64,000 nucleotides of DNA. It comes from Streptomyces sp. NBC_00102. Lineage in GTDB: Bacteria > Actinomycetota > Actinomycetes > Streptomycetales > Streptomycetaceae. Numbering within the stretch: the stretch's first letter is position 1; the number at the start of each line of letters is the position of its first letter. The notes below the pieces were generated by a model. The model did no database searches, was not told the origin of the DNA, and was given only the letters and a program-made list of their open reading frames with translations. The DNA lies in NCBI RefSeq assembly GCF_026343115.1, contig NZ_JAPEMC010000001.1, positions 1,488,001 to 1,552,000 of the forward strand, read 5' to 3'. Positions 1-64,000 of this stretch are shown in pieces. The translations under genes and the position numbers were made by a program.

Positions 1-311
1 GTGACACCGTCGTCGGCAACGACGTCTGGTTCAGCCACGGCGCCACGGTGCTGCCTGGCGTACGGATCGGGCACGGGGCGATCATCGGCGCCGGCTCGGT
101 GGTCACCTCGGACGTGCCCGACTACGGCGTCGTCGGCGGGAACCCGGCCCGCCTCCTGCGCACCCGTTTCGGCGAGAAGGACATCGCCCGGCTCCTCGCG
201 GTGGCGTGGTGGGACTGGCCCGCCGAGCACCTCACCGCGCACATCCGGACGGTCATGTCGGGCAGCGTCGCGGACCTGGAAGCCGCCGCGCCGGGTCCGT
301 ACGACGCATGA
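1..311 (+). CDS. Xenobiotic acetyltransferase (CatB/Vat type), 3' part
   Basis: The reading frame enters from outside the window (first complete codon at base 3) and encodes the last ~102 residues of a left-handed beta-helix acyltransferase. Hexapeptide-repeat spacing is clear (GNDVWFSHGATVLPGVRIG, GAIIGAGSVV), followed by the VVGGNPARLLR segment and an aromatic WWDWP tail seen in streptogramin A and chloramphenicol acetyltransferases. Such enzymes acetylate hydroxyl groups of antibiotics or other small molecules with acetyl-CoA. Substrate cannot be told from the fragment. It lies 46 nt before a macrolide-type glycosyltransferase, so both may serve drug inactivation; that link is inference. 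Confidence 0.85.
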   Translation, partial: DTVVGNDVWFSHGATVLPGVRIGHGAIIGAGSVVTSDVPDYGVVGGNPARLLRTRFGEKDIARLLAVAWWDWPAEHLTAHIRTVMSGSVADLEAAAPGPYDA

Positions 312-357
312 CGATCGACGATGCCCGTCCACCACGGAAACGGAAGGTGTGATCTTG

Positions 358-2472
358 ATGCCCCGTCGCCGCGCCCACATCGCGATGGCCGGGATTCCCG
401 CCGTCAGCCATGTGCTGCCCAGCCTGGAGATCATCCGCGAGCTGGTCTCCCGGGGGCACCGGGTGACGTACGCCAACGATCCGGCGGTCGCCGAGCTGAT
501 CGCCCCCACCGGCGCGGAACCGGTGCCCTGCGTTTCCGGGCTGCCGGTGGCCGACAACACCTGGCCGGACGACCCCATCGCCGCCATGGAGCTCTTCCTC
601 GACGACGCCGTGCGCGCCCTCCCGCAACTGCGCGCCTTCTACGACGACGATCCCGCCGACCTCTACCTCTACGACATCGGCGCCTACGCCGGGCGGGCGC
701 TCGCCGAGTCCCAGCGGCGTCCGGTGCTGCAGCTCTCGCCGACCCTGGTGGGCTGGGACGGGTACGAGGAGGAGGTGGGGGCGCACCTGTGGCGGCTGCC
801 GGGCGCGGATGCCTACCGGGCGAAGTTCACCCGGTGGCTCGCCGGATGCGGGGCGACCACCACCGACATGGACGCGTTCTCCGGCCGCCCGGAACGGGCC
901 CTGGCCCTGATCCCCCGGGCCATGCAGCCGCACGCCGACCGGGTGGACACGGACCGGGTGACGTTCGTGGGCACCTGCGTTCGCCCGCAGAACGACTCAC
1001 GGGACACCGGCCCGGGCGGCGGCGGGAGCTGGACGCGCCCGGCCGGCGCGGAGCGTGTGCTGCTGGTCTCCCTCGGCTCCGCGTACACCCACCGGCCGGA
1101 GTTCTACCGCCGGTGCCTGGCGGCCTTCGGCGGGCGGCCGGACCTGCACCTGGTGCTCCAGATCGGGAAGTACACCGATCTCGCGGAGCTGGGCGGCATC
1201 CCGCCCCATGTGGAGGTGCACCGCTGGGTGCCGCAGCGGGAGATCCTGGAGCAGGCGGACGCCTTCGTCACCCACGCGGGGATGGGCGGCTGCGGTGAGG
1301 GGCTGCTCGCGGGGGTCCCCATGATCGCCGTACCGCAGGGGGCCGAGCAGTTCATGAACGCCGACCGTCTGGTGGAACTGGGCGTGGCCCGCCGCATCGA
1401 CACCGAGGACGCCACCGCCGAGGCCCTGCGGACCGCGCTGGACGGGCTCCTCACCGACCCGGAGGTGGCCCGCCGCTCGGCGGAGCTCCGGGCGGCGGCA
1501 CGGTCCGAGGGCGGCACCCTGCGGGCCGCCGATCTCGTCGAGGAGTCGCTGGGCCGAGGACGGGCGCCCCGCACACGAGGGGGGAATACGCGGGCGCTGC
1601 GCCCGGTTGAGCGCTGCATGAGCGCCGACTCCCCCGCCGAGGTCCTGCACTACACCGCCTTCTCCACCCGTCGGGAGGGCGGCAACCCCGCCGGCGTGGT
1701 CCTGGACGCGTCAGCCCTGGACGACGCCGGGATGCAGGCGATCGCCGCAGAACTCGGCTACAGCGAGTCGGCGTTCCTGACCGAGGCGACCGGGGAGCGG
1801 TCCTACACGGTCCGCTATTTCAGCCCCAAGGCCGAGGTGCCGTTCTGCGGGCACGCGACGGTCGCCACGGCGCTGGCGCTCGCGGAACGCGACGGCCCCG
1901 GTGACCTGGAGTTCCTGACGCGGGCCGGCGCGGTCCCGGTCACGGTGGAGCTGCGGGACGGCGCACTGCGGGCCACGCTGACCAGCGTGGTGCCGCACGT
2001 GACGGAGATCGCACCGGCGGATCTGGCGGAGGCGCTGGCCGCGCTCGACTGGCCGGCCGCCGACCTGGACCCGGCGCTGCCGCCGCGTATCTCGTTCGCC
2101 GGAGCCCGTCACCTGGTGCTGGCCGCCGCGACGCGCGAACGCCTCGCGGACCTGAGTTACGACTTCTCACGGCTCGAATCCCTCATGCGCCGCCTGGATC
2201 TGACGACTCTTCAGCTGGTCTGGCGGGAGTCGGAGCGGGTGTTCCACGTCCGCGACCCGTTCCCGGTGGGCGGTGTGGTGGAGGACCCCGCGACGGGTGC
2301 GGCCGCCGCCGCTTTCGGCGCGTACGCGCGTGAGCTGGGCCTCGTCCCGGAGGAGGCGGTGCTCACCCTGCACCAGGGCGCGGACATGGGCCGCCCCGGC
2401 ACCCTCACCGTGGAGCTGCGCCCGGGCGACGCGCGCGTCCGGGTGAGCGGCGCGGGGACCCGTATCCGCTGA
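358..2472 (+). CDS. Macrolide-type glycosyltransferase fused in frame to a PhzF-family isomerase
   Basis: A single open frame of 704 codons starts at ATG 358, with GGAAGG just upstream. Residues 1-400 form a GT1 (MGT/OleD-like) glycosyltransferase: N-terminal SHVLPSLEIIREL and the donor-binding motif HAGMGGCGEGLLAGVPMIAV. MGT enzymes glucosylate and inactivate macrolides. Residues from about 421 form a complete PhzF-like protein with GGNPAGVV, the catalytic-Glu region YSESAFL, VPFCGHATVATA and GGVVEDPATGAA. Each half matches a normal free-standing length. A TGA lies just out of frame at 1608, eight bases before ATG 1618, and a run of six G lies at 1579-1584, so the fusion may be a one-base indel rather than a natural bifunctional protein. 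Confidence 0.8.
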   Translation: MPRRRAHIAMAGIPAVSHVLPSLEIIRELVSRGHRVTYANDPAVAELIAPTGAEPVPCVSGLPVADNTWPDDPIAAMELFLDDAVRALPQLRAFYDDDPADLYLYDIGAYAGRALAESQRRPVLQLSPTLVGWDGYEEEVGAHLWRLPGADAYRAKFTRWLAGCGATTTDMDAFSGRPERALALIPRAMQPHADRVDTDRVTFVGTCVRPQNDSRDTGPGGGGSWTRPAGAERVLLVSLGSAYTHRPEFYRRCLAAFGGRPDLHLVLQIGKYTDLAELGGIPPHVEVHRWVPQREILEQADAFVTHAGMGGCGEGLLAGVPMIAVPQGAEQFMNADRLVELGVARRIDTEDATAEALRTALDGLLTDPEVARRSAELRAAARSEGGTLRAADLVEESLGRGRAPRTRGGNTRALRPVERCMSADSPAEVLHYTAFSTRREGGNPAGVVLDASALDDAGMQAIAAELGYSESAFLTEATGERSYTVRYFSPKAEVPFCGHATVATALALAERDGPGDLEFLTRAGAVPVTVELRDGALRATLTSVVPHVTEIAPADLAEALAALDWPAADLDPALPPRISFAGARHLVLAAATRERLADLSYDFSRLESLMRRLDLTTLQLVWRESERVFHVRDPFPVGGVVEDPATGAAAAAFGAYARELGLVPEEAVLTLHQGADMGRPGTLTVELRPGDARVRVSGAGTRIR
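1618..2472 (+). other. PhzF-family isomerase/epimerase module within the fusion
   Basis: From ATG 1618 the frame encodes a self-contained 284-residue PhzF fold. PhzF enzymes isomerise trans-2,3-dihydro-3-hydroxyanthranilate or related substrates by Glu-mediated proton transfer, and most homologues have unknown substrates. No ribosome binding site lies at normal spacing before 1618 (the nearest purine run is about 35 nt away). Independent initiation would therefore need coupling to the upstream gene, which fits the out-of-frame TGA at 1608. Confidence 0.6.
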
Positions 2473-2494
2473 TCCCCCGTTTCCCCACCCCTCA

Positions 2495-2534
2495 CCGGGG
2501 CCGTGCCCCGCGTCCGTACGGGGGACGGCCCCGG
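2495..2534. terminator. Bidirectional-looking hairpin after the glycosyltransferase-PhzF gene
   Basis: CCGGGGCCGT at 2495-2504 is perfectly complementary to ACGGCCCCGG at 2525-2534 around a 20-nt loop, starting 23 nt after the stop. No T-run follows, as usual for Streptomyces. Confidence 0.6.
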
Positions 2535-2737
2535 TGCCGCTCCGCGGCGTCCCGCCGCGGGCGTGGGCATGCTGTCCTGCGACGCGCCCCTCCGGGGCCG
2601 GGTCCGGGACGGTGCAGGTCGGCGCTCTGCGCGGCCGGTGAACACCACTCGGCATCCACACGACGGTTCGGCGTCGGGCAGCCCAACTCCGGGGCGTACG
2701 ATCGCGGACACCGAAGCCGAGCACGGGAGTACCGATC

Positions 2738-3655
2738 TTGTCCGCATCCGCAACCCTCGCACCACGCATCGGTGTCTCCATCGTCACCATGGGTGACCGC
2801 CCGCAGGCGGTGGAGGCCCTCCTCGCGTCGGTGGCCATGCAGGACGTCCGGCCCACGCGGCTCGTCGTCATCGGCAACGGCACGAAGCTTCCGGACTTCT
2901 CCGCCTTCCCCGGCCTGGAGGACCTGGAGGGCGGGGTGACCCTGATCGAGAACGAGGAGAACCTCGGCTGCCCCGGCGGCCGGAACGTGGGGCTCGCCCG
3001 CCTCGCCGAACTCGGCGACGTGGACGTGGTGATCGAGCTGGACGACGACGGCCTGCTGGTCGAGAAGAACGTGTTCAGCACGGTGCAGGACCTGTTCACC
3101 GCCGACCCGGGCCTCGGCATCGTCGGCTTCCGGATCGCCGACGAGCACGGCGAGACGCAGCGCCGCCACATTCCGCGGCTGCGCGCCTCCGACCCGATGC
3201 GGCGCGGGCACGTCACGGCCTTCCTCGGAGGCGCGCACGCCTTCTCGATGAAAATGCTGGCGAGCACGGGCCTGTGGCCTGCGGAGTTCTTCTTCACCCA
3301 CGAGGAGACGGACCTCTCCTGGCGGGCGCTCGACGGCGGCTGGAACATTCTCTACGAGCCCGATCTGCTGCTCCAGCACCCGAAGACCTCGCCGGCCCGG
3401 CACGCGGTCTACTACCGGATGACCGCGCGCAACCGGGTCTGGCTGGCCCGCCGCAATCTCCCTGCGCCACTGATCCCCCTCTACCTGGGCGTCTGGACGC
3501 TGCTGACCTTCGCCAGGACCCGGTCCGCGAAGGGGCTGAAGGCCTGGATGGGCGGTTTCGCCGAGGGCCTGCGCACCCCGTGCGGCCCCCGCAACCCGAT
3601 GCGCTGGCGCACGGTGTGGCGGATGACCCGGCTCGGCCGGCCGCCGCTCGTCTGA
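2738..3655 (+). CDS. GT2-family glycosyltransferase
   Basis: A 305-residue inverting glycosyltransferase of the GT-A fold. It begins with the typical GVSIVTMGDRP beta-strand, has ENLGCPGGRNVGL and the metal-binding ELDDDGLL motif near residue 100, and carries THEETDLSWR (the ED/general-base region) near 190. A basic C-terminal segment may lie against the membrane. The TTG start at 2738 is chosen because GGGAG at 2725-2729 sits 8 nt upstream and the GT-A fold begins immediately. Likely transfers a sugar to a cell-envelope or secreted acceptor, which is not identifiable here. Flanked by terminators on both sides, so probably a single-gene unit. Confidence 0.85.
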   Translation: MSASATLAPRIGVSIVTMGDRPQAVEALLASVAMQDVRPTRLVVIGNGTKLPDFSAFPGLEDLEGGVTLIENEENLGCPGGRNVGLARLAELGDVDVVIELDDDGLLVEKNVFSTVQDLFTADPGLGIVGFRIADEHGETQRRHIPRLRASDPMRRGHVTAFLGGAHAFSMKMLASTGLWPAEFFFTHEETDLSWRALDGGWNILYEPDLLLQHPKTSPARHAVYYRMTARNRVWLARRNLPAPLIPLYLGVWTLLTFARTRSAKGLKAWMGGFAEGLRTPCGPRNPMRWRTVWRMTRLGRPPLV

Positions 3656-3691
3656 CCTACCGCCCCGACCCACCGCTTGACCTTGCTTCAC

Positions 3692-3725
3692 CGATCGCCC
3701 GGACGCCCCGCGTTCCGGGCGATCG
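3692..3725. terminator. Strong hairpin terminator after the GT2 gene
   Basis: A perfect 11-bp stem, CGATCGCCCGG (3692-3702) with CCGGGCGATCG (3715-3725), around a 12-nt loop. It separates the GT2 gene from the following ABC operon. Confidence 0.8.
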
Positions 3726-3776
3726 GCGTTTCCGGCCGCGGCGGTACGCCCCGAACCGCCGCGGCGGGAACCCGCC

Positions 3777-3820
3777 TTGACAGCCCCCCATCCCTCAGTC
3801 GATTATTCCATTAATTGACT
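3777..3820 (+). promoter_or_regulatory. Promoter and overlapping palindromic operator of the ABC/GntR operon
   Basis: A consensus -35 TTGACA lies at 3777-3782, and 18 nt later an AT-rich -10 GATTAT at 3801-3806. Overlapping the -10 is an inverted repeat, AGTCGATTA (3797-3805) and TAATTGACT (3812-3820), with 6-nt spacing and one mismatch. A second perfect repeat, ATTCCAT (3805-3811) with ATGGAAT (3822-3828), overlaps it. The position is ideal for repression by the YtrA-type GntR protein encoded third in this operon. Confidence 0.7.
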
Positions 3821-3839
3821 CATGGAATTGGGGCGAGGC

Positions 3840-4784
3840 GTGAAACACCCGAGCACACCGAGCGAGACTTCCGAGCAGTGGGCCCTGGAGGCCCGCGGTC
3901 TGGGCAAGCGGTACCGCCGCGGCTGGGCCCTGCGGGACTGCTCCTTCCGGCTTCCGGCCGGCCGGATCTGCGGTCTCGTCGGACCCAACGGCGCCGGAAA
4001 GAGCACCCTGCTGGGGATCGCGTCCCGGCAGATCGGCCCGACCGAGGGCGGGTTGAAGCTCTTCGGCATCCCGGCCGACGACGCTTCGGCCATGCCCCGG
4101 TTCGCCTTCCTCGGCCAGGAGAAGCCGCTCTTCAAGCGGTTCACGGTGGCCGAGACGCTGCGGATGGGCGCCGAGCTCAACCCCGGCTGGGACATGGCGG
4201 CGGCGGAACGGATCGTCCGCTCGGGCCGGGTCCGGCTGGACGCCCGCGTCGGCACGCTCTCCGGCGGCCAGCGCACCCGGGTCGCGTTCGCGCTCGCCTT
4301 CGGCAAGCGCCCGGACCTGCTGCTGCTCGACGAGCCGATGTCGGACCTCGACCCGCTGGCGCGCGACGAGATGAGCACCCTGCTGATGTCGGAGGCCACC
4401 GAACGCGGCACCACGGTCCTGATGTCCTCCCACATGCTCGCCGAACTGGAGGAGATGTGCGACTACCTGCTGGTGGTGTCGGAGGGCCGGCTCCGGATGG
4501 CCGGTGACACCGACACGCTGGTGCCCGCCCACGCCCTGGTGACCGGGCTGGCGACGGACGGCGGGCTGCCGCCGGAGCTGACCCGCCACACCGTGATCGA
4601 GTCCCGCGTACAAGGCCGCCAGTTCCAGGCGCTCGTACGCCCCGACGGGCCGCTCACGGGCGACTGGCAGATCAGCGAACCGAGCCTGGAGGAGGTGCTG
4701 TTGGCCCACCTCCGTTCGCCGGACGCGCCCGCGCTCCTCACTCCGGGTGCCCGCATCGACGCCGAGGGGATCTCCGCATCATGA
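3840..4784 (+). CDS. ABC transporter ATP-binding protein (ABC-2 type, YtrB/CcmA-like)
   Basis: About 314 residues with Walker A GPNGAGKST, signature LSGGQRTRVA, Walker B LLLLDEPMSDLDP and the switch-His region MSSHML, so a complete cassette. It powers the permease encoded next, with which it overlaps by ATGA. GTG 3840 is preferred: GGGG at 3830-3833 is well spaced, whereas the in-frame ATG 3822 lies inside an operator palindrome roughly 10 nt after the predicted transcription start and has no SD. The divergent C-terminal ~90 residues are typical of drug or lipid exporters. Substrate unknown. Confidence 0.85.
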   Translation: MKHPSTPSETSEQWALEARGLGKRYRRGWALRDCSFRLPAGRICGLVGPNGAGKSTLLGIASRQIGPTEGGLKLFGIPADDASAMPRFAFLGQEKPLFKRFTVAETLRMGAELNPGWDMAAAERIVRSGRVRLDARVGTLSGGQRTRVAFALAFGKRPDLLLLDEPMSDLDPLARDEMSTLLMSEATERGTTVLMSSHMLAELEEMCDYLLVVSEGRLRMAGDTDTLVPAHALVTGLATDGGLPPELTRHTVIESRVQGRQFQALVRPDGPLTGDWQISEPSLEEVLLAHLRSPDAPALLTPGARIDAEGISAS

Positions 4785-5755
4785 CCACCACCACCCTGAC
4801 CGGCCCCACCACGGGGGCGGGCACCGTCCGGCGCGGCCCGCTGCGCGGTCTGACCTGGCTCATGGTGCGTCAGCACCGGGCGACGCTGTACTCCGTGCTC
4901 GCGCTGGTGGTCCTCGGCTCGGCCGCGATCCTCCACCTGCGCGGGGAGATGACCGACACGCTGAACGCGGCGGGCTGGCCGGAGAAGGAGCTGACGACAC
5001 CGCTTCGGACCGGACAGCTGTCCACCTATCTCCTGCTGGCCCTCGGCGCCTTCCCGGTGCTCCTCGGCGTCTTCGTCGGCGCCCCGCTGATCTCCGCCGA
5101 CCGTGAGCAGGGCACCGCCCAACTCGTCACCACCCAGTCGGTACCGCGCCGCCGCTGGCTGATCGCCAAGCTGACGGTGGGGTACGGCATCGCCCTCGTC
5201 GCCGGTCTGGTGCTCTCCGCGCTCTACACCTCATGGTGGAAGCCGTACCGCACGGTCTTCCCGTCCGCCTGGCTGGACGCGACGGTCTTCGACAACACCG
5301 GCCCGGTGCTGCCCGCGTTCTGTCTCTTCCTCACGGCGGCCGGCGTCACGATCGGGGTCCTGCTGCGCCGGGTGATGCTGTCCATGGCGGTCACCCTCGG
5401 CTTCTCCGCCTTCACGAACGTCGTCTGGGACCAGATCCGCAACGGCCTGGGCACCAGCCATCGGCTCACCTACCCGCTGAACGGAGAGCCTCCCAACATC
5501 CCCGGGCGCCAGGATCTCGACAGCTGGGTCGGCGCCGCGGACGGCACGCTCTACGGCTGGGGCACCTGCGTCGAGGCCACCGACGCCGCGCAGAACGCCT
5601 GCCTCAAGCAGCACGGCATCGTCAACAACGTCGTCGAGTACCTCGACTACGACCAGATGCCCTCCATGCAGTGGACCGGCGCGGGCATCCTGCTCGCCGC
5701 CACGGTCGTCCTCACGGTCTTCGTGGTCTGGCGTGTCTCGCGACGCCCGTTGTGA
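4781..5755 (+). CDS. ABC-2 type permease subunit
   Basis: A 324-residue membrane protein with hydrophobic segments around residues 35-55, 80-105, 135-155, 180-205 and a final helix near 295-315. ADREQGTAQLVTTQSVPRRRW is the conserved cytoplasmic coupling segment of ABC-2 permeases. A long extracytoplasmic loop (about 215-285) contains two cysteines. It overlaps the ATPase gene by 4 nt and is followed 56 nt later by the GntR repressor gene. In YtrA-type operons such exporters respond to cell-envelope stress; the trigger here is unknown. Confidence 0.85.
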   Translation: MTTTTLTGPTTGAGTVRRGPLRGLTWLMVRQHRATLYSVLALVVLGSAAILHLRGEMTDTLNAAGWPEKELTTPLRTGQLSTYLLLALGAFPVLLGVFVGAPLISADREQGTAQLVTTQSVPRRRWLIAKLTVGYGIALVAGLVLSALYTSWWKPYRTVFPSAWLDATVFDNTGPVLPAFCLFLTAAGVTIGVLLRRVMLSMAVTLGFSAFTNVVWDQIRNGLGTSHRLTYPLNGEPPNIPGRQDLDSWVGAADGTLYGWGTCVEATDAAQNACLKQHGIVNNVVEYLDYDQMPSMQWTGAGILLAATVVLTVFVVWRVSRRPL

Positions 5756-5811
5756 CGGAGCCCCCTCCGTGTCCGTAAAGTCTCCTCAGTCGAGCGGAAA
5801 GGTGAAGAGCA

Positions 5812-6201
5812 GTGGTCGTTTTCCGCATCGACCGGCGCAGCGGCATCGCCACGTACCTGCAGATCGTGCACCAGGTCGAGCAGGCCCTGCGGATGGGCGC
5901 CCTCCAGGAGGGGGACAAGCTGCCCACGGCGGCCCAGGTGGCCGCCGCCACCAAGGTCAACCCCAACACGACCCTCAAGGCGTACCGGGAACTGGAGCGC
6001 CTCGGATTCGCCGAGGTGCGCCAGGGGGCGGGCACCTTCGTCACCCGCAACCTCGCCCGGCCGCAGTCGGATCCGGACTCTCCGCTGCGTACGTCCCTGG
6101 ACGCGTGGCTGGCCCAGGCGCGTACCGAGGGACTGTCGGGGCACGACGTGAAGGCGCTGTTCAGCGCCGCGTACGAGACGGCGTACCCGCGGGAGAGTTG
6201 A
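5812..6201 (+). CDS. YtrA-subfamily GntR transcriptional repressor
   Basis: A short GntR protein (129 residues): a winged helix-turn-helix at about 5-75 (YLQIVHQVEQALRMGAL, then PTAAQVAAATKVNPNTTLKAYREL) with only a ~50-residue dimerisation tail, the hallmark of the YtrA subfamily. The start is GTG 5812. It is the third gene of the ABC operon and very probably binds the palindrome over the promoter at 3797-3820, making the exporter self-limiting. Its 3' end overlaps the convergent FAD monooxygenase gene by 41 nt. Confidence 0.88.
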   Translation: MVVFRIDRRSGIATYLQIVHQVEQALRMGALQEGDKLPTAAQVAAATKVNPNTTLKAYRELERLGFAEVRQGAGTFVTRNLARPQSDPDSPLRTSLDAWLAQARTEGLSGHDVKALFSAAYETAYPRES

Positions 6202-7468
6202 GGCCGGGCCCGGCCCCCGCCGCGAGGTGGGGGTAGGCGGGCAGATCGATGTCCCCGGCCTTGGCGAACTGCGCGGCCAGCACCTGCCGCATGGGCCAGC
6301 GGTTCATCGACCGCATCGAGGCGGCGCGCAGCCGGATGGCGAGCGCGCCCTTCGGTGCGTATCCGCCGGCGCCGCCGGGCGGGAGCTGCTGCGCCCGGGT
6401 GACGTAGGGGCGCATGATCCGGTCGTAGTTCCGGAAGGCGTCGAGGTGGGTGGCGCCGGGCGTGGTCAGTTCGCCGGCCAGCACGTAAGCGCCGACGAGG
6501 GCGAGACTCGTGCCCATGCCGGTGAGGGGCGAGGGGCAGTGGCCCGCGTCGCCGAGCAGCACCGCCCGGCCGCGCGACCAGTTGTCGAGGCGCACCTGCC
6601 CCAGGGAGTCGAAGAAGAAGTCCTCCGAGGAGCGCATCGCCGCGAGCAGGCGCGGGACTTCCCACCCCACGCCCTCGAACCGGCGGGTAATCAGCCTCTG
6701 TTGGGCGCCGACGTCGTGGCGGTCGTAGGTGAAGGGCTCGGCGCGGAAGCTGAGTCCGGCCTTGATCTCGCCGGGGAGCCGGCCGGGGCGCGCGGACGCG
6801 ACGAGCCCGCCGGGGGCGTTGAACATCCGGAACCAGCCGCCGAGGTCCCAGTCGTCCCGGGCCGTGAACCAGGCGGTCCAGCAGTTCAGCGGGGTCACGA
6901 AGTCGGACTCCGGTCCGAAGGCGAGGGCCCTGACGATGGAGTGCGGCCCGTCGGCGCCCACCACCACCCCGAAACGGCGCCGGCCGGAGTTCTCGAAGGT
7001 GACCGTGACGCCGTCGTCGTCCTGGGCGAGCGCGGTGACGGTGTCGTCGAAGAGGTACTCCACGCCGATGGAGGCGGCAGCCCCCGGTGCTGTCCCCGGC
7101 GCTGTCCCCGCAGCCGGTGCGGTCGCGTCGTGCAGGAGGCGGGCGAGGTCGCCCCGGAGGATCTCGATCTCGGAGACGATCCCCTCCCCGTCGAAGGCGG
7201 AGGCCGGCATCTCGGCGGTGACCCGGTCCCGGGCGTCCACCATGGCGAGGCCGCGCTGCTCGACGGCGACCGCCCGCGCCCGGTCCATGAGCCCCATGCG
7301 GTTGATCACCTCCCGGCCCGCACCCCGCAGGTCCACGGTCTGCCCGCCCGGCCGGGGCGCCGGGGCCCGCTCGACGACCGTGACCTCGAAACCCGCCGAG
7401 CGTAGCCAGTACGCGAGGGCCGGACCGGCGATACCGGCGCCGGAGATGAGTACGTCTTTTCTTCTCAT
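6161..7468 (-). CDS. FAD-dependent monooxygenase (PHBH/PgaE-like)
   Basis: 435 residues. The N-terminal dinucleotide-binding motif is LISGAGIAGPALAYWLRSAG. The second FAD motif is RGRAVLLGDAGHCPSPLTGMG near residue 300, and VVVGADGPHSIVR near 175 matches the NADPH/FAD DG motif. Enzymes of this group hydroxylate aromatic compounds, polyketides or antibiotics, including tetracycline- and rifamycin-inactivating members. ATG 7468 is chosen because the motif begins at once, while the in-frame upstream codons lack conservation. Divergent from the hybrid regulator at 7666, across a 197-nt region carrying three copies of one operator-like sequence, so probably its direct target. Confidence 0.85.
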   Translation of the reverse strand: MRRKDVLISGAGIAGPALAYWLRSAGFEVTVVERAPAPRPGGQTVDLRGAGREVINRMGLMDRARAVAVEQRGLAMVDARDRVTAEMPASAFDGEGIVSEIEILRGDLARLLHDATAPAAGTAPGTAPGAAASIGVEYLFDDTVTALAQDDDGVTVTFENSGRRRFGVVVGADGPHSIVRALAFGPESDFVTPLNCWTAWFTARDDWDLGGWFRMFNAPGGLVASARPGRLPGEIKAGLSFRAEPFTYDRHDVGAQQRLITRRFEGVGWEVPRLLAAMRSSEDFFFDSLGQVRLDNWSRGRAVLLGDAGHCPSPLTGMGTSLALVGAYVLAGELTTPGATHLDAFRNYDRIMRPYVTRAQQLPPGGAGGYAPKGALAIRLRAASMRSMNRWPMRQVLAAQFAKAGDIDLPAYPHLAAGAGPGLNSPAGTPSRTRR

Positions 7469-7540
7469 GCCCGTGAATGTACGGCGTACGCAGCACACCA
7501 CGCAACCAATAAAGCACCGAAGAATAAGGGGATCTACCGC

Positions 7541-7656
7541 CTAGTGCACTAGTACGCATGGCCCTAGTGCACTGCCCTTCGGGGCGCGTTCGCGAAGACC
7601 CGCGCCTTCCGTCGCAGCCGGGCAGTACAGTGCGAACCTCACAGGTGCACTAGTGC
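7541..7656. promoter_or_regulatory. Cluster of three CTAGTGCAC operator sites in a divergent promoter
   Basis: A perfect 12-bp palindrome CTAGTGCACTAG lies at 7541-7552, CTAGTGCACTG at 7564-7574, and GTGCACTAGTGC at 7645-7656, the last between a -10-like TACAGT (7626-7631) and the regulator's ribosome binding site. All share the ACTAGTGCA core. The arrangement suggests autoregulation plus control of the divergent monooxygenase by the GntR-TetR protein. Confidence 0.7.
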
Positions 7657-7665
7657 GGAGGCGTC

Positions 7666-8697
7666 ATGGGCCGGCAGCTGGAATCACGCGGGGAACCGCG
7701 GCGGACGGTGCCTCAGGAGCCTCCGTACCGCCGGATCGCCGCCGTTCTGCGGCGGCGGATCGAGTCCGGGGAGCTCGGCCCCGGTGACCGCATCCCCTCC
7801 ACCCGGGAGATCGCCCGGCAGTGGGGGGTGGCCATGGCCACCGCGACCAAGGTCATCGCCGAGCTGCGGCACGAGGGGCTGGTACGGCCGGTGTCCGGCG
7901 TGGGCACCGTGGTCGGGAGCGCCGCCGGAACGCGGCGCCCGGCCCCGGCCGCTCCCCCGGCCCGGTCCGCCCCCAAGGCCCCCGGTACGACTCCGGGCGC
8001 ACCCCCTGTGCCGGGAGGAGCCGCCGCCCCGCTCTCCCGGGAACGGATCGTCGCCACGGCCATCGCGGTCGCGGACGCCGAAGGGCTGGAGGCGGTCTCG
8101 ATGCGGCGGGTGGCCAACGAGCTGGAAGCGGCGACCATGTCGCTCTACCGGCACGTGGCCGACAAGGACGAACTGCTGACACTGATGATGGACGCCGCCT
8201 GCTCCGGGTGGCGCTTCCCCGCCGATCACCCGGCGGGCTGGCGGGAGCGGCTGGAACTCGCCGCCCGGCTGCTGTGGGAGACCTTCCGCCGCCATCCGTG
8301 GCTCGCCCCCGCACTGTCGGTGACCCGGCCCCAACTTCTCACCGGGGCGCTGCCCTTCACCGAGTGGGTGCTTCAGGCCCTGGACGGGCGCGGGCTCGAC
8401 GGGCAGACGCACTTCACGATCCACATCACCCTGTTCAATTACGTGCGGGGAACGGCGATCAATATCGAGCCCGAAGTCGTCGCCGAGGAATTCACCGGCC
8501 TGACGAGCGACGAGTGGATGGACACGCAGGAATCACAACTCCGGGAGGCATTGTCGGCCGGAGCTTTTCCGACGCTGGAGCGCATCGCCGCAGCCGGTTA
8601 CGACTTCGATCTCGACATGCTTTTCGAGTTCGGTCTGCAACGCCTCCTGGACGGCTTCGCCGCCCTGGTCGACGGGGCGCGGCACCACCGCCCCTGA
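7666..8697 (+). CDS. Hybrid GntR (N-terminal) - TetR (C-terminal) transcriptional regulator
   Basis: 343 residues. Residues ~20-85 are a GntR winged helix (PYRRIAAVLRRRIESGEL, then PSTREIARQWGVAMATATKVI). A Pro/Ala-rich linker spans ~90-125. From ~128 there is a complete TetR protein: RERIVATAIAVADAEGLEAV, then MRRVANELEAATMSLYRHV as its helix-turn-helix, and a TetR_C-like ligand domain. The molecule thus has two DNA-binding heads. GGAGG sits 4 nt before ATG 7666. The gene ends inside the first unit of a tandem 20-bp repeat. Similar hybrids are known in actinomycetes; the ligand is unknown. Confidence 0.85.
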   Translation: MGRQLESRGEPRRTVPQEPPYRRIAAVLRRRIESGELGPGDRIPSTREIARQWGVAMATATKVIAELRHEGLVRPVSGVGTVVGSAAGTRRPAPAAPPARSAPKAPGTTPGAPPVPGGAAAPLSRERIVATAIAVADAEGLEAVSMRRVANELEAATMSLYRHVADKDELLTLMMDAACSGWRFPADHPAGWRERLELAARLLWETFRRHPWLAPALSVTRPQLLTGALPFTEWVLQALDGRGLDGQTHFTIHITLFNYVRGTAINIEPEVVAEEFTGLTSDEWMDTQESQLREALSAGAFPTLERIAAAGYDFDLDMLFEFGLQRLLDGFAALVDGARHHRP

Positions 8698-8768
8698 CCC
8701 GCCGCCTCCGCCCCTGACCCGCCGCCTCCGCCCCTGACCCGCCGCCTCCGCCCCTGACCCGCCGCCTC
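8689..8768. repeat. Four perfect 20-bp tandem repeats
   Basis: The unit CGCCCCTGACCCGCCGCCTC is repeated exactly four times (8689-8708, 8709-8728, 8729-8748, 8749-8768). The regulator's TGA stop (8695-8697) lies in the first copy, and each further copy carries the same TGA. Confidence 0.95.
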
Positions 8769-8776
8769 CGGTCCGT

Positions 8777-9115
8777 CTACGCCTCCGGCGCGGTGCGGCG
8801 GTGGGCCGTGCCCCGGGTCCGGTCCGCCCCTGTACCGCGCCGGGTGACCGCGCGTCCCGGGAAGTCGGGGTCGTCCTCGGCGGTCGGCAGCGCGCGGTGC
8901 CCCTCCGAGTGGTCGTTGACCCACCCGCACCCCGGGCAGGCGTAGCGCCCGTCCAGGCCCGCGATGAGCGTGCCGCACCGGCGGCACTCGGTGTAGGTGA
9001 CCTCGGGCGCGGCCATGGGACCGTCGGCGGCGGACCGGGGAGCGGGCCGGGCGGCGGGGCGCGGCCCCGGGACGGCCGGGTCCGTACCGGACGGGGTCTC
9101 GGCGGAAGCATCCAT
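8777..9115 (-). CDS. Small zinc-ribbon protein of unknown function
   Basis: 112 residues. A central zinc-ribbon-like core has two CxxC pairs (ECRRCGTLIAG and ACPGCGWVND), flanked by low-complexity Pro/Ala-rich and Arg-rich tails. Two CxxC knuckles 16 residues apart suggest one structural zinc. No enzyme motif is visible. Similar small proteins occur in Streptomyces. The start at ATG 9115 has no strong ribosome binding site. It stands alone between the repeat array and the helR-like gene, which is divergent. Confidence 0.65.
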   Translation of the reverse strand: MDASAETPSGTDPAVPGPRPAARPAPRSAADGPMAAPEVTYTECRRCGTLIAGLDGRYACPGCGWVNDHSEGHRALPTAEDDPDFPGRAVTRRGTGADRTRGTAHRRTAPEA

Positions 9116-9377
9116 GCCGGAAGGCTACGCCGCGCCCCGGGCGCACCGGACCGCATCCGCCGCGGCGGGCGCGCGGACGACGGCGGGACGGGAACGTGGC
9201 GAGAGCCGCGCGAGAACCGGGCGGTAACGGGACGGGCGCACAAAAATACCCCGTCGCATTGGCGTCCGGGGCGTCCCACTGTTTAAACTGAATGTTTCCC
9301 GTGATTTCGGCGCGTCATCTTTGCACGTCACCACGGGAGAAATTCACAGGGCTCATCTTAACTTTTATGGAGTCACA

Positions 9378-11654
9378 TTGTCAAGCGAGGAAATGGTTCG
9401 CGAGCAGGAATTCGTCACCCTGCTCCACGAACGGCTCGACGCCCTGCGGGACGGGGCCGAGGGCGCCGTGCGGGGCTCGCTGGGGCAGCCCGTGCACGGC
9501 CGCCAGGCCCGGCTGGAGCGGGACGTCACGGTCGCCGAGCAGTCGGACCGCCTCGCCACGCTGAACGCCGTCGAGGACGGACTCTGTTTCGGCCGCATCG
9601 ACCTCCGCGACGGTACGCACCACCACATCGGCCGGCTCGGCATCCGTGACGAGGACGAGGCGCGGACCCCACTGCTCATCGACTGGCGTGCCCCGGTGGC
9701 CCGCCCGTTCTACCTGGCCACGGGCCACACCCCGATGGGTCTTCGGCGCCGCAGACACCTGACCACGCGCGAACGCCGGGTCACCGCCCTGCACGACGAG
9801 ATCCTGGACCTGGACGAGACGGCGCCCGCGCACCGCACGGGTCACGAGGATCCCAACGGCGACGCCGTTCTGCTGGCCGCCGTGAACGCCACCCGCACCG
9901 GCCGCATGACCGACATCGTGCGGACCATCCAGGCCGAGCAGGACCGCATCATCCGCGCCCCGCACCGGGGTGTGCTCGTGGTGGAAGGGGGGCCCGGCAC
10001 CGGAAAGACGGCGGTCGCCCTGCACCGCGCCGCGTACCTCCTGTACGCGTACCGCGAGCAGCTGGCCCGCCGCGCGGTACTGATCGTCGGCCCCAACCCG
10101 GCCTTCCTCGGCTACATCGGCAATGTGCTGCCCTCCCTGGGCGAGACCGGGGTGCTCCTCGCCACCCCGGACGAGCTCTTCCCCGGGGTACGGGCCACCG
10201 GCACGGACACCGCGCGGGCCGCGGCGGTCAAGGGCGCCGCCCGGATGGCCGAGGTCCTGCGCGGGGCGGTCGCCGACCGGCAGCGGCTGCCCGCGGCCCC
10301 GGTCGGGATCGCCCACGAGCGAGACACCCTGTCCCTCGAACCCGACACGGTCCGGCGCGTCCGGGCCCTGGCCCGGAACACCGGGCTGCCGCACAACCTC
10401 GCCCGCCGCCCGTTCGCCTCGGGGATCGTGGACGCGCTGACCCGGCAGCTCGCCGACCGCATCGGGGCCGACCCGCTCGGCGGCCCCAACCTCCTCGACC
10501 CCTCCGACGTCGAGCAGTTGCGCGAGGAGGTGGCCGACAATCCGGAGGTGCACGCGGCGATCGACGGCCTCTGGCCCCGTCTCACCCCGGAGCAGTTCCT
10601 CGCCGGGTATCTCGCGGCGCCCACCGGACTCCCGGCCGGGGAGGCGGAGTCGATCCGCCGCGACGACACCGACCCCACCGGTCTGACGGACCGCACGGAG
10701 TGGACCTCCGCCGACATCCCGCTGCTCGACGAGGCCGCCGAGCTGCTCGGCGAGGACGACAGCGCCCAGCGGGCGGCCGAGGAGGCGGAGCGCCGCCGGC
10801 GGATCGCGTACGCCCAGGGGGTCCTGGACCTCTCCGAGGGCTCGCGCTCCACCGACTTCGAGGACGAGGACGACGCGGAGATCCTCTCCGCGCACGACAT
10901 CATCGACGCCGAACGCTTCGCCGAACGCCAGGAGGAGGCGGACCACCGCAGCGCCGCCGAGCGTGCCGCCGCCGACCGGACCTGGGCCTTCGGCCACATC
11001 ATCGTCGACGAGGCGCAGGAACTCTCCGCGATGGCCTGGAGGTTGCTGATGCGCCGCTGCCCGACGCGTTCCATGACGCTGGTCGGCGATCCGGCGCAGA
11101 CGGGTTCGGTGGCCGGGGCGGACTCCTGGTCCGGCATCCTCGGGCCGTACGTCGGCGACCGCTGGGAGCACACCCGGCTGGACGTCAACTACCGTACGCC
11201 GAAGGAGATCATGGAGACGGCCGCCGAGGTGCGGCGGGAGACCGACCCCTCCTTCGAGCCGCCCCGCTCGGTGCGTTCCACCGGCGTCGAGCCGTGGACC
11301 CTGACGGCGGAGCCGGAGAAGCTGGTACGCGTGGCGGCCGAGGCGGTCGCCCGCGAGGCCCGGGCCGAGGGGACCCTCGCGGTGATCGCGCCGCCGGAGC
11401 TCCACACCGAGCTGGCCGAGGCCCTGCCGGGTGCCTCGTACGGAACCGAACCCGATCTGGCGGCCCCGGTGGTGATCCTGGACGCCCGGCAGTCCAAGGG
11501 GCTGGAGTTCGATTCGGTGGTCGTCGTGGCACCGGAACGGATCAGGACCGCCTCTCCGCGCGGGGTCAACGACCTGTACGTGGCGCTGACCCGCGCGACC
11601 CAGCGGCTCGGGCTGGTCGGATTCGGCCCGGCGCTGCCGGAGGAGGACGCCTGA
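9378..11654 (+). CDS. helR: HelR/HelD-type RNA polymerase recycling ATPase (UvrD-like helicase)
   Basis: 758 residues. Walker A GGPGTGKTAVALHRAAYLL lies near 215, Walker B HIIVDEAQELSAMAWRLL near 540, and VGDPAQTGS and LDVNYRTP are SF1 helicase motifs. The extended N-terminal domain is as in HelD/HelR. HelR proteins of streptomycetes displace rifamycin from RNA polymerase and rescue stalled complexes. TTG 9378 is preferred because GGAG (9369-9372) is 5 nt upstream, while in-frame codons further up lack a site. The 130 nt upstream are unusually AT-rich. A rifamycin-associated element should be sought there; I cannot verify one by eye. Confidence 0.85.
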   Translation: MSSEEMVREQEFVTLLHERLDALRDGAEGAVRGSLGQPVHGRQARLERDVTVAEQSDRLATLNAVEDGLCFGRIDLRDGTHHHIGRLGIRDEDEARTPLLIDWRAPVARPFYLATGHTPMGLRRRRHLTTRERRVTALHDEILDLDETAPAHRTGHEDPNGDAVLLAAVNATRTGRMTDIVRTIQAEQDRIIRAPHRGVLVVEGGPGTGKTAVALHRAAYLLYAYREQLARRAVLIVGPNPAFLGYIGNVLPSLGETGVLLATPDELFPGVRATGTDTARAAAVKGAARMAEVLRGAVADRQRLPAAPVGIAHERDTLSLEPDTVRRVRALARNTGLPHNLARRPFASGIVDALTRQLADRIGADPLGGPNLLDPSDVEQLREEVADNPEVHAAIDGLWPRLTPEQFLAGYLAAPTGLPAGEAESIRRDDTDPTGLTDRTEWTSADIPLLDEAAELLGEDDSAQRAAEEAERRRRIAYAQGVLDLSEGSRSTDFEDEDDAEILSAHDIIDAERFAERQEEADHRSAAERAAADRTWAFGHIIVDEAQELSAMAWRLLMRRCPTRSMTLVGDPAQTGSVAGADSWSGILGPYVGDRWEHTRLDVNYRTPKEIMETAAEVRRETDPSFEPPRSVRSTGVEPWTLTAEPEKLVRVAAEAVAREARAEGTLAVIAPPELHTELAEALPGASYGTEPDLAAPVVILDARQSKGLEFDSVVVVAPERIRTASPRGVNDLYVALTRATQRLGLVGFGPALPEEDA

Positions 11655-11688
11655 CCCGGGCCGCGCGCCTGAAGTCCCGCCCCGGCTC

Positions 11689-12069
11689 TCAGATGCCGCC
11701 CACGATGCTGGGCGGCACCACCAGATGACGGGCCCGGTGCTCCAGGACGAGTGCCCGGGGCATCGTCGTGGACACCGCGTCCGAGGCGCACCGCCCGCAC
11801 GACGGGACGGTGGCGGGGACGTCCGCGGTGTGCTGGTTGGCGATGTGCTGGGAGAGCCGGATCTGCGTGGTGATCACCTGGTCGAAGGGGTCGCAGTCGA
11901 TGCCGGGACCCACTTCTTCCCGTGCCGCCGCCGCGAGTTCGGGCGCTTCTCTCATCCGCCGGTACAGGGTCACGCAGTCTCCGCAGTCCCACATCCAGGG
12001 GGGCGGGAGGGGCCATTTGTCGGCTTCGTCGGCGTCGAGATCGTCCACGGCGACCACGGTAGCGCCCAC
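11689..12069 (-). CDS. Conserved hypothetical Cys/His-containing protein
   Basis: 126 residues with WDCGDCVTLYRRM, HIANQH and SCGRCASD. These two CxxC pairs plus two histidines could form one or two zinc sites. A membrane segment and signal peptide are absent. The tail-to-tail neighbour is helR. Start GTG 12069 has no clear SD, and GTG codons a few residues in are alternatives. A palindrome TGAGT-N5-ACTCA (12090-12104) lies 21 bp upstream and may be its operator. Function unknown. Confidence 0.6.
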   Translation of the reverse strand: MGATVVAVDDLDADEADKWPLPPPWMWDCGDCVTLYRRMREAPELAAAAREEVGPGIDCDPFDQVITTQIRLSQHIANQHTADVPATVPSCGRCASDAVSTTMPRALVLEHRARHLVVPPSIVGGI

Positions 12070-12089
12070 GGGTCGCGAGCGGTGTGCAA

Positions 12090-12104
12090 TGAGTCATTTA
12101 CTCA
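12090..12104. promoter_or_regulatory. Short palindrome upstream of the Cys/His protein gene
   Basis: TGAGT (12090-12094) and ACTCA (12100-12104) form a perfect 5-bp inverted repeat with a 5-nt AT-rich spacer, in the probable promoter of the gene starting at 12069. Confidence 0.35.
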
Positions 12105-12113
12105 CCGCAACGA

Positions 12114-12156
12114 GTGCTCCGGAGGCGGCCCGTGGGGCGCACGCCGTCCGGAGCAC
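12114..12156 (-). terminator. Hairpin downstream of the flavin monooxygenase gene
   Basis: GTGCTCCGGA (12114-12123) pairs perfectly with TCCGGAGCAC (12147-12156) around a 23-nt GC-rich loop, 33 nt after the stop of the leftward monooxygenase gene. Confidence 0.55.
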
Positions 12157-12188
12157 TGGTTCGCGCGGCGCCGGGGACCGTCCCGGCG

Positions 12189-13496
12189 TCAGGCGATGCC
12201 GAGGTGGTGCTTGAGGGTCGGGCCCTCGTAGTCGTGCCGGAAGAGTCCGGCCCGGCGCAGCGCCGGCACCACGCCCCGGGTCAACAGGTCGAGCCCTTCC
12301 GGCAGATGGCTGTGCGAGAGCACGAAGCCGTCCGCCGCTCTCTCCCGGAAGAGCTCGCCCAGCTCGGCGGCGACCTGTTCGGGGGTGCCGGTGAAGCCGA
12401 GGTGCAGGCTGTTCTGCCGGTGCTTGATCGCCAACTGCCGCACGGTCTGCCCGTGATGGGTGCGCAGCCAGGCCGCGCCCCGCTGGTACCGCTCGTCGCG
12501 GAGCGCCTCGGCCTCGTCGAGCAGCGGTACGGGAATCGGCGCGTCGAGCGGGAGTTCGGCGAGCCGCAGGTACGGGCTGACGACCGTCTGGAGGTAGGCG
12601 ACGGCCTTGTCGATGTCGATGCCGTCGACCCATTCGCGTTCCAGGGCCCGCGCGTCGGCCTCGGTGGCGCCGAGGACGACATGGGTGCCGAGCAGGATCT
12701 TCAGCGACTCCGGGTCGCGGCCCTTGCGCCTGGCGCGGGCCTTCATGTCGGCGTAGAACGCCTGGGCGCTCCCGACGTCGTCGGCCGCGGCGAAGACGAC
12801 GTCGGCGTAGCCCGCGGCGAAGTCGCGGCCCTCCTCGGAGCGGCCGGCCTGGACGAGCACCGGCCGGCCCTGCGGCGGGCGGTGGATGTTGAGCGGGCCG
12901 GCGACCTGGAAGTGCTCGCCGTGATGGCCGAGCGTGCGGATCTTCGCCTCGTCCGCGAAGACGCCCGCCTCACGGTCGAAGACCAGCGCGTCGGGCTCCC
13001 AGCTCTCCCAAAGACCGATGGCGACGTCGACGAACTCCTTGGCGCGGGCGTACCGGACGGCCTTGGGAGGCAGCGGCTGGTCGCCGTAGTTCTCCTCGCC
13101 GACCGTGGAGGTGACCATGTTCCACCCCGCGCGACCACCGCTGAGGTGGTCCAGGGAGGCGAACTGGCGGGCCAGCGTGTACGGCGCGTTGAAGGTGGTC
13201 GACGCCGTACCGATGAGGCCGATGTGCTCGGTGCGCGCCATCAGCGCGGAGAGCACGACCATCGGCTCCAGGTAGTGCGGCGGGCCGCTCGCCCGTACCC
13301 GCGAGGGGTCGAGGCGCATGTTGTCGGCGCGGAACAGCGCGTCGAACTTCGCGTCCTCGGCGGCCCGGGCGACCTCGGTGAGCAGAGGGAGCGAGAAGGC
13401 CTCCTCGATGCGGCTGTCCTTCCGCCGCCAGAGCTGTCCGGCGGGCCGCCCGACCGACATCGCCAGGTGTATCCGCCGCGGCGGCCCGGCGGCCAC
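12189..13496 (-). CDS. LLM-class flavin-dependent monooxygenase (NtaA/SnaA/DszA family)
   Basis: 435 residues of the bacterial-luciferase-like TIM barrel. Family landmarks are EDAKFDALFRADN, LSALMARTEHIGLIGTAST, LDHLSGGRAGWNMVTS and GRPVLVQAGRSEEGR. Members use FMNH2 and O2 to cleave C-N or C-S bonds in chelators, sulfones and sulfonates. The GTG start at 13496 shares its G with the TAG stop of the rhodanese gene (TAGTG), implying translational coupling, and gives the usual N-terminal RRIHLAM strand. Paired with a rhodanese, it probably releases sulfur from an organosulfur substrate (inference). Confidence 0.85.
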   Translation of the reverse strand: MAAGPPRRIHLAMSVGRPAGQLWRRKDSRIEEAFSLPLLTEVARAAEDAKFDALFRADNMRLDPSRVRASGPPHYLEPMVVLSALMARTEHIGLIGTASTTFNAPYTLARQFASLDHLSGGRAGWNMVTSTVGEENYGDQPLPPKAVRYARAKEFVDVAIGLWESWEPDALVFDREAGVFADEAKIRTLGHHGEHFQVAGPLNIHRPPQGRPVLVQAGRSEEGRDFAAGYADVVFAAADDVGSAQAFYADMKARARRKGRDPESLKILLGTHVVLGATEADARALEREWVDGIDIDKAVAYLQTVVSPYLRLAELPLDAPIPVPLLDEAEALRDERYQRGAAWLRTHHGQTVRQLAIKHRQNSLHLGFTGTPEQVAAELGELFRERAADGFVLSHSHLPEGLDLLTRGVVPALRRAGLFRHDYEGPTLKHHLGIA

Positions 13497-13912
13497 TACC
13501 GGTCTCCGGCGGGCCGCGCTTCGGCGGCCGGCAAGGGATCGACGGTCGGCAGCGCCTCGGCCTGCCAGCGGGCGAAGCCGCCCCGTACGTGGGTGACGTT
13601 GCCGTACCCGTAGGCGTTCAGCTTCTCGATGATGGGGTCCGAACCGTATTCCGAGTTGCAGAAGACTACGATCTCGCTGTCCTCCGACAGGCCGGAGAGC
13701 TGCGGGATCAGGTTCGGCGATTCGGGGTCGAGCAGCTCGTCGGCGCGCTCCTTGCCCACTTTCACCGCGCCTTCGATGTCGCCCTTCGGAGCGTCCGGGC
13801 GGTTCCGGCGCACATCGATGAACAGGGCGCCCGACTGGCGCTTCTTCTCGGCGGCTTCGGGGTCGATCAGCTGGTCGGGGTGGTGTATGACGCGCGTCTC
13901 GGGATTGGCCAT
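13496..13912 (-). CDS. Single-domain rhodanese-like protein
   Basis: 138 residues with a rhodanese fold: SGALFIDVRRN near 28, IVVFCNSEYGSDPI with the candidate persulfide cysteine near 97, and VTHVRGGFARWQ near 115. The active loop (CNSEYGS) is one residue longer than the common CxxGxR loop, so it may prefer a larger oxyanion or act as a sulfur carrier. GAGGAGG precedes the ATG by about 9-11 nt. Co-transcribed with, and coupled to, the flavin monooxygenase, suggesting handling of sulfite or sulfane sulfur. Confidence 0.85.
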   Translation of the reverse strand: MANPETRVIHHPDQLIDPEAAEKKRQSGALFIDVRRNRPDAPKGDIEGAVKVGKERADELLDPESPNLIPQLSGLSEDSEIVVFCNSEYGSDPIIEKLNAYGYGNVTHVRGGFARWQAEALPTVDPLPAAEARPAGDR

Positions 13913-14233
13913 GCGAGCGATTCCTCCTCATTGTTCCGTGATCCGGCGGAAGCGGGCCCCGATGCATTGATCCGCATTTCTTGCGATGCCCGCCGCGCCG
14001 CGTCGAACTCTATTTCCTCAATACCCCGCACACAAGACCGAGGCAGCCTCGCACCGGCCCGAATCATAATTCCTCGCACATTTATGATTCGGACCGGTGA
14101 AAGAGTTTTCGGGCATGGAAAAGCCACGCCCCGGGAATGCCGGGTGCACGGTTTTCCGGAAAGGAGCTTCCGGCCGGAATTCCTGGACGGGATTTCCGGA
14201 CGGGATTTCCGGACGGGGCTCGGGGCCGACGGT
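13913..14233. other. 321-bp intergenic region with short direct repeats
   Basis: No gene seen. The region should hold the promoter of the rhodanese operon near its left end. Near its right end are two adjoining copies of GGACGGGATTTCC (14185-14197, 14198-14210) followed by a truncated third. The sequence is less GC-rich than its surroundings at 14030-14100. Confidence 0.6.
14118..14158. terminator. Imperfect hairpin, possible terminator of the reductase gene
   Basis: GGAAAA (14118-14123) and TTTTCC (14153-14158) close an imperfect stem whose centre is CCCGGGAATGCCGGG. It lies 76 nt beyond the aldo/keto reductase stop. Confidence 0.35.
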
Positions 14234-15211
14234 TCAGAAGCCGGCCGGGCGCCTCGGGGTGTACGGCGCCTCCAGGCGCGCGATCTCCTCGTCGTCGAGC
14301 TTGACGTCGACCGCCCCCACCAGGTCCTGGAGCTGCTCGACCGTGCTGACGCCGACGATCGGCGCGCTGACGGCGGGCTTGTGGAGGTTCCAGGCCAGGG
14401 CCACCTGCGCCCGGGTGATTCCCCGTTCGGCCGCGACGGCGCCCACCTCCTCCACGAGGGCGCGGTCCGACTCCACCGCCTGGTTGTAGTAGGTGGAACC
14501 CGGCTCGTCCGTCCGGAGCCGGTGGGTCACCGTGCCCCATTCGCGGGCCAGCCGGCCACGGGCCAGCGGGCTCCACGGGATCACGCCGATGCCCTCCTCG
14601 ATGCAGAAGGGGTGCATCTCGCGCTCCTCCTCGCGCATCAGCAGGCTGTAGTGGTCCTGCATCGAGACGAAGCGGGTCCAGCCGTGCAGGTCCGCCGTGT
14701 ACTGGGCCCGGACGAATTCGCGGGCGTGCATCGAGGAGGCACCGATGTAGCGGACCTTCCCGGAACGCACCAGGTCGTCCAGCGTCTGGAGGGTCTCCTC
14801 CAGCGGCACGGAACGATCCAGGCGGTGGATCTGGTACAGGTCGATGTAGTCCGTGCCGAGGCGGCGCAGGCTCTCGTCGACCTGGCTCAGGATCGCGCCG
14901 CGCGACAGCCCGCCGCCCTTGGGACCGGGGCCCATCCGACCGTTCACCTTGGTTGCGAGAATGACCTCCTCGCGCACCCCGAACTCCTTGATCAGGGCCC
15001 CGATGATTTCCTCGCTCGACCCGGCGGAGTAGACGTTCGCGGTGTCGAAGGTGTTGATTCCGGCGTCGAGCGCCGCCCGGACGACCGGCCGTGCCCCGTC
15101 GATTCCGGTCGACCACGGATGTGTTCCGCGATCGGGCTCGCCGAAGCTCATGCAACCGATGATCAGCCGCGAGGTGACCAGGCCGGACTTTCCGAGACGC
15201 GTGTATTCCAT
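14234..15211 (-). CDS. Aldo/keto reductase (YhdN/AKR11-like)
   Basis: 325 residues, a complete AKR barrel: RLIIGCMSFG, NTFDTANVYSAGSSEEIIG with catalytic Asp/Tyr, EVILATKVNGRMG with Lys, DYIDLYQIHRLD with His, and the C-terminal NADPH motif IVGVSTVEQLQDL. It reduces or oxidises small carbonyls or alcohols; substrate unknown. ATG 15211 has GAGGG about 9 nt upstream. It follows the sulfurtransferase gene after 130 nt of repeat-rich DNA, so it may have its own promoter while still belonging to the same leftward block. Confidence 0.85.
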   Translation of the reverse strand: MEYTRLGKSGLVTSRLIIGCMSFGEPDRGTHPWSTGIDGARPVVRAALDAGINTFDTANVYSAGSSEEIIGALIKEFGVREEVILATKVNGRMGPGPKGGGLSRGAILSQVDESLRRLGTDYIDLYQIHRLDRSVPLEETLQTLDDLVRSGKVRYIGASSMHAREFVRAQYTADLHGWTRFVSMQDHYSLLMREEEREMHPFCIEEGIGVIPWSPLARGRLAREWGTVTHRLRTDEPGSTYYNQAVESDRALVEEVGAVAAERGITRAQVALAWNLHKPAVSAPIVGVSTVEQLQDLVGAVDVKLDDEEIARLEAPYTPRRPAGF

Positions 15212-15273
15212 CGAATTTTTCCCTCGTGCGATACGGGTGCGGTGCGGGTGCGGTGCGGTGCGGGGTACGGAAT

Positions 15274-15336
15274 GCGATGCGGACGGGCCGCGTACGGGGT
15301 TGGTGCGTGCGCGATGCGGACGGGCCGCGTGCGGGG
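15274..15336. repeat. 26-bp direct repeat upstream of the reductase gene
   Basis: GCGATGCGGACGGGCCGCGT plus six more bases occurs at 15274-15299 and again at 15311-15336 with one mismatch. Just downstream (15235-15266) are irregular GGTGC/GCGGT micro-repeats. Confidence 0.8.
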
Positions 15337-15341
15337 CTTCG

Positions 15342-16184
15342 TCAGCCCGGTCCTTCGCCGCTCGCGACGGGCCGGGACGGGTCGTTGCTCCACTCCGACC
15401 AGGAGCCGGGATAGAGCCGGGCACGCATACCGAGGGCGTCCAGAACGAAAAGGCCCAGAGTGGCCGCGACGCCGCCGCCGCAGTACAGGCCGATGTCCGC
15501 GCCCTCCACCGCGCCGAGGGCGGCGTACCGCTCGCGCAGTTCGTCCAGCCCCTTCAGCCGGCCGTCCGGGCCCAGGTGCGCCGCGGCGGGCACGTTCAGC
15601 GCGCCGGGGATGTGCCCGCCGCCCTCCACCCCCGTGTAGGCGGCCGTGGGGCGGGCGTCGATCAGCGTGCCGGACCGGGCCAGCCCGGCGGCCTTCTCCG
15701 CGTCGAGCGTCGGCAGCGAGCCCGTCGTCACGGTGAACGTCCCGCCGCCCTCGGCCGGTTCACCGCTGCCGAGCGGGCCTCCGGCCGCCACCCACGCGTC
15801 GAGGCCGCCGTCCAGGACCCGGACGTCGGGGACGCCCGCCCAGGTGAGTACGAACCAAGCCCGGGTAGCCAGTTGGAGGTCCGTACGGGTGTGGACGACG
15901 ACGACCGTGTCCGCGTCGATCCCCCAGCGCCGCACCTGCCGCTGGATCTCCTCGGCGCCGGGCAGCGGGTACCTGCCGGAGTCCGGGCGGCGTTCGCCGG
16001 CGAGCTGCGTGGACAGGGCCACGTAGTGGGCGCCGGGCAGACGGTCCGCCGCCTCCGGGGCGTCCGCCGGCTCGCGGCCGATCTCCAGCAGCACGGGACC
16101 GCGTCCGTCACCCGGCCGTTCCAGCAGTTCCAGCAGTTGCCCGGCCGTGATCACGGCCCCGCGGGCACCGGTTTCCGTCGTCAC
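15342..16184 (-). CDS. Thiosulfate/3-mercaptopyruvate sulfurtransferase (two rhodanese domains)
   Basis: 280 residues with tandem rhodanese domains. The N-terminal, catalytically inactive one has HYVALSTQLAGE and WGIDADTVVVVHTR. The C-terminal domain carries LIDARPTAAYTG and the active loop DIGLYCGGGVAATLGLFVL with the persulfide cysteine. CGGGVAA resembles the CGSGVTA loop of mercaptopyruvate sulfurtransferases more than the thiosulfate type. GTG 16184 overlaps the stop of the FAD/NAD(P)-binding gene by GTGA and is preceded by GAGG. It moves sulfur from a mercaptoacid or thiosulfate to an acceptor. Confidence 0.87.
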   Translation of the reverse strand: MTTETGARGAVITAGQLLELLERPGDGRGPVLLEIGREPADAPEAADRLPGAHYVALSTQLAGERRPDSGRYPLPGAEEIQRQVRRWGIDADTVVVVHTRTDLQLATRAWFVLTWAGVPDVRVLDGGLDAWVAAGGPLGSGEPAEGGGTFTVTTGSLPTLDAEKAAGLARSGTLIDARPTAAYTGVEGGGHIPGALNVPAAAHLGPDGRLKGLDELRERYAALGAVEGADIGLYCGGGVAATLGLFVLDALGMRARLYPGSWSEWSNDPSRPVASGEGPG

Positions 16185-18271
16185 GCCCGTACCTCGCTCG
16201 TCGTGGTCCTGTGTCCCGCGGCCGTACCCGGCGACAGCGGTACGACGTCGTCGGGGCGGCCGTCCCAGATTCCGGCCAGCACGCTCCGGGCCGTACGGTC
16301 CGACTCGCGCAGGGCCACGGCGTCGGTGTTCGGCGCGGGCGCGGCCAGGGAGGACACCCGGGTGTCGCGCATGAGCACGCCGAGCGCGTAGAGCCGCGGC
16401 CCCGGGCCGTCGGGGTCCTGCGCGCCGGTGGGCTCGTGCAGGAGTCCGGTCAGCGGGTCGGCCCGGGGCGCGGCGGTGGGCACCGGACCGTCCGCCGAGT
16501 CCAGGTGGAAGCTCTCCGCGAGCCCCCGGCCGCTCAGCGCCCGCAGCAGCGGATCGGTCCCGGCGTGCAGGCTCGGGGCGGGTACGCGTGCCTCGATCAC
16601 CAGGTCCGAGCGGACTCCGGTGCCGGGTACGGCCGCCGAGCTCCACCACGGGTGCCCGCCGGAACCGGGCCGCTCCCCGGGGGTGGCGCGCGGTCCGAGG
16701 AACCGGACCACACCGGCGTCGTGCAGGGCCAGCAGCTCCCGCAGGCGCACCGGCGGCGGCCCGTTGTTCAGCCGGAACGCCAGGTCGACGAAGTCCGCGT
16801 ACTCCCCGAACCAGCTCTCGGCGGTGAGCCCGCCGTCCTGCACCGCGCCGAACAGCAGCTTGCGCGCCTTGCCGAAGGAGCGGTGGGCGACCTTGAGGCT
16901 GCTCGCGGCGCCCTTGGCGGTCTCGGCCAGGTCGAGGAGCAGGCGGCCGCGGATCGCGGCCTCGAACCCCGCCTGGTCGGTCCAGTCCCGCGCCGCGAGG
17001 GCCGCGTCGCCGTCCAGGTCGAGCCGGAGGTCCGGGTCCGGTACCGCGTCGGCGACGGCTTCCCGCCAGGCGTCGCTGTCGGGCGGCAGCGAGGCGAGCG
17101 CGTCCAGCAGGCCCGTCAGCGGGAACGCGAAGGCGTCCGGGTCCACCGTCGCGAGATGCGTGTAGTAGTCCCCGAGGGTGTCGCGGGCGATGGCCGGGCC
17201 CAGGCCGTCGAACCGTCCCGGCCGCGGCCGGCCGCGCAGCGCCCCGGTGAGGAAGCGGTGCCGGCCGGCCCCGTCCGGTACGTCCGTACCCGGGCGGCAC
17301 CAGTAGGGCACGCCCTGCCGCGAGGTGGCGTGCAGCACGGGCTCCCGGCCCGAGGGCTCGTACCGCAGGCCGTACGGTGCGGTGTCGTCGGGTACGAAGC
17401 GTCCGCCCCGGCCCGCCGTGAGCAGGGTGGTGACGTCGAAGAAGCTCAGCCCGAGCCCTTCGACCACGACGTCGGCGCCCGGCCGGGCCGCGGAGAGGTC
17501 CTGGTCGCTCGCGTTGTCGCCGCGCAGCCGCCGGACGGGCTTCCCCGGGCCGGCGGGCTTCTCGTGATCACCGGCGGCCCGGTGGGCGCGGGCCGGGGTG
17601 GACCAGCCGGTGCAGAGGACCACCGCGTCGGCGAGCAGCGGGGCGGCTCCGCCGGCGAGGGTGAGCCGGTAGCGCCCGCCGGTCCGCTCGACGTCGGTCA
17701 CCCGGTCGCGCCACCAGTCGTGGCGCACCCCCCGCGGAAGCGAGCCGGTCACCGTCTCGTGGCACCAGGTCAGATAGTGGCCGAGCAGGACGCGCGGGGT
17801 GCAGGTGTCGGCGGTCGCGGCCCTGACCGAGGCCGCCAGGACGGGGCGCCGCGCCAGGTCGGCGGCGAGCGCCCTGCCGAGGACGGGGCGGCCGGTTCCG
17901 TCGGTGGGCAGGCCCGCGTCGGGCGTACCGCCGTCGGCCGTCTCCCGCGCCGCCAGGGCGTCCGCGACCCGCCGCAGCCACTCCCAGAGGCTCGGCCCGG
18001 CGGCCTTCGGTCCTTCACTGCTGACCGAGGCGTCCGGCCACACGGTGAAGGCGGATGCCGGGGTGTTCATGAGCAGGTCGGCGCTCTGGTCGGTGCGCCA
18101 GATGCGGCCGGGGCCGGGCGGATACTCGTCCACGGAGACGAGCCGCAGCCGTCCGCCGGACGGCCGGAACTCCTCCAGGTTCGCCACCAGTCTCTCCAGG
18201 ACCGAGGTTCCCCGGAATCCGCCGCCCACCACGACCACGGTCCGCTCGGCCGGTACGGCTGACTCAGGCAT
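16181..18271 (-). CDS. FAD/NAD(P)-binding protein (NAD_binding_9 type)
   Basis: 696 residues beginning MPESAVPAERTVVVVGGGFRG, a classic dinucleotide-binding fold, then LLMNTPASAFTVWPD and VVLCTGWSTPAR. The family occurs as large cytosolic oxidoreductases or lyase-like proteins of uncertain chemistry, often in clusters with flavin monooxygenases. The ATG start overlaps the upstream monooxygenase stop by 8 nt, and its own stop overlaps the sulfurtransferase start by 4 nt, so it is firmly in the operon. It could be the reductase or N-/S-oxygenase step that precedes sulfur release (inference). Confidence 0.75.
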   Translation of the reverse strand: MPESAVPAERTVVVVGGGFRGTSVLERLVANLEEFRPSGGRLRLVSVDEYPPGPGRIWRTDQSADLLMNTPASAFTVWPDASVSSEGPKAAGPSLWEWLRRVADALAARETADGGTPDAGLPTDGTGRPVLGRALAADLARRPVLAASVRAATADTCTPRVLLGHYLTWCHETVTGSLPRGVRHDWWRDRVTDVERTGGRYRLTLAGGAAPLLADAVVLCTGWSTPARAHRAAGDHEKPAGPGKPVRRLRGDNASDQDLSAARPGADVVVEGLGLSFFDVTTLLTAGRGGRFVPDDTAPYGLRYEPSGREPVLHATSRQGVPYWCRPGTDVPDGAGRHRFLTGALRGRPRPGRFDGLGPAIARDTLGDYYTHLATVDPDAFAFPLTGLLDALASLPPDSDAWREAVADAVPDPDLRLDLDGDAALAARDWTDQAGFEAAIRGRLLLDLAETAKGAASSLKVAHRSFGKARKLLFGAVQDGGLTAESWFGEYADFVDLAFRLNNGPPPVRLRELLALHDAGVVRFLGPRATPGERPGSGGHPWWSSAAVPGTGVRSDLVIEARVPAPSLHAGTDPLLRALSGRGLAESFHLDSADGPVPTAAPRADPLTGLLHEPTGAQDPDGPGPRLYALGVLMRDTRVSSLAAPAPNTDAVALRESDRTARSVLAGIWDGRPDDVVPLSPGTAAGHRTTTSEVRA

Positions 18272-19608
18272 GGGCGGTCACCTCGGCGCGTCGCGCGGGC
18301 CGACGCAGCCCGTAGTTCGCGCGCAGGGTCGTCCCCGGGTACTCCGGCGGGCGCAGCCCGCGCCGCCGCAGCTCGGGGACCAGGTGCTCGACCATGGCGT
18401 ACGTTCCCTGGTGCAGCAGGTCCGGTTGGAGGTTGACGCCGTCCAGTGCCCCGGCGCGGAACCACTCCTCCAGCCCGTCGGCCACCGTGGCGGCGTCGCC
18501 GACGAGCAGGTTGTCCGAGCCGAGTCCGCCGCCGAGCCCCTGGAGGAACTCGCGTACGGCGCGCGGCTTTTCGCGCTCCACGAAGCGGTGCACCGCCAGC
18601 AGGTGGGAGCGGTAGGAACTGGGAGCTCTCGACCGGGGGGACCGGGGGCAGCGGGGCGTCGAGCGGGAGGTGGTTCAGGTCGTAGCCGCTGAACAGGGCC
18701 ACCTGTCCGAGCACGTGGCGGGGGTCGGCGAGTTGGTTCAACTCGGCTTCGAGCGCACGCGCTTCGGCCGTCGTGGCGGCGACGAGTACGCGGAAGCCCG
18801 CGAAGACGCGTATCGAGTCCGGGTCGCGCCCCTCGGCCTCGGCGCGGGCGCGCAGGTCCGTGCGGAAGTCGCGGCCCTCGTCGACGGCGCTGGCCGTCGT
18901 GTAGACGGAGTCGGCGTGCCGGGCGGCCAGGGAGCGGCCGTCGCCGGAGGAGCCGGCCTGCACGACGACGGGCCACCCCTGGGGCGGCCGGGGCGAGTTG
19001 AGCGGTCCGGCGATCCGGAAGTGCTCGCCCGCGTGGTCGACGGCGTGGATCTTCGCCGGGTCGACGTACCGGCCCCGCTCGCGGTCCTCGACGATCGCGT
19101 CGTCCTCCCAGCTGTCCCAGAGCTTCTTGACGGCCGTGACGAACTCGTCGGCCCTGCGGTAGCGGGCGGCGTGTTCGGGGAGGGCGTCCTGGCCGAAGTT
19201 CCGCGCGGCCGCCGGGATGGCGCTGGTCACCACGTTCCAGCCGAAGCGGCCGCGGCTGATCCGGTCCAGCGACGCGGTCTGGCGGGCGACGACGAAGGGG
19301 TCGGAGTACGTGGTCGAGACGCTGCCTATCAGGCCGATCCGGCTGGTGCCGACGGCCAGTGCGGACAGCAGGGTGAGTGGCTCGAACGCCGGCGCCACGG
19401 CGGCGGGTTCACGCGAGAAGGTGAGCTTGTCCGCGAGGAACAGGGCGTCGAATCCGCCGCGTTCGGCGGTGCGTGCGATGTCGAGCAGCGCGTCGATGTC
19501 GTTGATCTGCGCCAGGTCCACGGCGGGGTGGCGCCACGCGGCGGGGTGCGATCCGGCGGGCTTGACGTTCAGGTTCAGCCCGAGCGTCGACCGCGAGAGT
19601 CCGGTCAC
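18264..19608 (-). pseudogene. LLM-class flavin monooxygenase interrupted by a +1 frameshift
   Basis: A second luciferase-like monooxygenase (~448 codons). The first frame runs from GTG 19608 (AAGGAG six nt upstream) through FDALFLADKLTF, GTSRIGLIGSVSTTYSDPF, GRFGWNVVTS and WPVVVQAGSSGDGR to PPVESSQF. The correct continuation, YRSHLLAVHRFVEREKP through HLVPELRRRGLRPPEYPG, is in another frame. One surplus C (plus-strand G at 18615 or 18616) accounts for the switch and no other damage is seen. It could be a recent mutation, programmed shifting, or a sequence error. Its end overlaps the next gene by 8 nt as in an intact operon. Confidence 0.8.
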
Positions 19609-19785
19609 GATGGTCTCCTTGAGGTACATGTCCGGCCGGGCGGTGTCCGGCGGATCGAGGTGGGGCGGGCCGTGCCGGGGGGCGCGACGGGGCGAACCCC
19701 GGCTGACGCGGCACCCCCGACCCGGCCCGTGTTCCCCCGGACACCGCGCGGGGAGGCGACCCCGCCCCGAGCTGCGGGGCGGCCC

Positions 19786-21306
19786 TCAGGCGTAGAGGTC
19801 GCGCATCTGCCCGTGCATCGCGCGCCCGATCGCGTCGGCGATCCGGTCGATCGCCGCCGAATCGTCCGGTAGCCGGAGGGTGGCGATGCGGAGGTGGCCG
19901 GTGGCGGGTGGTTCGACGAAGCTGCGGCTGCCCGCGCCGACCGAGTAGCCGGCGGTGGCGAGGTCGATGAGGGTGTCGACCTCGCTGCTCACTTCGACCC
20001 AGAGGAACTGGGCGTTCGGGCCCGAGACGCTGGGGATCCCGCGGCGTTCCAGCGCGTCGGCGAGTGCCGCCTTGCGCTTGGCGTACACGCTCCGCGCCCG
20101 TTTGAGGGTCCGGGCGGTGGTGGAGCTCTCGATGAGGTGGGCCAGCGCGTCCTGCAGGATGCGGCTGTTGACGGCCAGCCCGTAGCTACGGCTGTCGCGG
20201 ATGCGGTCCACGGCCTCGCGCGGTCCGCCGATCACGGAGGTGCGCAGGTCGGACCCGTAGGACCGGCAGAACGACCGTACCCGTACGGCCTGTCCCGGCA
20301 GTACGGTGCCGAAGGTCGGGCCGGGTACGTGGGCGAGCGGGCCCACCGCGTCGTCCTCGACCACGACGACGTCGTCGAAGCGGGCGACGACCCCGGCGAG
20401 TTCGTCCATGCGCTCGGCGGTCGCGGGCGGCGTCATGGCGTACGGGCCGGTCGGCTGGAACAGGTAGGTGCGGGCGCCCTGCTCCAGAGCTCTGGCCAGG
20501 GCGGCCGGGTCGGCGCCGTGGGCGTCCGCGGGCACCTGGAACACGTCGAGGCCGAGGCGCCGGATGTGGTCCAGGAGGCCGGGGTTGATGGGTACGTCGA
20601 CGGCGAGCTTCCCGCTCGGCCCGGCCAGCGTGCCCACGCAGAGCAGGGCGGCCTCCGCACCGCTGCCTCCGGCGATGTACGCCTCGGCGGCGAACGGCCA
20701 GTCCCGCTGGGCGACGGTCCGCAGCCGGTCGGTGATGTACTGCCGGACGTTGGAGTGGAGGTTCGGGCTCCGCAGACCGGTGGCCAGTGCTTCGGTCAGG
20801 TCCGGGAGGAGTTCCGGGTCGGACGAGGCGTGCGCGAGCTCGCCGGTCTGGGCCGCCGGTACGGCTTCCGTGCCGGCCGGTTCGGCGGCGGGTGCCGGAC
20901 GGGGGCCGGCGAGGGGGTCGGCGACGACGGTGCCGCCCCGCCGCCGCGTCTCCACGAGCCCCTTGCCCCGCAGCACGGCGAGGGCGTCGCGGATGTTGCG
21001 GAAGCTCACCCCGGACTGCTCGCTCAGGGCGCGGATCGTGGGCAGCCGCGTGCCCGGCCGGATGGCCCCTTCCCGGATCTTCCCTTCGAGCAGCGGCACG
21101 ACGGACTCGGCGGACCCCGCCGCCGCGATGTGGTGGACGAGCCAGTCGTCGAGGTGATCGACGTCGTTGGTGTCCGGGGTTTCCTTGGTGAGTTCTTCGT
21201 CCATCGTCTCGTTCGCCCGCGCGGAGTCCGGGCCGGCCGGGGTGTGCGCCGGTCGGGCGTCACGACCGGCTGGACCGGCGGGCGCTGCCCCTCTCTTCGA
21301 CTCCAT
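19786..21306 (-). CDS. MocR-like GntR/aminotransferase-fold regulator lacking the PLP lysine
   Basis: 506 residues. A disordered N-terminus precedes a GntR winged helix at ~75-140 (VVPLLEGKIREGAI, then PTIRALSEQSGVSFRNIRDALAVL), followed by a fold-type I aminotransferase domain with VVVVEDDAVGPLAH. Where MocR proteins have FSK plus a distal Arg, this one reads SFCRSYGSDLR, so the Schiff-base lysine is Arg (codon 20263-20265). It may bind PLP loosely or another ligand. GGGGGA lies 5 nt before ATG 21306. It sits between importer and oxygenase genes and is the likely local regulator. Confidence 0.8.
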   Translation of the reverse strand: MESKRGAAPAGPAGRDARPAHTPAGPDSARANETMDEELTKETPDTNDVDHLDDWLVHHIAAAGSAESVVPLLEGKIREGAIRPGTRLPTIRALSEQSGVSFRNIRDALAVLRGKGLVETRRRGGTVVADPLAGPRPAPAAEPAGTEAVPAAQTGELAHASSDPELLPDLTEALATGLRSPNLHSNVRQYITDRLRTVAQRDWPFAAEAYIAGGSGAEAALLCVGTLAGPSGKLAVDVPINPGLLDHIRRLGLDVFQVPADAHGADPAALARALEQGARTYLFQPTGPYAMTPPATAERMDELAGVVARFDDVVVVEDDAVGPLAHVPGPTFGTVLPGQAVRVRSFCRSYGSDLRTSVIGGPREAVDRIRDSRSYGLAVNSRILQDALAHLIESSTTARTLKRARSVYAKRKAALADALERRGIPSVSGPNAQFLWVEVSSEVDTLIDLATAGYSVGAGSRSFVEPPATGHLRIATLRLPDDSAAIDRIADAIGRAMHGQMRDLYA

Positions 21307-21368
21307 GTGGTCCCCCAGTGGGCGCGTCCGGACGGGACCCGGCACGAGCCCCGCCCGGACGCGCCCGG

Positions 21369-22460
21369 TCACTGCGCTGCCACCTGATACACGTAGCCCT
21401 GCGGCGTGAACTTCGTGGCCCCGATGAAGTCCTTCGACCACTCCTCCACGACGGACAGCGGGTCTACGTCCTGGTAGCGGTCAGGGTAGGCGAACGAGGC
21501 GAAGAGCAGCGGGGAGATCTGGTTGCCCGCCAGGTCGAAGGCCCACGGGTTGAAGAGGAAGAGCTTGCCGTTCTTGACCGCCTTGAGGTTCTTCCAGCCC
21601 GGCCGGGCGAGCAGTTCGTCGGCGATCGCCCGGTAATCGGCATCGGAACGGCCGCCGTAGAGGTTGTCGGTCTCCACCACGATGACGTCGGGGTCGGCGG
21701 CCAGTACGGCGGCCGGGTCGGAGTCGATGGTGTTGCCGGGGCTGTCGGCGAAGATGCTCTCGACGTGGGCGTCGGTGAAGGCGAGCGTCTTGCCGCCCTC
21801 CACACCGCTGGTCTTGCCGGCGTTGTCCTCGTAGTACGCGGTGGCCCGCGTAGGCTCCTTCGCGGCCCGGGCGGTGAGGGCGCCGACCTTGTCGGTGAAG
21901 GCGAGGACCTTCGCCGCCTCCTTGTCGCGGCCCAGCACCTTGCCGAGCAGCTGGACGTTGGTCTTCCAGTCGTGCGACACCCAGGAGCTCACCACCAGCA
22001 CCTTGACGCCGGCGGACTTCAGCGAGGTCTCGGCCGCCTGCCACGGCTGGTTGGCGTACATCACGACGGCCTGCGCACCGCTCCCCACGATCTGCTCGTA
22101 GTTCAGCGCGTCCGCGCCGGCACCGATCGACAGGCTCGACGGGAAGCCGGCGAAGTTCTCCTGGTCGATGGTCTTCTCGTCGATGCCGACGATCTGGTCG
22201 CGGGCCCCGAGGGCGAGGGCGAGGTCGACATTGAAGCCGCCGACGACCGCGACCTTGCCGATCGGGCCGTCCGGGAAGGTGACCTCGCGCTTCGCGCTGT
22301 CCGTGACCGTGACGGAGGACGAACCGGCGCCCGATCCGTCCGCCGCCCCGGCGGAACCGTCCTGCGCGTTCCCGCCGCAGGCGGTCGCGAGCAGGGCCGT
22401 GACGGTCAGCAGGGCCGCTGAGGCCGCTGTGCGCAGCCTGCGGGTGGGTGGACGGTTCAC
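21369..22460 (-). CDS. Substrate-binding lipoprotein of a FecCD-type ABC importer
   Basis: 363 residues from GTG 22460, chosen because GAGGAG lies 4 nt upstream and gives a clean lipoprotein signal: basic RRLRTAASAALL, then LLATAC with the lipidated Cys near 28. The mature part is a class III (FepB/BtuF-like) binding protein: VAVVGGFNVDLALALGARDQIVGI and DPDVIVVETDNLYGG. The family carries siderophore-iron, haem, cobalamin and some other chelates. The surrounding sulfur genes make a metal-organosulfur ligand conceivable, but this is inference. Confidence 0.85.
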   Translation of the reverse strand: MNRPPTRRLRTAASAALLTVTALLATACGGNAQDGSAGAADGSGAGSSSVTVTDSAKREVTFPDGPIGKVAVVGGFNVDLALALGARDQIVGIDEKTIDQENFAGFPSSLSIGAGADALNYEQIVGSGAQAVVMYANQPWQAAETSLKSAGVKVLVVSSWVSHDWKTNVQLLGKVLGRDKEAAKVLAFTDKVGALTARAAKEPTRATAYYEDNAGKTSGVEGGKTLAFTDAHVESIFADSPGNTIDSDPAAVLAADPDVIVVETDNLYGGRSDADYRAIADELLARPGWKNLKAVKNGKLFLFNPWAFDLAGNQISPLLFASFAYPDRYQDVDPLSVVEEWSKDFIGATKFTPQGYVYQVAAQ

Positions 22461-22623
22461 TTCGCTCCTCGTGGATCTCTTCACGGATGTGTGCGCGGTT
22501 GTCGTGATGGGCGTCGTCATGTGTGTCGTCACGGTCTCTGGGCGAAGGGGCGGACGGCGAAGTCGGACGGCTGAACGGCCGGGCGGTGGGGCGGTGGGGC
22601 GGCCGGCCGGCGGACGCTGGGCG

Positions 22624-23493
22624 TCAGGGGGTGGCGCTGACGGGCAGCGGCTCTCCGGACCGCGGCTCGTCGGCGGGCGGCTCTTCGGTGGGCGGTGCTG
22701 CGACGGGCGGCGCTGCGGTGCGCGGAGACTCGATGACCGGGTGCACCTGGACGGTGCCGTCGCGCTCGAAGAGGTCGACCTCCAGGCCGTACACCTGCTC
22801 CAGCATCAGGCTGTCGTACACGTCGTTGGGGCGGCCGAACGCGACGATCCGGCCTCCCTGGAGGATCGCGACCTTGTCGCAGAAGCGGGCCGCCAGGTTG
22901 AGGTCATGGATGGCGATCAGCGAAACAAGGTTCCGACTGTGCGTCAGATGGCGTATGTGACGCAGGGTTTCGACTTGGTAGCGCAGGTCCAGTGCGCTGG
23001 TCGGCTCGTCCAGGAGCAGGATCTCGGGCTCCTGGGCGATGGCGCGGGCGATGAGGACGCGCTGCGCCTGGCCGCCGCTCAGGTCCCCCACCGAGAGGGC
23101 CGCCATGCCGGTGAGGCCCACGTGCTCGATCGCGGCGTCGACGATCTCCCAGTCGCGGGAGCGGGGCCGCATCCCGAAGTACGGCGTGCGGCCCAGCAGC
23201 ACCGAGTCACGCACGGAGAGCTGGAAGGTGGGCTCTCCCGACTGCGGTACGTAGGCGACCACCTTGGCGTGTTCGCTCATCCGCAGGTGGTGGAGGGGCT
23301 TGTCCTTGAAGCTGATCGAGCCGGTACGCAGCTTGTTGACGCGGGCGATGAGCTTGGTCAGCGTCGACTTGCCGGAGCCGTTCGGCCCGAGGAGTCCGAC
23401 GAACTCTCCCTGGCGGACGGCCAGGTTCACATCGTGCAGCACCGACCGGCTGCGGGAGTAGGAGAAGGCCACGCCTTCGACGGAGAGCGTCAT
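22624..23493 (-). CDS. FepC-type ABC transporter ATP-binding protein
   Basis: 289 residues with Walker A LGPNGSGKST, Q-loop PQSGEPTF, signature LSGGQAQRVLIARAIAQEPE, Walker B ILLLDEPTSALDL and switch His AIHDLNLAARF. The final ~45 residues are a Pro/Glu/Ala-rich tail. It starts at ATG 23493, overlapping the permease stop by ATGA, and is followed by a 163-nt gap before the binding-protein gene. It energises the FecCD permease. Confidence 0.88.
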   Translation of the reverse strand: MTLSVEGVAFSYSRSRSVLHDVNLAVRQGEFVGLLGPNGSGKSTLTKLIARVNKLRTGSISFKDKPLHHLRMSEHAKVVAYVPQSGEPTFQLSVRDSVLLGRTPYFGMRPRSRDWEIVDAAIEHVGLTGMAALSVGDLSGGQAQRVLIARAIAQEPEILLLDEPTSALDLRYQVETLRHIRHLTHSRNLVSLIAIHDLNLAARFCDKVAILQGGRIVAFGRPNDVYDSLMLEQVYGLEVDLFERDGTVQVHPVIESPRTAAPPVAAPPTEEPPADEPRSGEPLPVSATP

Positions 23494-24569
23494 GACTGGG
23501 CCAACGTCCCTTTCGAGAGTACGAGGTTGATGAAGAGGGGCGCGCCGATGAGCGCGACGACGATGCCTACCGGGATCACGACCGGAGAGAGCACGGCCCG
23601 GCCGACGACGTCGGCGTAGAGGATGAGGAGGCCGCCGGCGATGGCCCCGAACGGCAGCAGGTAGCGGTGGTCCGAGCCCACCACCAGGCGGGCGATGTGC
23701 GGGCCGACGAGCCCCACGAAGCCGATCACTCCGGTGAAGGAGACGACCACCGCGGTGAGGACGACCACCAAGACGATGAGCACCAGCCGGGTGCTGCGTA
23801 CGTTGACCCCGAGGCTCGCCGCGGCGTCGTCACCGGCGAAGGCGATGGCGTTGAGCGCCTTGGCGCGGGCGAACAGATAGGGCAGCGTGACGGCCAACAG
23901 GATCGTGACGACCAGCACTTGGTGCCAGGTGGCATCGTTGACCGACCCGAAGGTCCAGTGGACGATCTCGGCCAGCGTGTTCTCGTCGGCGAAGAACTGG
24001 GTGGCGGAGGTGAGCGCCTCGAAGAGCTGGAAGAAGGCCATGCCGACGAGGAGCAGCGTGATGGCCTTCATGCGTTTGAGGGACGCCACGCCGAGGACGA
24101 TCAGCGAGACGATCAGGCTGAAGAGCAGGGCGCTGAAGATCACGACGACCGAGGACGGGGTGTGCCCGGCCTTGTTGGAGAGCACGATGGCCAGCGCCGC
24201 GCCGAAGGAGGCGGCCGGGGAGAGGCCGAGGGTGTAAGGACTCACCAGCGGGTTGCGCAGCAGCCCCTGCATGACGACCCCGGAGACCGACAGGGCGGCT
24301 CCGGCAAGGAACGCCAACAGGGCTCTTGGCAGCCGGAGTTCGGTGACGATCACCTCCGTGGGCCGGAAGCTTTCGCTGGACTGCGCACCGAAGACGCGGA
24401 TGGCGATCGCGTGGAAGACGTCGCCCAGGCTGATGCCCGCCGTACCGATGACGACGGACAGCGCGATCGACAGGAGCGACACCACCAGGCTGACGCCGAT
24501 GATCACCGGCCGGGACGGTCGGCCCCACAGCGGTACGGCCTGGAAGGTACGCGCGAGTGCGTTGGACAT
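23490..24569 (-). CDS. FecCD-family ABC permease
   Basis: About 359 residues and roughly nine or ten membrane helices. Family landmarks are LRLPRALLAFLAGAALSVSG, MQGLLRNPLVSPYTLGLSPAA, VSFTGVIGFVGLVGPHIARL and the C-terminal PVVIPVGIVVALIGAPLF. Two adjacent ATGs (24572, 24569) follow GGAG, and the second has the better spacing. Only one permease gene is present, so it must act as a homodimer, as in BtuC. The long 5' leader contains the Cys-rich upstream ORF. Confidence 0.87.
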   Translation of the reverse strand: MSNALARTFQAVPLWGRPSRPVIIGVSLVVSLLSIALSVVIGTAGISLGDVFHAIAIRVFGAQSSESFRPTEVIVTELRLPRALLAFLAGAALSVSGVVMQGLLRNPLVSPYTLGLSPAASFGAALAIVLSNKAGHTPSSVVVIFSALLFSLIVSLIVLGVASLKRMKAITLLLVGMAFFQLFEALTSATQFFADENTLAEIVHWTFGSVNDATWHQVLVVTILLAVTLPYLFARAKALNAIAFAGDDAAASLGVNVRSTRLVLIVLVVVLTAVVVSFTGVIGFVGLVGPHIARLVVGSDHRYLLPFGAIAGGLLILYADVVGRAVLSPVVIPVGIVVALIGAPLFINLVLSKGTLAQS

Positions 24570-24868
24570 CATGCTCCGTGTCGCAGGCGGACGTCCGTGC
24601 GCGCCGCGGTTCAGCGCGCACGTCGGCAATGGATGGGGTGGATGGGGTGGATCACATGACCTATCCCGAATATGATCCGGCCCGTCGCGCTGCGGCAGGG
24701 TGACCGTTCGGGAACAGGTCGATGCGGGGTGACTCGGAAGGACGGAGGCCGGGACCGGTCAGAGCCGTACGCACGGGGTGCGGGACACCGATTCACCGGC
24801 GCACCGGTTCACCGGGGTGGCGGGCCGAGACGGGTCCGACCGGACGGAGCGCACCGGAAAGGTGCCTG

Positions 24869-24890
24869 GGCCGACCGGGAGAACTCGGCC
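24869..24890 (-). terminator. Small hairpin after the Cys-rich upstream ORF, possible attenuator
   Basis: GGCCGA (24869-24874) pairs with TCGGCC (24885-24890) around a 10-nt loop, starting 21 nt after the upstream ORF stop and 300 nt before the permease. Direct copies of ACCGNTTCACCGG (24787-24799, 24803-24815) follow. Attenuator function is inferred from position only. Confidence 0.35.
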
Positions 24891-24911
24891 GAACAGCGCA
24901 ATTTCAGCTGT

Positions 24912-25121
24912 TCAACAACAACAGGTACAGGAACGACAACACTCGAGCCGCACCGCACTCGCGCGCACGCGGTCGGTCTGCGGCAGCCCGGCACTCGGCG
25001 CCGGCATCCGGTTCGCGGCGGGGAAGGACCGCATCGCTGCCTCCGCGAAGTTCCCGGTCACGGTCCACCTCCCTCGTCGAATCCCTCTGCGCGGCGAATC
25101 TTTTTTCTGATCCGCCATCAC
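24912..25121 (-). CDS. Cys-rich upstream ORF (candidate cysteine-sensing leader peptide)
   Basis: A 69-codon ORF reading GTG ATG GCG GAT CAG, ending LECCRSCTCCC then TGA. Six of its last nine residues are Cys, all encoded by TGT, the minor Cys codon in this genome. A strong promoter lies immediately upstream (25129-25158), and the first G of GTG falls 7 nt after the -10, so the message is probably leaderless. Mycobacterial leaderless small ORFs with terminal poly-Cys tracts attenuate sulfur genes when Cys is plentiful. Here the next genes are an importer and sulfur-handling enzymes. It may act by ribosome stalling rather than as a protein. Confidence 0.6.
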   Translation of the reverse strand: MMADQKKDSPRRGIRRGRWTVTGNFAEAAMRSFPAANRMPAPSAGLPQTDRVRASAVRLECCRSCTCCC

Positions 25122-25128
25122 GCAACGC

Positions 25129-25158
25129 ATCATATGGGGGTGGCGTGAAGGATTTCAA
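25129..25158 (-). promoter_or_regulatory. Strong promoter of the leftward importer/sulfur operon
   Basis: On the minus strand, -35 TTGAAA (25158-25153), an 18-nt spacer and -10 TATGAT (25134-25129). These are the best vegetative-type hexamers in the region. The predicted start is near 25121. Confidence 0.65.
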
Positions 25159-25329
25159 TCCCTGCCCGGTCACTTCTGCCGTTCCAGGGAGCCGAGTTGA
25201 GTCCGAAACGCGCCGCGCTCCGGGACACTCGTACGGTAAAACGCGAGGTGGGAGGCGGTGTGCGGGTGAGCGGGGAGCACGTTCGCGCCATGCGTCACGC
25301 CGATGGACCGGGACCGGATCACTGGCGGC

Positions 25330-26250
25330 TCAGAGCAGTAGCCCGGGATCCGAGGTGATCTCCACGACGCACCACGGGTCGTAGGGCAGGGTGGCGAGCC
25401 CGTCCCGCAGCGCCCGCCTCACCCGGTCCTCGCCGGCCACGTCCCATCTGCCGGACGGCACCACGAACGCGACCTCGACGTACAGCTTCTGGCCGACCTT
25501 GCTGGTGCGCACGACCGGGTCGGGAAGCCCTTCCGCGGCCCGCACCCGCTCCACCACCTCCCCCACCCGCCGCTGCACGGCCTGTTCGGGGGCGGACTCC
25601 AGCAGCTCGGACGCGGCCTGCCGGAGCATCCGTACGGGCAGCGCGCCGAGCAGTGCGCAACTCAGCAGGACCAGCACCGAGTCCGCGTACTCCTGCGCGC
25701 CGCTCCACACCGTGGTGCCCAGCACCAGCGCCACCACGCCGCCCACCGCGATGAGGAGGCTGGTCACCGCCCCCGCGAGCCAGACGGTGGCCTCCGTGCG
25801 GATCAGGTCCGACCGCGGACCGCGCCGGGCCAGATGGCCGTACGCCGCCAGGCACGCCAAGCCGGTCGCCGCTCCGTACACGGCCAGACCCACCGCCGCC
25901 ACCTCGGAGCCGCCCTCCAGGATGACCCGTACCGCCTCCACCGCGGCGTAGCCGAGCGTCCCGATCAGGGCGAGGCCCTGCACCCCGACGACCACCGGTA
26001 CGAGCGACTCGCGCCCGAACGGGAAGCGCCGCGTCGGACCGGCCGCGGCGATGCGCGAGGCGCGGAGCGCGAGCCAGGAGAGGCCGATGCCGAGGACGGT
26101 GTAGACGCCGTCGAGCAGGATCACCTGCGACCCGGCGACGAGCCCCCACACCAGGCCCACACCCGCGAGCGCGACCGAGAACGCCATCGAGACACGCAAC
26201 GCGCACTGTTCCTGCCGCGCCGTCTCCGGGGACGGCCCTCCGTCTGCCAC
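25330..26250 (-). CDS. Cation diffusion facilitator-like efflux transporter
   Basis: 306 residues from GTG 26250. Six hydrophobic segments occur within the first ~205 residues (LVWGLVAGSQVILLDGVYTV is the first family motif, and FPFGRESLVP follows), then a cytoplasmic domain ending VEITSDPGLLL. The usual CDF zinc-site Asp/His pairs are only partly kept (LLDGVY and EYADSVLVLL provide Asp), so the metal is uncertain. The family exports Zn, Mn, Co or Fe using the proton gradient. It may not belong with the importer operon, whose promoter lies downstream of it. Confidence 0.75.
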   Translation of the reverse strand: MADGGPSPETARQEQCALRVSMAFSVALAGVGLVWGLVAGSQVILLDGVYTVLGIGLSWLALRASRIAAAGPTRRFPFGRESLVPVVVGVQGLALIGTLGYAAVEAVRVILEGGSEVAAVGLAVYGAATGLACLAAYGHLARRGPRSDLIRTEATVWLAGAVTSLLIAVGGVVALVLGTTVWSGAQEYADSVLVLLSCALLGALPVRMLRQAASELLESAPEQAVQRRVGEVVERVRAAEGLPDPVVRTSKVGQKLYVEVAFVVPSGRWDVAGEDRVRRALRDGLATLPYDPWCVVEITSDPGLLL

Positions 26251-26575
26251 CCCCTCATGCTGGCGGGGGCCCGGCGGGGCAGCAACCGGACCTCCGCGGA
26301 TCCGGCCCGGTCCGTGCACCGGGCGGGCCCGTCCGCCACAGGGACGACGGGCGGGCCCCCGGAGTTTCGGCCATCCCCCGTCCCGCCCGGCACCTTGTGC
26401 CGCATGGGCGGATACGGGCGCACGTACCGTACGGCCTGGTCCCCCGCCGTCCGGTTCCGGCCGAAACACACGCCTTCGGCGCCGCCGCCGCGTCGTTGAG
26501 CCTCATGCCCCGGCCGGACCGGCCGTCGCGAAAACCACCGGACACCACACGCTGTCCCCGCACGAGGAGCGATCT
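26251..26575. other. 325-bp divergent intergenic region
   Basis: This lies between the leftward efflux gene and the rightward methyltransferase-NUDIX gene and should hold both promoters. I see no convincing hexamers, RNA element or conserved small ORF. Confidence 0.5.
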
Positions 26576-28756
26576 GTGGCATACGCACGGGACGACTGGT
26601 CGGCGCACTTCGGCGAAGGGCGCGACTTCGCCCGGCTCGGGGAGGACGAGAAGCGGCTCCTCGCCGAGCACGTTCCGGCACCCGAGGGCGGCGGCCGGGC
26701 CCTGGACGCCTGCTGCGGCACGGGTGAACTCGCCGTGTTCCTGACCTCGTTGGGCTACACCGTCGACGGCGCCGACTTCGCCGGGGGCGCCCTCGACCGC
26801 GCCCGCGCCGAGCGCGGCGGTGCCCCGGGGGTGCGCTGGCTGCACCTGGACATCGAGCACGGCGACCCGGCCCCGCTGCACGAGGACGGCTACGACCTGG
26901 TGACGTTCCGGCTGTCCCTCGCCTTCCTCCGCGACCGCTCCCGCGTGCTGCGCGGGCTCGGCGCGCGGCTGCGCGAGGGCGGCGCGCTCGTCGTCATCAC
27001 TCCCCTCGCCGACCGCACTCCCGAGGAGCGGCGCGCCACCGCCCTGGACGAGGACGAACTCGCCCTCCTCGCGGACGGCTTCGAGGAGAGCGCCCGGTTC
27101 GACGCGGGAGGTCTGGTGTTCCTGGTGCTGCGCGGGCCCGGCGGCACCTTCGCCCCGGTGGAGAAGGGCCGGCCCGCCCCGCAGGCGGTGGCCGGTGCGG
27201 CGGCGGTGGTCACCGACACGGCCGGGCGGGTGCTTCTGGGGCGCTCCACCCGCGGCATGTGGGAACTGCCGGGCGGGCGGGTGGAGACGGGCGAGTCCGC
27301 GCCCGCCGCGGCCGTACGGGAGCTGGCGGAGGAGACCGGGCTGACAGCGCGTACGGAGGACGCCCGGGTGCTGACCGTCCTCCACGACGACCGGGCGGAC
27401 GTACGCCGCCTCACGGTCGTGGTCCGCGTGACCTGCTGGAGCGGCGAGCCCGGCCTGCTGGAGCCGCACCGATTCGTCCGCTGGGAGTGGCACGAGCTCC
27501 ACGACCTGGCCACGCTGGGGAGGATCTTCGCGCCCTCCGCCCAGGCGCTGCACGCGGTGTGGCCGGGAGTCCTTCCCGGCCTGGTGCCCGTCCACGCCTA
27601 CCCCCGCACCTCCGCCGTACCGCCCGGGCCCGCCGGGCACGGCGTACCGTCCCCGTCCCCGTCCCCGTCCCCGTCCCCGTCGAGTGCTCCGCCCGGCCCG
27701 GTGATGAGCGACGAGGAGTACGGGGCCCTGCGCGCCTCGGCCGCTCTGTGGGCGGGCACCTCCGTGCTGATCACCGACCGGCTCGGGCGGGTCCTGGTCC
27801 AGAGCGTCGACTACCGCGACACCTGTCTCCTGCCGGGCGGCGCGGTCGACAAGGGCGAGTCGCCCGCTCACGCGGCCGCGCGGGAGCTGCTGGAGGAGCT
27901 CGGTGTCGTCGCCGTGGTGGACCGGGGTCTCGCCGTCGACTGGGTCTCCACCGACGCCGTCGGCGCGCCCGCGGTCATGCGGTACCCCGGCGAGATCCTG
28001 CACGTCTTCGACGGCGGCACATGGGAGGAGGAGCGGATCGCGGAGATCCGTCTCCCCGACAGGGAGATCACCGGAATCGAGTTCGTGGAACCCGCCCGGC
28101 TGCCCGATCTGCTCTCCCCGCGCGACGCCCGCCGCGCCCTCTCCGCGCTGCGCGCCCGGATCGACGGCTCCGGCACGGTGCTCCTGGAAGACGGCCGGCC
28201 GATCGCGCCCACGGTCCTCGACCGCCTCGCCGTCCTGCGTACCGCCCGCGCCGAACAGCACCTTCCGTGGCACCCGGGCGCGACCCCGCCCCGGCTGCAC
28301 GCGTCCGAGGTCCGGGGATGGCTCTTCGCGCCGGACGGTCGTGTACTTCTCCTCCTCGACCCCGGGACCGGCCTCGCCCACCTGCCGGGGGCCGCGTACG
28401 AGGCGCTCGACGGAGGTGACCCGCCGGCGGCCCTGCGGCGCGGGGTCGCCGAGGACGCGGCCGCCCGGATCGGGACGCCCCTGTTCCTCGGTCACCTGGT
28501 GTCTCCCACGGGGCAGCCCGACCGACTGCGTTACGCCGCCACGCTCGACGGCGTCGGCCCCGCACCCACCGGTCCGGCCGACGGCCCCGCGTACACCCGC
28601 GTACTCGCCACCCCGGAGCAGGCGGCCGACCTCTCCGACTGGGGCCCGCAGGCCGCGGACCAGCTCGCCGCCGTCCACCGGGCCCGCCGCCGGCTCGGCC
28701 TCCCCGAGGCCACCCGCCGCCCGGTCGTCGAACTCACCGGCGCAGAGGGCTGGTGA
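26576..28756 (+). CDS. Fusion of a SAM methyltransferase with three NUDIX-like domains
   Basis: 726 residues. Residues 1-185 are a class I methyltransferase (ALDACCGTGELAVFL, then DGYDLVTFRLSLAFL). Residues ~200-335 are a NUDIX hydrolase with an intact box, GGRVETGESAPAAAVRELAEETGL split as GX5EX7REUXEEXGU. A (Pro-Ser)n linker is encoded by a CCGTCC array. Residues ~385-520 are a second NUDIX with GGAVDKGESPAHAAARELLE. Residues ~570-700 form a third, degenerate copy (ALRRGVAEDAAARIG lacks the REXXEE glutamates). GAGGAG precedes GTG 26576. Possible roles are sanitising or methylating a nucleotide or nucleotide-linked metabolite; substrate unknown. Confidence 0.8.
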   Translation: MAYARDDWSAHFGEGRDFARLGEDEKRLLAEHVPAPEGGGRALDACCGTGELAVFLTSLGYTVDGADFAGGALDRARAERGGAPGVRWLHLDIEHGDPAPLHEDGYDLVTFRLSLAFLRDRSRVLRGLGARLREGGALVVITPLADRTPEERRATALDEDELALLADGFEESARFDAGGLVFLVLRGPGGTFAPVEKGRPAPQAVAGAAAVVTDTAGRVLLGRSTRGMWELPGGRVETGESAPAAAVRELAEETGLTARTEDARVLTVLHDDRADVRRLTVVVRVTCWSGEPGLLEPHRFVRWEWHELHDLATLGRIFAPSAQALHAVWPGVLPGLVPVHAYPRTSAVPPGPAGHGVPSPSPSPSPSPSSAPPGPVMSDEEYGALRASAALWAGTSVLITDRLGRVLVQSVDYRDTCLLPGGAVDKGESPAHAAARELLEELGVVAVVDRGLAVDWVSTDAVGAPAVMRYPGEILHVFDGGTWEEERIAEIRLPDREITGIEFVEPARLPDLLSPRDARRALSALRARIDGSGTVLLEDGRPIAPTVLDRLAVLRTARAEQHLPWHPGATPPRLHASEVRGWLFAPDGRVLLLLDPGTGLAHLPGAAYEALDGGDPPAALRRGVAEDAAARIGTPLFLGHLVSPTGQPDRLRYAATLDGVGPAPTGPADGPAYTRVLATPEQAADLSDWGPQAADQLAAVHRARRRLGLPEATRRPVVELTGAEGW
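27647..27682. repeat. CCGTCC hexamer array inside the NUDIX fusion gene
   Basis: Five perfect CCGTCC units and a final variant encode the alternating Pro-Ser linker between the first and second NUDIX domains. The period keeps frame, so expansion is tolerated. Confidence 0.9.
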
Positions 28757-28836
28757 GCCGGCCGGGGCGACGACCACCGCCCGAACACCCGACGGATGCG
28801 GGGAAAAATCCGTGGGAGCGGATGGTCGCCCGCTGC

Positions 28837-28842
28837 TACGGT
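28837..28842 (+). promoter_or_regulatory. -10 element of a probably leaderless transcript (GNAT-like gene)
   Basis: TACGGT ends 8 nt before ATG 28851. This is the TANNNT-N6-8-start layout typical of actinobacterial leaderless genes, and no SD is present. Confidence 0.45.
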
Positions 28843-28850
28843 CGGGCGCC

Positions 28851-29354
28851 ATGAGCTGGCTCCCCGACGACTTCGTCCATCCCGTCCTGGTACCGCTGCC
28901 GGGCAGTGGACATCACCTGCGGCCGATCCGGGAGGCGGACACCCCACTCGACTATCCGGCCGTGATGGGTTCGCGCGAGCGGCTGTGGACCATCTTCGGC
29001 CCTGCCTGGGGCTGGCCGGCGGCCACCATGACCTACGAGGCCGACCGGGCCGACCTGTTGCGGCACGAGAACGAGATCGCCGCACACCAGTCCTTCAACT
29101 ACGCGCTGTTCGACGCGGCGGAGACGGCTCTGCTCGGCTGCGTCTACATCGACCCACCGGAGAGGGCCGGCGCGGACGGCGAGATCTCCTGGTGGGTGGT
29201 GGACGAGCTGGTGGGCGGCAAGGTCGAGCGGGCCTTCGACGAGCTGGTGCCGCAGTGGATCGCCGTCGACTGGCCGTTCGAGCAGCCGCGCTTCCTCGGG
29301 CGTGGGATCTCCTGGTCGGACTGGCTCGCCCTGCCGGAGCACCCCGACGCGTAA
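28851..29354 (+). CDS. GNAT-like acetyltransferase
   Basis: 167 residues with an N-terminal LRPIREADTPLDYPAV strand and FNYALFDAAETALLGCVYIDPPE, matching beta-strand 4 of GNAT proteins. The acetyl-CoA-binding Q/RxxGxG/A loop is not evident, being replaced by SWWVVDELVGGKVERAF, so the protein may be an inactive or divergent member. ATG 28851 is probably translated from a leaderless message. It is the last chromosomal-type gene before the decayed transposase and the PIN/ImmA island. Confidence 0.65.
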   Translation: MSWLPDDFVHPVLVPLPGSGHHLRPIREADTPLDYPAVMGSRERLWTIFGPAWGWPAATMTYEADRADLLRHENEIAAHQSFNYALFDAAETALLGCVYIDPPERAGADGEISWWVVDELVGGKVERAFDELVPQWIAVDWPFEQPRFLGRGISWSDWLALPEHPDA

Positions 29355-29401
29355 GTAGCTGTTGTGACAACCGCCTGCGAGAGCGCCGGGGTCCGAGCGA
29401 C

Positions 29402-29605
29402 ATGGCGGACGCGGAGTGGGTGGTGGTGCGGCCCTGCCGACGGCTGGGAAGTGATTGATTCGCAGTCGGTGAAAGCGGATGCGGTGGCCGGCTCCGGCAC
29501 TCGCGGTTTCGACGGCAGCAAGCTGGTCGACGGACGGACGCAAGCGCCACGTCGTGGTCGACGCCCTCGATACGGTCGGCCTCCTCCCGCAGGCCATCAA
29601 CCTGA
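29402..29605 (+). pseudogene. Remnant of an IS5-family transposase
   Basis: The start MADAEWVVVRP matches the N-terminus of IS5/IS4-type transposases of streptomycetes. It jumps, after loss of several hundred bases, to WEVIDSQSVKADAVAGSGTRG and FDGSKLVDG. A duplicated GACG near 29530 then shifts the frame before RKRHVVVDALDTVGLLPQAINL-type sequence (read in the other frame). The end runs into the 3' end of the PIN-like gene. It marks a past insertion and rearrangement at the left edge of the island. Confidence 0.7.
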
Positions 29606-30253
29606 GCTGCGGGCCCGCCACTCCTTGAACGTGATCGGCAACTCGGAACCTCCGTACGGGAGCAATCCGTCCCCAAATTTTCGGAGTTTCTCGTAGGCCT
29701 TCTTGAGATCACCCTCAGTAGGGAATTTCCCGAATTGGACGGCGAGCACCAGAACGTCTTCCACGGTGATGACTTCGAGATCCTGCTCCGCTGCCAGAGC
29801 TTGGCCTCCTTGGTCATCGATGGCAACCAGGACCTCGTGACCCTCGTCCCGATAGTGCACTCCATGAGCCACGACAACCGCCTCGCCGAGATCTTTCGAC
29901 TCCCGCAAGGCGTCCTCAAGCTGACGGCCTCGCACTTCCACGAAAACCTCGACCACGCGGTCCGACACAGACTGGGCCTGGAGCGCCGGGAGAACCTCGA
30001 CGCAGTCGCTGGCGGTAAAGCGTGTCCACCTGAGCTTGAGCCCGTGATACTTCCGGTCCTTGCGAGCGACCTCGTCGCAAACTTCCTGCGGCACCATGAG
30101 CACCAGGTCAGCTTGGTGCAGCACGTCTACGAGAAGGCGTTGGAGGTTCGCACCGACGAAGTGCACACAGATAACCGCGTCCAGAATGCAGACAGGTTCC
30201 CGTCGCTCCGGCGAAGCATCCTCACTGGATGCCTCCATCTGCTCCTTGGGCAA
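29597..30253 (-). CDS. PIN-domain-like protein, partner of the XRE-ImmA protein
   Basis: 218 residues. ILDAVICVHFVGANLQRLL and ADLVLMVPQEVCDEVARK resemble the first strand-helix of PIN nucleases. Further acidic residues occur in LEDALRESKDLGEAVVVAHG and VLVAIDDQGGQALA, the usual spacing for the metal site. TTG 30253 follows AAGGGTGGGGG; ATG 30238 is an alternative. Paired genes of this kind with an XRE/ImmA-IrrE protein are regarded as toxin-antitoxin or defence-type modules. Codon use is less GC-biased than that of neighbours, suggesting acquisition. The C-terminal end abuts the transposase remnant. Confidence 0.65.
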   Translation of the reverse strand: MPKEQMEASSEDASPERREPVCILDAVICVHFVGANLQRLLVDVLHQADLVLMVPQEVCDEVARKDRKYHGLKLRWTRFTASDCVEVLPALQAQSVSDRVVEVFVEVRGRQLEDALRESKDLGEAVVVAHGVHYRDEGHEVLVAIDDQGGQALAAEQDLEVITVEDVLVLAVQFGKFPTEGDLKKAYEKLRKFGDGLLPYGGSELPITFKEWRARSSG

Positions 30254-30403
30254 TCCCCCACCCTTTCGACGCTTGCGCCGGGGCCACTCTACTAGGCCCG
30301 CTCGCGCACGTCCGTTCGGTTCGCGGTCGAGGTCTTGGCGACATGCGGGCGGGCACGGGTGAGGGTTCGGCCAGCGTGTCGGCCGAGAGAGCGGATACGT
30401 GGA

Positions 30404-30440
30404 GTGCAGTGCCTCCGACCGTCGGCCGGAGGCACTGCAC
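30404..30440. terminator. Perfect 14-bp hairpin between the two island genes
   Basis: GTGCAGTGCCTCCG (30404-30417) pairs with CGGAGGCACTGCAC (30427-30440) across a 9-nt loop. It follows the XRE-ImmA stop and precedes the PIN-like gene, so the latter is either separately transcribed or expressed by read-through. Confidence 0.75.
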
Positions 30441-30466
30441 GCTCAGCGCTTCACTGGAGCACAGGA

Positions 30467-31663
30467 CTAGCCCTTCGCCAGCCCACGGGCAGCCAGCCTT
30501 GAGATGTTGGCGAACTTCGGGGTCGGGGGACTGGGAACTATTCCAGCTTCCCTCAGCCTGACTTCCACTTCTTCCGGACTGCGACCTTCGAGCATGGCCA
30601 CAGCACGAACTCCGATGATGTTCCGCCGGTACGCCTCAACAGCACGTTCGAGGATTCGCCGCGGGGCCCTCACCGCTTCGGCGGATTCCTGTTCTTGCTT
30701 GTACGCCGGACCCCAGCCGTACCGTTGCGCCAGCTGGGCGCCGGTCGGCCCTCGCATATCTTTTTTCTGCTTCTCCGTGATCAGATTCATCAATTCGAGC
30801 TGGATGAGTATGACCACGAAGCTGACGCGAAAATGGCGCGCCAGCAATGCGACCGTCCGTTCGTTCACGTGGAAGTCTTCTGGCAGATTTTCGGCCGTTA
30901 GCCAGGTCTTGATGCCTCCCTCTGGGGCCAGGAGGTGGCGAGCGAAGGCATCGCACCGCCGTTCTCCCGGAGTTCGCCGGTCGTCCAGCTCATGCACTTG
31001 GGCACCGTCATCCCAAAGCAGGTGCCCAAGTTCGTGAGCGAAGCTGAACCGCTGGCGTTCGGGGACATCACAGGCTCGAACCGCGACGAGCGTCGTTTCA
31101 CGCTCCGGGTCTGTGGCGGTGAACCCGTCCGTAGTCTGCGGCAACCGCAGAACTGCCGTGTCGACACCGGTGAGTTGCTCAATCAACTCGTCCACATCAG
31201 CGATCGGCGCGCCACCGAGATCGAGTGCTGTCCGCACCCGTTGCGCCAACTCTCTGGCTTGATCTTCCTGCGGCAGCCACTCGTCCGGCACAGGCAGATA
31301 ACCTTCCAGCTTGCGCTGTTGGGTCGTGTCCGTCCCGAGCTTGTCCAGTCGGGCATCGAGCTCAAGCACTTCGAGCGTGTGCCTCAACGCCTCTTCGCGC
31401 TCCTCGGCCACCACATCATTCGCCCTCGCGGCGACGCGGACTCTGCTGTGAACAGGGTTTCCGCTGGTGAGCAGCCGCACAGGAATATCGAGGGCAACCG
31501 CGAGTTGGTCCAACTCAGCGAGCGTGCAGTTGGCGCGGGCGCCGTTCTCGATGCGATTCAAGGTCGGTTGGGAGAGGTGAGCACGAGCAGCGAGGTCACG
31601 CTGGCTCAACCCAGCCCGTTCCCTCTCGCGGCGGATCCGCTCCCCCACAAGCTTGAGATCCAC
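30467..31663 (-). CDS. XRE-family regulator fused to an ImmA/IrrE metallopeptidase
   Basis: 398 residues. Residues 1-65 are an HTH_3 domain (GERIRRERERAGLSQRDLAA, then LSQPTLNRIENGA). The middle holds the zinc protease motif FAHELGHLLWDD (HExxH) with a downstream Glu in RRCDAFARHLLAPE, the COG2856 ImmA/IrrE signature. The long C-terminal domain is uncharacterised. Such proteins cleave repressors or antitoxins in response to DNA damage or phage signals. AGGAGG lies 7 nt before GTG 31663, and a palindrome covers its -10, implying autoregulation. Confidence 0.88.
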   Translation of the reverse strand: MDLKLVGERIRRERERAGLSQRDLAARAHLSQPTLNRIENGARANCTLAELDQLAVALDIPVRLLTSGNPVHSRVRVAARANDVVAEEREEALRHTLEVLELDARLDKLGTDTTQQRKLEGYLPVPDEWLPQEDQARELAQRVRTALDLGGAPIADVDELIEQLTGVDTAVLRLPQTTDGFTATDPERETTLVAVRACDVPERQRFSFAHELGHLLWDDGAQVHELDDRRTPGERRCDAFARHLLAPEGGIKTWLTAENLPEDFHVNERTVALLARHFRVSFVVILIQLELMNLITEKQKKDMRGPTGAQLAQRYGWGPAYKQEQESAEAVRAPRRILERAVEAYRRNIIGVRAVAMLEGRSPEEVEVRLREAGIVPSPPTPKFANISRLAARGLAKG

Positions 31664-31677
31664 GTTGCACCTCCTTC

Positions 31678-31703
31678 TGAATCAATTCTACCGGCCTGAT
31701 TCA
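31678..31703 (-). promoter_or_regulatory. -10 element flanked by a palindromic operator (XRE-ImmA gene)
   Basis: TGAATCA (31678-31684) and TGATTCA (31697-31703) are perfect inverted repeats on either side of minus-strand -10 TAGAAT (31690-31685). An XRE protein binding here would block its own promoter. Confidence 0.65.
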
Positions 31704-31990
31704 CGATGGCCAGTGGAAGGTCTATCACCAGGCACTGACAGGAGTCGGTAAGCACAGATGACCAGCCTCAGGAGTCGTTTGCACGAACGACGACCAGCGA
31801 GCGGGTCGGCACACGTACGGTCCCCACTGGAAGAACGCCGCCGGCGCTCCCGGCGAACACGGTCGCCACGAGCAGCTGCCACCCCGGCCTCGGGAACCAC
31901 CGAGGCAACGCTCATCCGGACAGCACTGCCGGTCGGATCTTGGAAACCTCGCCACAGGCGGGAATGCCTCCACGCCAAAGCGGAAACTGA
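31704..31990. other. Intergenic region between the XRE-ImmA gene and rnpB
   Basis: About 290 bp with no ORF of convincing composition. It probably contains the rest of the XRE-ImmA promoter and the 3' processing region of rnpB. Confidence 0.5.
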
Positions 31991-32395
31991 AGGCAGACGA
32001 GTCGGGCTGTACGCCGGGTTCTGTCGCCCGGTCGCCTCGCGGCGGCCGGGGAGACGGCCATCCATCTAGGACCGGCATTGCTGCCGGCCTCCTGCGGTCT
32101 ACCCGCGAACTCGGGCGGGCAGCCCTCGAACGTTCGCGCAGGGCCGCCTTGCGGCGGTCCTTCTTGACCTTGCTCCGGGTGGGGTTTACCTAGCCGCCTG
32201 AGTCACCTCAGGCGCTGGTGGTCTCTTACACCACCGTTTCACCCTTACCCGGGACCTGGGTCCCGGGCGGTCTGTTTTCTGTGGCACTGTCCCGCGAGTC
32301 ACCTCGGGTGGCCGTTAGCCACCACCCTGCCCTGTGGAGCCCGGACGTTCCTCGGGGAGATCCGGGGATCTCCACGCGGCCGTCCGCCCGGCTCG
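31991..32395 (-). ncRNA. rnpB: RNase P RNA, actinobacterial type A
   Basis: Read on the minus strand it starts CGAGCCGGGCGGACGGCC, followed by CCGAGGAACGTCCGGGCTCC, ACAGTGCCACAGAAAACAGA and GGTAAGGGTGAAACGGTGG, with GTAAGAGACCACCAGC, the conserved P4 and J regions of RNase P RNA. It ends TAGATGGATGGCCGTC, then CAGAACCCGGCGTACAGCCC and GACTCGTCTGCC. Length is about 405 nt, as expected for Streptomyces. It is the catalytic subunit that trims the 5' ends of tRNA precursors. The ends are estimated from the pairing of the terminal helix. Confidence 0.95.
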
Positions 32396-32443
32396 TCTGC
32401 CGTGCCGCCATCGTACCCGGCCGGGCGGCCGGGCGGCCGGGCG

Positions 32444-32974
32444 TCAGTGGGCGAAGGCGGTGATGCCCGCGGTCCACGCCTCGGCGAGGTCGGCCTCCGG
32501 CGGGAAGCGGCCGTTCAGTTCGAGGACGACCATGCCGTGCGCGAACGCCCAGGCGGCCCTGGCGCGGTCCATGTCGCCGTCGACGGCCCGGCAGAGGGGG
32601 GCGGCGGCTTTCCGGCGGGCGGGGGCGAGGGCCGGAAGGTCGGGGCGGCAGCCGGTGGCGAGCAGGTAGAGGTGGGGGTGGGCCAGCGCGTAGGCGCGGT
32701 ACGCGGTCGCCAGGACGGGGAACGAGCCGGGCGCGGAGGCTTCGGCGGCGGTCAGCACGGCGGCCGTCTCGCGGTACATCTCGGCCGCCAGGGCCGCCAC
32801 CACGGAGGACTTGTCGGGGAAGTGCTTGTACAGGGACGAGGCCTGGAACCCCACCCGTTCGGCCAGGCGCCGCATGGTGAGGGCCTCCGGGCCCTCCTCC
32901 TCCAGCAGTGCGCGGGCCGCGTCGACGATCTGCCGGGGGCGGCCGGTGGCGAGGCTGCCGACGAGGTGGGTCAC
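32444..32974 (-). CDS. TetR/AcrR-family regulator
   Basis: 176 residues. The N-terminal helix-turn-helix reads RQIVDAARALLEEEG, then TMRRLAERVGFQASSLYKHF, followed by a TetR_C_33-like ligand domain with a WAFAHGMVVLELNGRF helix. The GTG start at 32974 has GGAAGGG about 9 nt upstream. It is transcribed toward rnpB and stands alone. Its target is unknown; no clear palindrome was found in the 212-bp divergent gap before yaaA. Confidence 0.82.
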   Translation of the reverse strand: MTHLVGSLATGRPRQIVDAARALLEEEGPEALTMRRLAERVGFQASSLYKHFPDKSSVVAALAAEMYRETAAVLTAAEASAPGSFPVLATAYRAYALAHPHLYLLATGCRPDLPALAPARRKAAAPLCRAVDGDMDRARAAWAFAHGMVVLELNGRFPPEADLAEAWTAGITAFAH

Positions 32975-33147
32975 GCGGATACCCTTCCTGGCCCCGGAGT
33001 GTCCGTGGCCGAAATCGCGATCGTACGAGATCCGGCCGTGCTGGCCGGAAGGAGCCCCTCCTGGGCGCCGGTGAAGCCCTTCCCGGGTACCGAACGGCCG
33101 CCGGGCTGCCGGGGCGGACGGCGGCCCCTCCGCCTCCCCCGGCCCCG

Positions 33148-33153
33148 TAACCT
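33148..33153 (+). promoter_or_regulatory. -10 element of yaaA
   Basis: TAACCT lies 33 nt before the GTG start, leaving a ~25-nt leader that contains the AAGGAG ribosome binding site. No good -35 was found. Confidence 0.35.
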
Positions 33154-33186
33154 GGGTCTACCGCCCCCGTACGAAGGAGAACCGCC

Positions 33187-33987
33187 GTGCTCGTGCTGTT
33201 GCCGCCCTCCGAGGGCAAGGCCGCCCCGGGGCGCGGGGCGCCGCTGAAGCCCGAGTCCCTGTCGCTGCCGGGGCTCGCCCCGGCGCGTGCGGCCGTGCTG
33301 GACGAGCTGGTGGAGCTGTGCATGGCCGACGAGGAGAAGGCGCGCGGTGTGCTCGGGCTGACCGAGGGGCTGCGCGGCGAGGTCGCCAAGAACGCGGAGC
33401 TGCGTACGGCCCCGACCCGGCCGGCCGGCGAGATCTACACGGGTGTCCTCTACGACGCACTGGATCTGGCCACGCTCGATGCGGCGGCCAAGCGGCGCGC
33501 CTCGGCCTCGCTGCTGATCTTCTCCGGGCTGTGGGGTGCGGTGCGCGTGAGCGACCGGATTCCCTCGTACCGCTGCTCGATGGGGGTGAAGCTGCCGGGC
33601 CTCGGCTCGCTCGCCGCCCACTGGCGGGCCGCGATGGAGCCGGTGCTGCCGGAGGCCGCCGGTGACGGGCTCGTCCTGGACCTGCGGTCCTCGGCGTACG
33701 CGTCGGCGTGGAAGCCGAAGGGAGAGCTCGCGGGGCGTACGGCGAGCGTGCGGGTGCTCCACTCGCAGCTGGTCGACGGGGTCGAGAAGCGTTCCGTGGT
33801 CAGCCACTTCAACAAGGCCACCAAGGGCCGCATGGTCCGCGACCTGCTGGAGGCGGGCGCCGCTCCGGCCGGCCCCGAAGAGCTCGTGGAGGTCCTGCGC
33901 GGCCTCGGTTACGTGGTGGAGGCGCAGGCACCGGTCCGCGCCGGGCGGCCGTGGTCGCTCGACGTCGTGGTGACGGAGATCCACTGA
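33187..33987 (+). CDS. yaaA: YaaA-family peroxide-stress protein
   Basis: 266 residues with VLLPPSEGKA at the N-terminus, YTGVLYDALDL near 82, LLIFSGLWGAVRVSDRIPSY near 107 and SHFNKATKGRMVRDLL near 200, all signature segments of the DUF328/YaaA family. In E. coli YaaA limits intracellular iron and DNA damage during peroxide stress, and the fold binds DNA. AAGGAG stands 6 nt before GTG 33187. The stop codon lies inside a short tandem repeat. Confidence 0.9.
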   Translation: MLVLLPPSEGKAAPGRGAPLKPESLSLPGLAPARAAVLDELVELCMADEEKARGVLGLTEGLRGEVAKNAELRTAPTRPAGEIYTGVLYDALDLATLDAAAKRRASASLLIFSGLWGAVRVSDRIPSYRCSMGVKLPGLGSLAAHWRAAMEPVLPEAAGDGLVLDLRSSAYASAWKPKGELAGRTASVRVLHSQLVDGVEKRSVVSHFNKATKGRMVRDLLEAGAAPAGPEELVEVLRGLGYVVEAQAPVRAGRPWSLDVVVTEIH

Positions 33988-34012
33988 CGGAGATCCACTG
34001 ACGGAGAACCAC
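33971..34012. repeat. 14-bp tandem repeat spanning the yaaA stop codon
   Basis: TGACGGAGATCCAC occurs at 33971-33984 and 33985-33998, then as TGACGGAGAACCAC at 33999-34012. The yaaA TGA is the first three bases of the second unit. Confidence 0.9.
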
Positions 34013-34079
34013 CGGCGGAGACCGCTCCCGGAGTCCGCCGAGGGCGATCCACTGAGGGGTCCGCCGCACGGGCGACCCG

Positions 34080-34113
34080 ACGGCCGTTGCAGCATGCGCA
34101 ACGGCCGTTGCAG
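34080..34113. promoter_or_regulatory. Inverted/direct repeat upstream of eda
   Basis: CGGCCGTTGC (34081-34090) and GCAACGGCCG (34098-34107) are perfect inverted repeats. ACGGCCGTTGCAG also occurs twice directly (34080-34092, 34101-34113), giving a 21-bp period. Two helical turns of spacing suggest an operator for eda, but as a hairpin it could instead end the yaaA transcript. Confidence 0.5.
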
Positions 34114-34142
34114 GGAGTGTGGGAGGGCGGCAGGATGACGCC

Positions 34143-34826
34143 ATGACCTCCCCCGCACCCGTCGCCGCGTACGCCTCCAGCCCTGCCCCCACCGCCGCGT
34201 CCGTCCACGCCCCGTCCGTGCTCGATCTCGCCCCCGTCATCCCCGTCGTCGTGCTGGAGGACGCCGCGGACGCGGTGCCGCTCGCCCGGGCGCTCGTCGC
34301 GGGCGGGCTTCCGGCGATCGAGGTGACGCTCCGGACCGCGGCGGCGCTGGACGCCATCGCGGCCATCGCGCGCGAGGTGCCCGAGGCCGTGGTGGGTGCG
34401 GGCACGGTGATATCCGTGGCGAACGTGACGGAGACGGTGGCCGCGGGAGCGAGGTTCCTGGTGAGCCCCGGGTGGACGGACACCCTGCTGGCGGCGATGC
34501 GGGCGTCCGGGGTGCCCTTCCTGCCGGGCGTCTCGTCCGCCTCCGAGGTGGTCGCCCTGCTGGAACGCGGGGTCACCGACATGAAGTTCTTCCCGGCCGA
34601 GGCGGCCGGCGGCACCCCCTACCTCAAGGCGCTCGCCTCGCCGCTGCCGCAGGCGCGGTTCTGTCCCACCGGAGGCATCTCGGCCGCCTGCGCACCGGAG
34701 TACCTCGCCCTGCCCAACGTCGCCTGTGTCGGAGGCAGTTGGATGCTCCCGAGCGAGGCCGTCGCCGCGAAGGACTGGGCCCGGGTGGAGCGGCTGGCGG
34801 CCGGGGCGGCGGCCCTGCGCGGCTGA
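34143..34826 (+). CDS. eda: 2-keto-3-deoxy-6-phosphogluconate (KDPG) aldolase family protein
   Basis: 227 residues: a class I aldolase barrel with VIPVVVLEDAADAVPLARAL, the catalytic Glu in AIEVTLRT, VGAGTVISV, SPGWTD, and the Schiff-base Lys in DMKFFPAEAAGG, then FCPTGGIS. It cleaves KDPG (or 4-hydroxy-2-oxoglutarate) to pyruvate and an aldehyde. ATG 34143 with AGGA 8 nt upstream. The N-terminal ~25 residues are a nonconserved Ala/Pro extension. It converges on the RNase H/phosphatase gene. Confidence 0.88.
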   Translation: MTSPAPVAAYASSPAPTAASVHAPSVLDLAPVIPVVVLEDAADAVPLARALVAGGLPAIEVTLRTAAALDAIAAIAREVPEAVVGAGTVISVANVTETVAAGARFLVSPGWTDTLLAAMRASGVPFLPGVSSASEVVALLERGVTDMKFFPAEAAGGTPYLKALASPLPQARFCPTGGISAACAPEYLALPNVACVGGSWMLPSEAVAAKDWARVERLAAGAAALRG

Positions 34827-34848
34827 GACGCCCCCCTGGGCGACGGGC

Positions 34849-36192
34849 CTAGCGCAGGTACGAGGTGTCGTTGAAGAGGCGTACGGACGCGTTGCCGTCG
34901 CCGTAGTACGCGACCTCGGAGAGCGAGGCGGCGGCGAGCTCCATCCGGAACATGGACTCCGCCGGGGCGCCGAGCGCGAGCCTGATCAGGGTCTTGACGG
35001 GCGTCACGTGGCTGACCAGCAGCACGGTACGGCCGGCGTACGCGGCGGCCAGCCGGTCGCGGGCGACCGCCACCCGGTCCGCGACCTCCACGAAGCTCTC
35101 GCCGCCGCCCGTGGGTGCGGCCTGCGGGTCGGTGAGCCAGGTCGTCAGGTCGGAGCCGTACCGTTCGCGCACCTCCGCGAAGGAGAGCCCCTCCCAGGCG
35201 CCGAAGTCCGTCTCCCGCAGCCCGTCGTCGATCGTCACGTCGAGGCCGAGCCGGGCCGCCACCGCGCCCGCCGTCTCGCGGCACCGGCGCAGCGGTGAGC
35301 TGACGATCGCCTCGACCGTGCCGAGGGCCGCGAAGTGCGCGGCGGCGCGTTCGGCCTGCTCGCGGCCGGTGGCAGAGAGTTCGGGGTCGGTGCCGCCGCT
35401 GCCGGAGAATCGCTTCTCCGGGGTCAGTACCGTCTCTCCGTGCCGGAGCAGCAGGAAGGTGGCGGGGGCGCCCATGTCCGGAGCGGCAGCCCAGCCCACC
35501 CGGGGTGTGGCGGCCGGGGCGGCGGTCGCCTCGGGCGTACGGGAAGCCGCGGCGGAAACGCCCGCGGAACCTGAACCGGAGCCGGAGCCCGAACCGGAGC
35601 CCGATCCGGTACGGGCGGCGGCGAGGGCGGCGCGCACCTTGGCCGCTCCGGCGGAGGCGTCGCCCACCTCGCGGGGCGGTACGTCCCCGAACTCGCCGAC
35701 GGCCGGCCGGGCCGGGGCGTCCAGGGCCGCGGTGGAGGCGGAGGGCTCCCACCGCTCGCCCCGGCGGCCCGCGTCCATCGCCTCGTTGGCGAGCCGGTCC
35801 GCGTGCTTGTTCCGCTCGCGCGGCATCCACTCGTACGTGACGGCGGAAGGCGGGAAGACGGCGGCCGCCTCCGCCGCGAGAGGCTTCATGTCGGGGTGCT
35901 TGATCTTCCAGCGGCCCGACATCTGCTCGACCACCAGCTTCGAGTCCATCCGTACGTGGACCCGGACGGAACCTTCCACCGCCTCCGGGAACAGCGCCTT
36001 GGCGGCCCGGAGGCCGGCGATCAGGCCCCGGTACTCGGCGACGTTGTTCGTCGCGACGCCGATGAACTCGGCGGCTTCGGCGAGGGTCTCGCCGGTCGCC
36101 GGGTCCACGACGACGGCGCCGTAACCGGCGGGCCCCGGGTTGCCCCGGGATCCTCCGTCGGCTTCGACGACGAGCTGGTGGGACGAGGCCAT
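34849..36192 (-). CDS. Bifunctional RNase HI / histidine phosphatase (CobC-like)
   Basis: 447 residues. Residues 1-140 are RNase HI with the acidic tetrad in VEADGGSRGNPG, NVAEYRGLIAGL, RMDSKLVVEQMSG and NKHADRLANEAM. A (Gly-Ser)n linker lies near 195-210. From ~240 there is a phosphoglycerate-mutase-like phosphatase with LLLRHGETVLT, SSPLRRCRETA and VSHVTPVKTLI. This architecture is known in actinobacteria (mycobacterial Rv2228c, which hydrolyses RNA:DNA hybrids and alpha-ribazole phosphate). The start ATG shares a base with the upstream TAA (TAATG). Confidence 0.92.
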   Translation of the reverse strand: MASSHQLVVEADGGSRGNPGPAGYGAVVVDPATGETLAEAAEFIGVATNNVAEYRGLIAGLRAAKALFPEAVEGSVRVHVRMDSKLVVEQMSGRWKIKHPDMKPLAAEAAAVFPPSAVTYEWMPRERNKHADRLANEAMDAGRRGERWEPSASTAALDAPARPAVGEFGDVPPREVGDASAGAAKVRAALAAARTGSGSGSGSGSGSGSAGVSAAASRTPEATAAPAATPRVGWAAAPDMGAPATFLLLRHGETVLTPEKRFSGSGGTDPELSATGREQAERAAAHFAALGTVEAIVSSPLRRCRETAGAVAARLGLDVTIDDGLRETDFGAWEGLSFAEVRERYGSDLTTWLTDPQAAPTGGGESFVEVADRVAVARDRLAAAYAGRTVLLVSHVTPVKTLIRLALGAPAESMFRMELAAASLSEVAYYGDGNASVRLFNDTSYLR

Positions 36193-36935
36193 TACAGGCC
36201 CGACTCCGAGGTGCGCACCAGGATGCGGTGGCAGTTCTCGCAGCGCAGGACGGTGTCGGGGGACGCCGCCTTCACGTCGTTGACCTCGGTGATGTTCAGC
36301 TCCAGGCGGCAGCCCTCGCAGCGGCGCTGGTAGAGCCGGGCGGCGCCGACCCCGCCCTGCTGGGTGCGGAGCTTGTCGTACAGCTTCAGCAGGTCGGCCG
36401 GGATGACGTCGGCGACGACCGCGCGGTCCTTGCTGATCGTCTCGCTCTGGGCGTCGAACTCCTTGAGCGCGGCGTCCCGGCGCCCGGTGGCGTCGTCGAT
36501 CTTGGCCTGGACGGCGGCGACCCGGTCGGTCAGCTCGGTGACCCGCTCCTGGGCGGCCTCGCGGCGCTCCATGATTTCGAGGACGACGTCCTCCAGGTCG
36601 CCCTGGCGCTTGGCCAGCGAGGTGATCTCGCGCTGGAGGTTCTCCAGGTCCTTCGGCGAGGAGACCGCGCCGGAGTCGAGACGCTGCTGGTCGCGGACGG
36701 CGCGCTGGCGCACCTGGTCGACGTCCTGCTCGGCCTTGGTCTGCTCGCGGCTGGTGTCGCTCTCCTCGGTCTGCGAGGCGACCAGCAGGTCACGGAGCTG
36801 GGTGAGGTCGTTGGTGAGGGACTCGATCTCCGCGTGCTCCGGCAGCGAGGCCCGCTTGTGCGCGGTCTGCGCGAGGCGAACGTCGAGGGCCTGGACGTCG
36901 AGAAGTCGGATCTGGTCGGCGGGCGCGGCGTTCAG
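36192..36935 (-). CDS. Coiled-coil C4 zinc-ribbon protein (CdsZ-like)
   Basis: 247 residues. Long heptad-rich coiled coils run from ~20 to ~190 (KRASLPEHAEIESL, KDLENLQREITSLAKRQ), followed by a C-terminal zinc ribbon RRCEGCRLELNI and RCENCHRIL. The only plausible start is CTG 36935: it overlaps the preceding TGA as CTGA, has GGAG 7 nt upstream, and no ATG, GTG or TTG lies early in the conserved region. Homologues (SCO2300-like, mycobacterial Rv2229c) sit in the same operon order next to RNase H and Nif3-like proteins. Confidence 0.82.
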   Translation of the reverse strand: MNAAPADQIRLLDVQALDVRLAQTAHKRASLPEHAEIESLTNDLTQLRDLLVASQTEESDTSREQTKAEQDVDQVRQRAVRDQQRLDSGAVSSPKDLENLQREITSLAKRQGDLEDVVLEIMERREAAQERVTELTDRVAAVQAKIDDATGRRDAALKEFDAQSETISKDRAVVADVIPADLLKLYDKLRTQQGGVGAARLYQRRCEGCRLELNITEVNDVKAASPDTVLRCENCHRILVRTSESGL

Positions 36936-37768
36936 TTGGGGGCTCCAGAAGAGTGGTGGGTGGTCCAGGGGTCGGTGACCTGCTTCGAGACGTGGACCCG
37001 CAGGTCCCATCCGTGGCGGTCGGAAATCGCGTCGAGCTGTGCGGCGGCCTGCTCGCACCAGGGCCACTCGGTGGCCCAGTGCGCGGCGTCGACCAGGCCG
37101 AGCGGTGAGTGCTGCACGGCCTCGGAGGCCGGGTGGTGGCGCAGGTCGGCGGTGAGGAAGGCGTCGACGCCCGCCGCACGCACCGCGTCGAAGAGGCTGT
37201 CGCCGGAGCCGCCGCTGACGGCGACCGTGCGCACGAGCGCCTCGGGGTCGCCGGCCAGCCGGATGCCCTGCGCGGTGGCGGGCAGCCGGGCCGCGGCGCG
37301 GGCGGCGAAGTCGCTGAGCGTCTCGGGGTGGTCCAGCTCGCAGATCCGGCCGAGGCCGCGACGGCCGTGCGGGTCGGTGGGGTCGGGCACGAGGGGACCG
37401 GCGACCCGCAGGTCGAGCGCTCCGGCCAGGGCGTCGGAGACCCCGGGGTCGGCGGTGTCGGCGTTGGTGTGCGCGACGTGCAGGGCGATGCCGTGCGTGA
37501 TGAGCCGGTGCACGACCCGGCCCTTGAAGGTGTCGGCCGCGACGGTCGTGGTCCCTCGCAGGTAGAGCGGGTGGTGGGTGACGACGAGCTGGGCCCCGAG
37601 CCGTACCGCCTCGTCGACGACGCTCCCCACCGGGTCGACGGCGAACAGGACCCGGTCGGTCTCCGCTTCGGAATCGCCGCAGACCGTGCCCACCGCGTCC
37701 CACCCCTCGGCCCGCTCGGGGGGCCAGAGGGCGTCGAGCTCGGCGATGACTTCAGACAGACGGGGCAC
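36932..37768 (-). CDS. Nif3-like dinuclear metal centre protein (YqfO family)
   Basis: 278 residues. The metal-binding motif THHPLYLRG near 65 and LHVAHTNAD near 97, with a C-terminal HATEWP-like segment and DLRHHPASEA, provide the His/Asp/Glu ligands. Some family members act as GTP cyclohydrolase-like or FtsZ-linked proteins, but the function is unsettled. GTG 37768 begins at the conserved MPRLSEVIAELD. It is the first gene of the leftward operon Nif3-like / zinc ribbon / RNase H-phosphatase. Confidence 0.87.
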   Translation of the reverse strand: MPRLSEVIAELDALWPPERAEGWDAVGTVCGDSEAETDRVLFAVDPVGSVVDEAVRLGAQLVVTHHPLYLRGTTTVAADTFKGRVVHRLITHGIALHVAHTNADTADPGVSDALAGALDLRVAGPLVPDPTDPHGRRGLGRICELDHPETLSDFAARAAARLPATAQGIRLAGDPEALVRTVAVSGGSGDSLFDAVRAAGVDAFLTADLRHHPASEAVQHSPLGLVDAAHWATEWPWCEQAAAQLDAISDRHGWDLRVHVSKQVTDPWTTHHSSGAPN

Positions 37769-37984
37769 GGGGAAAGGCTACCTGTCCCGCGCGCCCCACC
37801 GGTCATGGCTGTGCGTACCCACCCGTAGCGCCCCGATCCGGTCACGCATCGTCACCCCGCGTGGACTTCGGAAGGCGTTACGGAGGTGCCGGGGGCCTGG
37901 CGCACCCCGGCAGCACAGCCTCGCTGCGTTTCTCGGGCAAATCCGGTTTACACCATCCTTATGTGTGAAGCGGCGGGTGTGGCG

Positions 37985-38014
37985 TTGGCCGGTAGAAAGC
38001 GCGAAAACTAGCTT
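37985..38014 (+). promoter_or_regulatory. Candidate promoter of the beta-propeller-like gene
   Basis: -35 TTGGCC (37985-37990), an 18-nt spacer and -10 TAGCTT (38009-38014), with GGAGGTG (from 38022) 8 nt before the ATG. The -35 is imperfect. Confidence 0.4.
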
Positions 38015-38037
38015 CGGTCGCCGGAGGTGACACACCC

Positions 38038-39933
38038 ATGACTGCCTGTGTCGCAGAAGGTCTGACCCAAGGGGGCGTCGGGGCGGCCGGGGAGCCGGAA
38101 CCCGCGCCCGAGGAACCAGAGGATCCCGGGGCGTCCGGGAAGCCGCAGAACCAAGAGGGGCCGGAGACACGGGGCTTTGAGACACGAGAACCCCAGAGGC
38201 CGGTGAGCTCCGGACGGGCCACCACGCCGCACGTCGCGCCGAGCGACGGCGGCGCCCTGCCCTTGCCCGCCCCCCGGCCCGCAGCGCCCGCCGGGTACGG
38301 CCCCGGTGAGGCCCGTCCCGTCGGTCCCGGGACCGACGGTTCCCCCGTGGACGAGGGCACGGCCCCGATGTCCATCCGGGTCGTCGTGACCGGGCGGACG
38401 GTCGTGCCCACGGGCGGTCCGACCGGCCGGGGCGTCGACGCGACCACGCTCGTCCCGCTCGTCGGGGCGGTCGTCGGCTCTCCCACGGCGGCCGCGTTCC
38501 ACACCTCCACCGGGGCATCCGCACCCGTCGAAGCGGCGGCGCCCGCCGGGGCGGCCGTACCCGCTCGGCCGGGGACCGGCTCGCCCACCTCGGCGACGCC
38601 ACCCGCACCGGCCCCGCCGCCCGTACCCGCAGCGGCCCCCGCACCCGGTACCGTCCGTGCGAACGCCGCCGGGATGTCGGCCACCCGGCGTTCGGCGCCC
38701 CCCGCCGAGGCCGCGCCCCTCCCCCGCCGCATCCCGCCCCCGCCCGCCCGTCCCCCGGCAGCGGCGGGCCACCGGGCCCCGCACGCGGCGGGGACGCTGA
38801 CCCTCTCGGCGGACGGCGGGTACGCGGCCCGGCTCACGATGGGCGGCAGCGAGGCGCTCGGCCGTGGCTGGTACCCGGAGCGGTGGACGCTCGACGGCCC
38901 GGAGCCGTACGCCGTGCCGCTCCCGCTCGACCAGCCGGAGGAACCCGACTCGCAGGTGGTGCCGCTCGCGGACGGGCGGGTGCTGATCCGGCGGCGGGTC
39001 GCCGACCGGCACGCGTTCTCGCTGCTCTACCCGACCGGCCCCAAAACCGGTGAGCTCGCACTCGGGACCGTGGAGTGCGAGCGCATGACGCTGCTCGCAC
39101 CGGCCCCGGACGGGGCGAGCGTCTACGCCCTGGCACCCGGCATCTTCACCACCTCCGTCTGGCGGGTGGCGGGCGGCACCTTCGGGCCCGAGCACGTGGC
39201 CGACGTACCGGGGCTCTGCTCGGGCGGGGTCTGGCTGGACCGTACGGGCAGGGTGCTGGCCCTCGACCGCAGGCCGCCCGGCGGCGGACCGGTGAAGACG
39301 GTCGCCGTCGACCTCGAACGCGGCGGCGAGGTGACTCCGCTCCTCCAGATCGCACCGGAGAGCAATGACCGGCTGCTGATCGCCGAACCGGACAGCGGAC
39401 TCTTCCTGCTGCGCTCCGACGCACCCGGTCAGGACCGGTTGGGCTGGGGAGTGCTGGGCAGCGCGCTGCCGGTGCGTTTCCCGGAGTGTCTGCGTGCGGC
39501 GGACGCGGACGTGACCGTCACACCGTTCGCGGTGCAGCCGGGGCAGATGCTGATGCCGGAGAGCTGCGCGGTGGCGCTGCGGATCGACGGTGCGGCAGGC
39601 AGCTGGCTCGGCGTCTGGCGTCCGACCGGCCGTCTGCTGCACCAGTTCGTCGCCCCGGCAGGCTGGTCGGCCGGGGCGGGTTCCTGGAGCCGCGACGGCG
39701 TACTGAGCCTGCCGTACTCCCGCCCCGACGTGCCTTGCGGGCTGGCACGCCTGGAGGCTCCCGAAGACGTCCCGCCGGAGCCGTACGGCGGTGCGCGGTG
39801 CGCTCCCGGAGCACCGAACGGCACACCCGGCACATCCGGAGCGCAACCGTCCGCCGACGGATCATCTCCTGTGGGGTGTAGGCCGGTTCCACTGGGGCAG
39901 GCGCCGCTGCACGGCGGTCCGGCGTCTGGCTAG
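38038..39933 (+). CDS. Hypothetical protein with disordered N-half and beta-propeller-like C-half
   Basis: 631 residues. Residues 1-255 are Pro/Ala/Gly-rich and probably disordered. From ~260 the chain has repeated short strands (GGYAARLTMGG, RVLIRRRVADRHAFSLLYP, TTSVWRVAGGTFGPEHVADV, RLLIAEPDSGLFLLRSDA) like a seven-bladed propeller. No signal peptide or membrane helix is visible, so it is likely cytosolic. GGAGGTG precedes ATG 38038. The stop TAG is also the start of a -10 element (TAGAAT) for the next transcript. Function unknown. Confidence 0.7.
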   Translation: MTACVAEGLTQGGVGAAGEPEPAPEEPEDPGASGKPQNQEGPETRGFETREPQRPVSSGRATTPHVAPSDGGALPLPAPRPAAPAGYGPGEARPVGPGTDGSPVDEGTAPMSIRVVVTGRTVVPTGGPTGRGVDATTLVPLVGAVVGSPTAAAFHTSTGASAPVEAAAPAGAAVPARPGTGSPTSATPPAPAPPPVPAAAPAPGTVRANAAGMSATRRSAPPAEAAPLPRRIPPPPARPPAAAGHRAPHAAGTLTLSADGGYAARLTMGGSEALGRGWYPERWTLDGPEPYAVPLPLDQPEEPDSQVVPLADGRVLIRRRVADRHAFSLLYPTGPKTGELALGTVECERMTLLAPAPDGASVYALAPGIFTTSVWRVAGGTFGPEHVADVPGLCSGGVWLDRTGRVLALDRRPPGGGPVKTVAVDLERGGEVTPLLQIAPESNDRLLIAEPDSGLFLLRSDAPGQDRLGWGVLGSALPVRFPECLRAADADVTVTPFAVQPGQMLMPESCAVALRIDGAAGSWLGVWRPTGRLLHQFVAPAGWSAGAGSWSRDGVLSLPYSRPDVPCGLARLEAPEDVPPEPYGGARCAPGAPNGTPGTSGAQPSADGSSPVGCRPVPLGQAPLHGGPASG

Positions 39934-39936
39934 AAT
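39931..39936 (+). promoter_or_regulatory. -10 element TAGAAT for the small hydrophilic protein transcript
   Basis: TAGAAT is near consensus and overlaps the preceding stop codon. It implies a transcript start near 39943 and a ~150-nt untranslated leader before ATG 40093. Confidence 0.5.
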
Positions 39937-39942
39937 CCATCG

Positions 39943-40090
39943 GGGGCTACGCAGTCGTTCCGTACGGGTGCGCAGTGTGACCGCGCCCAGGGGCCTCTTT
40001 TCGGACAAGCAGGACCAGATCCGGAGAGACCACCACGGGTGGCGGCGGGCCCCTGTACACACGCAAGCGAGCGCAACGGGGTGACTTCCC
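39943..40090 (+). ncRNA. Structured 5' leader of unknown class
   Basis: AGGGGCC (39989-39995) pairs with GGCCCCT (40048-40054) to close a domain that contains a CCACC-ACG-GGTGG hairpin (40030-40042) and an unpaired purine-rich CCGGAGAGA stretch. The long leader before a tiny ORF suggests a cis-acting RNA. I do not recognise a known riboswitch. Confidence 0.35.
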
Positions 40091-40092
40091 AC

Positions 40093-40266
40093 ATGTCTGA
40101 AGCCCGAACCGACACGATCCAGACGTGCCCGCCGGGGGCGGACACGCAGCGGGCCGACGCCGGCGGCTCCGGAAAGCACCGAGGGGGTGTGTCGGCGGAG
40201 ACCAACTCCGCGCAGGCGCACGGCCGGCACCGCCGGCCTTCCCACGGGGACAACGGGGTGTCCTGA
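40093..40266 (+). CDS. Small hydrophilic protein
   Basis: 57 residues, very rich in Gly, His, Arg, Asp and Ser, with GGSGKHRGGVSAE and AHGRHRRPSHGD. These repeat a K/R-H-R motif I associate with small hydrophilic proteins of streptomycetes. GGGGTGA sits about 8 nt before ATG 40093. No domain is recognisable. The protein is predicted to be disordered and could bind RNA or metal through the His/Arg clusters (inference). Confidence 0.6.
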   Translation: MSEARTDTIQTCPPGADTQRADAGGSGKHRGGVSAETNSAQAHGRHRRPSHGDNGVS

Positions 40267-40312
40267 GAGAACGGGGAGACGGGGGTCGTCCCGGCCGGAA
40301 GGCCGGGGGCGG

Positions 40313-40403
40313 CCCCTGTCGCCTTTCCGGGGGGCCGGGCCGCCCCTGTCGCCCTTCCGGGGGGCCGGGCCGCCCCTGTCGCCCTTCCGGGGGGGCGGGG
40401 CCG
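40313..40403. repeat. Three ~30-bp GC-rich tandem repeats
   Basis: Units at 40313-40342, 40343-40372 and 40373-40403 each read CCCCTGTCGCCYTTCCGGGG followed by GGCCGGGCCG or a close variant. They lie between the small ORF and the ABC operon. Each can fold as a CCGG-rich hairpin. Confidence 0.9.
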
Positions 40404-40480
40404 CCCCCTCCCGGCATCCATGACATTTGTCCTGCCGGAAGCCGTACGCACGACTCTGCCGTCCGGCCCGGGGACACACG

Positions 40481-40486
40481 TACCGT
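40481..40486 (+). promoter_or_regulatory. -10 element of a leaderless ABC operon transcript
   Basis: TACCGT, then 7 nt, then ATG 40494; no SD. This is the standard leaderless layout. Confidence 0.5.
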
Positions 40487-40493
40487 CACCGGC

Positions 40494-41546
40494 ATGACCA
40501 CAACGGGGACAACGGGGACAACAGGAACAACGGGAAACGCGGGCGGGGGGCCGGCCGCCGGGACAGCGGCGGGGGGCCGGAAGAACGGGAGCGCGAGCGG
40601 TGACGACACTCCGGCGGTGAGGTTCGCCGGAGTGTCGAAGTCCTTCCGGACAGAGGGCCGTTCGGGCGGTACCGTGCGCGCGGTCGACGGGATCGATCTG
40701 ACGATCGGCGCCGGGGAGACGGTCGCGCTGCTGGGCCGCAACGGCGCCGGCAAGTCGACCACCATCGGGATGCTGTTGGGACTCGACGAACCGGACGCGG
40801 GGACGGTGGAGTTGTACGGCCGCACCCCTGACCGGTCGGTGCGGGCGGGGCTGGTCGGCGCGATGCTCCAGGAGGGGCGGCCGATTCCCCGGGTGACCGT
40901 GCGGGAGTTGGTCGGGTTCGTGGCGTCCACCTATCCCGCGCCGATGAAGCTCGGTGAGGTCCTGGAGCTCTCGGGCGCTTCGGCGTTCGCGGACCGCCGG
41001 ATCGACAAGCTCTCCGGTGGCCAGACGCAGCGGGTCCGCTTCGCGGTCGCGCTGGCGGGAAATCCCCGGCTGATCGTGCTGGACGAGCCGACCGCCGCGC
41101 TGGACGTGGAGGCCCGGAGGGCGTTCTGGGACTCGATGCGCGCCTTCGCGGAGCGCGGCAACACCGTGCTCTTCTCCACGCATTACCTGGAGGAGGCGGA
41201 CGAGAACGCCGCCCGCATCGTCGTCCTCGACAAGGGGCGGATCGTCGCGGACGACAGCGGGGACGGCATACGCGGTGCCATGGGGGGCGGTCTCGTCGGG
41301 ATCGACCTGGCGGGCGGCTCGGCGGAGGGGCTGGACCGTCTGCCGGGGGTGCTGGGCATCGAAGTCCGGGGCGGACGTGCTCTGTTGCGTTCGGCGGACC
41401 CGGACGCCACCGTCGTCGCGCTGGCCGGGATGGACGCGGTGCGCGGACTGACCGTGTCGCGCGCCACGCTGGAGGACGCGTTCCTCGCCCTGACCGCCGC
41501 CGGGACCCTCCCAGGCCCCGCCGAGACGCCCGAGGAGACACGCTGA
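40494..41546 (+). CDS. ABC transporter ATP-binding protein (exporter, DrrA-like)
   Basis: 350 residues. A Thr-Gly repeat (TTG)x4 at the N-terminus comes from a 9-bp DNA repeat. Then a cassette: Walker A LLGRNGAGKSTT, signature LSGGQTQRVRFAVAL, Walker B LIVLDEPTAALDV and switch FSTHYLEEAD, with a C-terminal regulatory domain. It probably drives export of a drug or lipid with the ABC-2 permease that overlaps it (TGATG). The operon continues into a DesK/DesR pair, a common Streptomyces pattern for envelope-responsive exporters. Confidence 0.87.
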   Translation: MTTTGTTGTTGTTGNAGGGPAAGTAAGGRKNGSASGDDTPAVRFAGVSKSFRTEGRSGGTVRAVDGIDLTIGAGETVALLGRNGAGKSTTIGMLLGLDEPDAGTVELYGRTPDRSVRAGLVGAMLQEGRPIPRVTVRELVGFVASTYPAPMKLGEVLELSGASAFADRRIDKLSGGQTQRVRFAVALAGNPRLIVLDEPTAALDVEARRAFWDSMRAFAERGNTVLFSTHYLEEADENAARIVVLDKGRIVADDSGDGIRGAMGGGLVGIDLAGGSAEGLDRLPGVLGIEVRGGRALLRSADPDATVVALAGMDAVRGLTVSRATLEDAFLALTAAGTLPGPAETPEETR

Positions 41547-42280
41547 TGTACGCGTACGTGATGCTGGAAGTCCGCCGGACCCTGCGCGACGGCGCGTTCC
41601 TGATCTTCGGGACGGGGATGCCGGTCCTGATGTACCTGCTCTTCACCAACATCGGCGACACCTCCGGGGGCGGGTCGGGCGCCGACGACTGGCGGGCCTA
41701 CTCGATGACCGGCATGGCCGCGTACGGGGCGCTCGGCTCTGCGATGTCGGTCGGTACGGGGATCGCGTCCGACAAGTCGCTCGGCTGGCTGAAGCAGTTG
41801 CGGATCACTCCGCTCGCCCCGTCGCGGATCGTGGTGGGCCGGGCGCTCAGCGGTTCGGTGACCGTCCTGCCCGCGGTGGCCGGGGTGCTGCTGGCGGGAG
41901 CGCTGGTGAACCGCATCCAACTCGGCTGGTCGCAGTGGGTGTTGCTGGTGGCGCTGCTGTGGGTGGGCACGCTGCCGTTCACCCTGCTGGGCATCGGCAA
42001 CGGCTACCGCCTCACCCCTCAGGGCACCGGGGTGATCAACATCGCCTGCATGACGGGGTTCGCGGTGATCGGCGGGCTGTGGTTCCCGCTGGACACCCTG
42101 CCCGGTCCGGTCCGGGCCGTCGGTGCCCACACCCCCGCACACGGTTTCGCGGATCTCGGCTGGACGACGATCGCCGGCCAGGCTCCCAACCTCTCCTCGG
42201 TCGCCGAACTCCTCGCCTGGGGAGCACTGTTCGGCGGATACGCGGTCGGCTCGTACCGCCGCGCGGCGAGGACCCTGTGA
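41546..42280 (+). CDS. ABC-2 type permease (DrrB-like)
   Basis: 244 residues with six predicted helices. The family signature around IASDKSLGWLKQLRITPLAP precedes the third helix, and GLWFPLDTLPGPVRAV is the conserved final-loop segment. ATG 41546 shares a base with the ATPase stop. The TGA stop at 42278-42280 lies in the first unit of a 17-bp repeat array. Confidence 0.87.
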   Translation: MYAYVMLEVRRTLRDGAFLIFGTGMPVLMYLLFTNIGDTSGGGSGADDWRAYSMTGMAAYGALGSAMSVGTGIASDKSLGWLKQLRITPLAPSRIVVGRALSGSVTVLPAVAGVLLAGALVNRIQLGWSQWVLLVALLWVGTLPFTLLGIGNGYRLTPQGTGVINIACMTGFAVIGGLWFPLDTLPGPVRAVGAHTPAHGFADLGWTTIAGQAPNLSSVAELLAWGALFGGYAVGSYRRAARTL

Positions 42281-42395
42281 CGGCGAAGACCCTGTGACGG
42301 CGAGGACCCCGTGACGGCGAAGACCTTGTGACGACCAGGACTCCGAAGGCGAGGACCCAGTGAAGGGCAAGACCCCCGTGAAAGGCGAGGCCCCG
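42277..42395. repeat. 17-bp tandem repeat array between permease and kinase genes
   Basis: GTGACGGCGAAGACCCT at 42277-42293 is followed by increasingly diverged copies at 42294-42310, 42311-42327 and 42328-42344, then decayed ones (GAAGGCGAGGACCCAGT, GTGAAGGGCAAGACCCC) that run into the kinase start. It includes the permease stop and the kinase GTG. Confidence 0.85.
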
Positions 42396-43625
42396 GTGGA
42401 ACCGGCCGACCCGGAGTGCGCGGAGCCCTCGCACGGCCGGTGGAGGCTGTCGCCCCTGGGCCGGCGATCGGCGGGCCCGGGTCCGTACGCACTGATGCCC
42501 TGGCTGCTGCTCGGGCTCGGCGCATTCTCCAACCTCTGGAAGGGCGAGACCCCGAATCCGTGGGTGGGTGCGCTGGGTGTTCTGCTGTTCAACTCCCTCT
42601 ACATCCAGGTGGTGTTCCGGAGTTTCGTCCCTGCCCGGCGGCGGACTCCCCTCTCGTACGGGCTGCTCGGCGCGATGGGGGCGATCACCTTCGGGCTGGC
42701 GATCGGGTACGGCGGGAGCTGGCTGCTCTTCTTCCCGCTGCTCTCCCTGGCCTGCGGCACGATCCTGCGCGACCGGCAGCTGGCCTGCGCGCTCGTCGGC
42801 CTGTCCGCCTGCGGCGTGGCCGTCGCCGCCTGGCGGGGCGACCACGCGGCGGATCCGTGGACGATCGGTTACGGGACCTTCCTGTCCGGCGCGGTGACGG
42901 CGGCGATCCTCGCCCTCTCCGAAGCCGTACGGGAACTGCGTTCCACACAGGCCGAGTTGGCGCGGGGCGCGGTGGAGCGGGAGCGGCTCCGGTTCTCCCG
43001 GGACCTGCACGATCTGCTGGGGCACACCCTGTCGGTGATCGTGGTGAAGTCGGAAGCGGCCCGCAGGCTGGCTCCTCGGGACCTGGACGCGGCTCTGGGG
43101 CAGATCGCGGACATCGAGTCGGTCGGCAGACAGGCGCTCACCGAGGTACGGGAAGCGGTGACGGGATACCGCGAGGGCAGCCTCACCGGTGAACTGGACC
43201 GCGCCGTATCGGCGTTGACCGCTGTGGGGATCGAGGGCACGGTGCACCGCACCGGGCCCCCGCTCACCCCGCGCGCCGAGGCGCTGCTGGGCTGGGTGGT
43301 GCGCGAGGCGGTGACCAACGTCGTACGCCACAGCGGCGCGACCCACTGCGTGTTCGCCGTCGCGTCCGGGACCGAGCGGGTGCTGCTGACGGTCACCGAC
43401 GACGGCCCCGGCGACGGCGCCGGGCCCGGCCGGGACCCCGGACAGGCCGTCGAGAAGCCCCCGTACGCGTACGGGGGTACGGGCCTGGTGGGGCTCTCCG
43501 AGCGGCTGGCCCTCGCGGGCGGCTCGCTGCGGGCCGGCCCGGGACCGGACGGCGGCTTCGTCGTACGGGCGGAGCTGCCGGGAGAACCGGGCGAGGAAGG
43601 GGGGGACGGGGAGCCGGGTGCATAG
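42360..43625 (+). CDS. DesK-like sensor histidine kinase
   Basis: 421 residues. Five or six membrane helices lie at ~45-190 without a large external domain, then the HisKA_3 box RLRFSRDLHDLLGHTLSVI with the phospho-acceptor His, VGRQALTEVREAVTGYR, and an HATPase domain (REAVTNVVRHSGATH, TVTDDGPGDG, GTGLVGLSERLALAGG). It senses membrane state or an intramembrane ligand and phosphorylates the response regulator encoded next. The GTG start at 42360 lies inside the repeat array, so the first ~15 residues are probably repeat-derived. Confidence 0.88.
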   Translation: MKGKTPVKGEAPVEPADPECAEPSHGRWRLSPLGRRSAGPGPYALMPWLLLGLGAFSNLWKGETPNPWVGALGVLLFNSLYIQVVFRSFVPARRRTPLSYGLLGAMGAITFGLAIGYGGSWLLFFPLLSLACGTILRDRQLACALVGLSACGVAVAAWRGDHAADPWTIGYGTFLSGAVTAAILALSEAVRELRSTQAELARGAVERERLRFSRDLHDLLGHTLSVIVVKSEAARRLAPRDLDAALGQIADIESVGRQALTEVREAVTGYREGSLTGELDRAVSALTAVGIEGTVHRTGPPLTPRAEALLGWVVREAVTNVVRHSGATHCVFAVASGTERVLLTVTDDGPGDGAGPGRDPGQAVEKPPYAYGGTGLVGLSERLALAGGSLRAGPGPDGGFVVRAELPGEPGEEGGDGEPGA

Positions 43626-43713
43626 GGGAACGGGGCGGCGGACCGTACCGGACGGAGGGCGCGGGCCCCGGAACGGCCACGACGGCCACGGTGCCGCGCC
43701 CGGCCGCCCGTCA

Positions 43714-43719
43714 TACCCT
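43714..43719 (+). promoter_or_regulatory. -10 element giving a leaderless response-regulator transcript
   Basis: TACCCT with 7 nt to GTG 43727 and no SD. This suggests the regulator has its own promoter in addition to read-through from the kinase. Confidence 0.45.
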
Positions 43720-43726
43720 CGTCCCC

Positions 43727-44368
43727 GTGACCGAGATGCCGCAGGACCACCGCCCCACCCGCTCCGTGCGCGTTCTGCTCGCCGAGGACCAGGGCATGAT
43801 GCGGGGCGCGCTCGCCCTGCTGCTGGGGATGGAGCCGGATTTCGAGGTGGTCGCCCAGGTCGGCTCCGGGGACGAGATCGTGCCCGCGGCGCTCACCTCC
43901 CGGCCGGACGTGGCGCTGCTCGACATCGAACTCCCGGTGCGCAGTGGTCTGGACGCCGCCGCCGATCTGCGGGAACAGGTGCCGGAGTGCCGGGTGCTGA
44001 TCCTGACGACGTTCGGCCGGCCCGGGTATCTGCGGCGCGCGATGGAGGCGGGCGCCTCGGGTTTCCTGGTCAAGGACGGCCCGGTGGAGGAGCTGGCCGG
44101 GGCGATCCGCCGGGTGCTGGGCGGGGAGACCGTGGTCGATCCGGCCCTCGCGGCGGCCGCGCTCGGGGCGGGGCCGAGTCCGCTGACGGCCCGGGAGCGG
44201 GACGCGCTGAACGCGGCTTCCGACGGGGCGACCGTCGCGGACATCGCGCGCCGGCTGCACCTGTCGGAGTCGACGGTGCGCAACTACCTCTCCTCCGCGA
44301 TCGGCAAGACCGGCACCCGCAACCGCACCGAGGCGGCCCGGGCGGCCCGTCAGCAGGGCTGGCTCTGA
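43727..44368 (+). CDS. NarL/DesR-type response regulator
   Basis: 213 residues. The receiver domain has acidic pocket LLAEDQG, phospho-Asp in VALLDIELPVRSG, ILTTFGRPGYL, and Lys in GFLVKDGPVEEL. The LuxR-type helix-turn-helix is LTARERDALNAASDGATVADIARRLHLSESTVRNYL split over two helices. GTG 43727 fits the leaderless promoter; an in-frame GTG at 43691 has no support. It probably activates the ABC operon upstream. It converges on the MFS gene with one base between the stops. Confidence 0.88.
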   Translation: MTEMPQDHRPTRSVRVLLAEDQGMMRGALALLLGMEPDFEVVAQVGSGDEIVPAALTSRPDVALLDIELPVRSGLDAAADLREQVPECRVLILTTFGRPGYLRRAMEAGASGFLVKDGPVEELAGAIRRVLGGETVVDPALAAAALGAGPSPLTARERDALNAASDGATVADIARRLHLSESTVRNYLSSAIGKTGTRNRTEAARAARQQGWL

Positions 44369-44369
44369 G

Positions 44370-45866
44370 TCATCCCCGCGGCGCTTTCGCATCCTGCGCC
44401 GCTTTCGCGCCCGGCAGCCAGAGGAGCACCAGCAGGGCCGCCGCCAGCAGCACCCCGGAGGCGGTACGGAAGGCGAGGGCGTAACCGGCGGTGAGGTCCG
44501 CCGGGGTGGCCGAGTCGCCGGTGCGGGCGGCGGCGACGGTGGAGAGGACGGCGAGTCCGAGCGCCCCGCCCATCGTGCGGGAGGTGTTGACCAGGCCGGA
44601 GACGAGTCCGGCGTCCCCCGGCGCGGCGCCGGAGGTGGCGAGGGAGGCGAGCGGGGTGGAGACGAAGCCCATACCGAAGGCCATCAGGATGCCGGGGAGC
44701 AGGATGCCGGCCGCGTAGTGGCTGTCGGCGCCCATGGTGGACTGCCAGCCGAAGCCCGCGACCGTGAGCAGGATGCCGGTGAGGGCCATCGGCTTCGCGC
44801 CGGTACGCGCCATGAAGCGCGGGGCGAGTTTCGAGCCGAGGACGATCGCGGCGGAGGTGGGCAGCAGGGCGAGTCCGGCTTCCAGCGGGGTGTAGCCGAG
44901 GACGTTCTGCGCGTACACGGTCATGAAGTACCACATCGAGAAGGTGGCCGAGCCGAGCAGCAGCATGGCGGCGTTGGCCGAGGCCACGGCCCGTACGCCG
45001 AGCACCCGCAGGGGCATCAGCGGGGCGGCCGTACGCGACTCGACCAGCACGAACACACCGAGCAGGGCCAGGCCGCCGGACAGCGGCACGAGCGTCGCGG
45101 GGTCCGTCCAGCCGGCCGCCTCGGTCTGCACGATGCCGTACGCCAGGACGGCGAGGCCCGCGGTGACGAGGACGGCGCCCGGCAGGTCGATCCGGCGCCG
45201 TTCACCGCCCCGGCCCTCGGCGAGCAGGAAGGCGGCACCGGCGAGGACCAGGGCGCCGACGGGGACGTTGATCAGGAGTACCCAGCGCCAGGAGAGCAGG
45301 TCCGTGAGGACCCCGCCGACCAGGCCGCCCGCCGCTCCGCCGCCCGCGCCGACCGCCATCCAGGTGCCTATCGCGCGGACGCGCGCGGGGCCTTCCGGGA
45401 GTGCGGCGGTGAGGAGCGTGAGGGTCGCCGGTGAGAGGACGGCGGCGCCGAGCCCCTGTCCGGCGCGGGCGGCAAGCAGCTGCCAGCCCTCCTGGGCGAG
45501 CCCGCCCGCGAGGGAGGCCGCGGTGAAGAGCCCGAGGCCGACGAGGAACATCCGCTTGCGGCCGAAGAGGTCGGCGGCCCGTCCGCCGAGCAGCATGAAG
45601 CCTGCGAAGGCGATCGAGTAGGCGTTGAGGACCCAGCTGAGCCCGGAGGCGCTCAGCCCCAGGTCGGTCCGCATCGACGGCAGCGCCACGTTGACGACCG
45701 ACACGTCGAGCACGACGAGGAACTGACCGGTGCAGGCCGCCACCACCGCCGCCCAGGTGCGCGGTCTCAGCCGACGGGGAGCGGTGCGGGTGTCCGGGGT
45801 GCGGCCGCCGGAGGAGAGGCCGTCCGGGGAGGCGTCGTCCAGGGAAAGGTCTGTCATGTCCGCCAT
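44370..45866 (-). CDS. MFS drug exporter, DHA2 (14-helix) type
   Basis: 498 residues with 14 predicted helices. Motif C-type and DHA2 segments are GQFLVVLDVSVVNVALPSMR in helix 1, GRAADLFGRKRMF in the first cytoplasmic loop (motif A), and RWVLLINVPVGALVL. It probably exports drugs or a metabolite by proton antiport. ATG 45866 follows AGGGA; ATG 45857 is an alternative. A 12-bp direct repeat, CCGGAACATCCG, about 180 bp upstream may be an operator. It is divergent from a second MFS exporter. Confidence 0.88.
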   Translation of the reverse strand: MADMTDLSLDDASPDGLSSGGRTPDTRTAPRRLRPRTWAAVVAACTGQFLVVLDVSVVNVALPSMRTDLGLSASGLSWVLNAYSIAFAGFMLLGGRAADLFGRKRMFLVGLGLFTAASLAGGLAQEGWQLLAARAGQGLGAAVLSPATLTLLTAALPEGPARVRAIGTWMAVGAGGGAAGGLVGGVLTDLLSWRWVLLINVPVGALVLAGAAFLLAEGRGGERRRIDLPGAVLVTAGLAVLAYGIVQTEAAGWTDPATLVPLSGGLALLGVFVLVESRTAAPLMPLRVLGVRAVASANAAMLLLGSATFSMWYFMTVYAQNVLGYTPLEAGLALLPTSAAIVLGSKLAPRFMARTGAKPMALTGILLTVAGFGWQSTMGADSHYAAGILLPGILMAFGMGFVSTPLASLATSGAAPGDAGLVSGLVNTSRTMGGALGLAVLSTVAAARTGDSATPADLTAGYALAFRTASGVLLAAALLVLLWLPGAKAAQDAKAPRG

Positions 45867-46239
45867 CGTCCCTGGCGCCGCACCGCCCGTACACGGCGCG
45901 GGGGAGGGAGCGGGGTCGGACCTTGGGCCTACGCCCCCGGAAGCGCCGGAGCCGCCGGAGCGGCCGGAGCCGCCGTCGGCAGCGGGCGGTACGGCGGTCA
46001 GCCCTTGGTGCCGCACCCGGCAACCGCTCGAACGATTTCGGCCTGCCGGAACATCCGCCCGGAACATCCGCGGGGAGCACTTCAGGGGGGACGCGGGTAT
46101 CCAGCCATCAGCAACAGGCCAATAACGCAACTGAGTTCGAGCACCCTTATCCCGGGAATACACCCGCCCCCAGAAGCGTTCGGTATGCATGCACTTGGGG
46201 GGACCCTCCGGTGACCCATGCCGCCCGGAAGGCGAACGT
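45867..46239. other. 373-bp divergent region between two MFS genes
   Basis: It carries CCGGAACATCCG twice (46046-46057, 46059-46070; 13-bp period), a likely regulator site. An AT-richer stretch (46105-46165) precedes the rightward gene and should contain its promoter. No gene seen. Confidence 0.55.
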
Positions 46240-48156
46240 ATGCAACGGACGACGAACGAACAGATCACCGGGGGAAGCCCCGGTCCGCTTCAGGAGATCA
46301 AGGAACCCAGGGGAGCGCTCGTCCCCGTACTGGCCTTCGCGGGCATCACCGTCGCGGTGATGCAGACCCTGCTCGTACCCGTCATCAAGGACCTGCCCGC
46401 TCTTCTGCACACCGCCCAGTCGAACGCGACGTGGGTGATGACGGCGACCCTGCTCGCCGGTGCCGTGTCCACCCCGATCATGGGGCGGCTCGGCGATCTG
46501 TACGGCAAGCGGCGCCTGCTGATAGCCAGCCTCGCCGTGATGGTGATCGGCTCGCTCGTCTGCGGCTTCACCGACGACCTCGTCATCATGATCGTCGGAC
46601 GGGCGCTCCAGGGATTCGCCATGGGCGCGATCCCGCTCGGCATCGGCATCATGCGCGACGAGCTGCCGCCGGAGAAGCTCGGTTCGTCGATGGCCCTGAT
46701 GAGCTCCTCGATCGGGGTGGGCGGCGGGCTCGGTATGCCCGCCGCGGCGCTGGTCGCCCAGCACGCCGACTGGCACGCGCTCTTCTTCGGCTCGGCGGGC
46801 GTCGGTCTGGTGGCTCTGCTGCTGACGGTCTTCCTGGTGCCCGAGTCGCCGCTGCGCGCGCCCGGCACCTTCGACTACGCGGGCGCCTTCGGGCTCTCGC
46901 TCGGCCTGGTGGCCCTGCTGCTGCCGGTCACCAAGGGCAGCGAGTGGGGCTGGACCGCGCCGCTCACGCTCGGTCTGATCGCCGCCGGACTGCTGGTCCT
47001 GGTGGCCTGGGGCGTCTACGAGCTGCGGAACAAGGCACCGCTGGTGGACCTGCGGACCACGGTCCGGCGCGAGGTGCTGCTGACCAACCTGGTCTCGATC
47101 ATGGTCGGCGTCTCCTTCTACGCCGTGTCGCTGGTGATCCCGCAGCTGCTCCAGCTGCCGACCTCCACCGGGTACGGCCTCGGCCAGTCCATGGTGGTCG
47201 CCGGCCTGTGCATGGCGCCGCTGGGGCTGACCATGATGCTGACCGCTCCGGTGTACGCGTGGATCGCCGCCCGGCGCGGCCCGAAGGTCTCCCTGATGAT
47301 CGGCATGCTGGTCATCGGGGTCGGCTACGGGGCCGGGACCCTGCTGATGGACGCGGCCTGGCAGACCCTGGTGATCTCCACGGTGCTGGGCGCGGGCATC
47401 GGTCTGGCCTACTCCTCGCTGCCGGCGCTGATCGTCGGTGCGGTGGACGCCTCCGAGACCGGGGCCGCGACCGGCCTCAACACGCTGATGCGGTCGATCG
47501 GCACCTCGGTGTCCAGCGCCGTCATCGGCATGGTCCTGGCGAACACCTCCGTCCACCTGGGCGGGACGGCGGTTCCCTCGATGCACGGGTTCCGGCTGTC
47601 CTTCCTGATCGCGACCGGGGCCGTGCTGGCCGGTCTGGTACTGGCCGCGTTCCTGCCCTCGCAGCGCCCGTCCTCACGTCCGGTGCTGGTCGCCGACAGC
47701 GAAAGCGAGGCGATGCTGGCGGAGGCGGAGGCGCTGGTGGCGATCGACGCCGTGCTCCACGGCCAGGCGTCCGCGCCGTCCGCCGGCGGTTCCCGGATCG
47801 TCGCGGGCTCCGGCGGTTTCCACGGCCGGGTGCTGGACGCGGCGGGCGCGCCGGTGGCACGGGCGACCGTGACCCTGGTCGACCGGCAGGGCCGGCAGGC
47901 CGGTCTGGCCGTCGCCGACGACGCGGGGCGGTACGCGCTGGCCGCCGCCCCCGAGCCGGGCCATGTGCTGGTCGTGACCGCGGCCGGTTACGCGCCGCGT
48001 GCCCGGCCCGCCGTGTGCGCGACGAACGGGCGGCCGGTGGTGACCGATCTGGTCATGACCGCGACCACCCCGGAGCGCCGTACCGCCGCGGTCCCGCAGG
48101 CCGCCGACGCGGTCCGCGAGGCCCCGGAGGCGCTCGCGGACGGGCAGCACGCCTGA
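46240..48156 (+). CDS. MFS transporter with a C-terminal carboxypeptidase-regulatory-like domain
   Basis: 638 residues. Fourteen helices occupy ~30-480 (ATLLAGAVSTPIMGRLGDLYGK is helix 2 with motif A), typical of DHA2 exporters. An acidic linker (DSESEAMLAEAEALVAID) leads to a ~85-residue beta-sandwich, GGFHGRVLDAAGAPVARATV to VLVVTAAGYAPRAR, that matches CarboxypepD_reg/CnaB-like folds. Those domains are normally extracellular, but here topology places it in the cytoplasm if the helix count is right. GGAAGG stands 7 nt before ATG 46240. A strong terminator follows. Confidence 0.85.
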   Translation: MQRTTNEQITGGSPGPLQEIKEPRGALVPVLAFAGITVAVMQTLLVPVIKDLPALLHTAQSNATWVMTATLLAGAVSTPIMGRLGDLYGKRRLLIASLAVMVIGSLVCGFTDDLVIMIVGRALQGFAMGAIPLGIGIMRDELPPEKLGSSMALMSSSIGVGGGLGMPAAALVAQHADWHALFFGSAGVGLVALLLTVFLVPESPLRAPGTFDYAGAFGLSLGLVALLLPVTKGSEWGWTAPLTLGLIAAGLLVLVAWGVYELRNKAPLVDLRTTVRREVLLTNLVSIMVGVSFYAVSLVIPQLLQLPTSTGYGLGQSMVVAGLCMAPLGLTMMLTAPVYAWIAARRGPKVSLMIGMLVIGVGYGAGTLLMDAAWQTLVISTVLGAGIGLAYSSLPALIVGAVDASETGAATGLNTLMRSIGTSVSSAVIGMVLANTSVHLGGTAVPSMHGFRLSFLIATGAVLAGLVLAAFLPSQRPSSRPVLVADSESEAMLAEAEALVAIDAVLHGQASAPSAGGSRIVAGSGGFHGRVLDAAGAPVARATVTLVDRQGRQAGLAVADDAGRYALAAAPEPGHVLVVTAAGYAPRARPAVCATNGRPVVTDLVMTATTPERRTAAVPQAADAVREAPEALADGQHA

Positions 48157-48184
48157 TCCCTGGCGGTTCCCGCCGGAAGCACCC

Positions 48185-48223
48185 CCGCACGCCCCCGCCG
48201 GTCCGTCCGGCGGGGGCGTGCGG
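48185..48223. terminator. Perfect 17-bp hairpin terminator
   Basis: CCGCACGCCCCCGCCGG (48185-48201) pairs exactly with CCGGCGGGGGCGTGCGG (48207-48223) over a 5-nt loop, after the MFS gene. Confidence 0.9.
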
Positions 48224-48269
48224 CACGATGGGGCCGCCGTCGACACACCCGTACCACCTGGAGGAACCC

Positions 48270-48947
48270 GTGTCCGCCGAGTCCGCCGCTCCCGTAGCCG
48301 ATCCCGACGCCCGCCCCGCCGACGAGGTGCTGGCCTCCTTCGAGAAGGCCAAGGGGTTCATGCCGGTGCACGAGGGGCTGGCGCTGTACGCGGCGGCCGT
48401 CGACGCCGCACGGCTCGGGCTGCCGCTGCTGGAGGTCGGCAGCTACTGCGGGCGCTCCACCGTGCTGCTCGCCGGCGCGGCCCGTACCGCGGGACTGACG
48501 GCGCTCACCGTGGACCACCACCGGGGCAGCGAGGAGCAGCAGCCGGGGTGGGAGTACCACGACGCGTCCCTCGTCGACCCCGAGGTGGGCCGGATGGACA
48601 CGCTGCCCACCTTCCGCCGGACCCTGCACGCGGCCGGTCTGGAGGACCACGTGGTGGCGCTGGTGGGGCGTTCCCCGCAGGTCGCGGCGGTCTGGGGCGG
48701 GCCGCTCGGGCTCGTCTTCATCGACGGCGGGCACACCGACGAGCACGCGAACGGCGACTACGAGGGCTGGGCGCCCCACCTCGCCGAGGGCGGGCTGCTG
48801 GTGATCCACGACGTGTTCCCCGATCCGGCGGACGGCGGGCAGGCCCCGTACCGGGTGCACCGACGGGCTCTCGCCTCGGGCGCGTTCACCGAGATCTCGG
48901 TGACCGACTCACTGCGCGTGCTGCGGCGTACGGGGCAGGGGATCTGA
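48270..48947 (+). CDS. Class I SAM-dependent methyltransferase
   Basis: 225 residues, similar to rhamnosyl O-methyltransferase/CmcI-like proteins. It has LPLLEVGSYCGRSTVLLAGAA (motif I), TALTVDHHRGSEEQQPGWE, GLVFIDGGHTDEHANGDYEGW and LAEGGLLVIHDVFPDPADGG with Asp/His residues suited to a metal. GGAGG lies 5 nt before GTG 48270. The substrate is unknown. It is isolated from the upstream gene by a terminator. Confidence 0.85.
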   Translation: MSAESAAPVADPDARPADEVLASFEKAKGFMPVHEGLALYAAAVDAARLGLPLLEVGSYCGRSTVLLAGAARTAGLTALTVDHHRGSEEQQPGWEYHDASLVDPEVGRMDTLPTFRRTLHAAGLEDHVVALVGRSPQVAAVWGGPLGLVFIDGGHTDEHANGDYEGWAPHLAEGGLLVIHDVFPDPADGGQAPYRVHRRALASGAFTEISVTDSLRVLRRTGQGI

Positions 48948-49005
48948 GGGCCTGTCGCGTGCACGGGCCCCGCGTGACCCGTACGACTGGCCCCGGGCCC
49001 GTCGG

Positions 49006-49011
49006 TAGCAT
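49006..49011 (+). promoter_or_regulatory. -10 element of the amidase gene (leaderless)
   Basis: TAGCAT, 7 nt, then GTG 49019; no SD is present. Confidence 0.5.
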
Positions 49012-49018
49012 CGCCCGC

Positions 49019-49960
49019 GTGCCGTACAACAGCGTTCCCCCCACATTGCCCGCCGCGTCCGCTCCGACCACCGCGCGTCCGGCTGTCCGCCGGGCGGTCC
49101 GTGCCGCGGGGCCGGCCACGCTCGCCGTCCTCTGCCTGTCCGTCCTCACCGGGTGCGGCGGTACCGAGGTGAAGGCGCAGCCGCGCGCGGGGGCTCCGGC
49201 GACGGGAACGTCCTCCGGGGCCCCGCTACCGTCCGGGGCCGCACGGTCCGACTCCCCGTCCGGGGCCGGCAAGAACGTGCCGAAGGGGCCGCTCGCGGGC
49301 CGGACGGTGGTGATCGACCCCGGCCACAACCCGCACAACCACGAGCACACCCGTGAGATCGCGCGGCAGGTGAACATCGGTACGGGCCACAAGGAGTGCG
49401 ACACCACAGGGACGTCGACCAACGCCGGTTACGCGGAAGCCCGGTTCACCCTGGACGTGGCCCACCGGATGCGCGAACTGCTGGAGGCGCAGGGCGCGAA
49501 GGTGCTCCTCACCTACGACGACGACCGCGCGTACGGCCCGTGCGTGGACGAACGTGCCCGGATCGGCAACACGGCGAAGGCGGACGCCGTGGTGTCCGTC
49601 CACGCGGACGGTTCGGCCGTGGGCAACCGGGGGTTCCACGTGATCCTGCCCGCGCTCGTACGGGACGGGGCGGCGGACACCTCGAAGATCGTGGACCCCT
49701 CGCGCGATCTGGGCACCCGGATCGCGGGCAGGTTCGTGGCGGCCACCGGAAGCGCGCCGTCCAACTACATCGGCGGCGGTACGGGTTTGGACGTGCGCGA
49801 CGACCTCGGCGGGCTCAACATGTCGACGGTTCCGAAGGTGTTCATCGAGTGCGGCAACATGCGCGATCCGAAGGACGCCGCCCTGCTGACGAGCGCGAGC
49901 TGGCGGCAGCGGGCGGCAGCGGGGATCAGCGACGGCATCGCCGTGTACCTGAAGGGGTAG
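49019..49960 (+). CDS. N-acetylmuramoyl-L-alanine amidase lipoprotein (Amidase_3)
   Basis: 313 residues. A basic N-terminus, hydrophobic helix and lipobox LSVLTGCGG place the lipidated Cys near residue 43. The mature enzyme has zinc ligands in VVIDPGHNPHNHEH and RFTLDVAHRMRELLEAQGAKV, ADAVVSVHADGS, and the catalytic Glu in VFIECGNMRDPKDA. It cuts the amide bond between MurNAc and the stem peptide outside the cell, for growth or sporulation remodelling. Start GTG 49019 fits a leaderless transcript. Confidence 0.9.
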   Translation: MPYNSVPPTLPAASAPTTARPAVRRAVRAAGPATLAVLCLSVLTGCGGTEVKAQPRAGAPATGTSSGAPLPSGAARSDSPSGAGKNVPKGPLAGRTVVIDPGHNPHNHEHTREIARQVNIGTGHKECDTTGTSTNAGYAEARFTLDVAHRMRELLEAQGAKVLLTYDDDRAYGPCVDERARIGNTAKADAVVSVHADGSAVGNRGFHVILPALVRDGAADTSKIVDPSRDLGTRIAGRFVAATGSAPSNYIGGGTGLDVRDDLGGLNMSTVPKVFIECGNMRDPKDAALLTSASWRQRAAAGISDGIAVYLKG

Positions 49961-50162
49961 TTCCGCCCCGGTACGGGGTAGCTCTGCGGTGATATCGGGG
50001 GGATGGCGGCCCGTCCCGCAAGCCGGGGGCCAACCCGCCCGGGCAGACGATAGATTCATCCGTACGATGGGGAGCCGCCCCGGGCTTCTCGGCGCGTCCG
50101 CGGGAGAGCCCCGGGCGCAGCGACGACCGTCCCCGACGAGACGACCGACTAAGGACCTTCAC

Positions 50163-50990
50163 GTGAATATCCGCTCCCTCACTAGAGGCGACGGCGTGGT
50201 GATCGGAGCAGCGGTCGTGCTGTTCATCGCCTCCTTCCTCGACCTCTCCGGTTACGAGTGCCCCCGCGGCATCGACTGCTCGGGCTACGACAGCGCGAGC
50301 GCCTGGGATTCGCTCTCGCTCCTCATGAGCATCTTCCTGGCCGGTGTCATCGGAGCGGCGCTGCTGATCGTGAGCCGCTCGACGCCGGGCCGCAAGATCG
50401 TCGGTCTGGACCTCGGGCAGTTCGGCGTGGCCCTGACCGTCTTCGCGCTGTGGACCGCGTTCTGGACGACCATCGACGCCGGTGACGCCGGTGCCGGGCT
50501 GATCCTCGGCCTGCTGGCCACCCTGGTGCTCGCCGGTGCGGCGGTTGCCGGACCACTGGTTCCCGCGCTCAAGGCGCCGCTCTCGTCCGGCCCCCGGCCG
50601 GCTCCGGCCACCGCGTCTCCGTACGGCGCGCAGCCGCAGGGCCAGGGGTACGGCTACCCGGGCCAGCAGCAGCCCTTCGGCTCGCAGGGCGGCGCCCCGC
50701 AGCCCGGGCAGCCCCAGACGTTCGGTGCGCAGCCGGCCCCGCAGGCCGCCCAGGCGCCGCAGGCCCCGCAGTCCGGTGGTGCCCCGGCCGGCGACTTCAC
50801 GCCGTTCTGGTTCGCGGTGCCGGTGCCGCGTCCGCTGTACGGCGAGGACGGCTCGTCCGGCCAGATCGCCGAACTGGCCCCGGGTACCTGGTACCTGGCG
50901 GTCGAGCAGCACGGCCAGACCCTGATCGCGCAGACGCAGGACGGCCGCCGCGGCGCCCTGCGGGACACCTCGGGCATCCAGCGCGGCTGA
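50163..50990 (+). CDS. Membrane protein with Gln/Pro-rich region (DUF5336-like)
   Basis: 275 residues. Four hydrophobic helices occur at ~10-30, 55-75, 90-110 and 118-140, followed by a Gly/Gln/Pro-rich low-complexity segment (~145-215). The C-terminal ~55-residue domain, WFAVPVPRPLYGEDGSSG then AELAPGTWYLAVEQHGQTLIA, ends DTSGIQRG. The helices plus low-complexity tail resemble the actinobacterial 34-kDa antigenic-protein family. AAGGA lies 7 nt before GTG 50163. Function unknown. A very strong terminator follows. Confidence 0.72.
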   Translation: MNIRSLTRGDGVVIGAAVVLFIASFLDLSGYECPRGIDCSGYDSASAWDSLSLLMSIFLAGVIGAALLIVSRSTPGRKIVGLDLGQFGVALTVFALWTAFWTTIDAGDAGAGLILGLLATLVLAGAAVAGPLVPALKAPLSSGPRPAPATASPYGAQPQGQGYGYPGQQQPFGSQGGAPQPGQPQTFGAQPAPQAAQAPQAPQSGGAPAGDFTPFWFAVPVPRPLYGEDGSSGQIAELAPGTWYLAVEQHGQTLIAQTQDGRRGALRDTSGIQRG

Positions 50991-51009
50991 TCCGCCCGCC
51001 CGTTCACCA

Positions 51010-51052
51010 CGAAGGCCCCCGACCGCCGGAGTTCAGCGGTCGGGGGCCTTCG
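51010..51052. terminator. Strong bidirectional terminator
   Basis: CGAAGGCCCCCGACCGC (51010-51026) and GCGGTCGGGGGCCTTCG (51036-51052) form a perfect 17-bp stem over a 9-nt loop between two convergent genes, with T-rich flanks on both sides. Confidence 0.92.
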
Positions 51053-51085
51053 TGTTCCGTCAACGCGTTTTACTCGCGGCCTCGT

Positions 51086-51910
51086 TCACCCGAAGGACGA
51101 GCGCGCGAGCCAGAAGTCCAGCAGTGCCGCCTCGCCGAGCACCTCCAGGCCGTCGGCGCCGGGCGTGAGCCGCCGGTTCATGAGCAGCATCAGGTCGGTG
51201 AGCGTGCCCCGCACGGCCACGGTGGCCTTCGCGTGGGCGTGCCGCCAGGTGAAGCCGTCCTCGTGGAACTCGATGAGCCATTCGGCGCCGGGCCGGTCGG
51301 TGGCGTGCAGGTGCAGGGAGCGTCCGCCGCCGCGCAGTTCGGCGGCCTCGGGGTCGCCGTTGCGCTGGGCGTGGAGAACGATGGAGAGCCACTCGTCGAT
51401 GGTGTCGGCGGCGACCTCGGGTTCCTGGGTGTAGGCGGCCCCGGTGGTGAGGGCCGCGTCGGCGAGGTGCACCACGGTCTCGTGGGTCATGCGACGGGCC
51501 CAGAAGGCTGCCCGGGGGTCGCCTCCCCAGCTCCAGACGGCAGCGTCCGGCCCGGCTTCCCGCAGCGCCGCCGCCGTCGCCGACGCGCCTTCGGCCAGCC
51601 ACGCGTCGAGGGCGGCGCGGTGGTCGTCGCCGCTCCCCGCCCCGTCCGGAACCTCGGTGTCCGGGCCTTCGGCGCGCGGGCCTCCGCCGCCCGGGACCAG
51701 CTCGTCGGCGAGCTCCTCCGCCGCCCGCGTCCGTACCATTTCACCGGCCCACCGGTGGGCTCCTCCGACGTGCACCGCGAGATCGCGCAGAGTCCACTCG
51801 GGGCAGGTGGGGACCTTGGCCGCGAGGTCCGCGCCGTCGAGGACGGACCTCAACCGGTTCGTCTGGACGAGGAGTTCGTCGCAGTAGCGTTCGTACGCAA
51901 GAGCGGTCAT
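51086..51910 (-). CDS. Maleylpyruvate isomerase-type (DinB/MDMPI) protein
   Basis: 274 residues with the DinB four-helix bundle: YERYCDELLVQTNRLRSVL, CPEWTLRDLAVHVGGAHRW with the first metal His, and MTHETVVHLADAAL with the HxxxH pair. An SCP2-like C-terminal domain follows. The family includes mycothiol-dependent maleylpyruvate isomerase and many mycothiol S-transferases, so this is likely a mycothiol-dependent enzyme. Minus-strand TAGGAT (51922-51917) lies 6 nt before ATG 51910, suggesting a leaderless message. Confidence 0.82.
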   Translation of the reverse strand: MTALAYERYCDELLVQTNRLRSVLDGADLAAKVPTCPEWTLRDLAVHVGGAHRWAGEMVRTRAAEELADELVPGGGGPRAEGPDTEVPDGAGSGDDHRAALDAWLAEGASATAAALREAGPDAAVWSWGGDPRAAFWARRMTHETVVHLADAALTTGAAYTQEPEVAADTIDEWLSIVLHAQRNGDPEAAELRGGGRSLHLHATDRPGAEWLIEFHEDGFTWRHAHAKATVAVRGTLTDLMLLMNRRLTPGADGLEVLGEAALLDFWLARSSFG

Positions 51911-51916
51911 CCCGGC

Positions 51917-51922
51917 ATCCTA
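51917..51922 (-). promoter_or_regulatory. -10 element of the MDMPI gene (leaderless)
   Basis: TAGGAT on the minus strand, 6 nt before the ATG at 51910. Confidence 0.4.
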
Positions 51923-52005
51923 AGGCGTGGTTCGACAGTGGCGCCGTCCGCCCGGACGCCGCGACGGGCGGGACTCGGCCGACGCGGCACTGGGTGCCGG
52001 CCGGC

Positions 52006-52659
52006 TCAGACGCGCGCGAGAAGGTGTTCCAGCGGCCGCGGCACGCGGTCGTGGTCCAGGTGCGCGACGAGTGCCCGCGCGTAGAGGGCCTTGCGGCCGC
52101 TGTGCGTGCCCATGAAGCGGCGGAGTTGGTGCTCGACGGGCCGCTCGCGCTGGGCGGGCTGGCCCTGGAAGGTCTGGAAGGGGCGTGTCTCGCCCAGGAG
52201 TCCGATCACCTCGCGCACACCCTCGGCACCGAGCGCGCGGATCAGCTCGTCCTCCAGGTCGGCCGAGCACACCTGGAAGCCGAGCGCCTCCAGTCCGGTA
52301 CGGGTGAGGCCGGACGCGGCGCCGACCCGTTCCAGGTGGCGCGTGAAGTGGCGTTCCTCGCCGATGTCGCAGAGACCGGCCAGGGCGAGGTCCAGCCCGG
52401 GCGGTCCGCACACGTCCAGGTAACGCCCGATGTTCGTCGCTCCTCCGAGCGGTACCACCACGACACCCTCGGCACCCAGATCGCGGCCGTCGCGCGCGGC
52501 GAGCGTTTCCAGCGCGATCAGATCGCTCGCGCCCTCGACGAGCACGACGGTCCGCACACCCCCGGCGAGCTCCCGCGCCACCCCCGCGGCCCCGACGGCC
52601 GACGCCCCGTCGGCGGCCCACTCGGCCACCGCTTCGCGGAACCGGTTCGTCTCGTCCAC
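52006..52659 (-). CDS. Stand-alone OLD-type TOPRIM domain protein
   Basis: 217 residues. TVVLVEGASDLIALETLAAR near 35 is the TOPRIM Glu motif, VVVVPLGGATNIGRYL follows, and GLCDIGEERHFTRHL holds an acidic pair in the DxD region. OLD-family nucleases normally carry an N-terminal ABC-type ATPase, which is absent here, so this is a reduced form that may cut or bind nucleic acid or need a partner encoded elsewhere. GTG 52659 with GAGAGG 4-5 nt upstream. Neighbours do not suggest a defence island. Confidence 0.75.
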   Translation of the reverse strand: MDETNRFREAVAEWAADGASAVGAAGVARELAGGVRTVVLVEGASDLIALETLAARDGRDLGAEGVVVVPLGGATNIGRYLDVCGPPGLDLALAGLCDIGEERHFTRHLERVGAASGLTRTGLEALGFQVCSADLEDELIRALGAEGVREVIGLLGETRPFQTFQGQPAQRERPVEHQLRRFMGTHSGRKALYARALVAHLDHDRVPRPLEHLLARV

Positions 52660-52916
52660 AGGACCTCTCTCTCCGCCGCCATCCTGGCACGGCCGAGATC
52701 ACGGACGCATGCGGTTTTCGGGGCTGCCGTGTTCCGGTGCCGCCGCGGACCGTCGGGACCAAAAACTCCTGTCGACGTCACGGAAAACGACGCGTTACGG
52801 AGGCGGGGCTTATCGAAAGCCAAGGGTTGTCCCGCAGGCTGAAATCACCCCGGCTCAATGACGAGCCCGCCCTGCGCCACCCCGAAAATGCGATGTCACA
52901 CTGCCGGTTCCGGATG
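52660..52916. other. Intergenic region with a 21-bp tandem repeat at its left-strand gene end
   Basis: It contains the promoter of the TOPRIM gene. No ORF of convincing composition was found apart from the repeat at 52892-52933. Confidence 0.5.
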
Positions 52917-52933
52917 TCACACCGCCGGTTCCG
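52892..52933. repeat. 21-bp tandem duplication spanning a stop codon
   Basis: GATGTCACACTGCCGGTTCCG (written here as its two halves GATGTCACAC and TGCCGGTTCCG; 52892-52912) is repeated at 52913-52933 with one C/T change. The stop of the small membrane protein (52917-52919, minus strand) lies in the right-hand copy. Confidence 0.9.
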
Positions 52934-53141
52934 CTTTCTCGCGGGATCTCCATTCGTTCCGGAACATGAAGCCCCTCACCACGGCGATTCCGAGGAAGAC
53001 AGCGGCGAGGGCGGCGGGCTGCCATTCGAAGGACTCGGCGAGCTTGCGGACGCAGGCACCGCAAAGAACGAGACAGATGACCATGGCCAGGGGCTCGCGA
53101 ATGTAGAAGGGAAGGATACGGAGAATCAGCTTGATCAGCAT
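52917..53141 (-). CDS. Small membrane protein
   Basis: 74 residues with two hydrophobic helices (LILRILPFYI and LAMVICLVLCGACV; then LAAVFLGIAVVRGFMF) and a charged C-terminus FRNEWRSREKAEPAV. The composition is reasonable for a real gene, although ATG 53141 has no clear ribosome binding site. Its last codons come from the 21-bp duplication. Function unknown. Confidence 0.6.
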   Translation of the reverse strand: MLIKLILRILPFYIREPLAMVICLVLCGACVRKLAESFEWQPAALAAVFLGIAVVRGFMFRNEWRSREKAEPAV

Positions 53142-53340
53142 CGGGTCAGTTGATCACTCACGCGCACGCGCACACAGTGACGGAAGCCACAATTCCGTCG
53201 GGGCGGACAGGATCGTGATGTTCGGTTCCGAAATATCGACCCGACCCGACCGGTTCTATGACCGCTTTTCCGGCGACCGACACCGCGCCGCCCCAGCCGG
53301 CCGAGGGATGTCCCGTCATCCGTCGCGCACCCACCGGGGA

Positions 53341-53904
53341 TTACGGGACGGCTCTCAGTTGGGACACCGACGGGATCTGGTTCGTCACCTCGGCCCCGGC
53401 GCTCTTCCCGGCGTCCTTGACGCTGTCGATGACGCCTTCGAGGGTTCCGATGTCGGAGTCCCCCGCCTCGCCCTTGCGGAACTTCGCGGCCAGTTCCTTG
53501 AGGGATTCGATGCCCGCGGTGAGCGGCGCGACGGCCTGGGAGAGGAGCGGGTCGGCCTTGGCGTTGCCGGCCGCCGCCTTCAGGCGGTTGTACGCGAACC
53601 CGCCCGCGAGGCCCGCCTTGGCGACGGCGAGGGTCCGGCCGTCCGTGCCCTTCTTGAACTTGCCCGCGCGGTAGGGCTTCACGATCCACTGGTACGCGGC
53701 TCCGGCCGCGAGGCCCGCGTTGGCGACGAACCTGGTCTTGGCGAGCCGCTGCTTCTCGGCGGTCGCCGTGGGGGCGACGACCGACGCGTCGGAGGAGACC
53801 ATCTGCTGGTCGTCGCCGCTGTCGCAGGCCGTGGTGGCGACGAGCAGGGCACAGGCGAGCAGCAGCGCCGCCGGCAGGCGGCGGAGCGGTACGGGACGGG
53901 GCAC
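53341..53904 (-). CDS. Putative lipoprotein of unknown function
   Basis: 187 residues. GTG 53904 is chosen because GAAAGG lies 6 nt upstream and directly gives a lipoprotein signal (RRLPAALLLACALLVATTAC). The mature chain is Ala/Lys-rich and helical, for example KTRFVANAGLAAGAAYQWIV and AGLAGGFAYNRLKAA, two similar helical segments, and ends VTNQIPSVSQLRAVP. It is anchored on the outer face of the membrane. No known domain was recognised. Confidence 0.72.
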   Translation of the reverse strand: MPRPVPLRRLPAALLLACALLVATTACDSGDDQQMVSSDASVVAPTATAEKQRLAKTRFVANAGLAAGAAYQWIVKPYRAGKFKKGTDGRTLAVAKAGLAGGFAYNRLKAAAGNAKADPLLSQAVAPLTAGIESLKELAAKFRKGEAGDSDIGTLEGVIDSVKDAGKSAGAEVTNQIPSVSQLRAVP

Positions 53905-54077
53905 GGCGGGCCTTTCTGACCGGGCGGCTGGGCGGTCTCCGGCCCTGACCCGCCGGACGCCCTGCGAGTGCCGGGCGGACACCGGTACTCCCCGCCAGGC
54001 TCGCCCGGAGCACGGAAGGCCGCCACCGGGTTCGGCCGTCCGGGTTTCAGGCCGGAAACTGCGGCAATCCGGTGTGC

Positions 54078-54371
54078 ATGTCCTACAGACGAGGCTCAGG
54101 AAGCAGTACCGCGGGACGCGCGATCGCCGTCATCGCGGACGTCATGGCCTTCATCATCATTCTGTGGATCCTGATGTACCTGTTCGACGCCAACAGGGGC
54201 AACGAACTGGTGCAGTTCGTCCAGGACTCCGCCCGATGGCTGGCCGGCTGGTCGTACGACCTGTTCACCTTCGACAAGGCGTGGGCGCGAGTGGTCGCCG
54301 GTTACGGACTGGCCGCCGCCGTCTACCTCTTCGTCGGGCACGCGGTGGCAGGCCGTCTCCGCCACAGCTGA
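54078..54371 (+). CDS. Small two-helix membrane protein
   Basis: 97 residues from ATG 54078 (GTG 54072 is in frame two codons earlier). One helix, AIAVIADVMAFIIILWILMY, starts near residue 17, and a second, GYGLAAAVYLFVGHAVAG, near 76. Between them is an amphipathic stretch, NELVQFVQDSARWLAGWSYD. It resembles small YGGT-like or unknown membrane proteins of streptomycetes. The stop codon merges into a 16-bp repeat array. Confidence 0.7.
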   Translation: MSYRRGSGSSTAGRAIAVIADVMAFIIILWILMYLFDANRGNELVQFVQDSARWLAGWSYDLFTFDKAWARVVAGYGLAAAVYLFVGHAVAGRLRHS

Positions 54372-54386
54372 ACGACGACGCACGAC

Positions 54387-54509
54387 CCGAACGACACACC
54401 ATCCGAACGACGCACCATCCGAACGACGCACAACCCGAACGACGCACAACCCGAACGGCACACAACCCGAACGGCACGCACCCGAACGACACGCACCCGA
54501 ACAGCACAC
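54387..54509. repeat. 16-bp tandem repeat array (about eight units)
   Basis: CCGAACGACRCACCAT/AAC units at 54387-54402, 54403-54418, 54419-54434, 54435-54450 and 54451-54466, then shorter 15-nt forms to 54509. The third and fourth are identical. The array begins just after the stop at 54371. Confidence 0.9.
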
Positions 54510-54551
54510 GGACGGACGGCGCGCACCGCCCCGAAAGCGGGCGGTGGCCGG

Positions 54552-55625
54552 TCAGGAGCAGCAGTCGGGCTCCAGGCCCCTCGGCAGCCGTTCTCCCCCG
54601 AAGACCGCGGTGGTCGCCTCGTCCCCCCCGAGTGCGGCCACCGCGAGCAGCAGTGATCCGGCGGTCCAGGAGGTGAGTTCCTCGGGCCAGAAGGCGCGTT
54701 CGCCCTCGAAGACGTATCCGGTCCAGTAGAGGCCGCCGGGTTCGCGCAGATGCTGGATGGACTGGAGGATCTCCAGCGCCCGGTCGGACTCGCCCATCGC
54801 CCAGAGCGTCAGGGCGAGTTCGCAGCTCTCGCCGCCGGTGACCCAGGGGTTGGGCAGTACGCAGCGCACACCGAGGCCGGGTACGACGAACTCGTCCCAG
54901 CGCTCGGCCATGCGCTGCTGGGCCGCCGCGCCGGTGATCGCGCCGCCGAGGACCGGGTAGTACCAGTCCATCGAGTAGCGGCCCTTGTCCAGGAAGCGTT
55001 CCGGGTGCGCGACGATGGCGTGGGCCAGCGCTCCGGTGGCCAACTCCCAGTCGGGCTGGGGTTCTTCGCGCCGCTCCGCGAGGGCGAGGGCGCAGCGCAG
55101 GGCGTGGTGGACCGAGGAGGATCCGGTCAGCAGCGCGTCGGTGACGGGGGTGCCGTCCTCCTCGCGCTTCCACCCGATCTGACCGCCGGGCTGCTGGAGG
55201 CCGAGGACGAACTCGACCGCGGCGAAGACCATCGGCCACATCCGGTCGACGAACGCGTCGTCCCCGGTGGCGAGGTAGTGGTGCCAGACGCCGACGGCCA
55301 CGTAGGCGCAGAAGTTGGACTCCCGGCCGCGGTCGGTGGGGCGTTCCGGGTCGCCGTCGTGGTAGGCGGCGTACCAGGAGCCGTCCTGATTCTGACTGCG
55401 GGCCAGCCACTCGTACGCGCGCTCGGCGGCCTCGTGTTCGCCGGCCGCGTCGAGGGCCATGGCCGCCTCGGTGTGGTCCCACGGGTCCAGGTGGTGGCCG
55501 CGGAACCAGGGCAGCGCGCCGTCCTCGCACTGGGTGCCGAGCAGTGCGGTGACGGTCGCGGATGCCTGATCCGGCGTCAGAACGCCGGGCAGGACGAGGT
55601 GTTCGGTCCGTTCGGGGAGGGTCAC
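54552..55625 (-). CDS. Prenyltransferase/glycosidase-fold (alpha/alpha barrel) protein
   Basis: 357 residues with repeated helix-turn-helix units typical of alpha/alpha barrels: DGALPWFRGHHLDPWDHTEAA, AYEWLARSQNQDGSWYAAY, ESNFCAYVAVGVWHHYLA and WPMVFAAVEFVLGLQQPGG. Streptomyces homologues are annotated as prenyltransferases, but the many aromatics and acids also fit a glucoamylase-like hydrolase. GTG 55625 overlaps the methyltransferase stop by 4 nt. It is the last gene of a GT4 / methyltransferase / barrel operon, so it may act on a glycolipid or glycan made by them. Confidence 0.72.
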   Translation of the reverse strand: MTLPERTEHLVLPGVLTPDQASATVTALLGTQCEDGALPWFRGHHLDPWDHTEAAMALDAAGEHEAAERAYEWLARSQNQDGSWYAAYHDGDPERPTDRGRESNFCAYVAVGVWHHYLATGDDAFVDRMWPMVFAAVEFVLGLQQPGGQIGWKREEDGTPVTDALLTGSSSVHHALRCALALAERREEPQPDWELATGALAHAIVAHPERFLDKGRYSMDWYYPVLGGAITGAAAQQRMAERWDEFVVPGLGVRCVLPNPWVTGGESCELALTLWAMGESDRALEILQSIQHLREPGGLYWTGYVFEGERAFWPEELTSWTAGSLLLAVAALGGDEATTAVFGGERLPRGLEPDCCS

Positions 55626-56353
55626 GCCTCTGCCTTCGGGAGGTGCGGCTTCGTCGCGTACGCCACGAAGCTCTTTCCGACGACCGGGTTGAGCAGCTGC
55701 TCGGCGACCCGGGTCACCGCGGGCTTCTTCATGATGTCCCACACCAGCAGCTTGTGGTAGGCGCGGACCGGCAGAGCCTTGTCGTTGTCCACGCCGAAGG
55801 CGCACTTGAGCCACCAGTACGGCGAGTGCAGGGCGTGCGCGTGGTGGGTGCCGTACGGCTTCAGGCCGGCTTCGCGGATCTTGCGGAGCAGTTCGTCGGC
55901 CTTGTAGATCCGGATGTGACCGCCCTCGACCTCGTGGTACGCGTCGGAGAGCGACCAGCAGACCTTCTCGGGGCCGTAGCGGGGCACGGTGATCGCGATG
56001 CGGCCGCCCGGTTTGAGGACGCGGACCATCTCGGCGAGGACGCCCTTGTCGTCGGGGATGTGCTCCATCACCTCGGAGATGATGACGACGTCGAACGAGG
56101 CGTCAGGGAAAGGCAGGTTGAGGGCGTCGCCCTCCATGGCGGTGGCGGTCGCGCCGGCCGGGGCCTCGCCCTCGGCCTTCATCGCCGCGAACCACTTGGC
56201 GACCTCGCGGATCTCCTCGCCGTTCTGGTCCAGGGCCACGACCCGGGCGCCGCGCCGGTAGCACTCGAAGGCGTGCCGGCCGGCGCCGCAGCCGAGATCG
56301 AGCACACGGTCACCTGCGGCGAGCGGAAAGCGGGTGAAGTCGACGGTCAGCAC
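55622..56353 (-). CDS. Class I SAM-dependent methyltransferase (Methyltransf_11)
   Basis: 243 residues. Motif I is VLDLGCGAGRHAFECYRRGA, motif II ASFDVVIISEVMEHIPDDKG and motif III RVLKPGGRIAITVPRYGPE. GTG 56353 gives a start two strands before motif I, with AAGGCAGG upstream. It is in an operon between the GT4 gene and the barrel protein. The C-terminal YWWLKCAFGVDN segment may contact a membrane-associated acceptor. The acceptor is unknown. Confidence 0.85.
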   Translation of the reverse strand: MLTVDFTRFPLAAGDRVLDLGCGAGRHAFECYRRGARVVALDQNGEEIREVAKWFAAMKAEGEAPAGATATAMEGDALNLPFPDASFDVVIISEVMEHIPDDKGVLAEMVRVLKPGGRIAITVPRYGPEKVCWSLSDAYHEVEGGHIRIYKADELLRKIREAGLKPYGTHHAHALHSPYWWLKCAFGVDNDKALPVRAYHKLLVWDIMKKPAVTRVAEQLLNPVVGKSFVAYATKPHLPKAEA

Positions 56354-56429
56354 GGGGGCCTGCCTTCGAGGTCGGTGGTACGGGCACCAGAAAGGAAAAG
56401 GACGGAGTCGCGGGTGCGGCCGCGGGAGG

Positions 56430-57743
56430 TCATCTGCGGGCGCCCCGGGCGGCGATGGCCCGGCGGTAGAGGTCGGCGGTGCCGGCCGCCGCTCCGGCCC
56501 AGGTGAAGTTGGCCAGGACCCGGGCGCGGCCGGCCGCGCCGAGCCGGGCCCGCAGCTCCGGGTCGTCCAGCATCCGGGTGAGAGCGGTGGCGAGCGCGTC
56601 GGGGTCGCCGGGCGGCACGGCGAGGCAGGTCTCGCCGTCGCGGCCGGTGACCTCGGGGATCGCGCCGCCGGTGGTGGCGACGAGCGGGGTGCCGGTGGCC
56701 ATCGCCTCGGCGGCGGGCAGCGAGAAGCCCTCGTACAGCGAGGGGACGCAGGAGACCTGGGCTCCGCGCACCAGGTCGACGAGTTCGGCGTCGGTGATGC
56801 CCTTGACGAACTCGACGGCGTCCGCCAGGCCGAGGCGTTCGATGGCGCGGGCCACCGGGCCGTCTTCGGCGCGCTTGCCGACGACCACGAGATGGGCCTC
56901 GGGGTGGCCGGCCCGGACCTTGCCGAGCGCCTCCACGAGGTGGACGAGCCCCTTGAGGGGGACATCGGCGCTGGAGGTGGTGACGATCCGGCCGGGCACC
57001 TCGCGGACCGACGGGTCGGGCGACCAGAGGTCGGTGTCCGCGCCGATGTGGACGACGTCGACGCGGTCGGGGCGCACCCCGAGGTCGTCGACGATCTCCT
57101 GGCGGGACGAGCCGGAGACGGTGAGGACGTGCGGCAGCCGGCGGGCGACCCGCTTCTGCATGCGGGTGAAGCCGTACCAGCGGCGTACGGAGAGGGCGCG
57201 CCGCCGGGTCGTGGCGGCGGCCAGGTCGAGCCGGCGGTCGACGGTGATGGGGTGGTGGATGGTGGTGACGAGGGGGGCGCCGAGGTCACCGAGCAGGCCG
57301 TAGCCGAGTGTCTGGTTGTCGTGGATCACGTCGAACTCGCCGCTGCGGGCTCGCAGATGGCGTCCGGCCCGCAGCGAGAAGGTGAGCGGTTCGGGGAAAC
57401 CGCCGGTCCACATGGTGGCGACCTCGGCGAGGTCGATCCAGTCGCGGTACTCGCCCCGCCCGGGGGTCCGGAACGGGTCGGGCTGCCGGTAGAGGTCGAG
57501 GCTGGGCAGTTCGGTGAGCGGCACGCCCTCGTCGAGTACCGGGTAGGGCTGGGCACCGATCACCTCGACGGTGTGGCCGAGGCGCGCGAGCTCGCGGCCG
57601 AGGTGGCGGACGTAGACGCCCTGGCCGCCGCAGAACGGGTTGCCCTTGTAGGTGAGGAGGGCGATGCGCAGCGGGCGGTCGTCCGGTGCGGCAGGAGCGC
57701 CGTATCCGGCGCCGGGGTCCGTCTCCATGGCCTCAGCGGTCAC
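56430..57743 (-). CDS. GT4-family glycosyltransferase
   Basis: 437 residues of the GT-B fold. The N-terminal LRIALLTYKGNPFCGGQGVYV (the GGxGV acceptor loop), LVTTIHHPITVD and VLTVSGSSRQEIVDDLGV lead to the donor domain with SADVPLKGLVHLVEAL, LVVVGKR and the EX7E motif in VPSLYEGFSLPAAEAMA. It is a retaining transferase, probably using a nucleotide sugar to decorate a lipid or cell-envelope acceptor. Start GTG 57743 (ATG 57728 also possible). It is first in its operon, with a KstR-type operator over its -35. Confidence 0.87.
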   Translation of the reverse strand: MTAEAMETDPGAGYGAPAAPDDRPLRIALLTYKGNPFCGGQGVYVRHLGRELARLGHTVEVIGAQPYPVLDEGVPLTELPSLDLYRQPDPFRTPGRGEYRDWIDLAEVATMWTGGFPEPLTFSLRAGRHLRARSGEFDVIHDNQTLGYGLLGDLGAPLVTTIHHPITVDRRLDLAAATTRRRALSVRRWYGFTRMQKRVARRLPHVLTVSGSSRQEIVDDLGVRPDRVDVVHIGADTDLWSPDPSVREVPGRIVTTSSADVPLKGLVHLVEALGKVRAGHPEAHLVVVGKRAEDGPVARAIERLGLADAVEFVKGITDAELVDLVRGAQVSCVPSLYEGFSLPAAEAMATGTPLVATTGGAIPEVTGRDGETCLAVPPGDPDALATALTRMLDDPELRARLGAAGRARVLANFTWAGAAAGTADLYRRAIAARGARR

Positions 57744-57773
57744 TCCCGGCCCCCTTCGTCTGCGTTCCGCCGG

Positions 57774-57809
57774 AGCGTAACCGTTGCCGATAATCTGGAA
57801 CAAGTTTCA
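57774..57809 (-). promoter_or_regulatory. Promoter of the GT4 operon overlapped by a KstR-type palindrome
   Basis: Minus strand: -35 TTGTTC (57803-57798), an 18-nt spacer and -10 TACGCT (57779-57774). The sequence TGGAACAAGTTTCA (57796-57809) fits the KstR operator consensus TnnAACnnGTTnnA exactly and covers the -35. On the plus strand it lies ~100 bp before the TetR gene. Confidence 0.65.
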
Positions 57810-57909
57810 GACCGGCCCGTCCAATGAGGATCGAATCTACCGGCAGGTAGCGTCGACGCGGCGACCGGATCAGGTGATTCACGCCACGGCGCGGAAGGGA
57901 GCGGTGCCC

Positions 57910-58512
57910 ATGACCGCCGACGCCCGGTCTCCGGCGCTCCCCCTCACCGCGGACCAGCGGGCCCGCCGCGCACGCATCCTGGACGCCACGGCGGAACTCG
58001 CCGGGAAGGGCGGATTCGAGGCCGTGCAGATGCGCGAGGTCGCGGAGGCCGCCCACGTCGCCCTCGGCACCCTCTACCGCTACTTCCCGTCCAAGGCGCA
58101 CCTGCTGGTCGCCACCCTGCACGACCGGCTGCGGCTGCTCCGCACCACGGCGGCCGAGCACCCGCCGGCCGGGCGCACTCCGGGCGAGCGGGCCGCCGCG
58201 ACGCTGCTGCGCGCCTTCGGGTCGCTGCGCCGCGAACCGGAGCTCGCGGACGCCATGCTGCGGGCATGGGCGTTCGCCGACCGGAGCGTGCGCGCCGAGG
58301 TGGACGCGGTCTCCCGGCTGGTCACGGAGATCGTCCTGGACGCCGCGGGGCTGACGGACCCGGACGCCGGACAGCTGTCGGCGGTGCGGGTGGTCGAGCA
58401 CACCTGGCACTGCACCCTCACCTCCTGGCTCTCCGGCCGTGCCCCGGCCGCACAGGTGCGGACGGACGTCGAGACGGTCTGCCGGCTGCTCGACCCCGCG
58501 CCCTCCCGTTGA
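57910..58512 (+). CDS. KstR-like TetR-family regulator
   Basis: 200 residues. RRARILDATAELAGKGGFEAV and MREVAEAAHVALGTLYRYF, then SKAHLLVATLHDRL, closely follow the helix-turn-helix of KstR, the mycobacterial and rhodococcal repressor of sterol catabolism that senses a CoA thioester. C-terminal AMLRAWAFADRSVRAEVDAV and TWHCTLTSWLSGRA also agree. ATG 57910 with GGAAGGGAG upstream. No sterol genes are nearby; the divergent GT4 operon with the matching operator is the apparent target. Confidence 0.8.
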   Translation: MTADARSPALPLTADQRARRARILDATAELAGKGGFEAVQMREVAEAAHVALGTLYRYFPSKAHLLVATLHDRLRLLRTTAAEHPPAGRTPGERAAATLLRAFGSLRREPELADAMLRAWAFADRSVRAEVDAVSRLVTEIVLDAAGLTDPDAGQLSAVRVVEHTWHCTLTSWLSGRAPAAQVRTDVETVCRLLDPAPSR

Positions 58513-58580
58513 GGTGCTCCCGCCCGGGACCTGCGTACACTCCGGGCGACCGGCCTCGGGGCCGGTACCGGCTCCCCCGG

Positions 58581-58586
58581 TAGAGT
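58581..58586 (+). promoter_or_regulatory. -10 element before the ECF-operon leader
   Basis: TAGAGT, implying a start near 58593 and a ~245-nt leader. No clear -35 was found. Confidence 0.4.
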
Positions 58587-58592
58587 GAACCC

Positions 58593-58835
58593 GTCGTTCT
58601 TCACGCCCGTACGGGGGAAACCGGTGCGAACCGGTGCAACTCCCCGCCCGGCCCCGGTTCTCGCCGGGCCGCCGCCGTCCGCGAACCGCCCGCATCCCGG
58701 GCGGAATCCGGTGCGCGGGTGCGAACGGCCGATGCCGCCGGGTGGTCCGGTGGCCCGCATCCGTCGCCACAGACGGAGCCGAGCCCGGCACCGACCCGTG
58801 CACGCGCCCGGCCCCCGCAGGAGAGGCCCTCGCCC
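58593..58835 (+). ncRNA. Structured leader resembling a cobalamin riboswitch
   Basis: The core at 58613-58645 reads GGGGGAAACCGGTGCGAACC, then GGTGCAACTCCCC. GGGG pairs with CCCC, and CCGGT/ACCGG pair across GCGA, much like the GGGAA-CCGGTG-A-CCGG core of B12 riboswitches. The usual CCACTG box does not follow directly; the nearest is GCCACAG at 58766-58772. Several GC-rich hairpins follow before a distant AGGAGAGG. Position before a vitamin-type ECF operon supports the call, but the class is not secure. Confidence 0.5.
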
Positions 58836-58838
58836 GTC

Positions 58839-60110
58839 ATGACCGTACGCCGCAGCGCAGCCGCGCTCGCGTCCACCGCCGTGCTCCTGGCGTTCGCCGC
58901 CCCGGCGGCGATGGCGGACTCCACTCCGTCACCCTCGGCCTCCCTCACCGTGCCCTCCGACCCGCACGCCGGGCTGTACGGCACCTCGGACCCGACGTAC
59001 GACGGGGTCTGGCGCCAGTCGCTGGCCTTCCTGGCCCAGAAGCTCGAGTACGTCACCCCGTCCGTGGAGGCGGTGAACTGGCTGAAGCTCCAGCAGTGCG
59101 ACAGCGGCGCCTTCCCCTCCTACCGCGACTTCCGTGAGCCGTGCGACGCCAAGACGATGACGGACACCAACGCCACCGCCGCCGCCGTGCAGGCGCTCGC
59201 CGAGCTGACCGGTGAGAAGGCGGCCGTGGAGAACGGCATCGACTGGCTGGCGTCCGTGCAGAACGAGGACGGCGGCTGGGGCTACTCGGCCGGCAGCCCG
59301 AGCGACGCGAACTCGACCGCGATAGTCGTCGGCGCCTTCGCCCGCGCGGGCAAGAAGCTGGCCGACGTGACCTCGTCCGCCGGGCACACCCCGTACGACC
59401 TGCTGCGCACGCTCGCGCTGCCGTGTGGCGGGAAGGACGGCGGCGCGTTCGCCTACCAGCCGGACAAGAAGGGCGCGCTCGCCGCCAACGCGGACGCCAC
59501 GGCGGCGGCCGTGCTCGGCACCATGGGCAAGGGCCTGGCGGCCGGCAGCTACAACCCCGGCAAGGCCCCCGTCTGCACGACCGGCACCGGCCTCACCACC
59601 GAGCAGGTCGCCCAGAACGGCGCGCACTGGCTGACCGGCGCGCTCGCCGCCTCCGGCCACCTCGACCAGGCACCCATGCCGGGCTCCGAGACCACCGACC
59701 CCCAGCCCGACTTCGGCAACACGGCGGACGCCGTCGTGGCGCTGGCCGCCGCCGGCCACCGCGACAAGGCCGCGACCGCCGTCACCTGGCTGGAGAAGAA
59801 CTCCGCCGCCTGGGCGAAGCAGTCCGGCCCGGCCGCGTACGCGCAGCTGATCCTCGCGGCGCACGCGACCGGCACCGACGCCCGCGACTTCGGCGGCGCC
59901 GACCTCGTCGCCCAGCTCAACGCGACCGGCCCGGCGCCCGCCGCGACCGCGGTCCCCTCCCCCACGCCGACCCTCGCCTCCGCCGACTCCGCCGCCGCCG
60001 ACGACGGTTCCGGCGTCGGCGTGTGGTGGCTGGTGGGCGTCGGCCTCGCCTTCGGCGCGGGCATCGGCTTCCTGATCAGCAACCGGCGCAAGGACAAGGG
60101 CGGCCGGTGA
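58839..60110 (+). CDS. Secreted, membrane-anchored alpha/alpha-barrel (prenyltransferase/squalene-oxidase repeat) protein
   Basis: 423 residues. Signal peptide SAAALASTAVLLAFAAPAAMA (cleaved near 26). A tandem helical-repeat barrel has VNWLKLQQCDSGAFPSYR, DTNATAAAVQALAEL, IDWLASVQNEDGGWGYS, NSTAIVVGAFARAGKK and FGNTADAVVALAAAG. A Pro/Ser/Ala stalk (~370-390) and C-terminal helix VWWLVGVGLAFGAGIGFLIS with a basic stop anchor it to the outer face. Animal B12-binding intrinsic factor has this alpha6/alpha6 barrel, so a surface vitamin-capture role is attractive (inference). It is first in the ECF operon. Confidence 0.82.
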   Translation: MTVRRSAAALASTAVLLAFAAPAAMADSTPSPSASLTVPSDPHAGLYGTSDPTYDGVWRQSLAFLAQKLEYVTPSVEAVNWLKLQQCDSGAFPSYRDFREPCDAKTMTDTNATAAAVQALAELTGEKAAVENGIDWLASVQNEDGGWGYSAGSPSDANSTAIVVGAFARAGKKLADVTSSAGHTPYDLLRTLALPCGGKDGGAFAYQPDKKGALAANADATAAAVLGTMGKGLAAGSYNPGKAPVCTTGTGLTTEQVAQNGAHWLTGALAASGHLDQAPMPGSETTDPQPDFGNTADAVVALAAAGHRDKAATAVTWLEKNSAAWAKQSGPAAYAQLILAAHATGTDARDFGGADLVAQLNATGPAPAATAVPSPTPTLASADSAAADDGSGVGVWWLVGVGLAFGAGIGFLISNRRKDKGGR

Positions 60111-60826
60111 CCACCCCCGGGTTCCAAAACCGGCCACCGCGACGAGGCCGCGTCCGCCGTGCGGTGGCACTCGCCCTGCTGACGGCGCTCGCGGCGGCCG
60201 TGTCGCTCTGCGTCGCGGGCACCGCCGAGGCCGCCGGCTACCGCTACTGGTCCTTCTGGGAGAGCGACGGCCCGCGGTGGACGTACGCCACCCAGGGGCC
60301 GTCCCTCGTCCGCCCCGACGACGGGTCGGTACAGGGCTTCCGGTTCGCGGTGAGCGAGGACTCCGGCGACGCGGCCCAGCCGCGCCGTACCCCCGACTTC
60401 GCCGCCGTCTGCGGGAACACCCCCGCGAAGGACGGCAGCAAGCGCGTCGCGCTGGTCATCGACCCCGGTACGGCGGCCGACGCCCCCGCCGGGGAGCAGC
60501 CGCCGGCGCTGCGCACCGCCTGCGCCCGGGTCGCCCCGGACGCGAGCACCGCCGAGGCGCTGGCCTCGGTCGCGAAGCCGCTGCGGTACGACAGCGCGGC
60601 GCTGCTCTGCGCCATCTCGGGCTACCCGCGGACCGGCTGCGGCGAGCAGCTCGCGGGCGACGCCTCGCCGGAGCCCGCCGGGACCGCGTCCGCCCCGTCC
60701 TCCTCTTCGGAGAAGACGGCGGCGGACGGTGACGCCGGCGGCCCTTCCGTGGGCCTGCTCGCCGGAATCGGTGCCGTCGTCGTCCTCGGCGGCGCCGCCG
60801 TCTTCCAGGCGCGCCGCCGGCGATGA
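60107..60826 (+). CDS. SCO2322-like secreted membrane-anchored protein
   Basis: 239 residues. GTG overlaps the previous stop as GTGA. A signal peptide (AVALALLTALAAAVSLCVAG) is followed by a compact domain, GYRYWSFWESDGPRWTYATQ then DGSVQGFRFAVSED, with two or more cysteine pairs (VCGN, TACAR, LLCAISGYPRTGCGEQ). A Ser/Ala stalk and C-terminal helix with a basic end complete it. The family is known in streptomycetes only by locus name. In the locus it is probably a second surface component beside the barrel protein. Confidence 0.75.
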   Translation: MTTPGFQNRPPRRGRVRRAVALALLTALAAAVSLCVAGTAEAAGYRYWSFWESDGPRWTYATQGPSLVRPDDGSVQGFRFAVSEDSGDAAQPRRTPDFAAVCGNTPAKDGSKRVALVIDPGTAADAPAGEQPPALRTACARVAPDASTAEALASVAKPLRYDSAALLCAISGYPRTGCGEQLAGDASPEPAGTASAPSSSSEKTAADGDAGGPSVGLLAGIGAVVVLGGAAVFQARRRR

Positions 60827-61980
60827 GCCGCCTTCCCGCCGCGACGGGCCGGGTGCGCGGCCTGCGCGCCCCCGGGGCGCACCGGAGCAACGCGCTGCCC
60901 GCCGGCGCGTGGTGGCTGTGGGCGCTGGGTCTGGCGACCGCGGCGTCCCGCACCACCAACCCGCTGTTGCTCGGGCTGCTGGTCGGGGTGGCGGGTTATG
61001 TGGTGGCCGCGCGGCGCACGGACGCGCCGTGGGCCCGTTCGTACGGGGCGTTCGTCAAGCTCGGGCTCTTCGTCGTCGGGGTGCGGCTGCTGTTCTCGGC
61101 GTTCCTGGGGTCGTCGATCCCGGGTACGCACACCCTCTTCACCCTCCCCGAGGTGCCGCTGCCCGGCTGGGCCGAGGGCGTCCGGATCGGCGGCCGGGTG
61201 ACCGGGGAGCAGTTGCTCTTCTCGCTGTACGACGGGGCGCGGATGGCCGCCCTGCTGATCTGCGTCGGTGCGGCCAACTCCCTCGCCAGTCCGGCCAGGT
61301 TGCTGAAGTCGCTGCCGGGCGCGCTGTACGAGGCGGGGGTGGCGGTCGTCGTCGCCATGACGTTCGCGCCGAACATGGTCGCGGACGTGGCGCGGCTGCG
61401 CACCGCCCGTCGGCTGCGGGGCCGCCCCACCGGCGGCATCCGGGCGGTCGCCCAGATCGGTCTGCCGGTGCTGGAGGGCGCGCTGGAGCGGTCGGTGGCG
61501 GTGGCCGCCTCCATGGACGCGCGCGGCTACGGACGGACCGCCCGGGTCCCCGCCCGGGTCCGGCACACCACCAACGCCCTCACCCTCGGCGGCCTGCTGG
61601 GGGTGTGCGCCGGTACGTACGGGCTGCTCGCCGCGGAGGGCGCGGTCTACGGGCTGCCGCTGCTGCTGGCGGGCCTCCTCGCGGCGATGGCCGGGCTGCG
61701 CCTCGGCGGCCGGCGCTCGGTGCGTACCCGGTACCGGCCCGACCGGTGGGGTGTGCGGGCGTGGCTGGTGGCGGGGTCGGGCGTGCTGGTGGCCGCGGTG
61801 CTGATCCGGGCGGGTTCGGCGGACCCGGCCGCGCTGCGGCCCGGCGTCGTCCCGCCGGCCCCGCCGGTGCTGCCGCTGTGGCCCGCCGCGGGCATCCTGA
61901 TCGGGCTGCTGCCCGCGTTCGCCGCCCCCGTACCGCCGCGGCCGGCTGCCGTACCGCCGTATCCGAAGGAGGACCAGTGA
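60823..61980 (+). CDS. ECF transporter T component (EcfT/CbiQ)
   Basis: 385 residues, overlapping the previous gene by ATGA. N-terminal helices NPLLLGLLVGVAGYVVAARR and KLGLFVVGVRLLFSAFLG, then the coupling helices with ALYEAGVAVVVAMTFAPNMV and the conserved Ala-Arg-Gly motif in SMDARGYGR, which docks on EcfA. Two or three further helices follow. It links the ATPases to the substrate-binding S component. Confidence 0.88.
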   Translation: MSRLPAATGRVRGLRAPGAHRSNALPAGAWWLWALGLATAASRTTNPLLLGLLVGVAGYVVAARRTDAPWARSYGAFVKLGLFVVGVRLLFSAFLGSSIPGTHTLFTLPEVPLPGWAEGVRIGGRVTGEQLLFSLYDGARMAALLICVGAANSLASPARLLKSLPGALYEAGVAVVVAMTFAPNMVADVARLRTARRLRGRPTGGIRAVAQIGLPVLEGALERSVAVAASMDARGYGRTARVPARVRHTTNALTLGGLLGVCAGTYGLLAAEGAVYGLPLLLAGLLAAMAGLRLGGRRSVRTRYRPDRWGVRAWLVAGSGVLVAAVLIRAGSADPAALRPGVVPPAPPVLPLWPAAGILIGLLPAFAAPVPPRPAAVPPYPKEDQ

Positions 61981-63746
61981 TCCGGTTCGAGCAGGTCTCC
62001 GTACGGTACGAGGGCGCGGCCGGACCCACCTTGTCGGGCGTCGACCTGACCGTGCCCGAGGGCGAGTTGGTGCTGCTCGTCGGCCCGTCCGGGGTCGGCA
62101 AGTCGACGCTGCTGGGCGCGGTGCCGGGGCTGGTGCCGCACTTCACCGGGGGAACGCTGAGCGGCCGGGTCACCGTCGACGGGCGGGACACGCGTACCCA
62201 CAAGCCGCGTGAACTCGCCGATCTGGTGGGCACGGTGGGCCAGGACCCGTCCGCGCACTTCGTCACCGACACGGTGGAGGACGAACTCGCGTACGGCATG
62301 GAGTCGTTGGGGCTCGCCCCGGACGTGATGCGCCGCCGTGTGGAGGAGACTCTCGACCTGCTGGGGCTCGCGGAGCTGCGGGAGAGGCCGATCGCCACGC
62401 TCTCCGGCGGCCAGCGGCAGCGGGTCGCGATCGGTTCGGTGCTGACCCCGCACCCGAAGGTGCTGGTGCTCGACGAGCCGACCTCCGCCCTGGACCCCGC
62501 GGCGGCCGAGGAGGTTCTCGCGGTGCTCCAGCGGCTCGTCCACGACCTGGGCACGACCGTGCTGATGGCCGAGCACCGGCTGGAGCGCGTGGTGCAGTAC
62601 GCGGACCGGGTCGTGCTGCTGCCCGCGCCGGGCGCCGCCCCCGTGGTGGGCGCACCCGCGCAGATCATGGCCGTCTCGCCGGTCCGGCCGCCCGTCGCCG
62701 AGCTGGGTCTGCTGGCCGGCTGGGACCCGCTGCCGCTGTCCGTACGCGACGCCCGGCGGCGGGCGGCGGGGCTGCGCGAGCGGCTGGCCGCCCGGACGCC
62801 CGCCGGCCCGACGCCGCCGGACGTGCCTGCCGTACCTCCCGTACCTCCCGTGTCCGGCGCACTCACCACTGCTTCCGGAAGCCTCGCGCCGGCGCCCGCG
62901 CCGCGCTCCGGGCTCTTCGGGCTCCGGCGTGCGCGCCGGTCCCGTACCACCGGCCCCGGGGCCACGTCCGCGGCCGGCCCCACCGGGTCCCTGGCGCGGA
63001 CCGAGGGCCTCGGGGTGCGGCGCGGCCGGGTGGAGGCGCTGCGTTCGGTGAGCCTGGACGTCCGGGCCGGGGAGACCGTGGCCCTGATGGGCCGCAACGG
63101 CGCCGGGAAGTCCACCCTGCTCGGGGCGCTCGTCGGCGTGGTCCCGCCCACCGCGGGCCGGGTCCGGGTGGGCGGCCTGGAGCCGTCCCGTACGGACCCG
63201 CGCACGATGGTGCGGCGGGTCGGGCTGGTGCCCCAGGAGCCCCGCGATCTGCTCTACGCGGAGACGGTCGCCGCCGAGTGCGCGGCGGCCGACGCCGACG
63301 CGGGCGCCCCGGCGGGCAGCTGCCGGGCCCTCGTCTCCCGTCTGCTGCCCGGGGTGGCGGACGCCACCCACCCCCGTGACCTCTCCGAGGGCCAGCGGCT
63401 GACGCTGGCCCTGGCGCTCGTCCTGACCGCCCGGCCGCCGCTGATCCTGCTGGACGAGCCGACCCGGGGGCTCGACTACGCGGCCAAGTCCCGGCTGGTC
63501 GGGGTGCTCCGCGAGCTGACGGGCGAGGGGCACGGCATCGTCCTGGCCACCCACGACGTGGAGCTGGCGGCGGAGCTCGCGGACCGGGTGGTGATCCTGG
63601 CCGGCGGGGAGGTCGTCGCGGACGGCCCGACCCGGCAGGTGGTCGTCTCCTCGCCCGCGTACGCCCCGCAGACCGCGAAGATCCTCGCCCCGCAGGAGTG
63701 GCTCACCGTGAACCAGGTCCGCACGGCCCTGGAGGCCGGGGCGTGA
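61977..63746 (+). CDS. Double ECF ATPase (EcfA-EcfA' fusion)
   Basis: 589 residues holding two ABC cassettes. First: Walker A LLVGPSGVGKSTLLG, signature LSGGQRQRVAIGSVL, Walker B VLVLDEPTSALDP, switch MAEHRLERV. A Pro-rich linker spans ~285-345. Second: Walker A LMGRNGAGKSTLLG, an altered signature LSEGQRLTLAL (Glu for Gly), Walker B LILLDEPTRGLDY, switch LATHDVEL. It overlaps EcfT by GTGA. Fused EcfA pairs are usual in actinobacterial ECF systems. Confidence 0.9.
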   Translation: MIRFEQVSVRYEGAAGPTLSGVDLTVPEGELVLLVGPSGVGKSTLLGAVPGLVPHFTGGTLSGRVTVDGRDTRTHKPRELADLVGTVGQDPSAHFVTDTVEDELAYGMESLGLAPDVMRRRVEETLDLLGLAELRERPIATLSGGQRQRVAIGSVLTPHPKVLVLDEPTSALDPAAAEEVLAVLQRLVHDLGTTVLMAEHRLERVVQYADRVVLLPAPGAAPVVGAPAQIMAVSPVRPPVAELGLLAGWDPLPLSVRDARRRAAGLRERLAARTPAGPTPPDVPAVPPVPPVSGALTTASGSLAPAPAPRSGLFGLRRARRSRTTGPGATSAAGPTGSLARTEGLGVRRGRVEALRSVSLDVRAGETVALMGRNGAGKSTLLGALVGVVPPTAGRVRVGGLEPSRTDPRTMVRRVGLVPQEPRDLLYAETVAAECAAADADAGAPAGSCRALVSRLLPGVADATHPRDLSEGQRLTLALALVLTARPPLILLDEPTRGLDYAAKSRLVGVLRELTGEGHGIVLATHDVELAAELADRVVILAGGEVVADGPTRQVVVSSPAYAPQTAKILAPQEWLTVNQVRTALEAGA

Positions 63747-64000
63747 GCGGCGACCGCGTGACCGCCGGCGCACCCGTGGCCGGCGGCGCGCCCCTGGCCG
63801 ACGAGCCCCACGCCCGGGCCGGCCGGCGGGTGCGCCCGGTCCGGCTGGGGCCGCGTTCGGTCGTGACGCTGGTGCTGGTGAGCGCGGTGGGGGTGGCGGC
63901 CTTCGGCTGGCCGCTGCTCGCCGGGCCCGCTTTCGGTACCGCGCACGCCCAGGACGCGCCCTGGCTCTTCGGCGCGCTGCTGCCGCTGCTGGTGGCGGTG
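63743..64000 (+). CDS. ECF transporter S component, 5' part
   Basis: 86 codons are visible. It begins GTG overlapping the ATPase stop (GTGA). A hydrophilic N-terminus reaching RRVRPVRLGPRSVVTLVLVS leads into the first helix VTLVLVSAVGVAAFGWPLLAG and, after AFGTAHAQDAPW, the second LFGALLPLLVAV. This matches the N-terminus of the vitamin-binding S subunits found last in such operons. The substrate cannot be told from this part; the leader suggests a corrinoid. Confidence 0.8.
   Translation, partial: MSGDRVTAGAPVAGGAPLADEPHARAGRRVRPVRLGPRSVVTLVLVSAVGVAAFGWPLLAGPAFGTAHAQDAPWLFGALLPLLVAV

Follow-up and report, generated by a model that had tools for sequence, protein, structure and literature searches.

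We conclude that a short open reading frame (ORF) on the minus strand of a Streptomyces sp. NBC_00102 contig, located in front of importer and sulfur-type genes and ending in a tract of TGT cysteine codons, is probably a cysteine-responsive attenuator whose translation is led by a Shine-Dalgarno (SD) sequence. From the sequence comparisons given below, we put the probability of this reading at about 0.72. All coordinates refer to the window, i.e., the whole stretch of 64,000 nucleotides that was analysed; the features are listed in Table 1. A first-pass annotation of this DNA had described a leader with a cysteine-rich end in front of importer, monooxygenase, and sulfurtransferase genes, and the comparison with two orthologs supports that description. 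Its start site, a leaderless GTG 69 codons from the stop, is not supported by the comparison.

Table 1. Features of the leader region and of the genes downstream (window coordinates; RNA elements and gene functions are predictions)
Feature	Position	Strand	Evidence
Promoter: -35 TTGAAA (25158-25153), 18-nt spacer, -10 TATGAT (25134-25129)	25129..25158	-	Sequence scan; counterparts in four other leaders
5' RNA hairpin from the predicted +1	25089..25121	-	Fold z -5.0 (window), -2.5 (L051), -5.8 (L052)
SD GGGAGG, 6 nt before GTG 25061	25068..25073	-	Same in three orthologs; G-rich equivalents in L021, L232
Leader ORF, 49 codons plus stop: VTGNFAEAAMRSFPAANRMPAPSAGLPQTDRVRASAVRLECCRSCTCCC	24912..25061	-	Start at 25061 matched in each of the five leaders
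Cys tract TGT TGT CGT TCC TGT ACC TGT TGT TGT	24915..24941	-	TGT TGT invariant in five leaders
Hairpin right after the Cys tract (GAACAGC/GCTGTTC)	24891..24913	-	z -2.2; 10/200 shuffles fold as well
Untranslated C-rich gap, 342 nt, without intrinsic terminator	24570..24911	-	Scan and composition
RNA stem in the gap, kept in three orthologs	24655..24729	-	z -2.8; 2/200 shuffles fold as well
FecCD-type importer permease	23490..24569	-	PF01032
Importer ATPase	22624..23493	-	PF00005; NCBIfam iron/heme/B12-type ATPase matches, those shown below cut-offs
Substrate-binding lipoprotein	21369..22532	-	PF01497
MocR-type GntR/aminotransferase regulator	19786..21441	-	PF00392 and PF00155
NtaA/DmoA-type FMN monooxygenase, read in two frames	18264..19629	-	Apparent frameshift at about 18611-18625
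FAD/NAD(P)-binding protein	16181..18271	-	PF13454
Rhodanese-type sulfurtransferase, 3-mercaptopyruvate sulfurtransferase-like	15342..16184	-	PF00581; NF008557 94.9 bits, below cut-off of 250
Aldo/keto reductase, start uncertain	14234..15424	-	PF00248
Second NtaA/DmoA-type monooxygenase, start uncertain	12189..13967	-	TIGR03860 449.6 bits, cut-off 279.7

Orthologs and divergence of the leader

A permease search against a species-level genome collection returned 67 loci, two of which are close orthologs: L051 from Streptomyces sp. JH14, with a permease 96% identical to that of the window, and L052 from S. abyssomicinicus, with 90% identity. At an E-value of 1e-90, the permease was found in 4 of 150 genomes of the genus. 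Three of these, loci L028-L030 (permease 60-61% identical), are uninformative on the leader, because they have a substrate-binding gene in front and the stretch stops short of the operon start. Since the leader family is rare, the whole comparison is limited to five leaders: those of the window, L051, and L052, and two paralogous leaders, L021 and L232, described further below.

L051 and L052 share the promoter, SD, start, and TGT cysteine tract. The conserved stretch starts at the -35 element, and identity is near background upstream of it. In the 150 nt above the -35, identity among the three orthologs (window included) is 37-44% (20 shuffles of one leader pair gave a mean of 37% and a maximum of 50%). 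It is 66-74% between the -35 and the SD, 72-78% between the SD and the cysteine tract, and 44-61% in the gap that follows the leader. The DNA alignment between the start and the tract has a single gap of three bases. When the terminal cysteine codons are set against the rest of the ORF, an alignment that had been suggested with the first-pass annotation, the tract is kept in both orthologs and the remaining peptide drifts; the ratios of nonsynonymous to synonymous codon differences in the three pairs are 22:2, 22:3, and 25:4. Only M1, R11, P20, P27, R38, L39, C41, and C42 are invariant in four leaders. With the frame and the cysteine tract kept while the peptide drifts, the ORF looks like an attenuator leader.

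Cysteine codons at the end of the leader

The minus-strand frame ends in LECCRSCTCCC, and six of its last nine codons are for cysteine, all TGT, as first described. That TGT is disfavoured here was also borne out: the genes of the window, 41 of them as roughly called, contain 27 TGT versus 118 TGC codons (27 of 145), and six TGT out of six in the tail then has a P of about 4e-5. The window holds 1086 stop-to-stop tails that are 11 codons or longer, and none except that of the leader has over three cysteines in its last 11 codons. At 12 comparison loci (11 Streptomyces records, some of them near-duplicates, plus L021 from the same genome), four or five cysteines occur in 10 of 2853 tails and six in none. 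By itself, this composition is suggestive and not proof; thus conservation decides whether the leader is real.

All but one of the 24 cysteine codons in the five leaders are TGT, and the single TGC lies outside the tract. The tract holds six cysteines in the window, five in L051, seven in L052, and just two in L021 and L232, with varying spacing (CCRSCTCCC, CCCRCC, CCRCCCRRCC, CCRPVDV). Seven more codons follow the tract in L051 and L052.

Promoter and start of translation

A scan of both strands from 24000 to 26000 confirmed the promoter that had been noted on the minus strand; it is the sole sigma-70-like site in this region (shuffled mean 0.0, sd 0.1). Its counterparts are TTGATT-17-TATGAT in L051, TTGATT-18-TAAGAT in L052, TTGAAT-17-TATGAT in L021, and TTGTGC-17-TATGAT in L232.

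In the window, GTG 25121 stands 7 nt past the -10 and opens a 69-codon minus-strand frame that runs to the stop TGA at 24914-24912. The first-pass annotation took this GTG as the start and overlooked a second in-frame GTG at 25061, which has an SD and is the conserved start; the orthologs begin with GTG (L051) and ATG (L052). Another possible leader start in the window is ATG 25034, which is also in frame, is preceded by GGAGG at 5 nt, and was the start chosen by an ORF scan; L052 has GCG at this place and no start codon.

There are two main readings of the start. In one of them, a ribosome would load at the 5'-terminal GTG 25121 and read all 69 codons, as in a leaderless poly-Cys attenuator of the mycobacterial type. 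A GTG is indeed found 6-7 nt past the -10 in all three orthologs, and in L051 and L052, the frame that starts at +1 closes after 20-21 codons and overlaps the leader start (GTGA/ATGA). Coupling through overlaps of this RTGA type is described for mycobacterial leaderless ORFs in passages of PMC4633059. However, in both orthologs this +1 frame and the Cys leader are in different reading frames; the distances from the +1 GTG to the leader start are 60 nt in the window, 62 nt in L051, and 59 nt in L052, so the 69-codon fusion is found in the window only. Neither of the two paralogous leaders has an RTG at +1, the 5' end of the window transcript, including the GTG, falls within a predicted stem, and the inner start is served by the conserved SD. 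The leaderless reading is thus unlikely, and these sequence features make SD-led initiation at 25061 the likely one.

RNA structure of the leader and the gap

The 5' hairpin (helix 1) is paired in 100% of cells of the ortholog alignment, with three one-sided and no two-sided changes; ATCA in this region is invariant in the five leaders. The stem in the gap (helices 5 and 6) has one two-sided change, and 86.7% and 94.4% of its cells are paired. From these folds, the 5' hairpin and the stem at 24729-24655 are likely to be real RNA elements. The hairpin directly after the cysteine tract is absent from the orthologs; L051 and L052 form other hairpins there. The piece that contains helix 2, before the tract, is no more stable than shuffled sequence when folded alone (z 0.14), and the DNA conservation before the tract also fits this helix.

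A 52-pair structure for the three-sequence alignment pairs 96.2% of cells, versus 26-49% when it is slid along the alignment; its pairs come from a consensus fold of the very alignment on which it was scored. Of 500 shuffles, 60 matched it in paired cells together with two-sided changes, 54 in covariation score, and 195 in pair types. The classical 1:2/3:4 attenuator topology was dropped, because the cysteine codons follow the first hairpin instead of lying within it and some of the helices around the tract lack conservation.

The length of the gap assumes that the permease starts at ATG 24569, which was picked by ortholog alignment. The scan from 24000 to 26000 found no intrinsic terminator, i.e., no stem-loop followed by a T-run (shuffled mean 0.6); GC-rich hairpins without a T-run appear in the folds. 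L021, L232, and L051 share a GC-rich motif, GCGCTGAGCGC, at or after the leader end, which could form a hairpin, again without a T-run. The excess of C over G in the gap is +0.105, a value reached by 141 of 3184 stretches of the window, and a gap so rich in C and poor in G is no more than suggestive of Rho-dependent control. Over the 342 nt, single and consensus folds revealed no consistent hiding of the permease SD.

At 24678-24649, the window contains an imperfect inverted repeat, GGATCATATTCGGGATAGGTCATGTGATCC, which is largely conserved in the orthologs and whose right arm is also part of the gap stem. It may serve the MocR-type regulator as an operator, or the RNA may adopt an alternative fold here.

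Genes downstream of the leader

Strand and spacing suggest that the genes downstream of the leader form one transcript. The transporter and the sulfur and flavin monooxygenase genes reported earlier are present; the sulfurtransferase and the rhodanese, listed as separate genes, are read here as one gene. The label of a sulfur operon, which is based on the rhodanese and the LLM enzymes, is probable. The first NtaA/DmoA gene is in two pieces, covering positions 1-324 and 326-422 of the model, and its counterpart in L052 is one open frame; the break is either a real frameshift or a sequencing error. Elsewhere on the minus strand of the window, 31994-32395 encodes an RNase P class A RNA (RF00010, 296.3 bits).

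A second leader in the same genome

A paralogous leader was found in the same genome at L021:4116-4289 (E-value 1.3e-6). It ends in LLCCRPVDVTPAGHPRSAR, and the plan of promoter and SD is that of the window. The genes behind it encode an NlpA-type lipoprotein, an acyl-CoA-dehydrogenase-like enzyme, an LLM monooxygenase, an ABC ATPase (identified by reading), and a permease; the same leader type is thus used again in front of another sulfur-type operon. In S. abyssomicinicus, the counterpart lies at L232:8785-8937 on the minus strand, with a leader ending in LLCCRPVDVTSA and an LLM monooxygenase that is 83% identical. A search of 392 genomes for the second operon's binding protein gave a match in 1, its own.

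Leaders in front of importer relatives

Cys leaders were accepted in 6 of the 67 importer relatives: L051, L052, and four Georgenia/Oceanitalea loci (L096, L097, L098, and L100), in which an SD-led leader ends in CMCCCPA with a terminal TGT TGT TGT. In L096, the leader is followed by genes for a CMD protein, a substrate-binding protein, a permease, an ATPase, and an FAD/NAD(P) protein, with the binding protein and the ATPase identified by reading. A profile of four Streptomyces leaders gave no match in either of two Georgenia-type genomes; by that test, the Georgenia leaders are unrelated to those of Streptomyces. Short in-frame repeat runs of the type ADSRLPADSRLTADSR occur at the ends of Georgenia genes (L096, about 4550-4750 and 7796-7920).

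Nine other loci have weaker Cys-tail ORFs that were not accepted, and the Cellulomonas ORF in L065, which ends in CAACCLGC, was left out as uncertain. In six of the 67 loci (L063, L066, L072, L074, L110, and L115), less than 1 kb precedes the match. Across the 67 loci, we counted 16 Cys-tail ORFs in 15 loci (first 6.2 kb, plus strand) versus 25 on the whole control strand. The raw count cannot separate signal from noise; SD, position, and conservation do.

Searches for the leader family

The genus-wide leader search gave matches in 19 of 295 genomes at an E-value of 0.01 and in 4 of 392 at 0.001, with a strong match in the genome of the window only. The three matches at 0.001 from other genomes (L205-L207) are not leader-like; in L205, CCRAC lies inside a 467-codon open frame. 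None of the four that were read among the 18 other matches at 0.01 (L033, L034, L035, and L040) is leader-like, nor are L022, L023, L024, and L026, further matches from the search that gave L021.

NCBIfam contains models of Cys-rich mycobacterial leaders, NF042933 (Ms5788A) and NF042936 (Ms4527A), for which no leader match was listed up to an E-value of 10 (HMMER filters drop most matches above 0.1). Neither these two models nor NF042934 (cis_reg_atten) matched the window leader, its orthologs in L051 and L052, L021, or the Georgenia leaders. Two leaders of the same genome served as positive controls for NF042934 (L192, 35.6 bits; L191, 28.5 bits; cut-off 27), and in this genome the model has 11 matches at an E-value of 0.1, 9 of them over the cut-off, counted as profile matches alone. 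A search for RRHVDL-type ORFs between the genes of the 67 loci returned a single match, in L075 (minus strand), which is not leader-like.

At 20 NF042934 loci from three genomes (L212-L231), 11 leaders could be read. Ten have a cysteine at the conserved site, following SSA or SCL, and the codon is TGT in all ten; these cases are not independent, because several of the leaders are orthologs of each other. TGC probably dominates in these genomes, as it does in the window, and regulatory cysteine codons may be marked by TGT in general.

Contig 4 of the same genome carries two NF042934-type leaders, RRHVDLLRVSSALC at L191:4200-4349 (plus strand) and RRHVDLARVSSAVC at L192:16132-16227 (minus strand), in a region where several LLM monooxygenases are encoded together with an SsuA-like binding protein; these are probably further sulfur operons under leader control. 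Another 13 stretches of this genome with LLM, SsuA-like, or FecCD-type genes contained, besides the L192 leader, only scattered Cys-tail ORFs.

Proposed mechanism and alternatives

In the SD-led attenuator that we favour, the strong promoter would give a transcript that begins with the 5' hairpin and continues with the 49-codon leader (25061-24912), whose cysteine-rich end uses TGT only. With charged Cys-tRNA plentiful, the ribosome would reach the stop codon and leave, the gap would be exposed, and expression of the operon would be low. With charged Cys-tRNA scarce, the ribosome would stall on the cysteine tract and shield or refold the RNA just downstream, and the importer and sulfur-salvage genes would be expressed. 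Both the stalling and the direction of the response are what we infer from the arrangement. For the output step, termination that is Rho-dependent or occurs at a hairpin without a U-run is somewhat favoured over hiding of the permease ribosome-binding site, because the gap is long, C-rich, and without an intrinsic terminator.

Upstream ORFs of the CruR type respond to copper, and a Cys-rich nascent peptide could likewise sense a metal or the thiol/redox state directly instead of Cys-tRNA charging. The CC and CxC motifs could bind metal, and model names connect FecCD-type transporters elsewhere with metal chelates and B12; however, the spacing of the cysteines varies among the leaders while the TGT codon is kept, and the downstream enzymes resemble sulfur salvage, so we regard direct sensing as improbable.

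If the ORF encoded an ordinary, small, Cys-rich protein that has a function of its own, the open frame and SD kept in three orthologs would be accounted for, yet the predominance of nonsynonymous differences and the few invariant positions (eight in four leaders) argue strongly against it. Profile and protein-collection searches likewise found no family or homologue: a large protein collection searched with the leader gave no candidate, and with the four-leader alignment it gave 61 candidates, none at an E-value of 1 or better. Equally remote is a chance ORF without regulation; the Cys-tail ORFs on the control strand and the occasional Cys-rich tails at other loci show that such ORFs arise, but the leader tail is unique among the 1086 of the window and its promoter, SD, start, and tract are conserved, whereas the sequence above the promoter is not.

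Comparison with known systems

On balance, we give even odds to a wider interpretation: that these SD-led poly-Cys leaders are a separate family with its own 5' hairpin, which controls at least two sulfur operons in a few Streptomyces, and that, together with the independent CMCCC leaders of Georgenia, they mark a FecCD-type family, usually read as siderophore or B12 transporters, as a cysteine-controlled organosulfur importer. If the attenuator reading is right, cysteine attenuation also works from SD-led leaders across long untranslated gaps, a FecCD importer is tied to sulfur supply, and TGT at regulatory cysteines is a handle for finding such leaders in GC-rich genomes.

To our knowledge, tested cysteine attenuation is known only from mycobacteria; no tested Streptomyces cysteine attenuator is among the literature matches listed, a set whose scope leaves out most subscription journals. 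In work by Canestrari et al. from 2020 (Mol Microbiol 114:93), a ribosome stalled on a mycobacterial leaderless polycysteine short ORF reportedly frees the ribosome-binding site of the next gene. Mycobacterial polycysteine short ORFs are placed before sulfur and cysteine genes, with cysteine as the signal, in passages of PMC13236596, PMC9031893, and PMC9094748. The window leader resembles the leaderless ORFs in being short and in ending with cysteine codons before sulfur-type genes. In contrast to them, the leaders described here are SD-led, with 65-69 nt between the -10 and the start and 49-57 codons; the window leader is followed by a 342-nt gap, and in L051 and L052 the tract is not terminal.

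The NF042934 leaders (RRHVDL...SSAxC) are also actinobacterial, have a cysteine near the end encoded by TGT, and are present in the same genome; however, the family described here has CC or a cysteine run and no RRHVDL. The CCRPVDV of L021 and L232 could, as a guess, be a degenerate form of RRHVDL.

Seliverstov et al. (2005, PMC1262725) predicted cysteine leader peptides for cys operons in Mycobacterium and P. acnes and for cbs in B. longum; these have runs of cysteine codons near the stop and no terminator hairpin, and Rho is proposed, all of which parallels the window leader. The genes behind them are different, and the Cysteine section of that paper gives no Streptomyces case.

The metL leader of metNIQ in S. 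lividans, MSTTSDRTPATEATTTPGARCMCRRMCAF, is also from Streptomyces, has three cysteines near its end, and precedes a sulfur amino-acid importer; passages of PMC8079986 report it as leaderless and methionine-related, and its sequence differs from that of the window leader. We suggest that the metL leader might also be read as cysteine-responsive.
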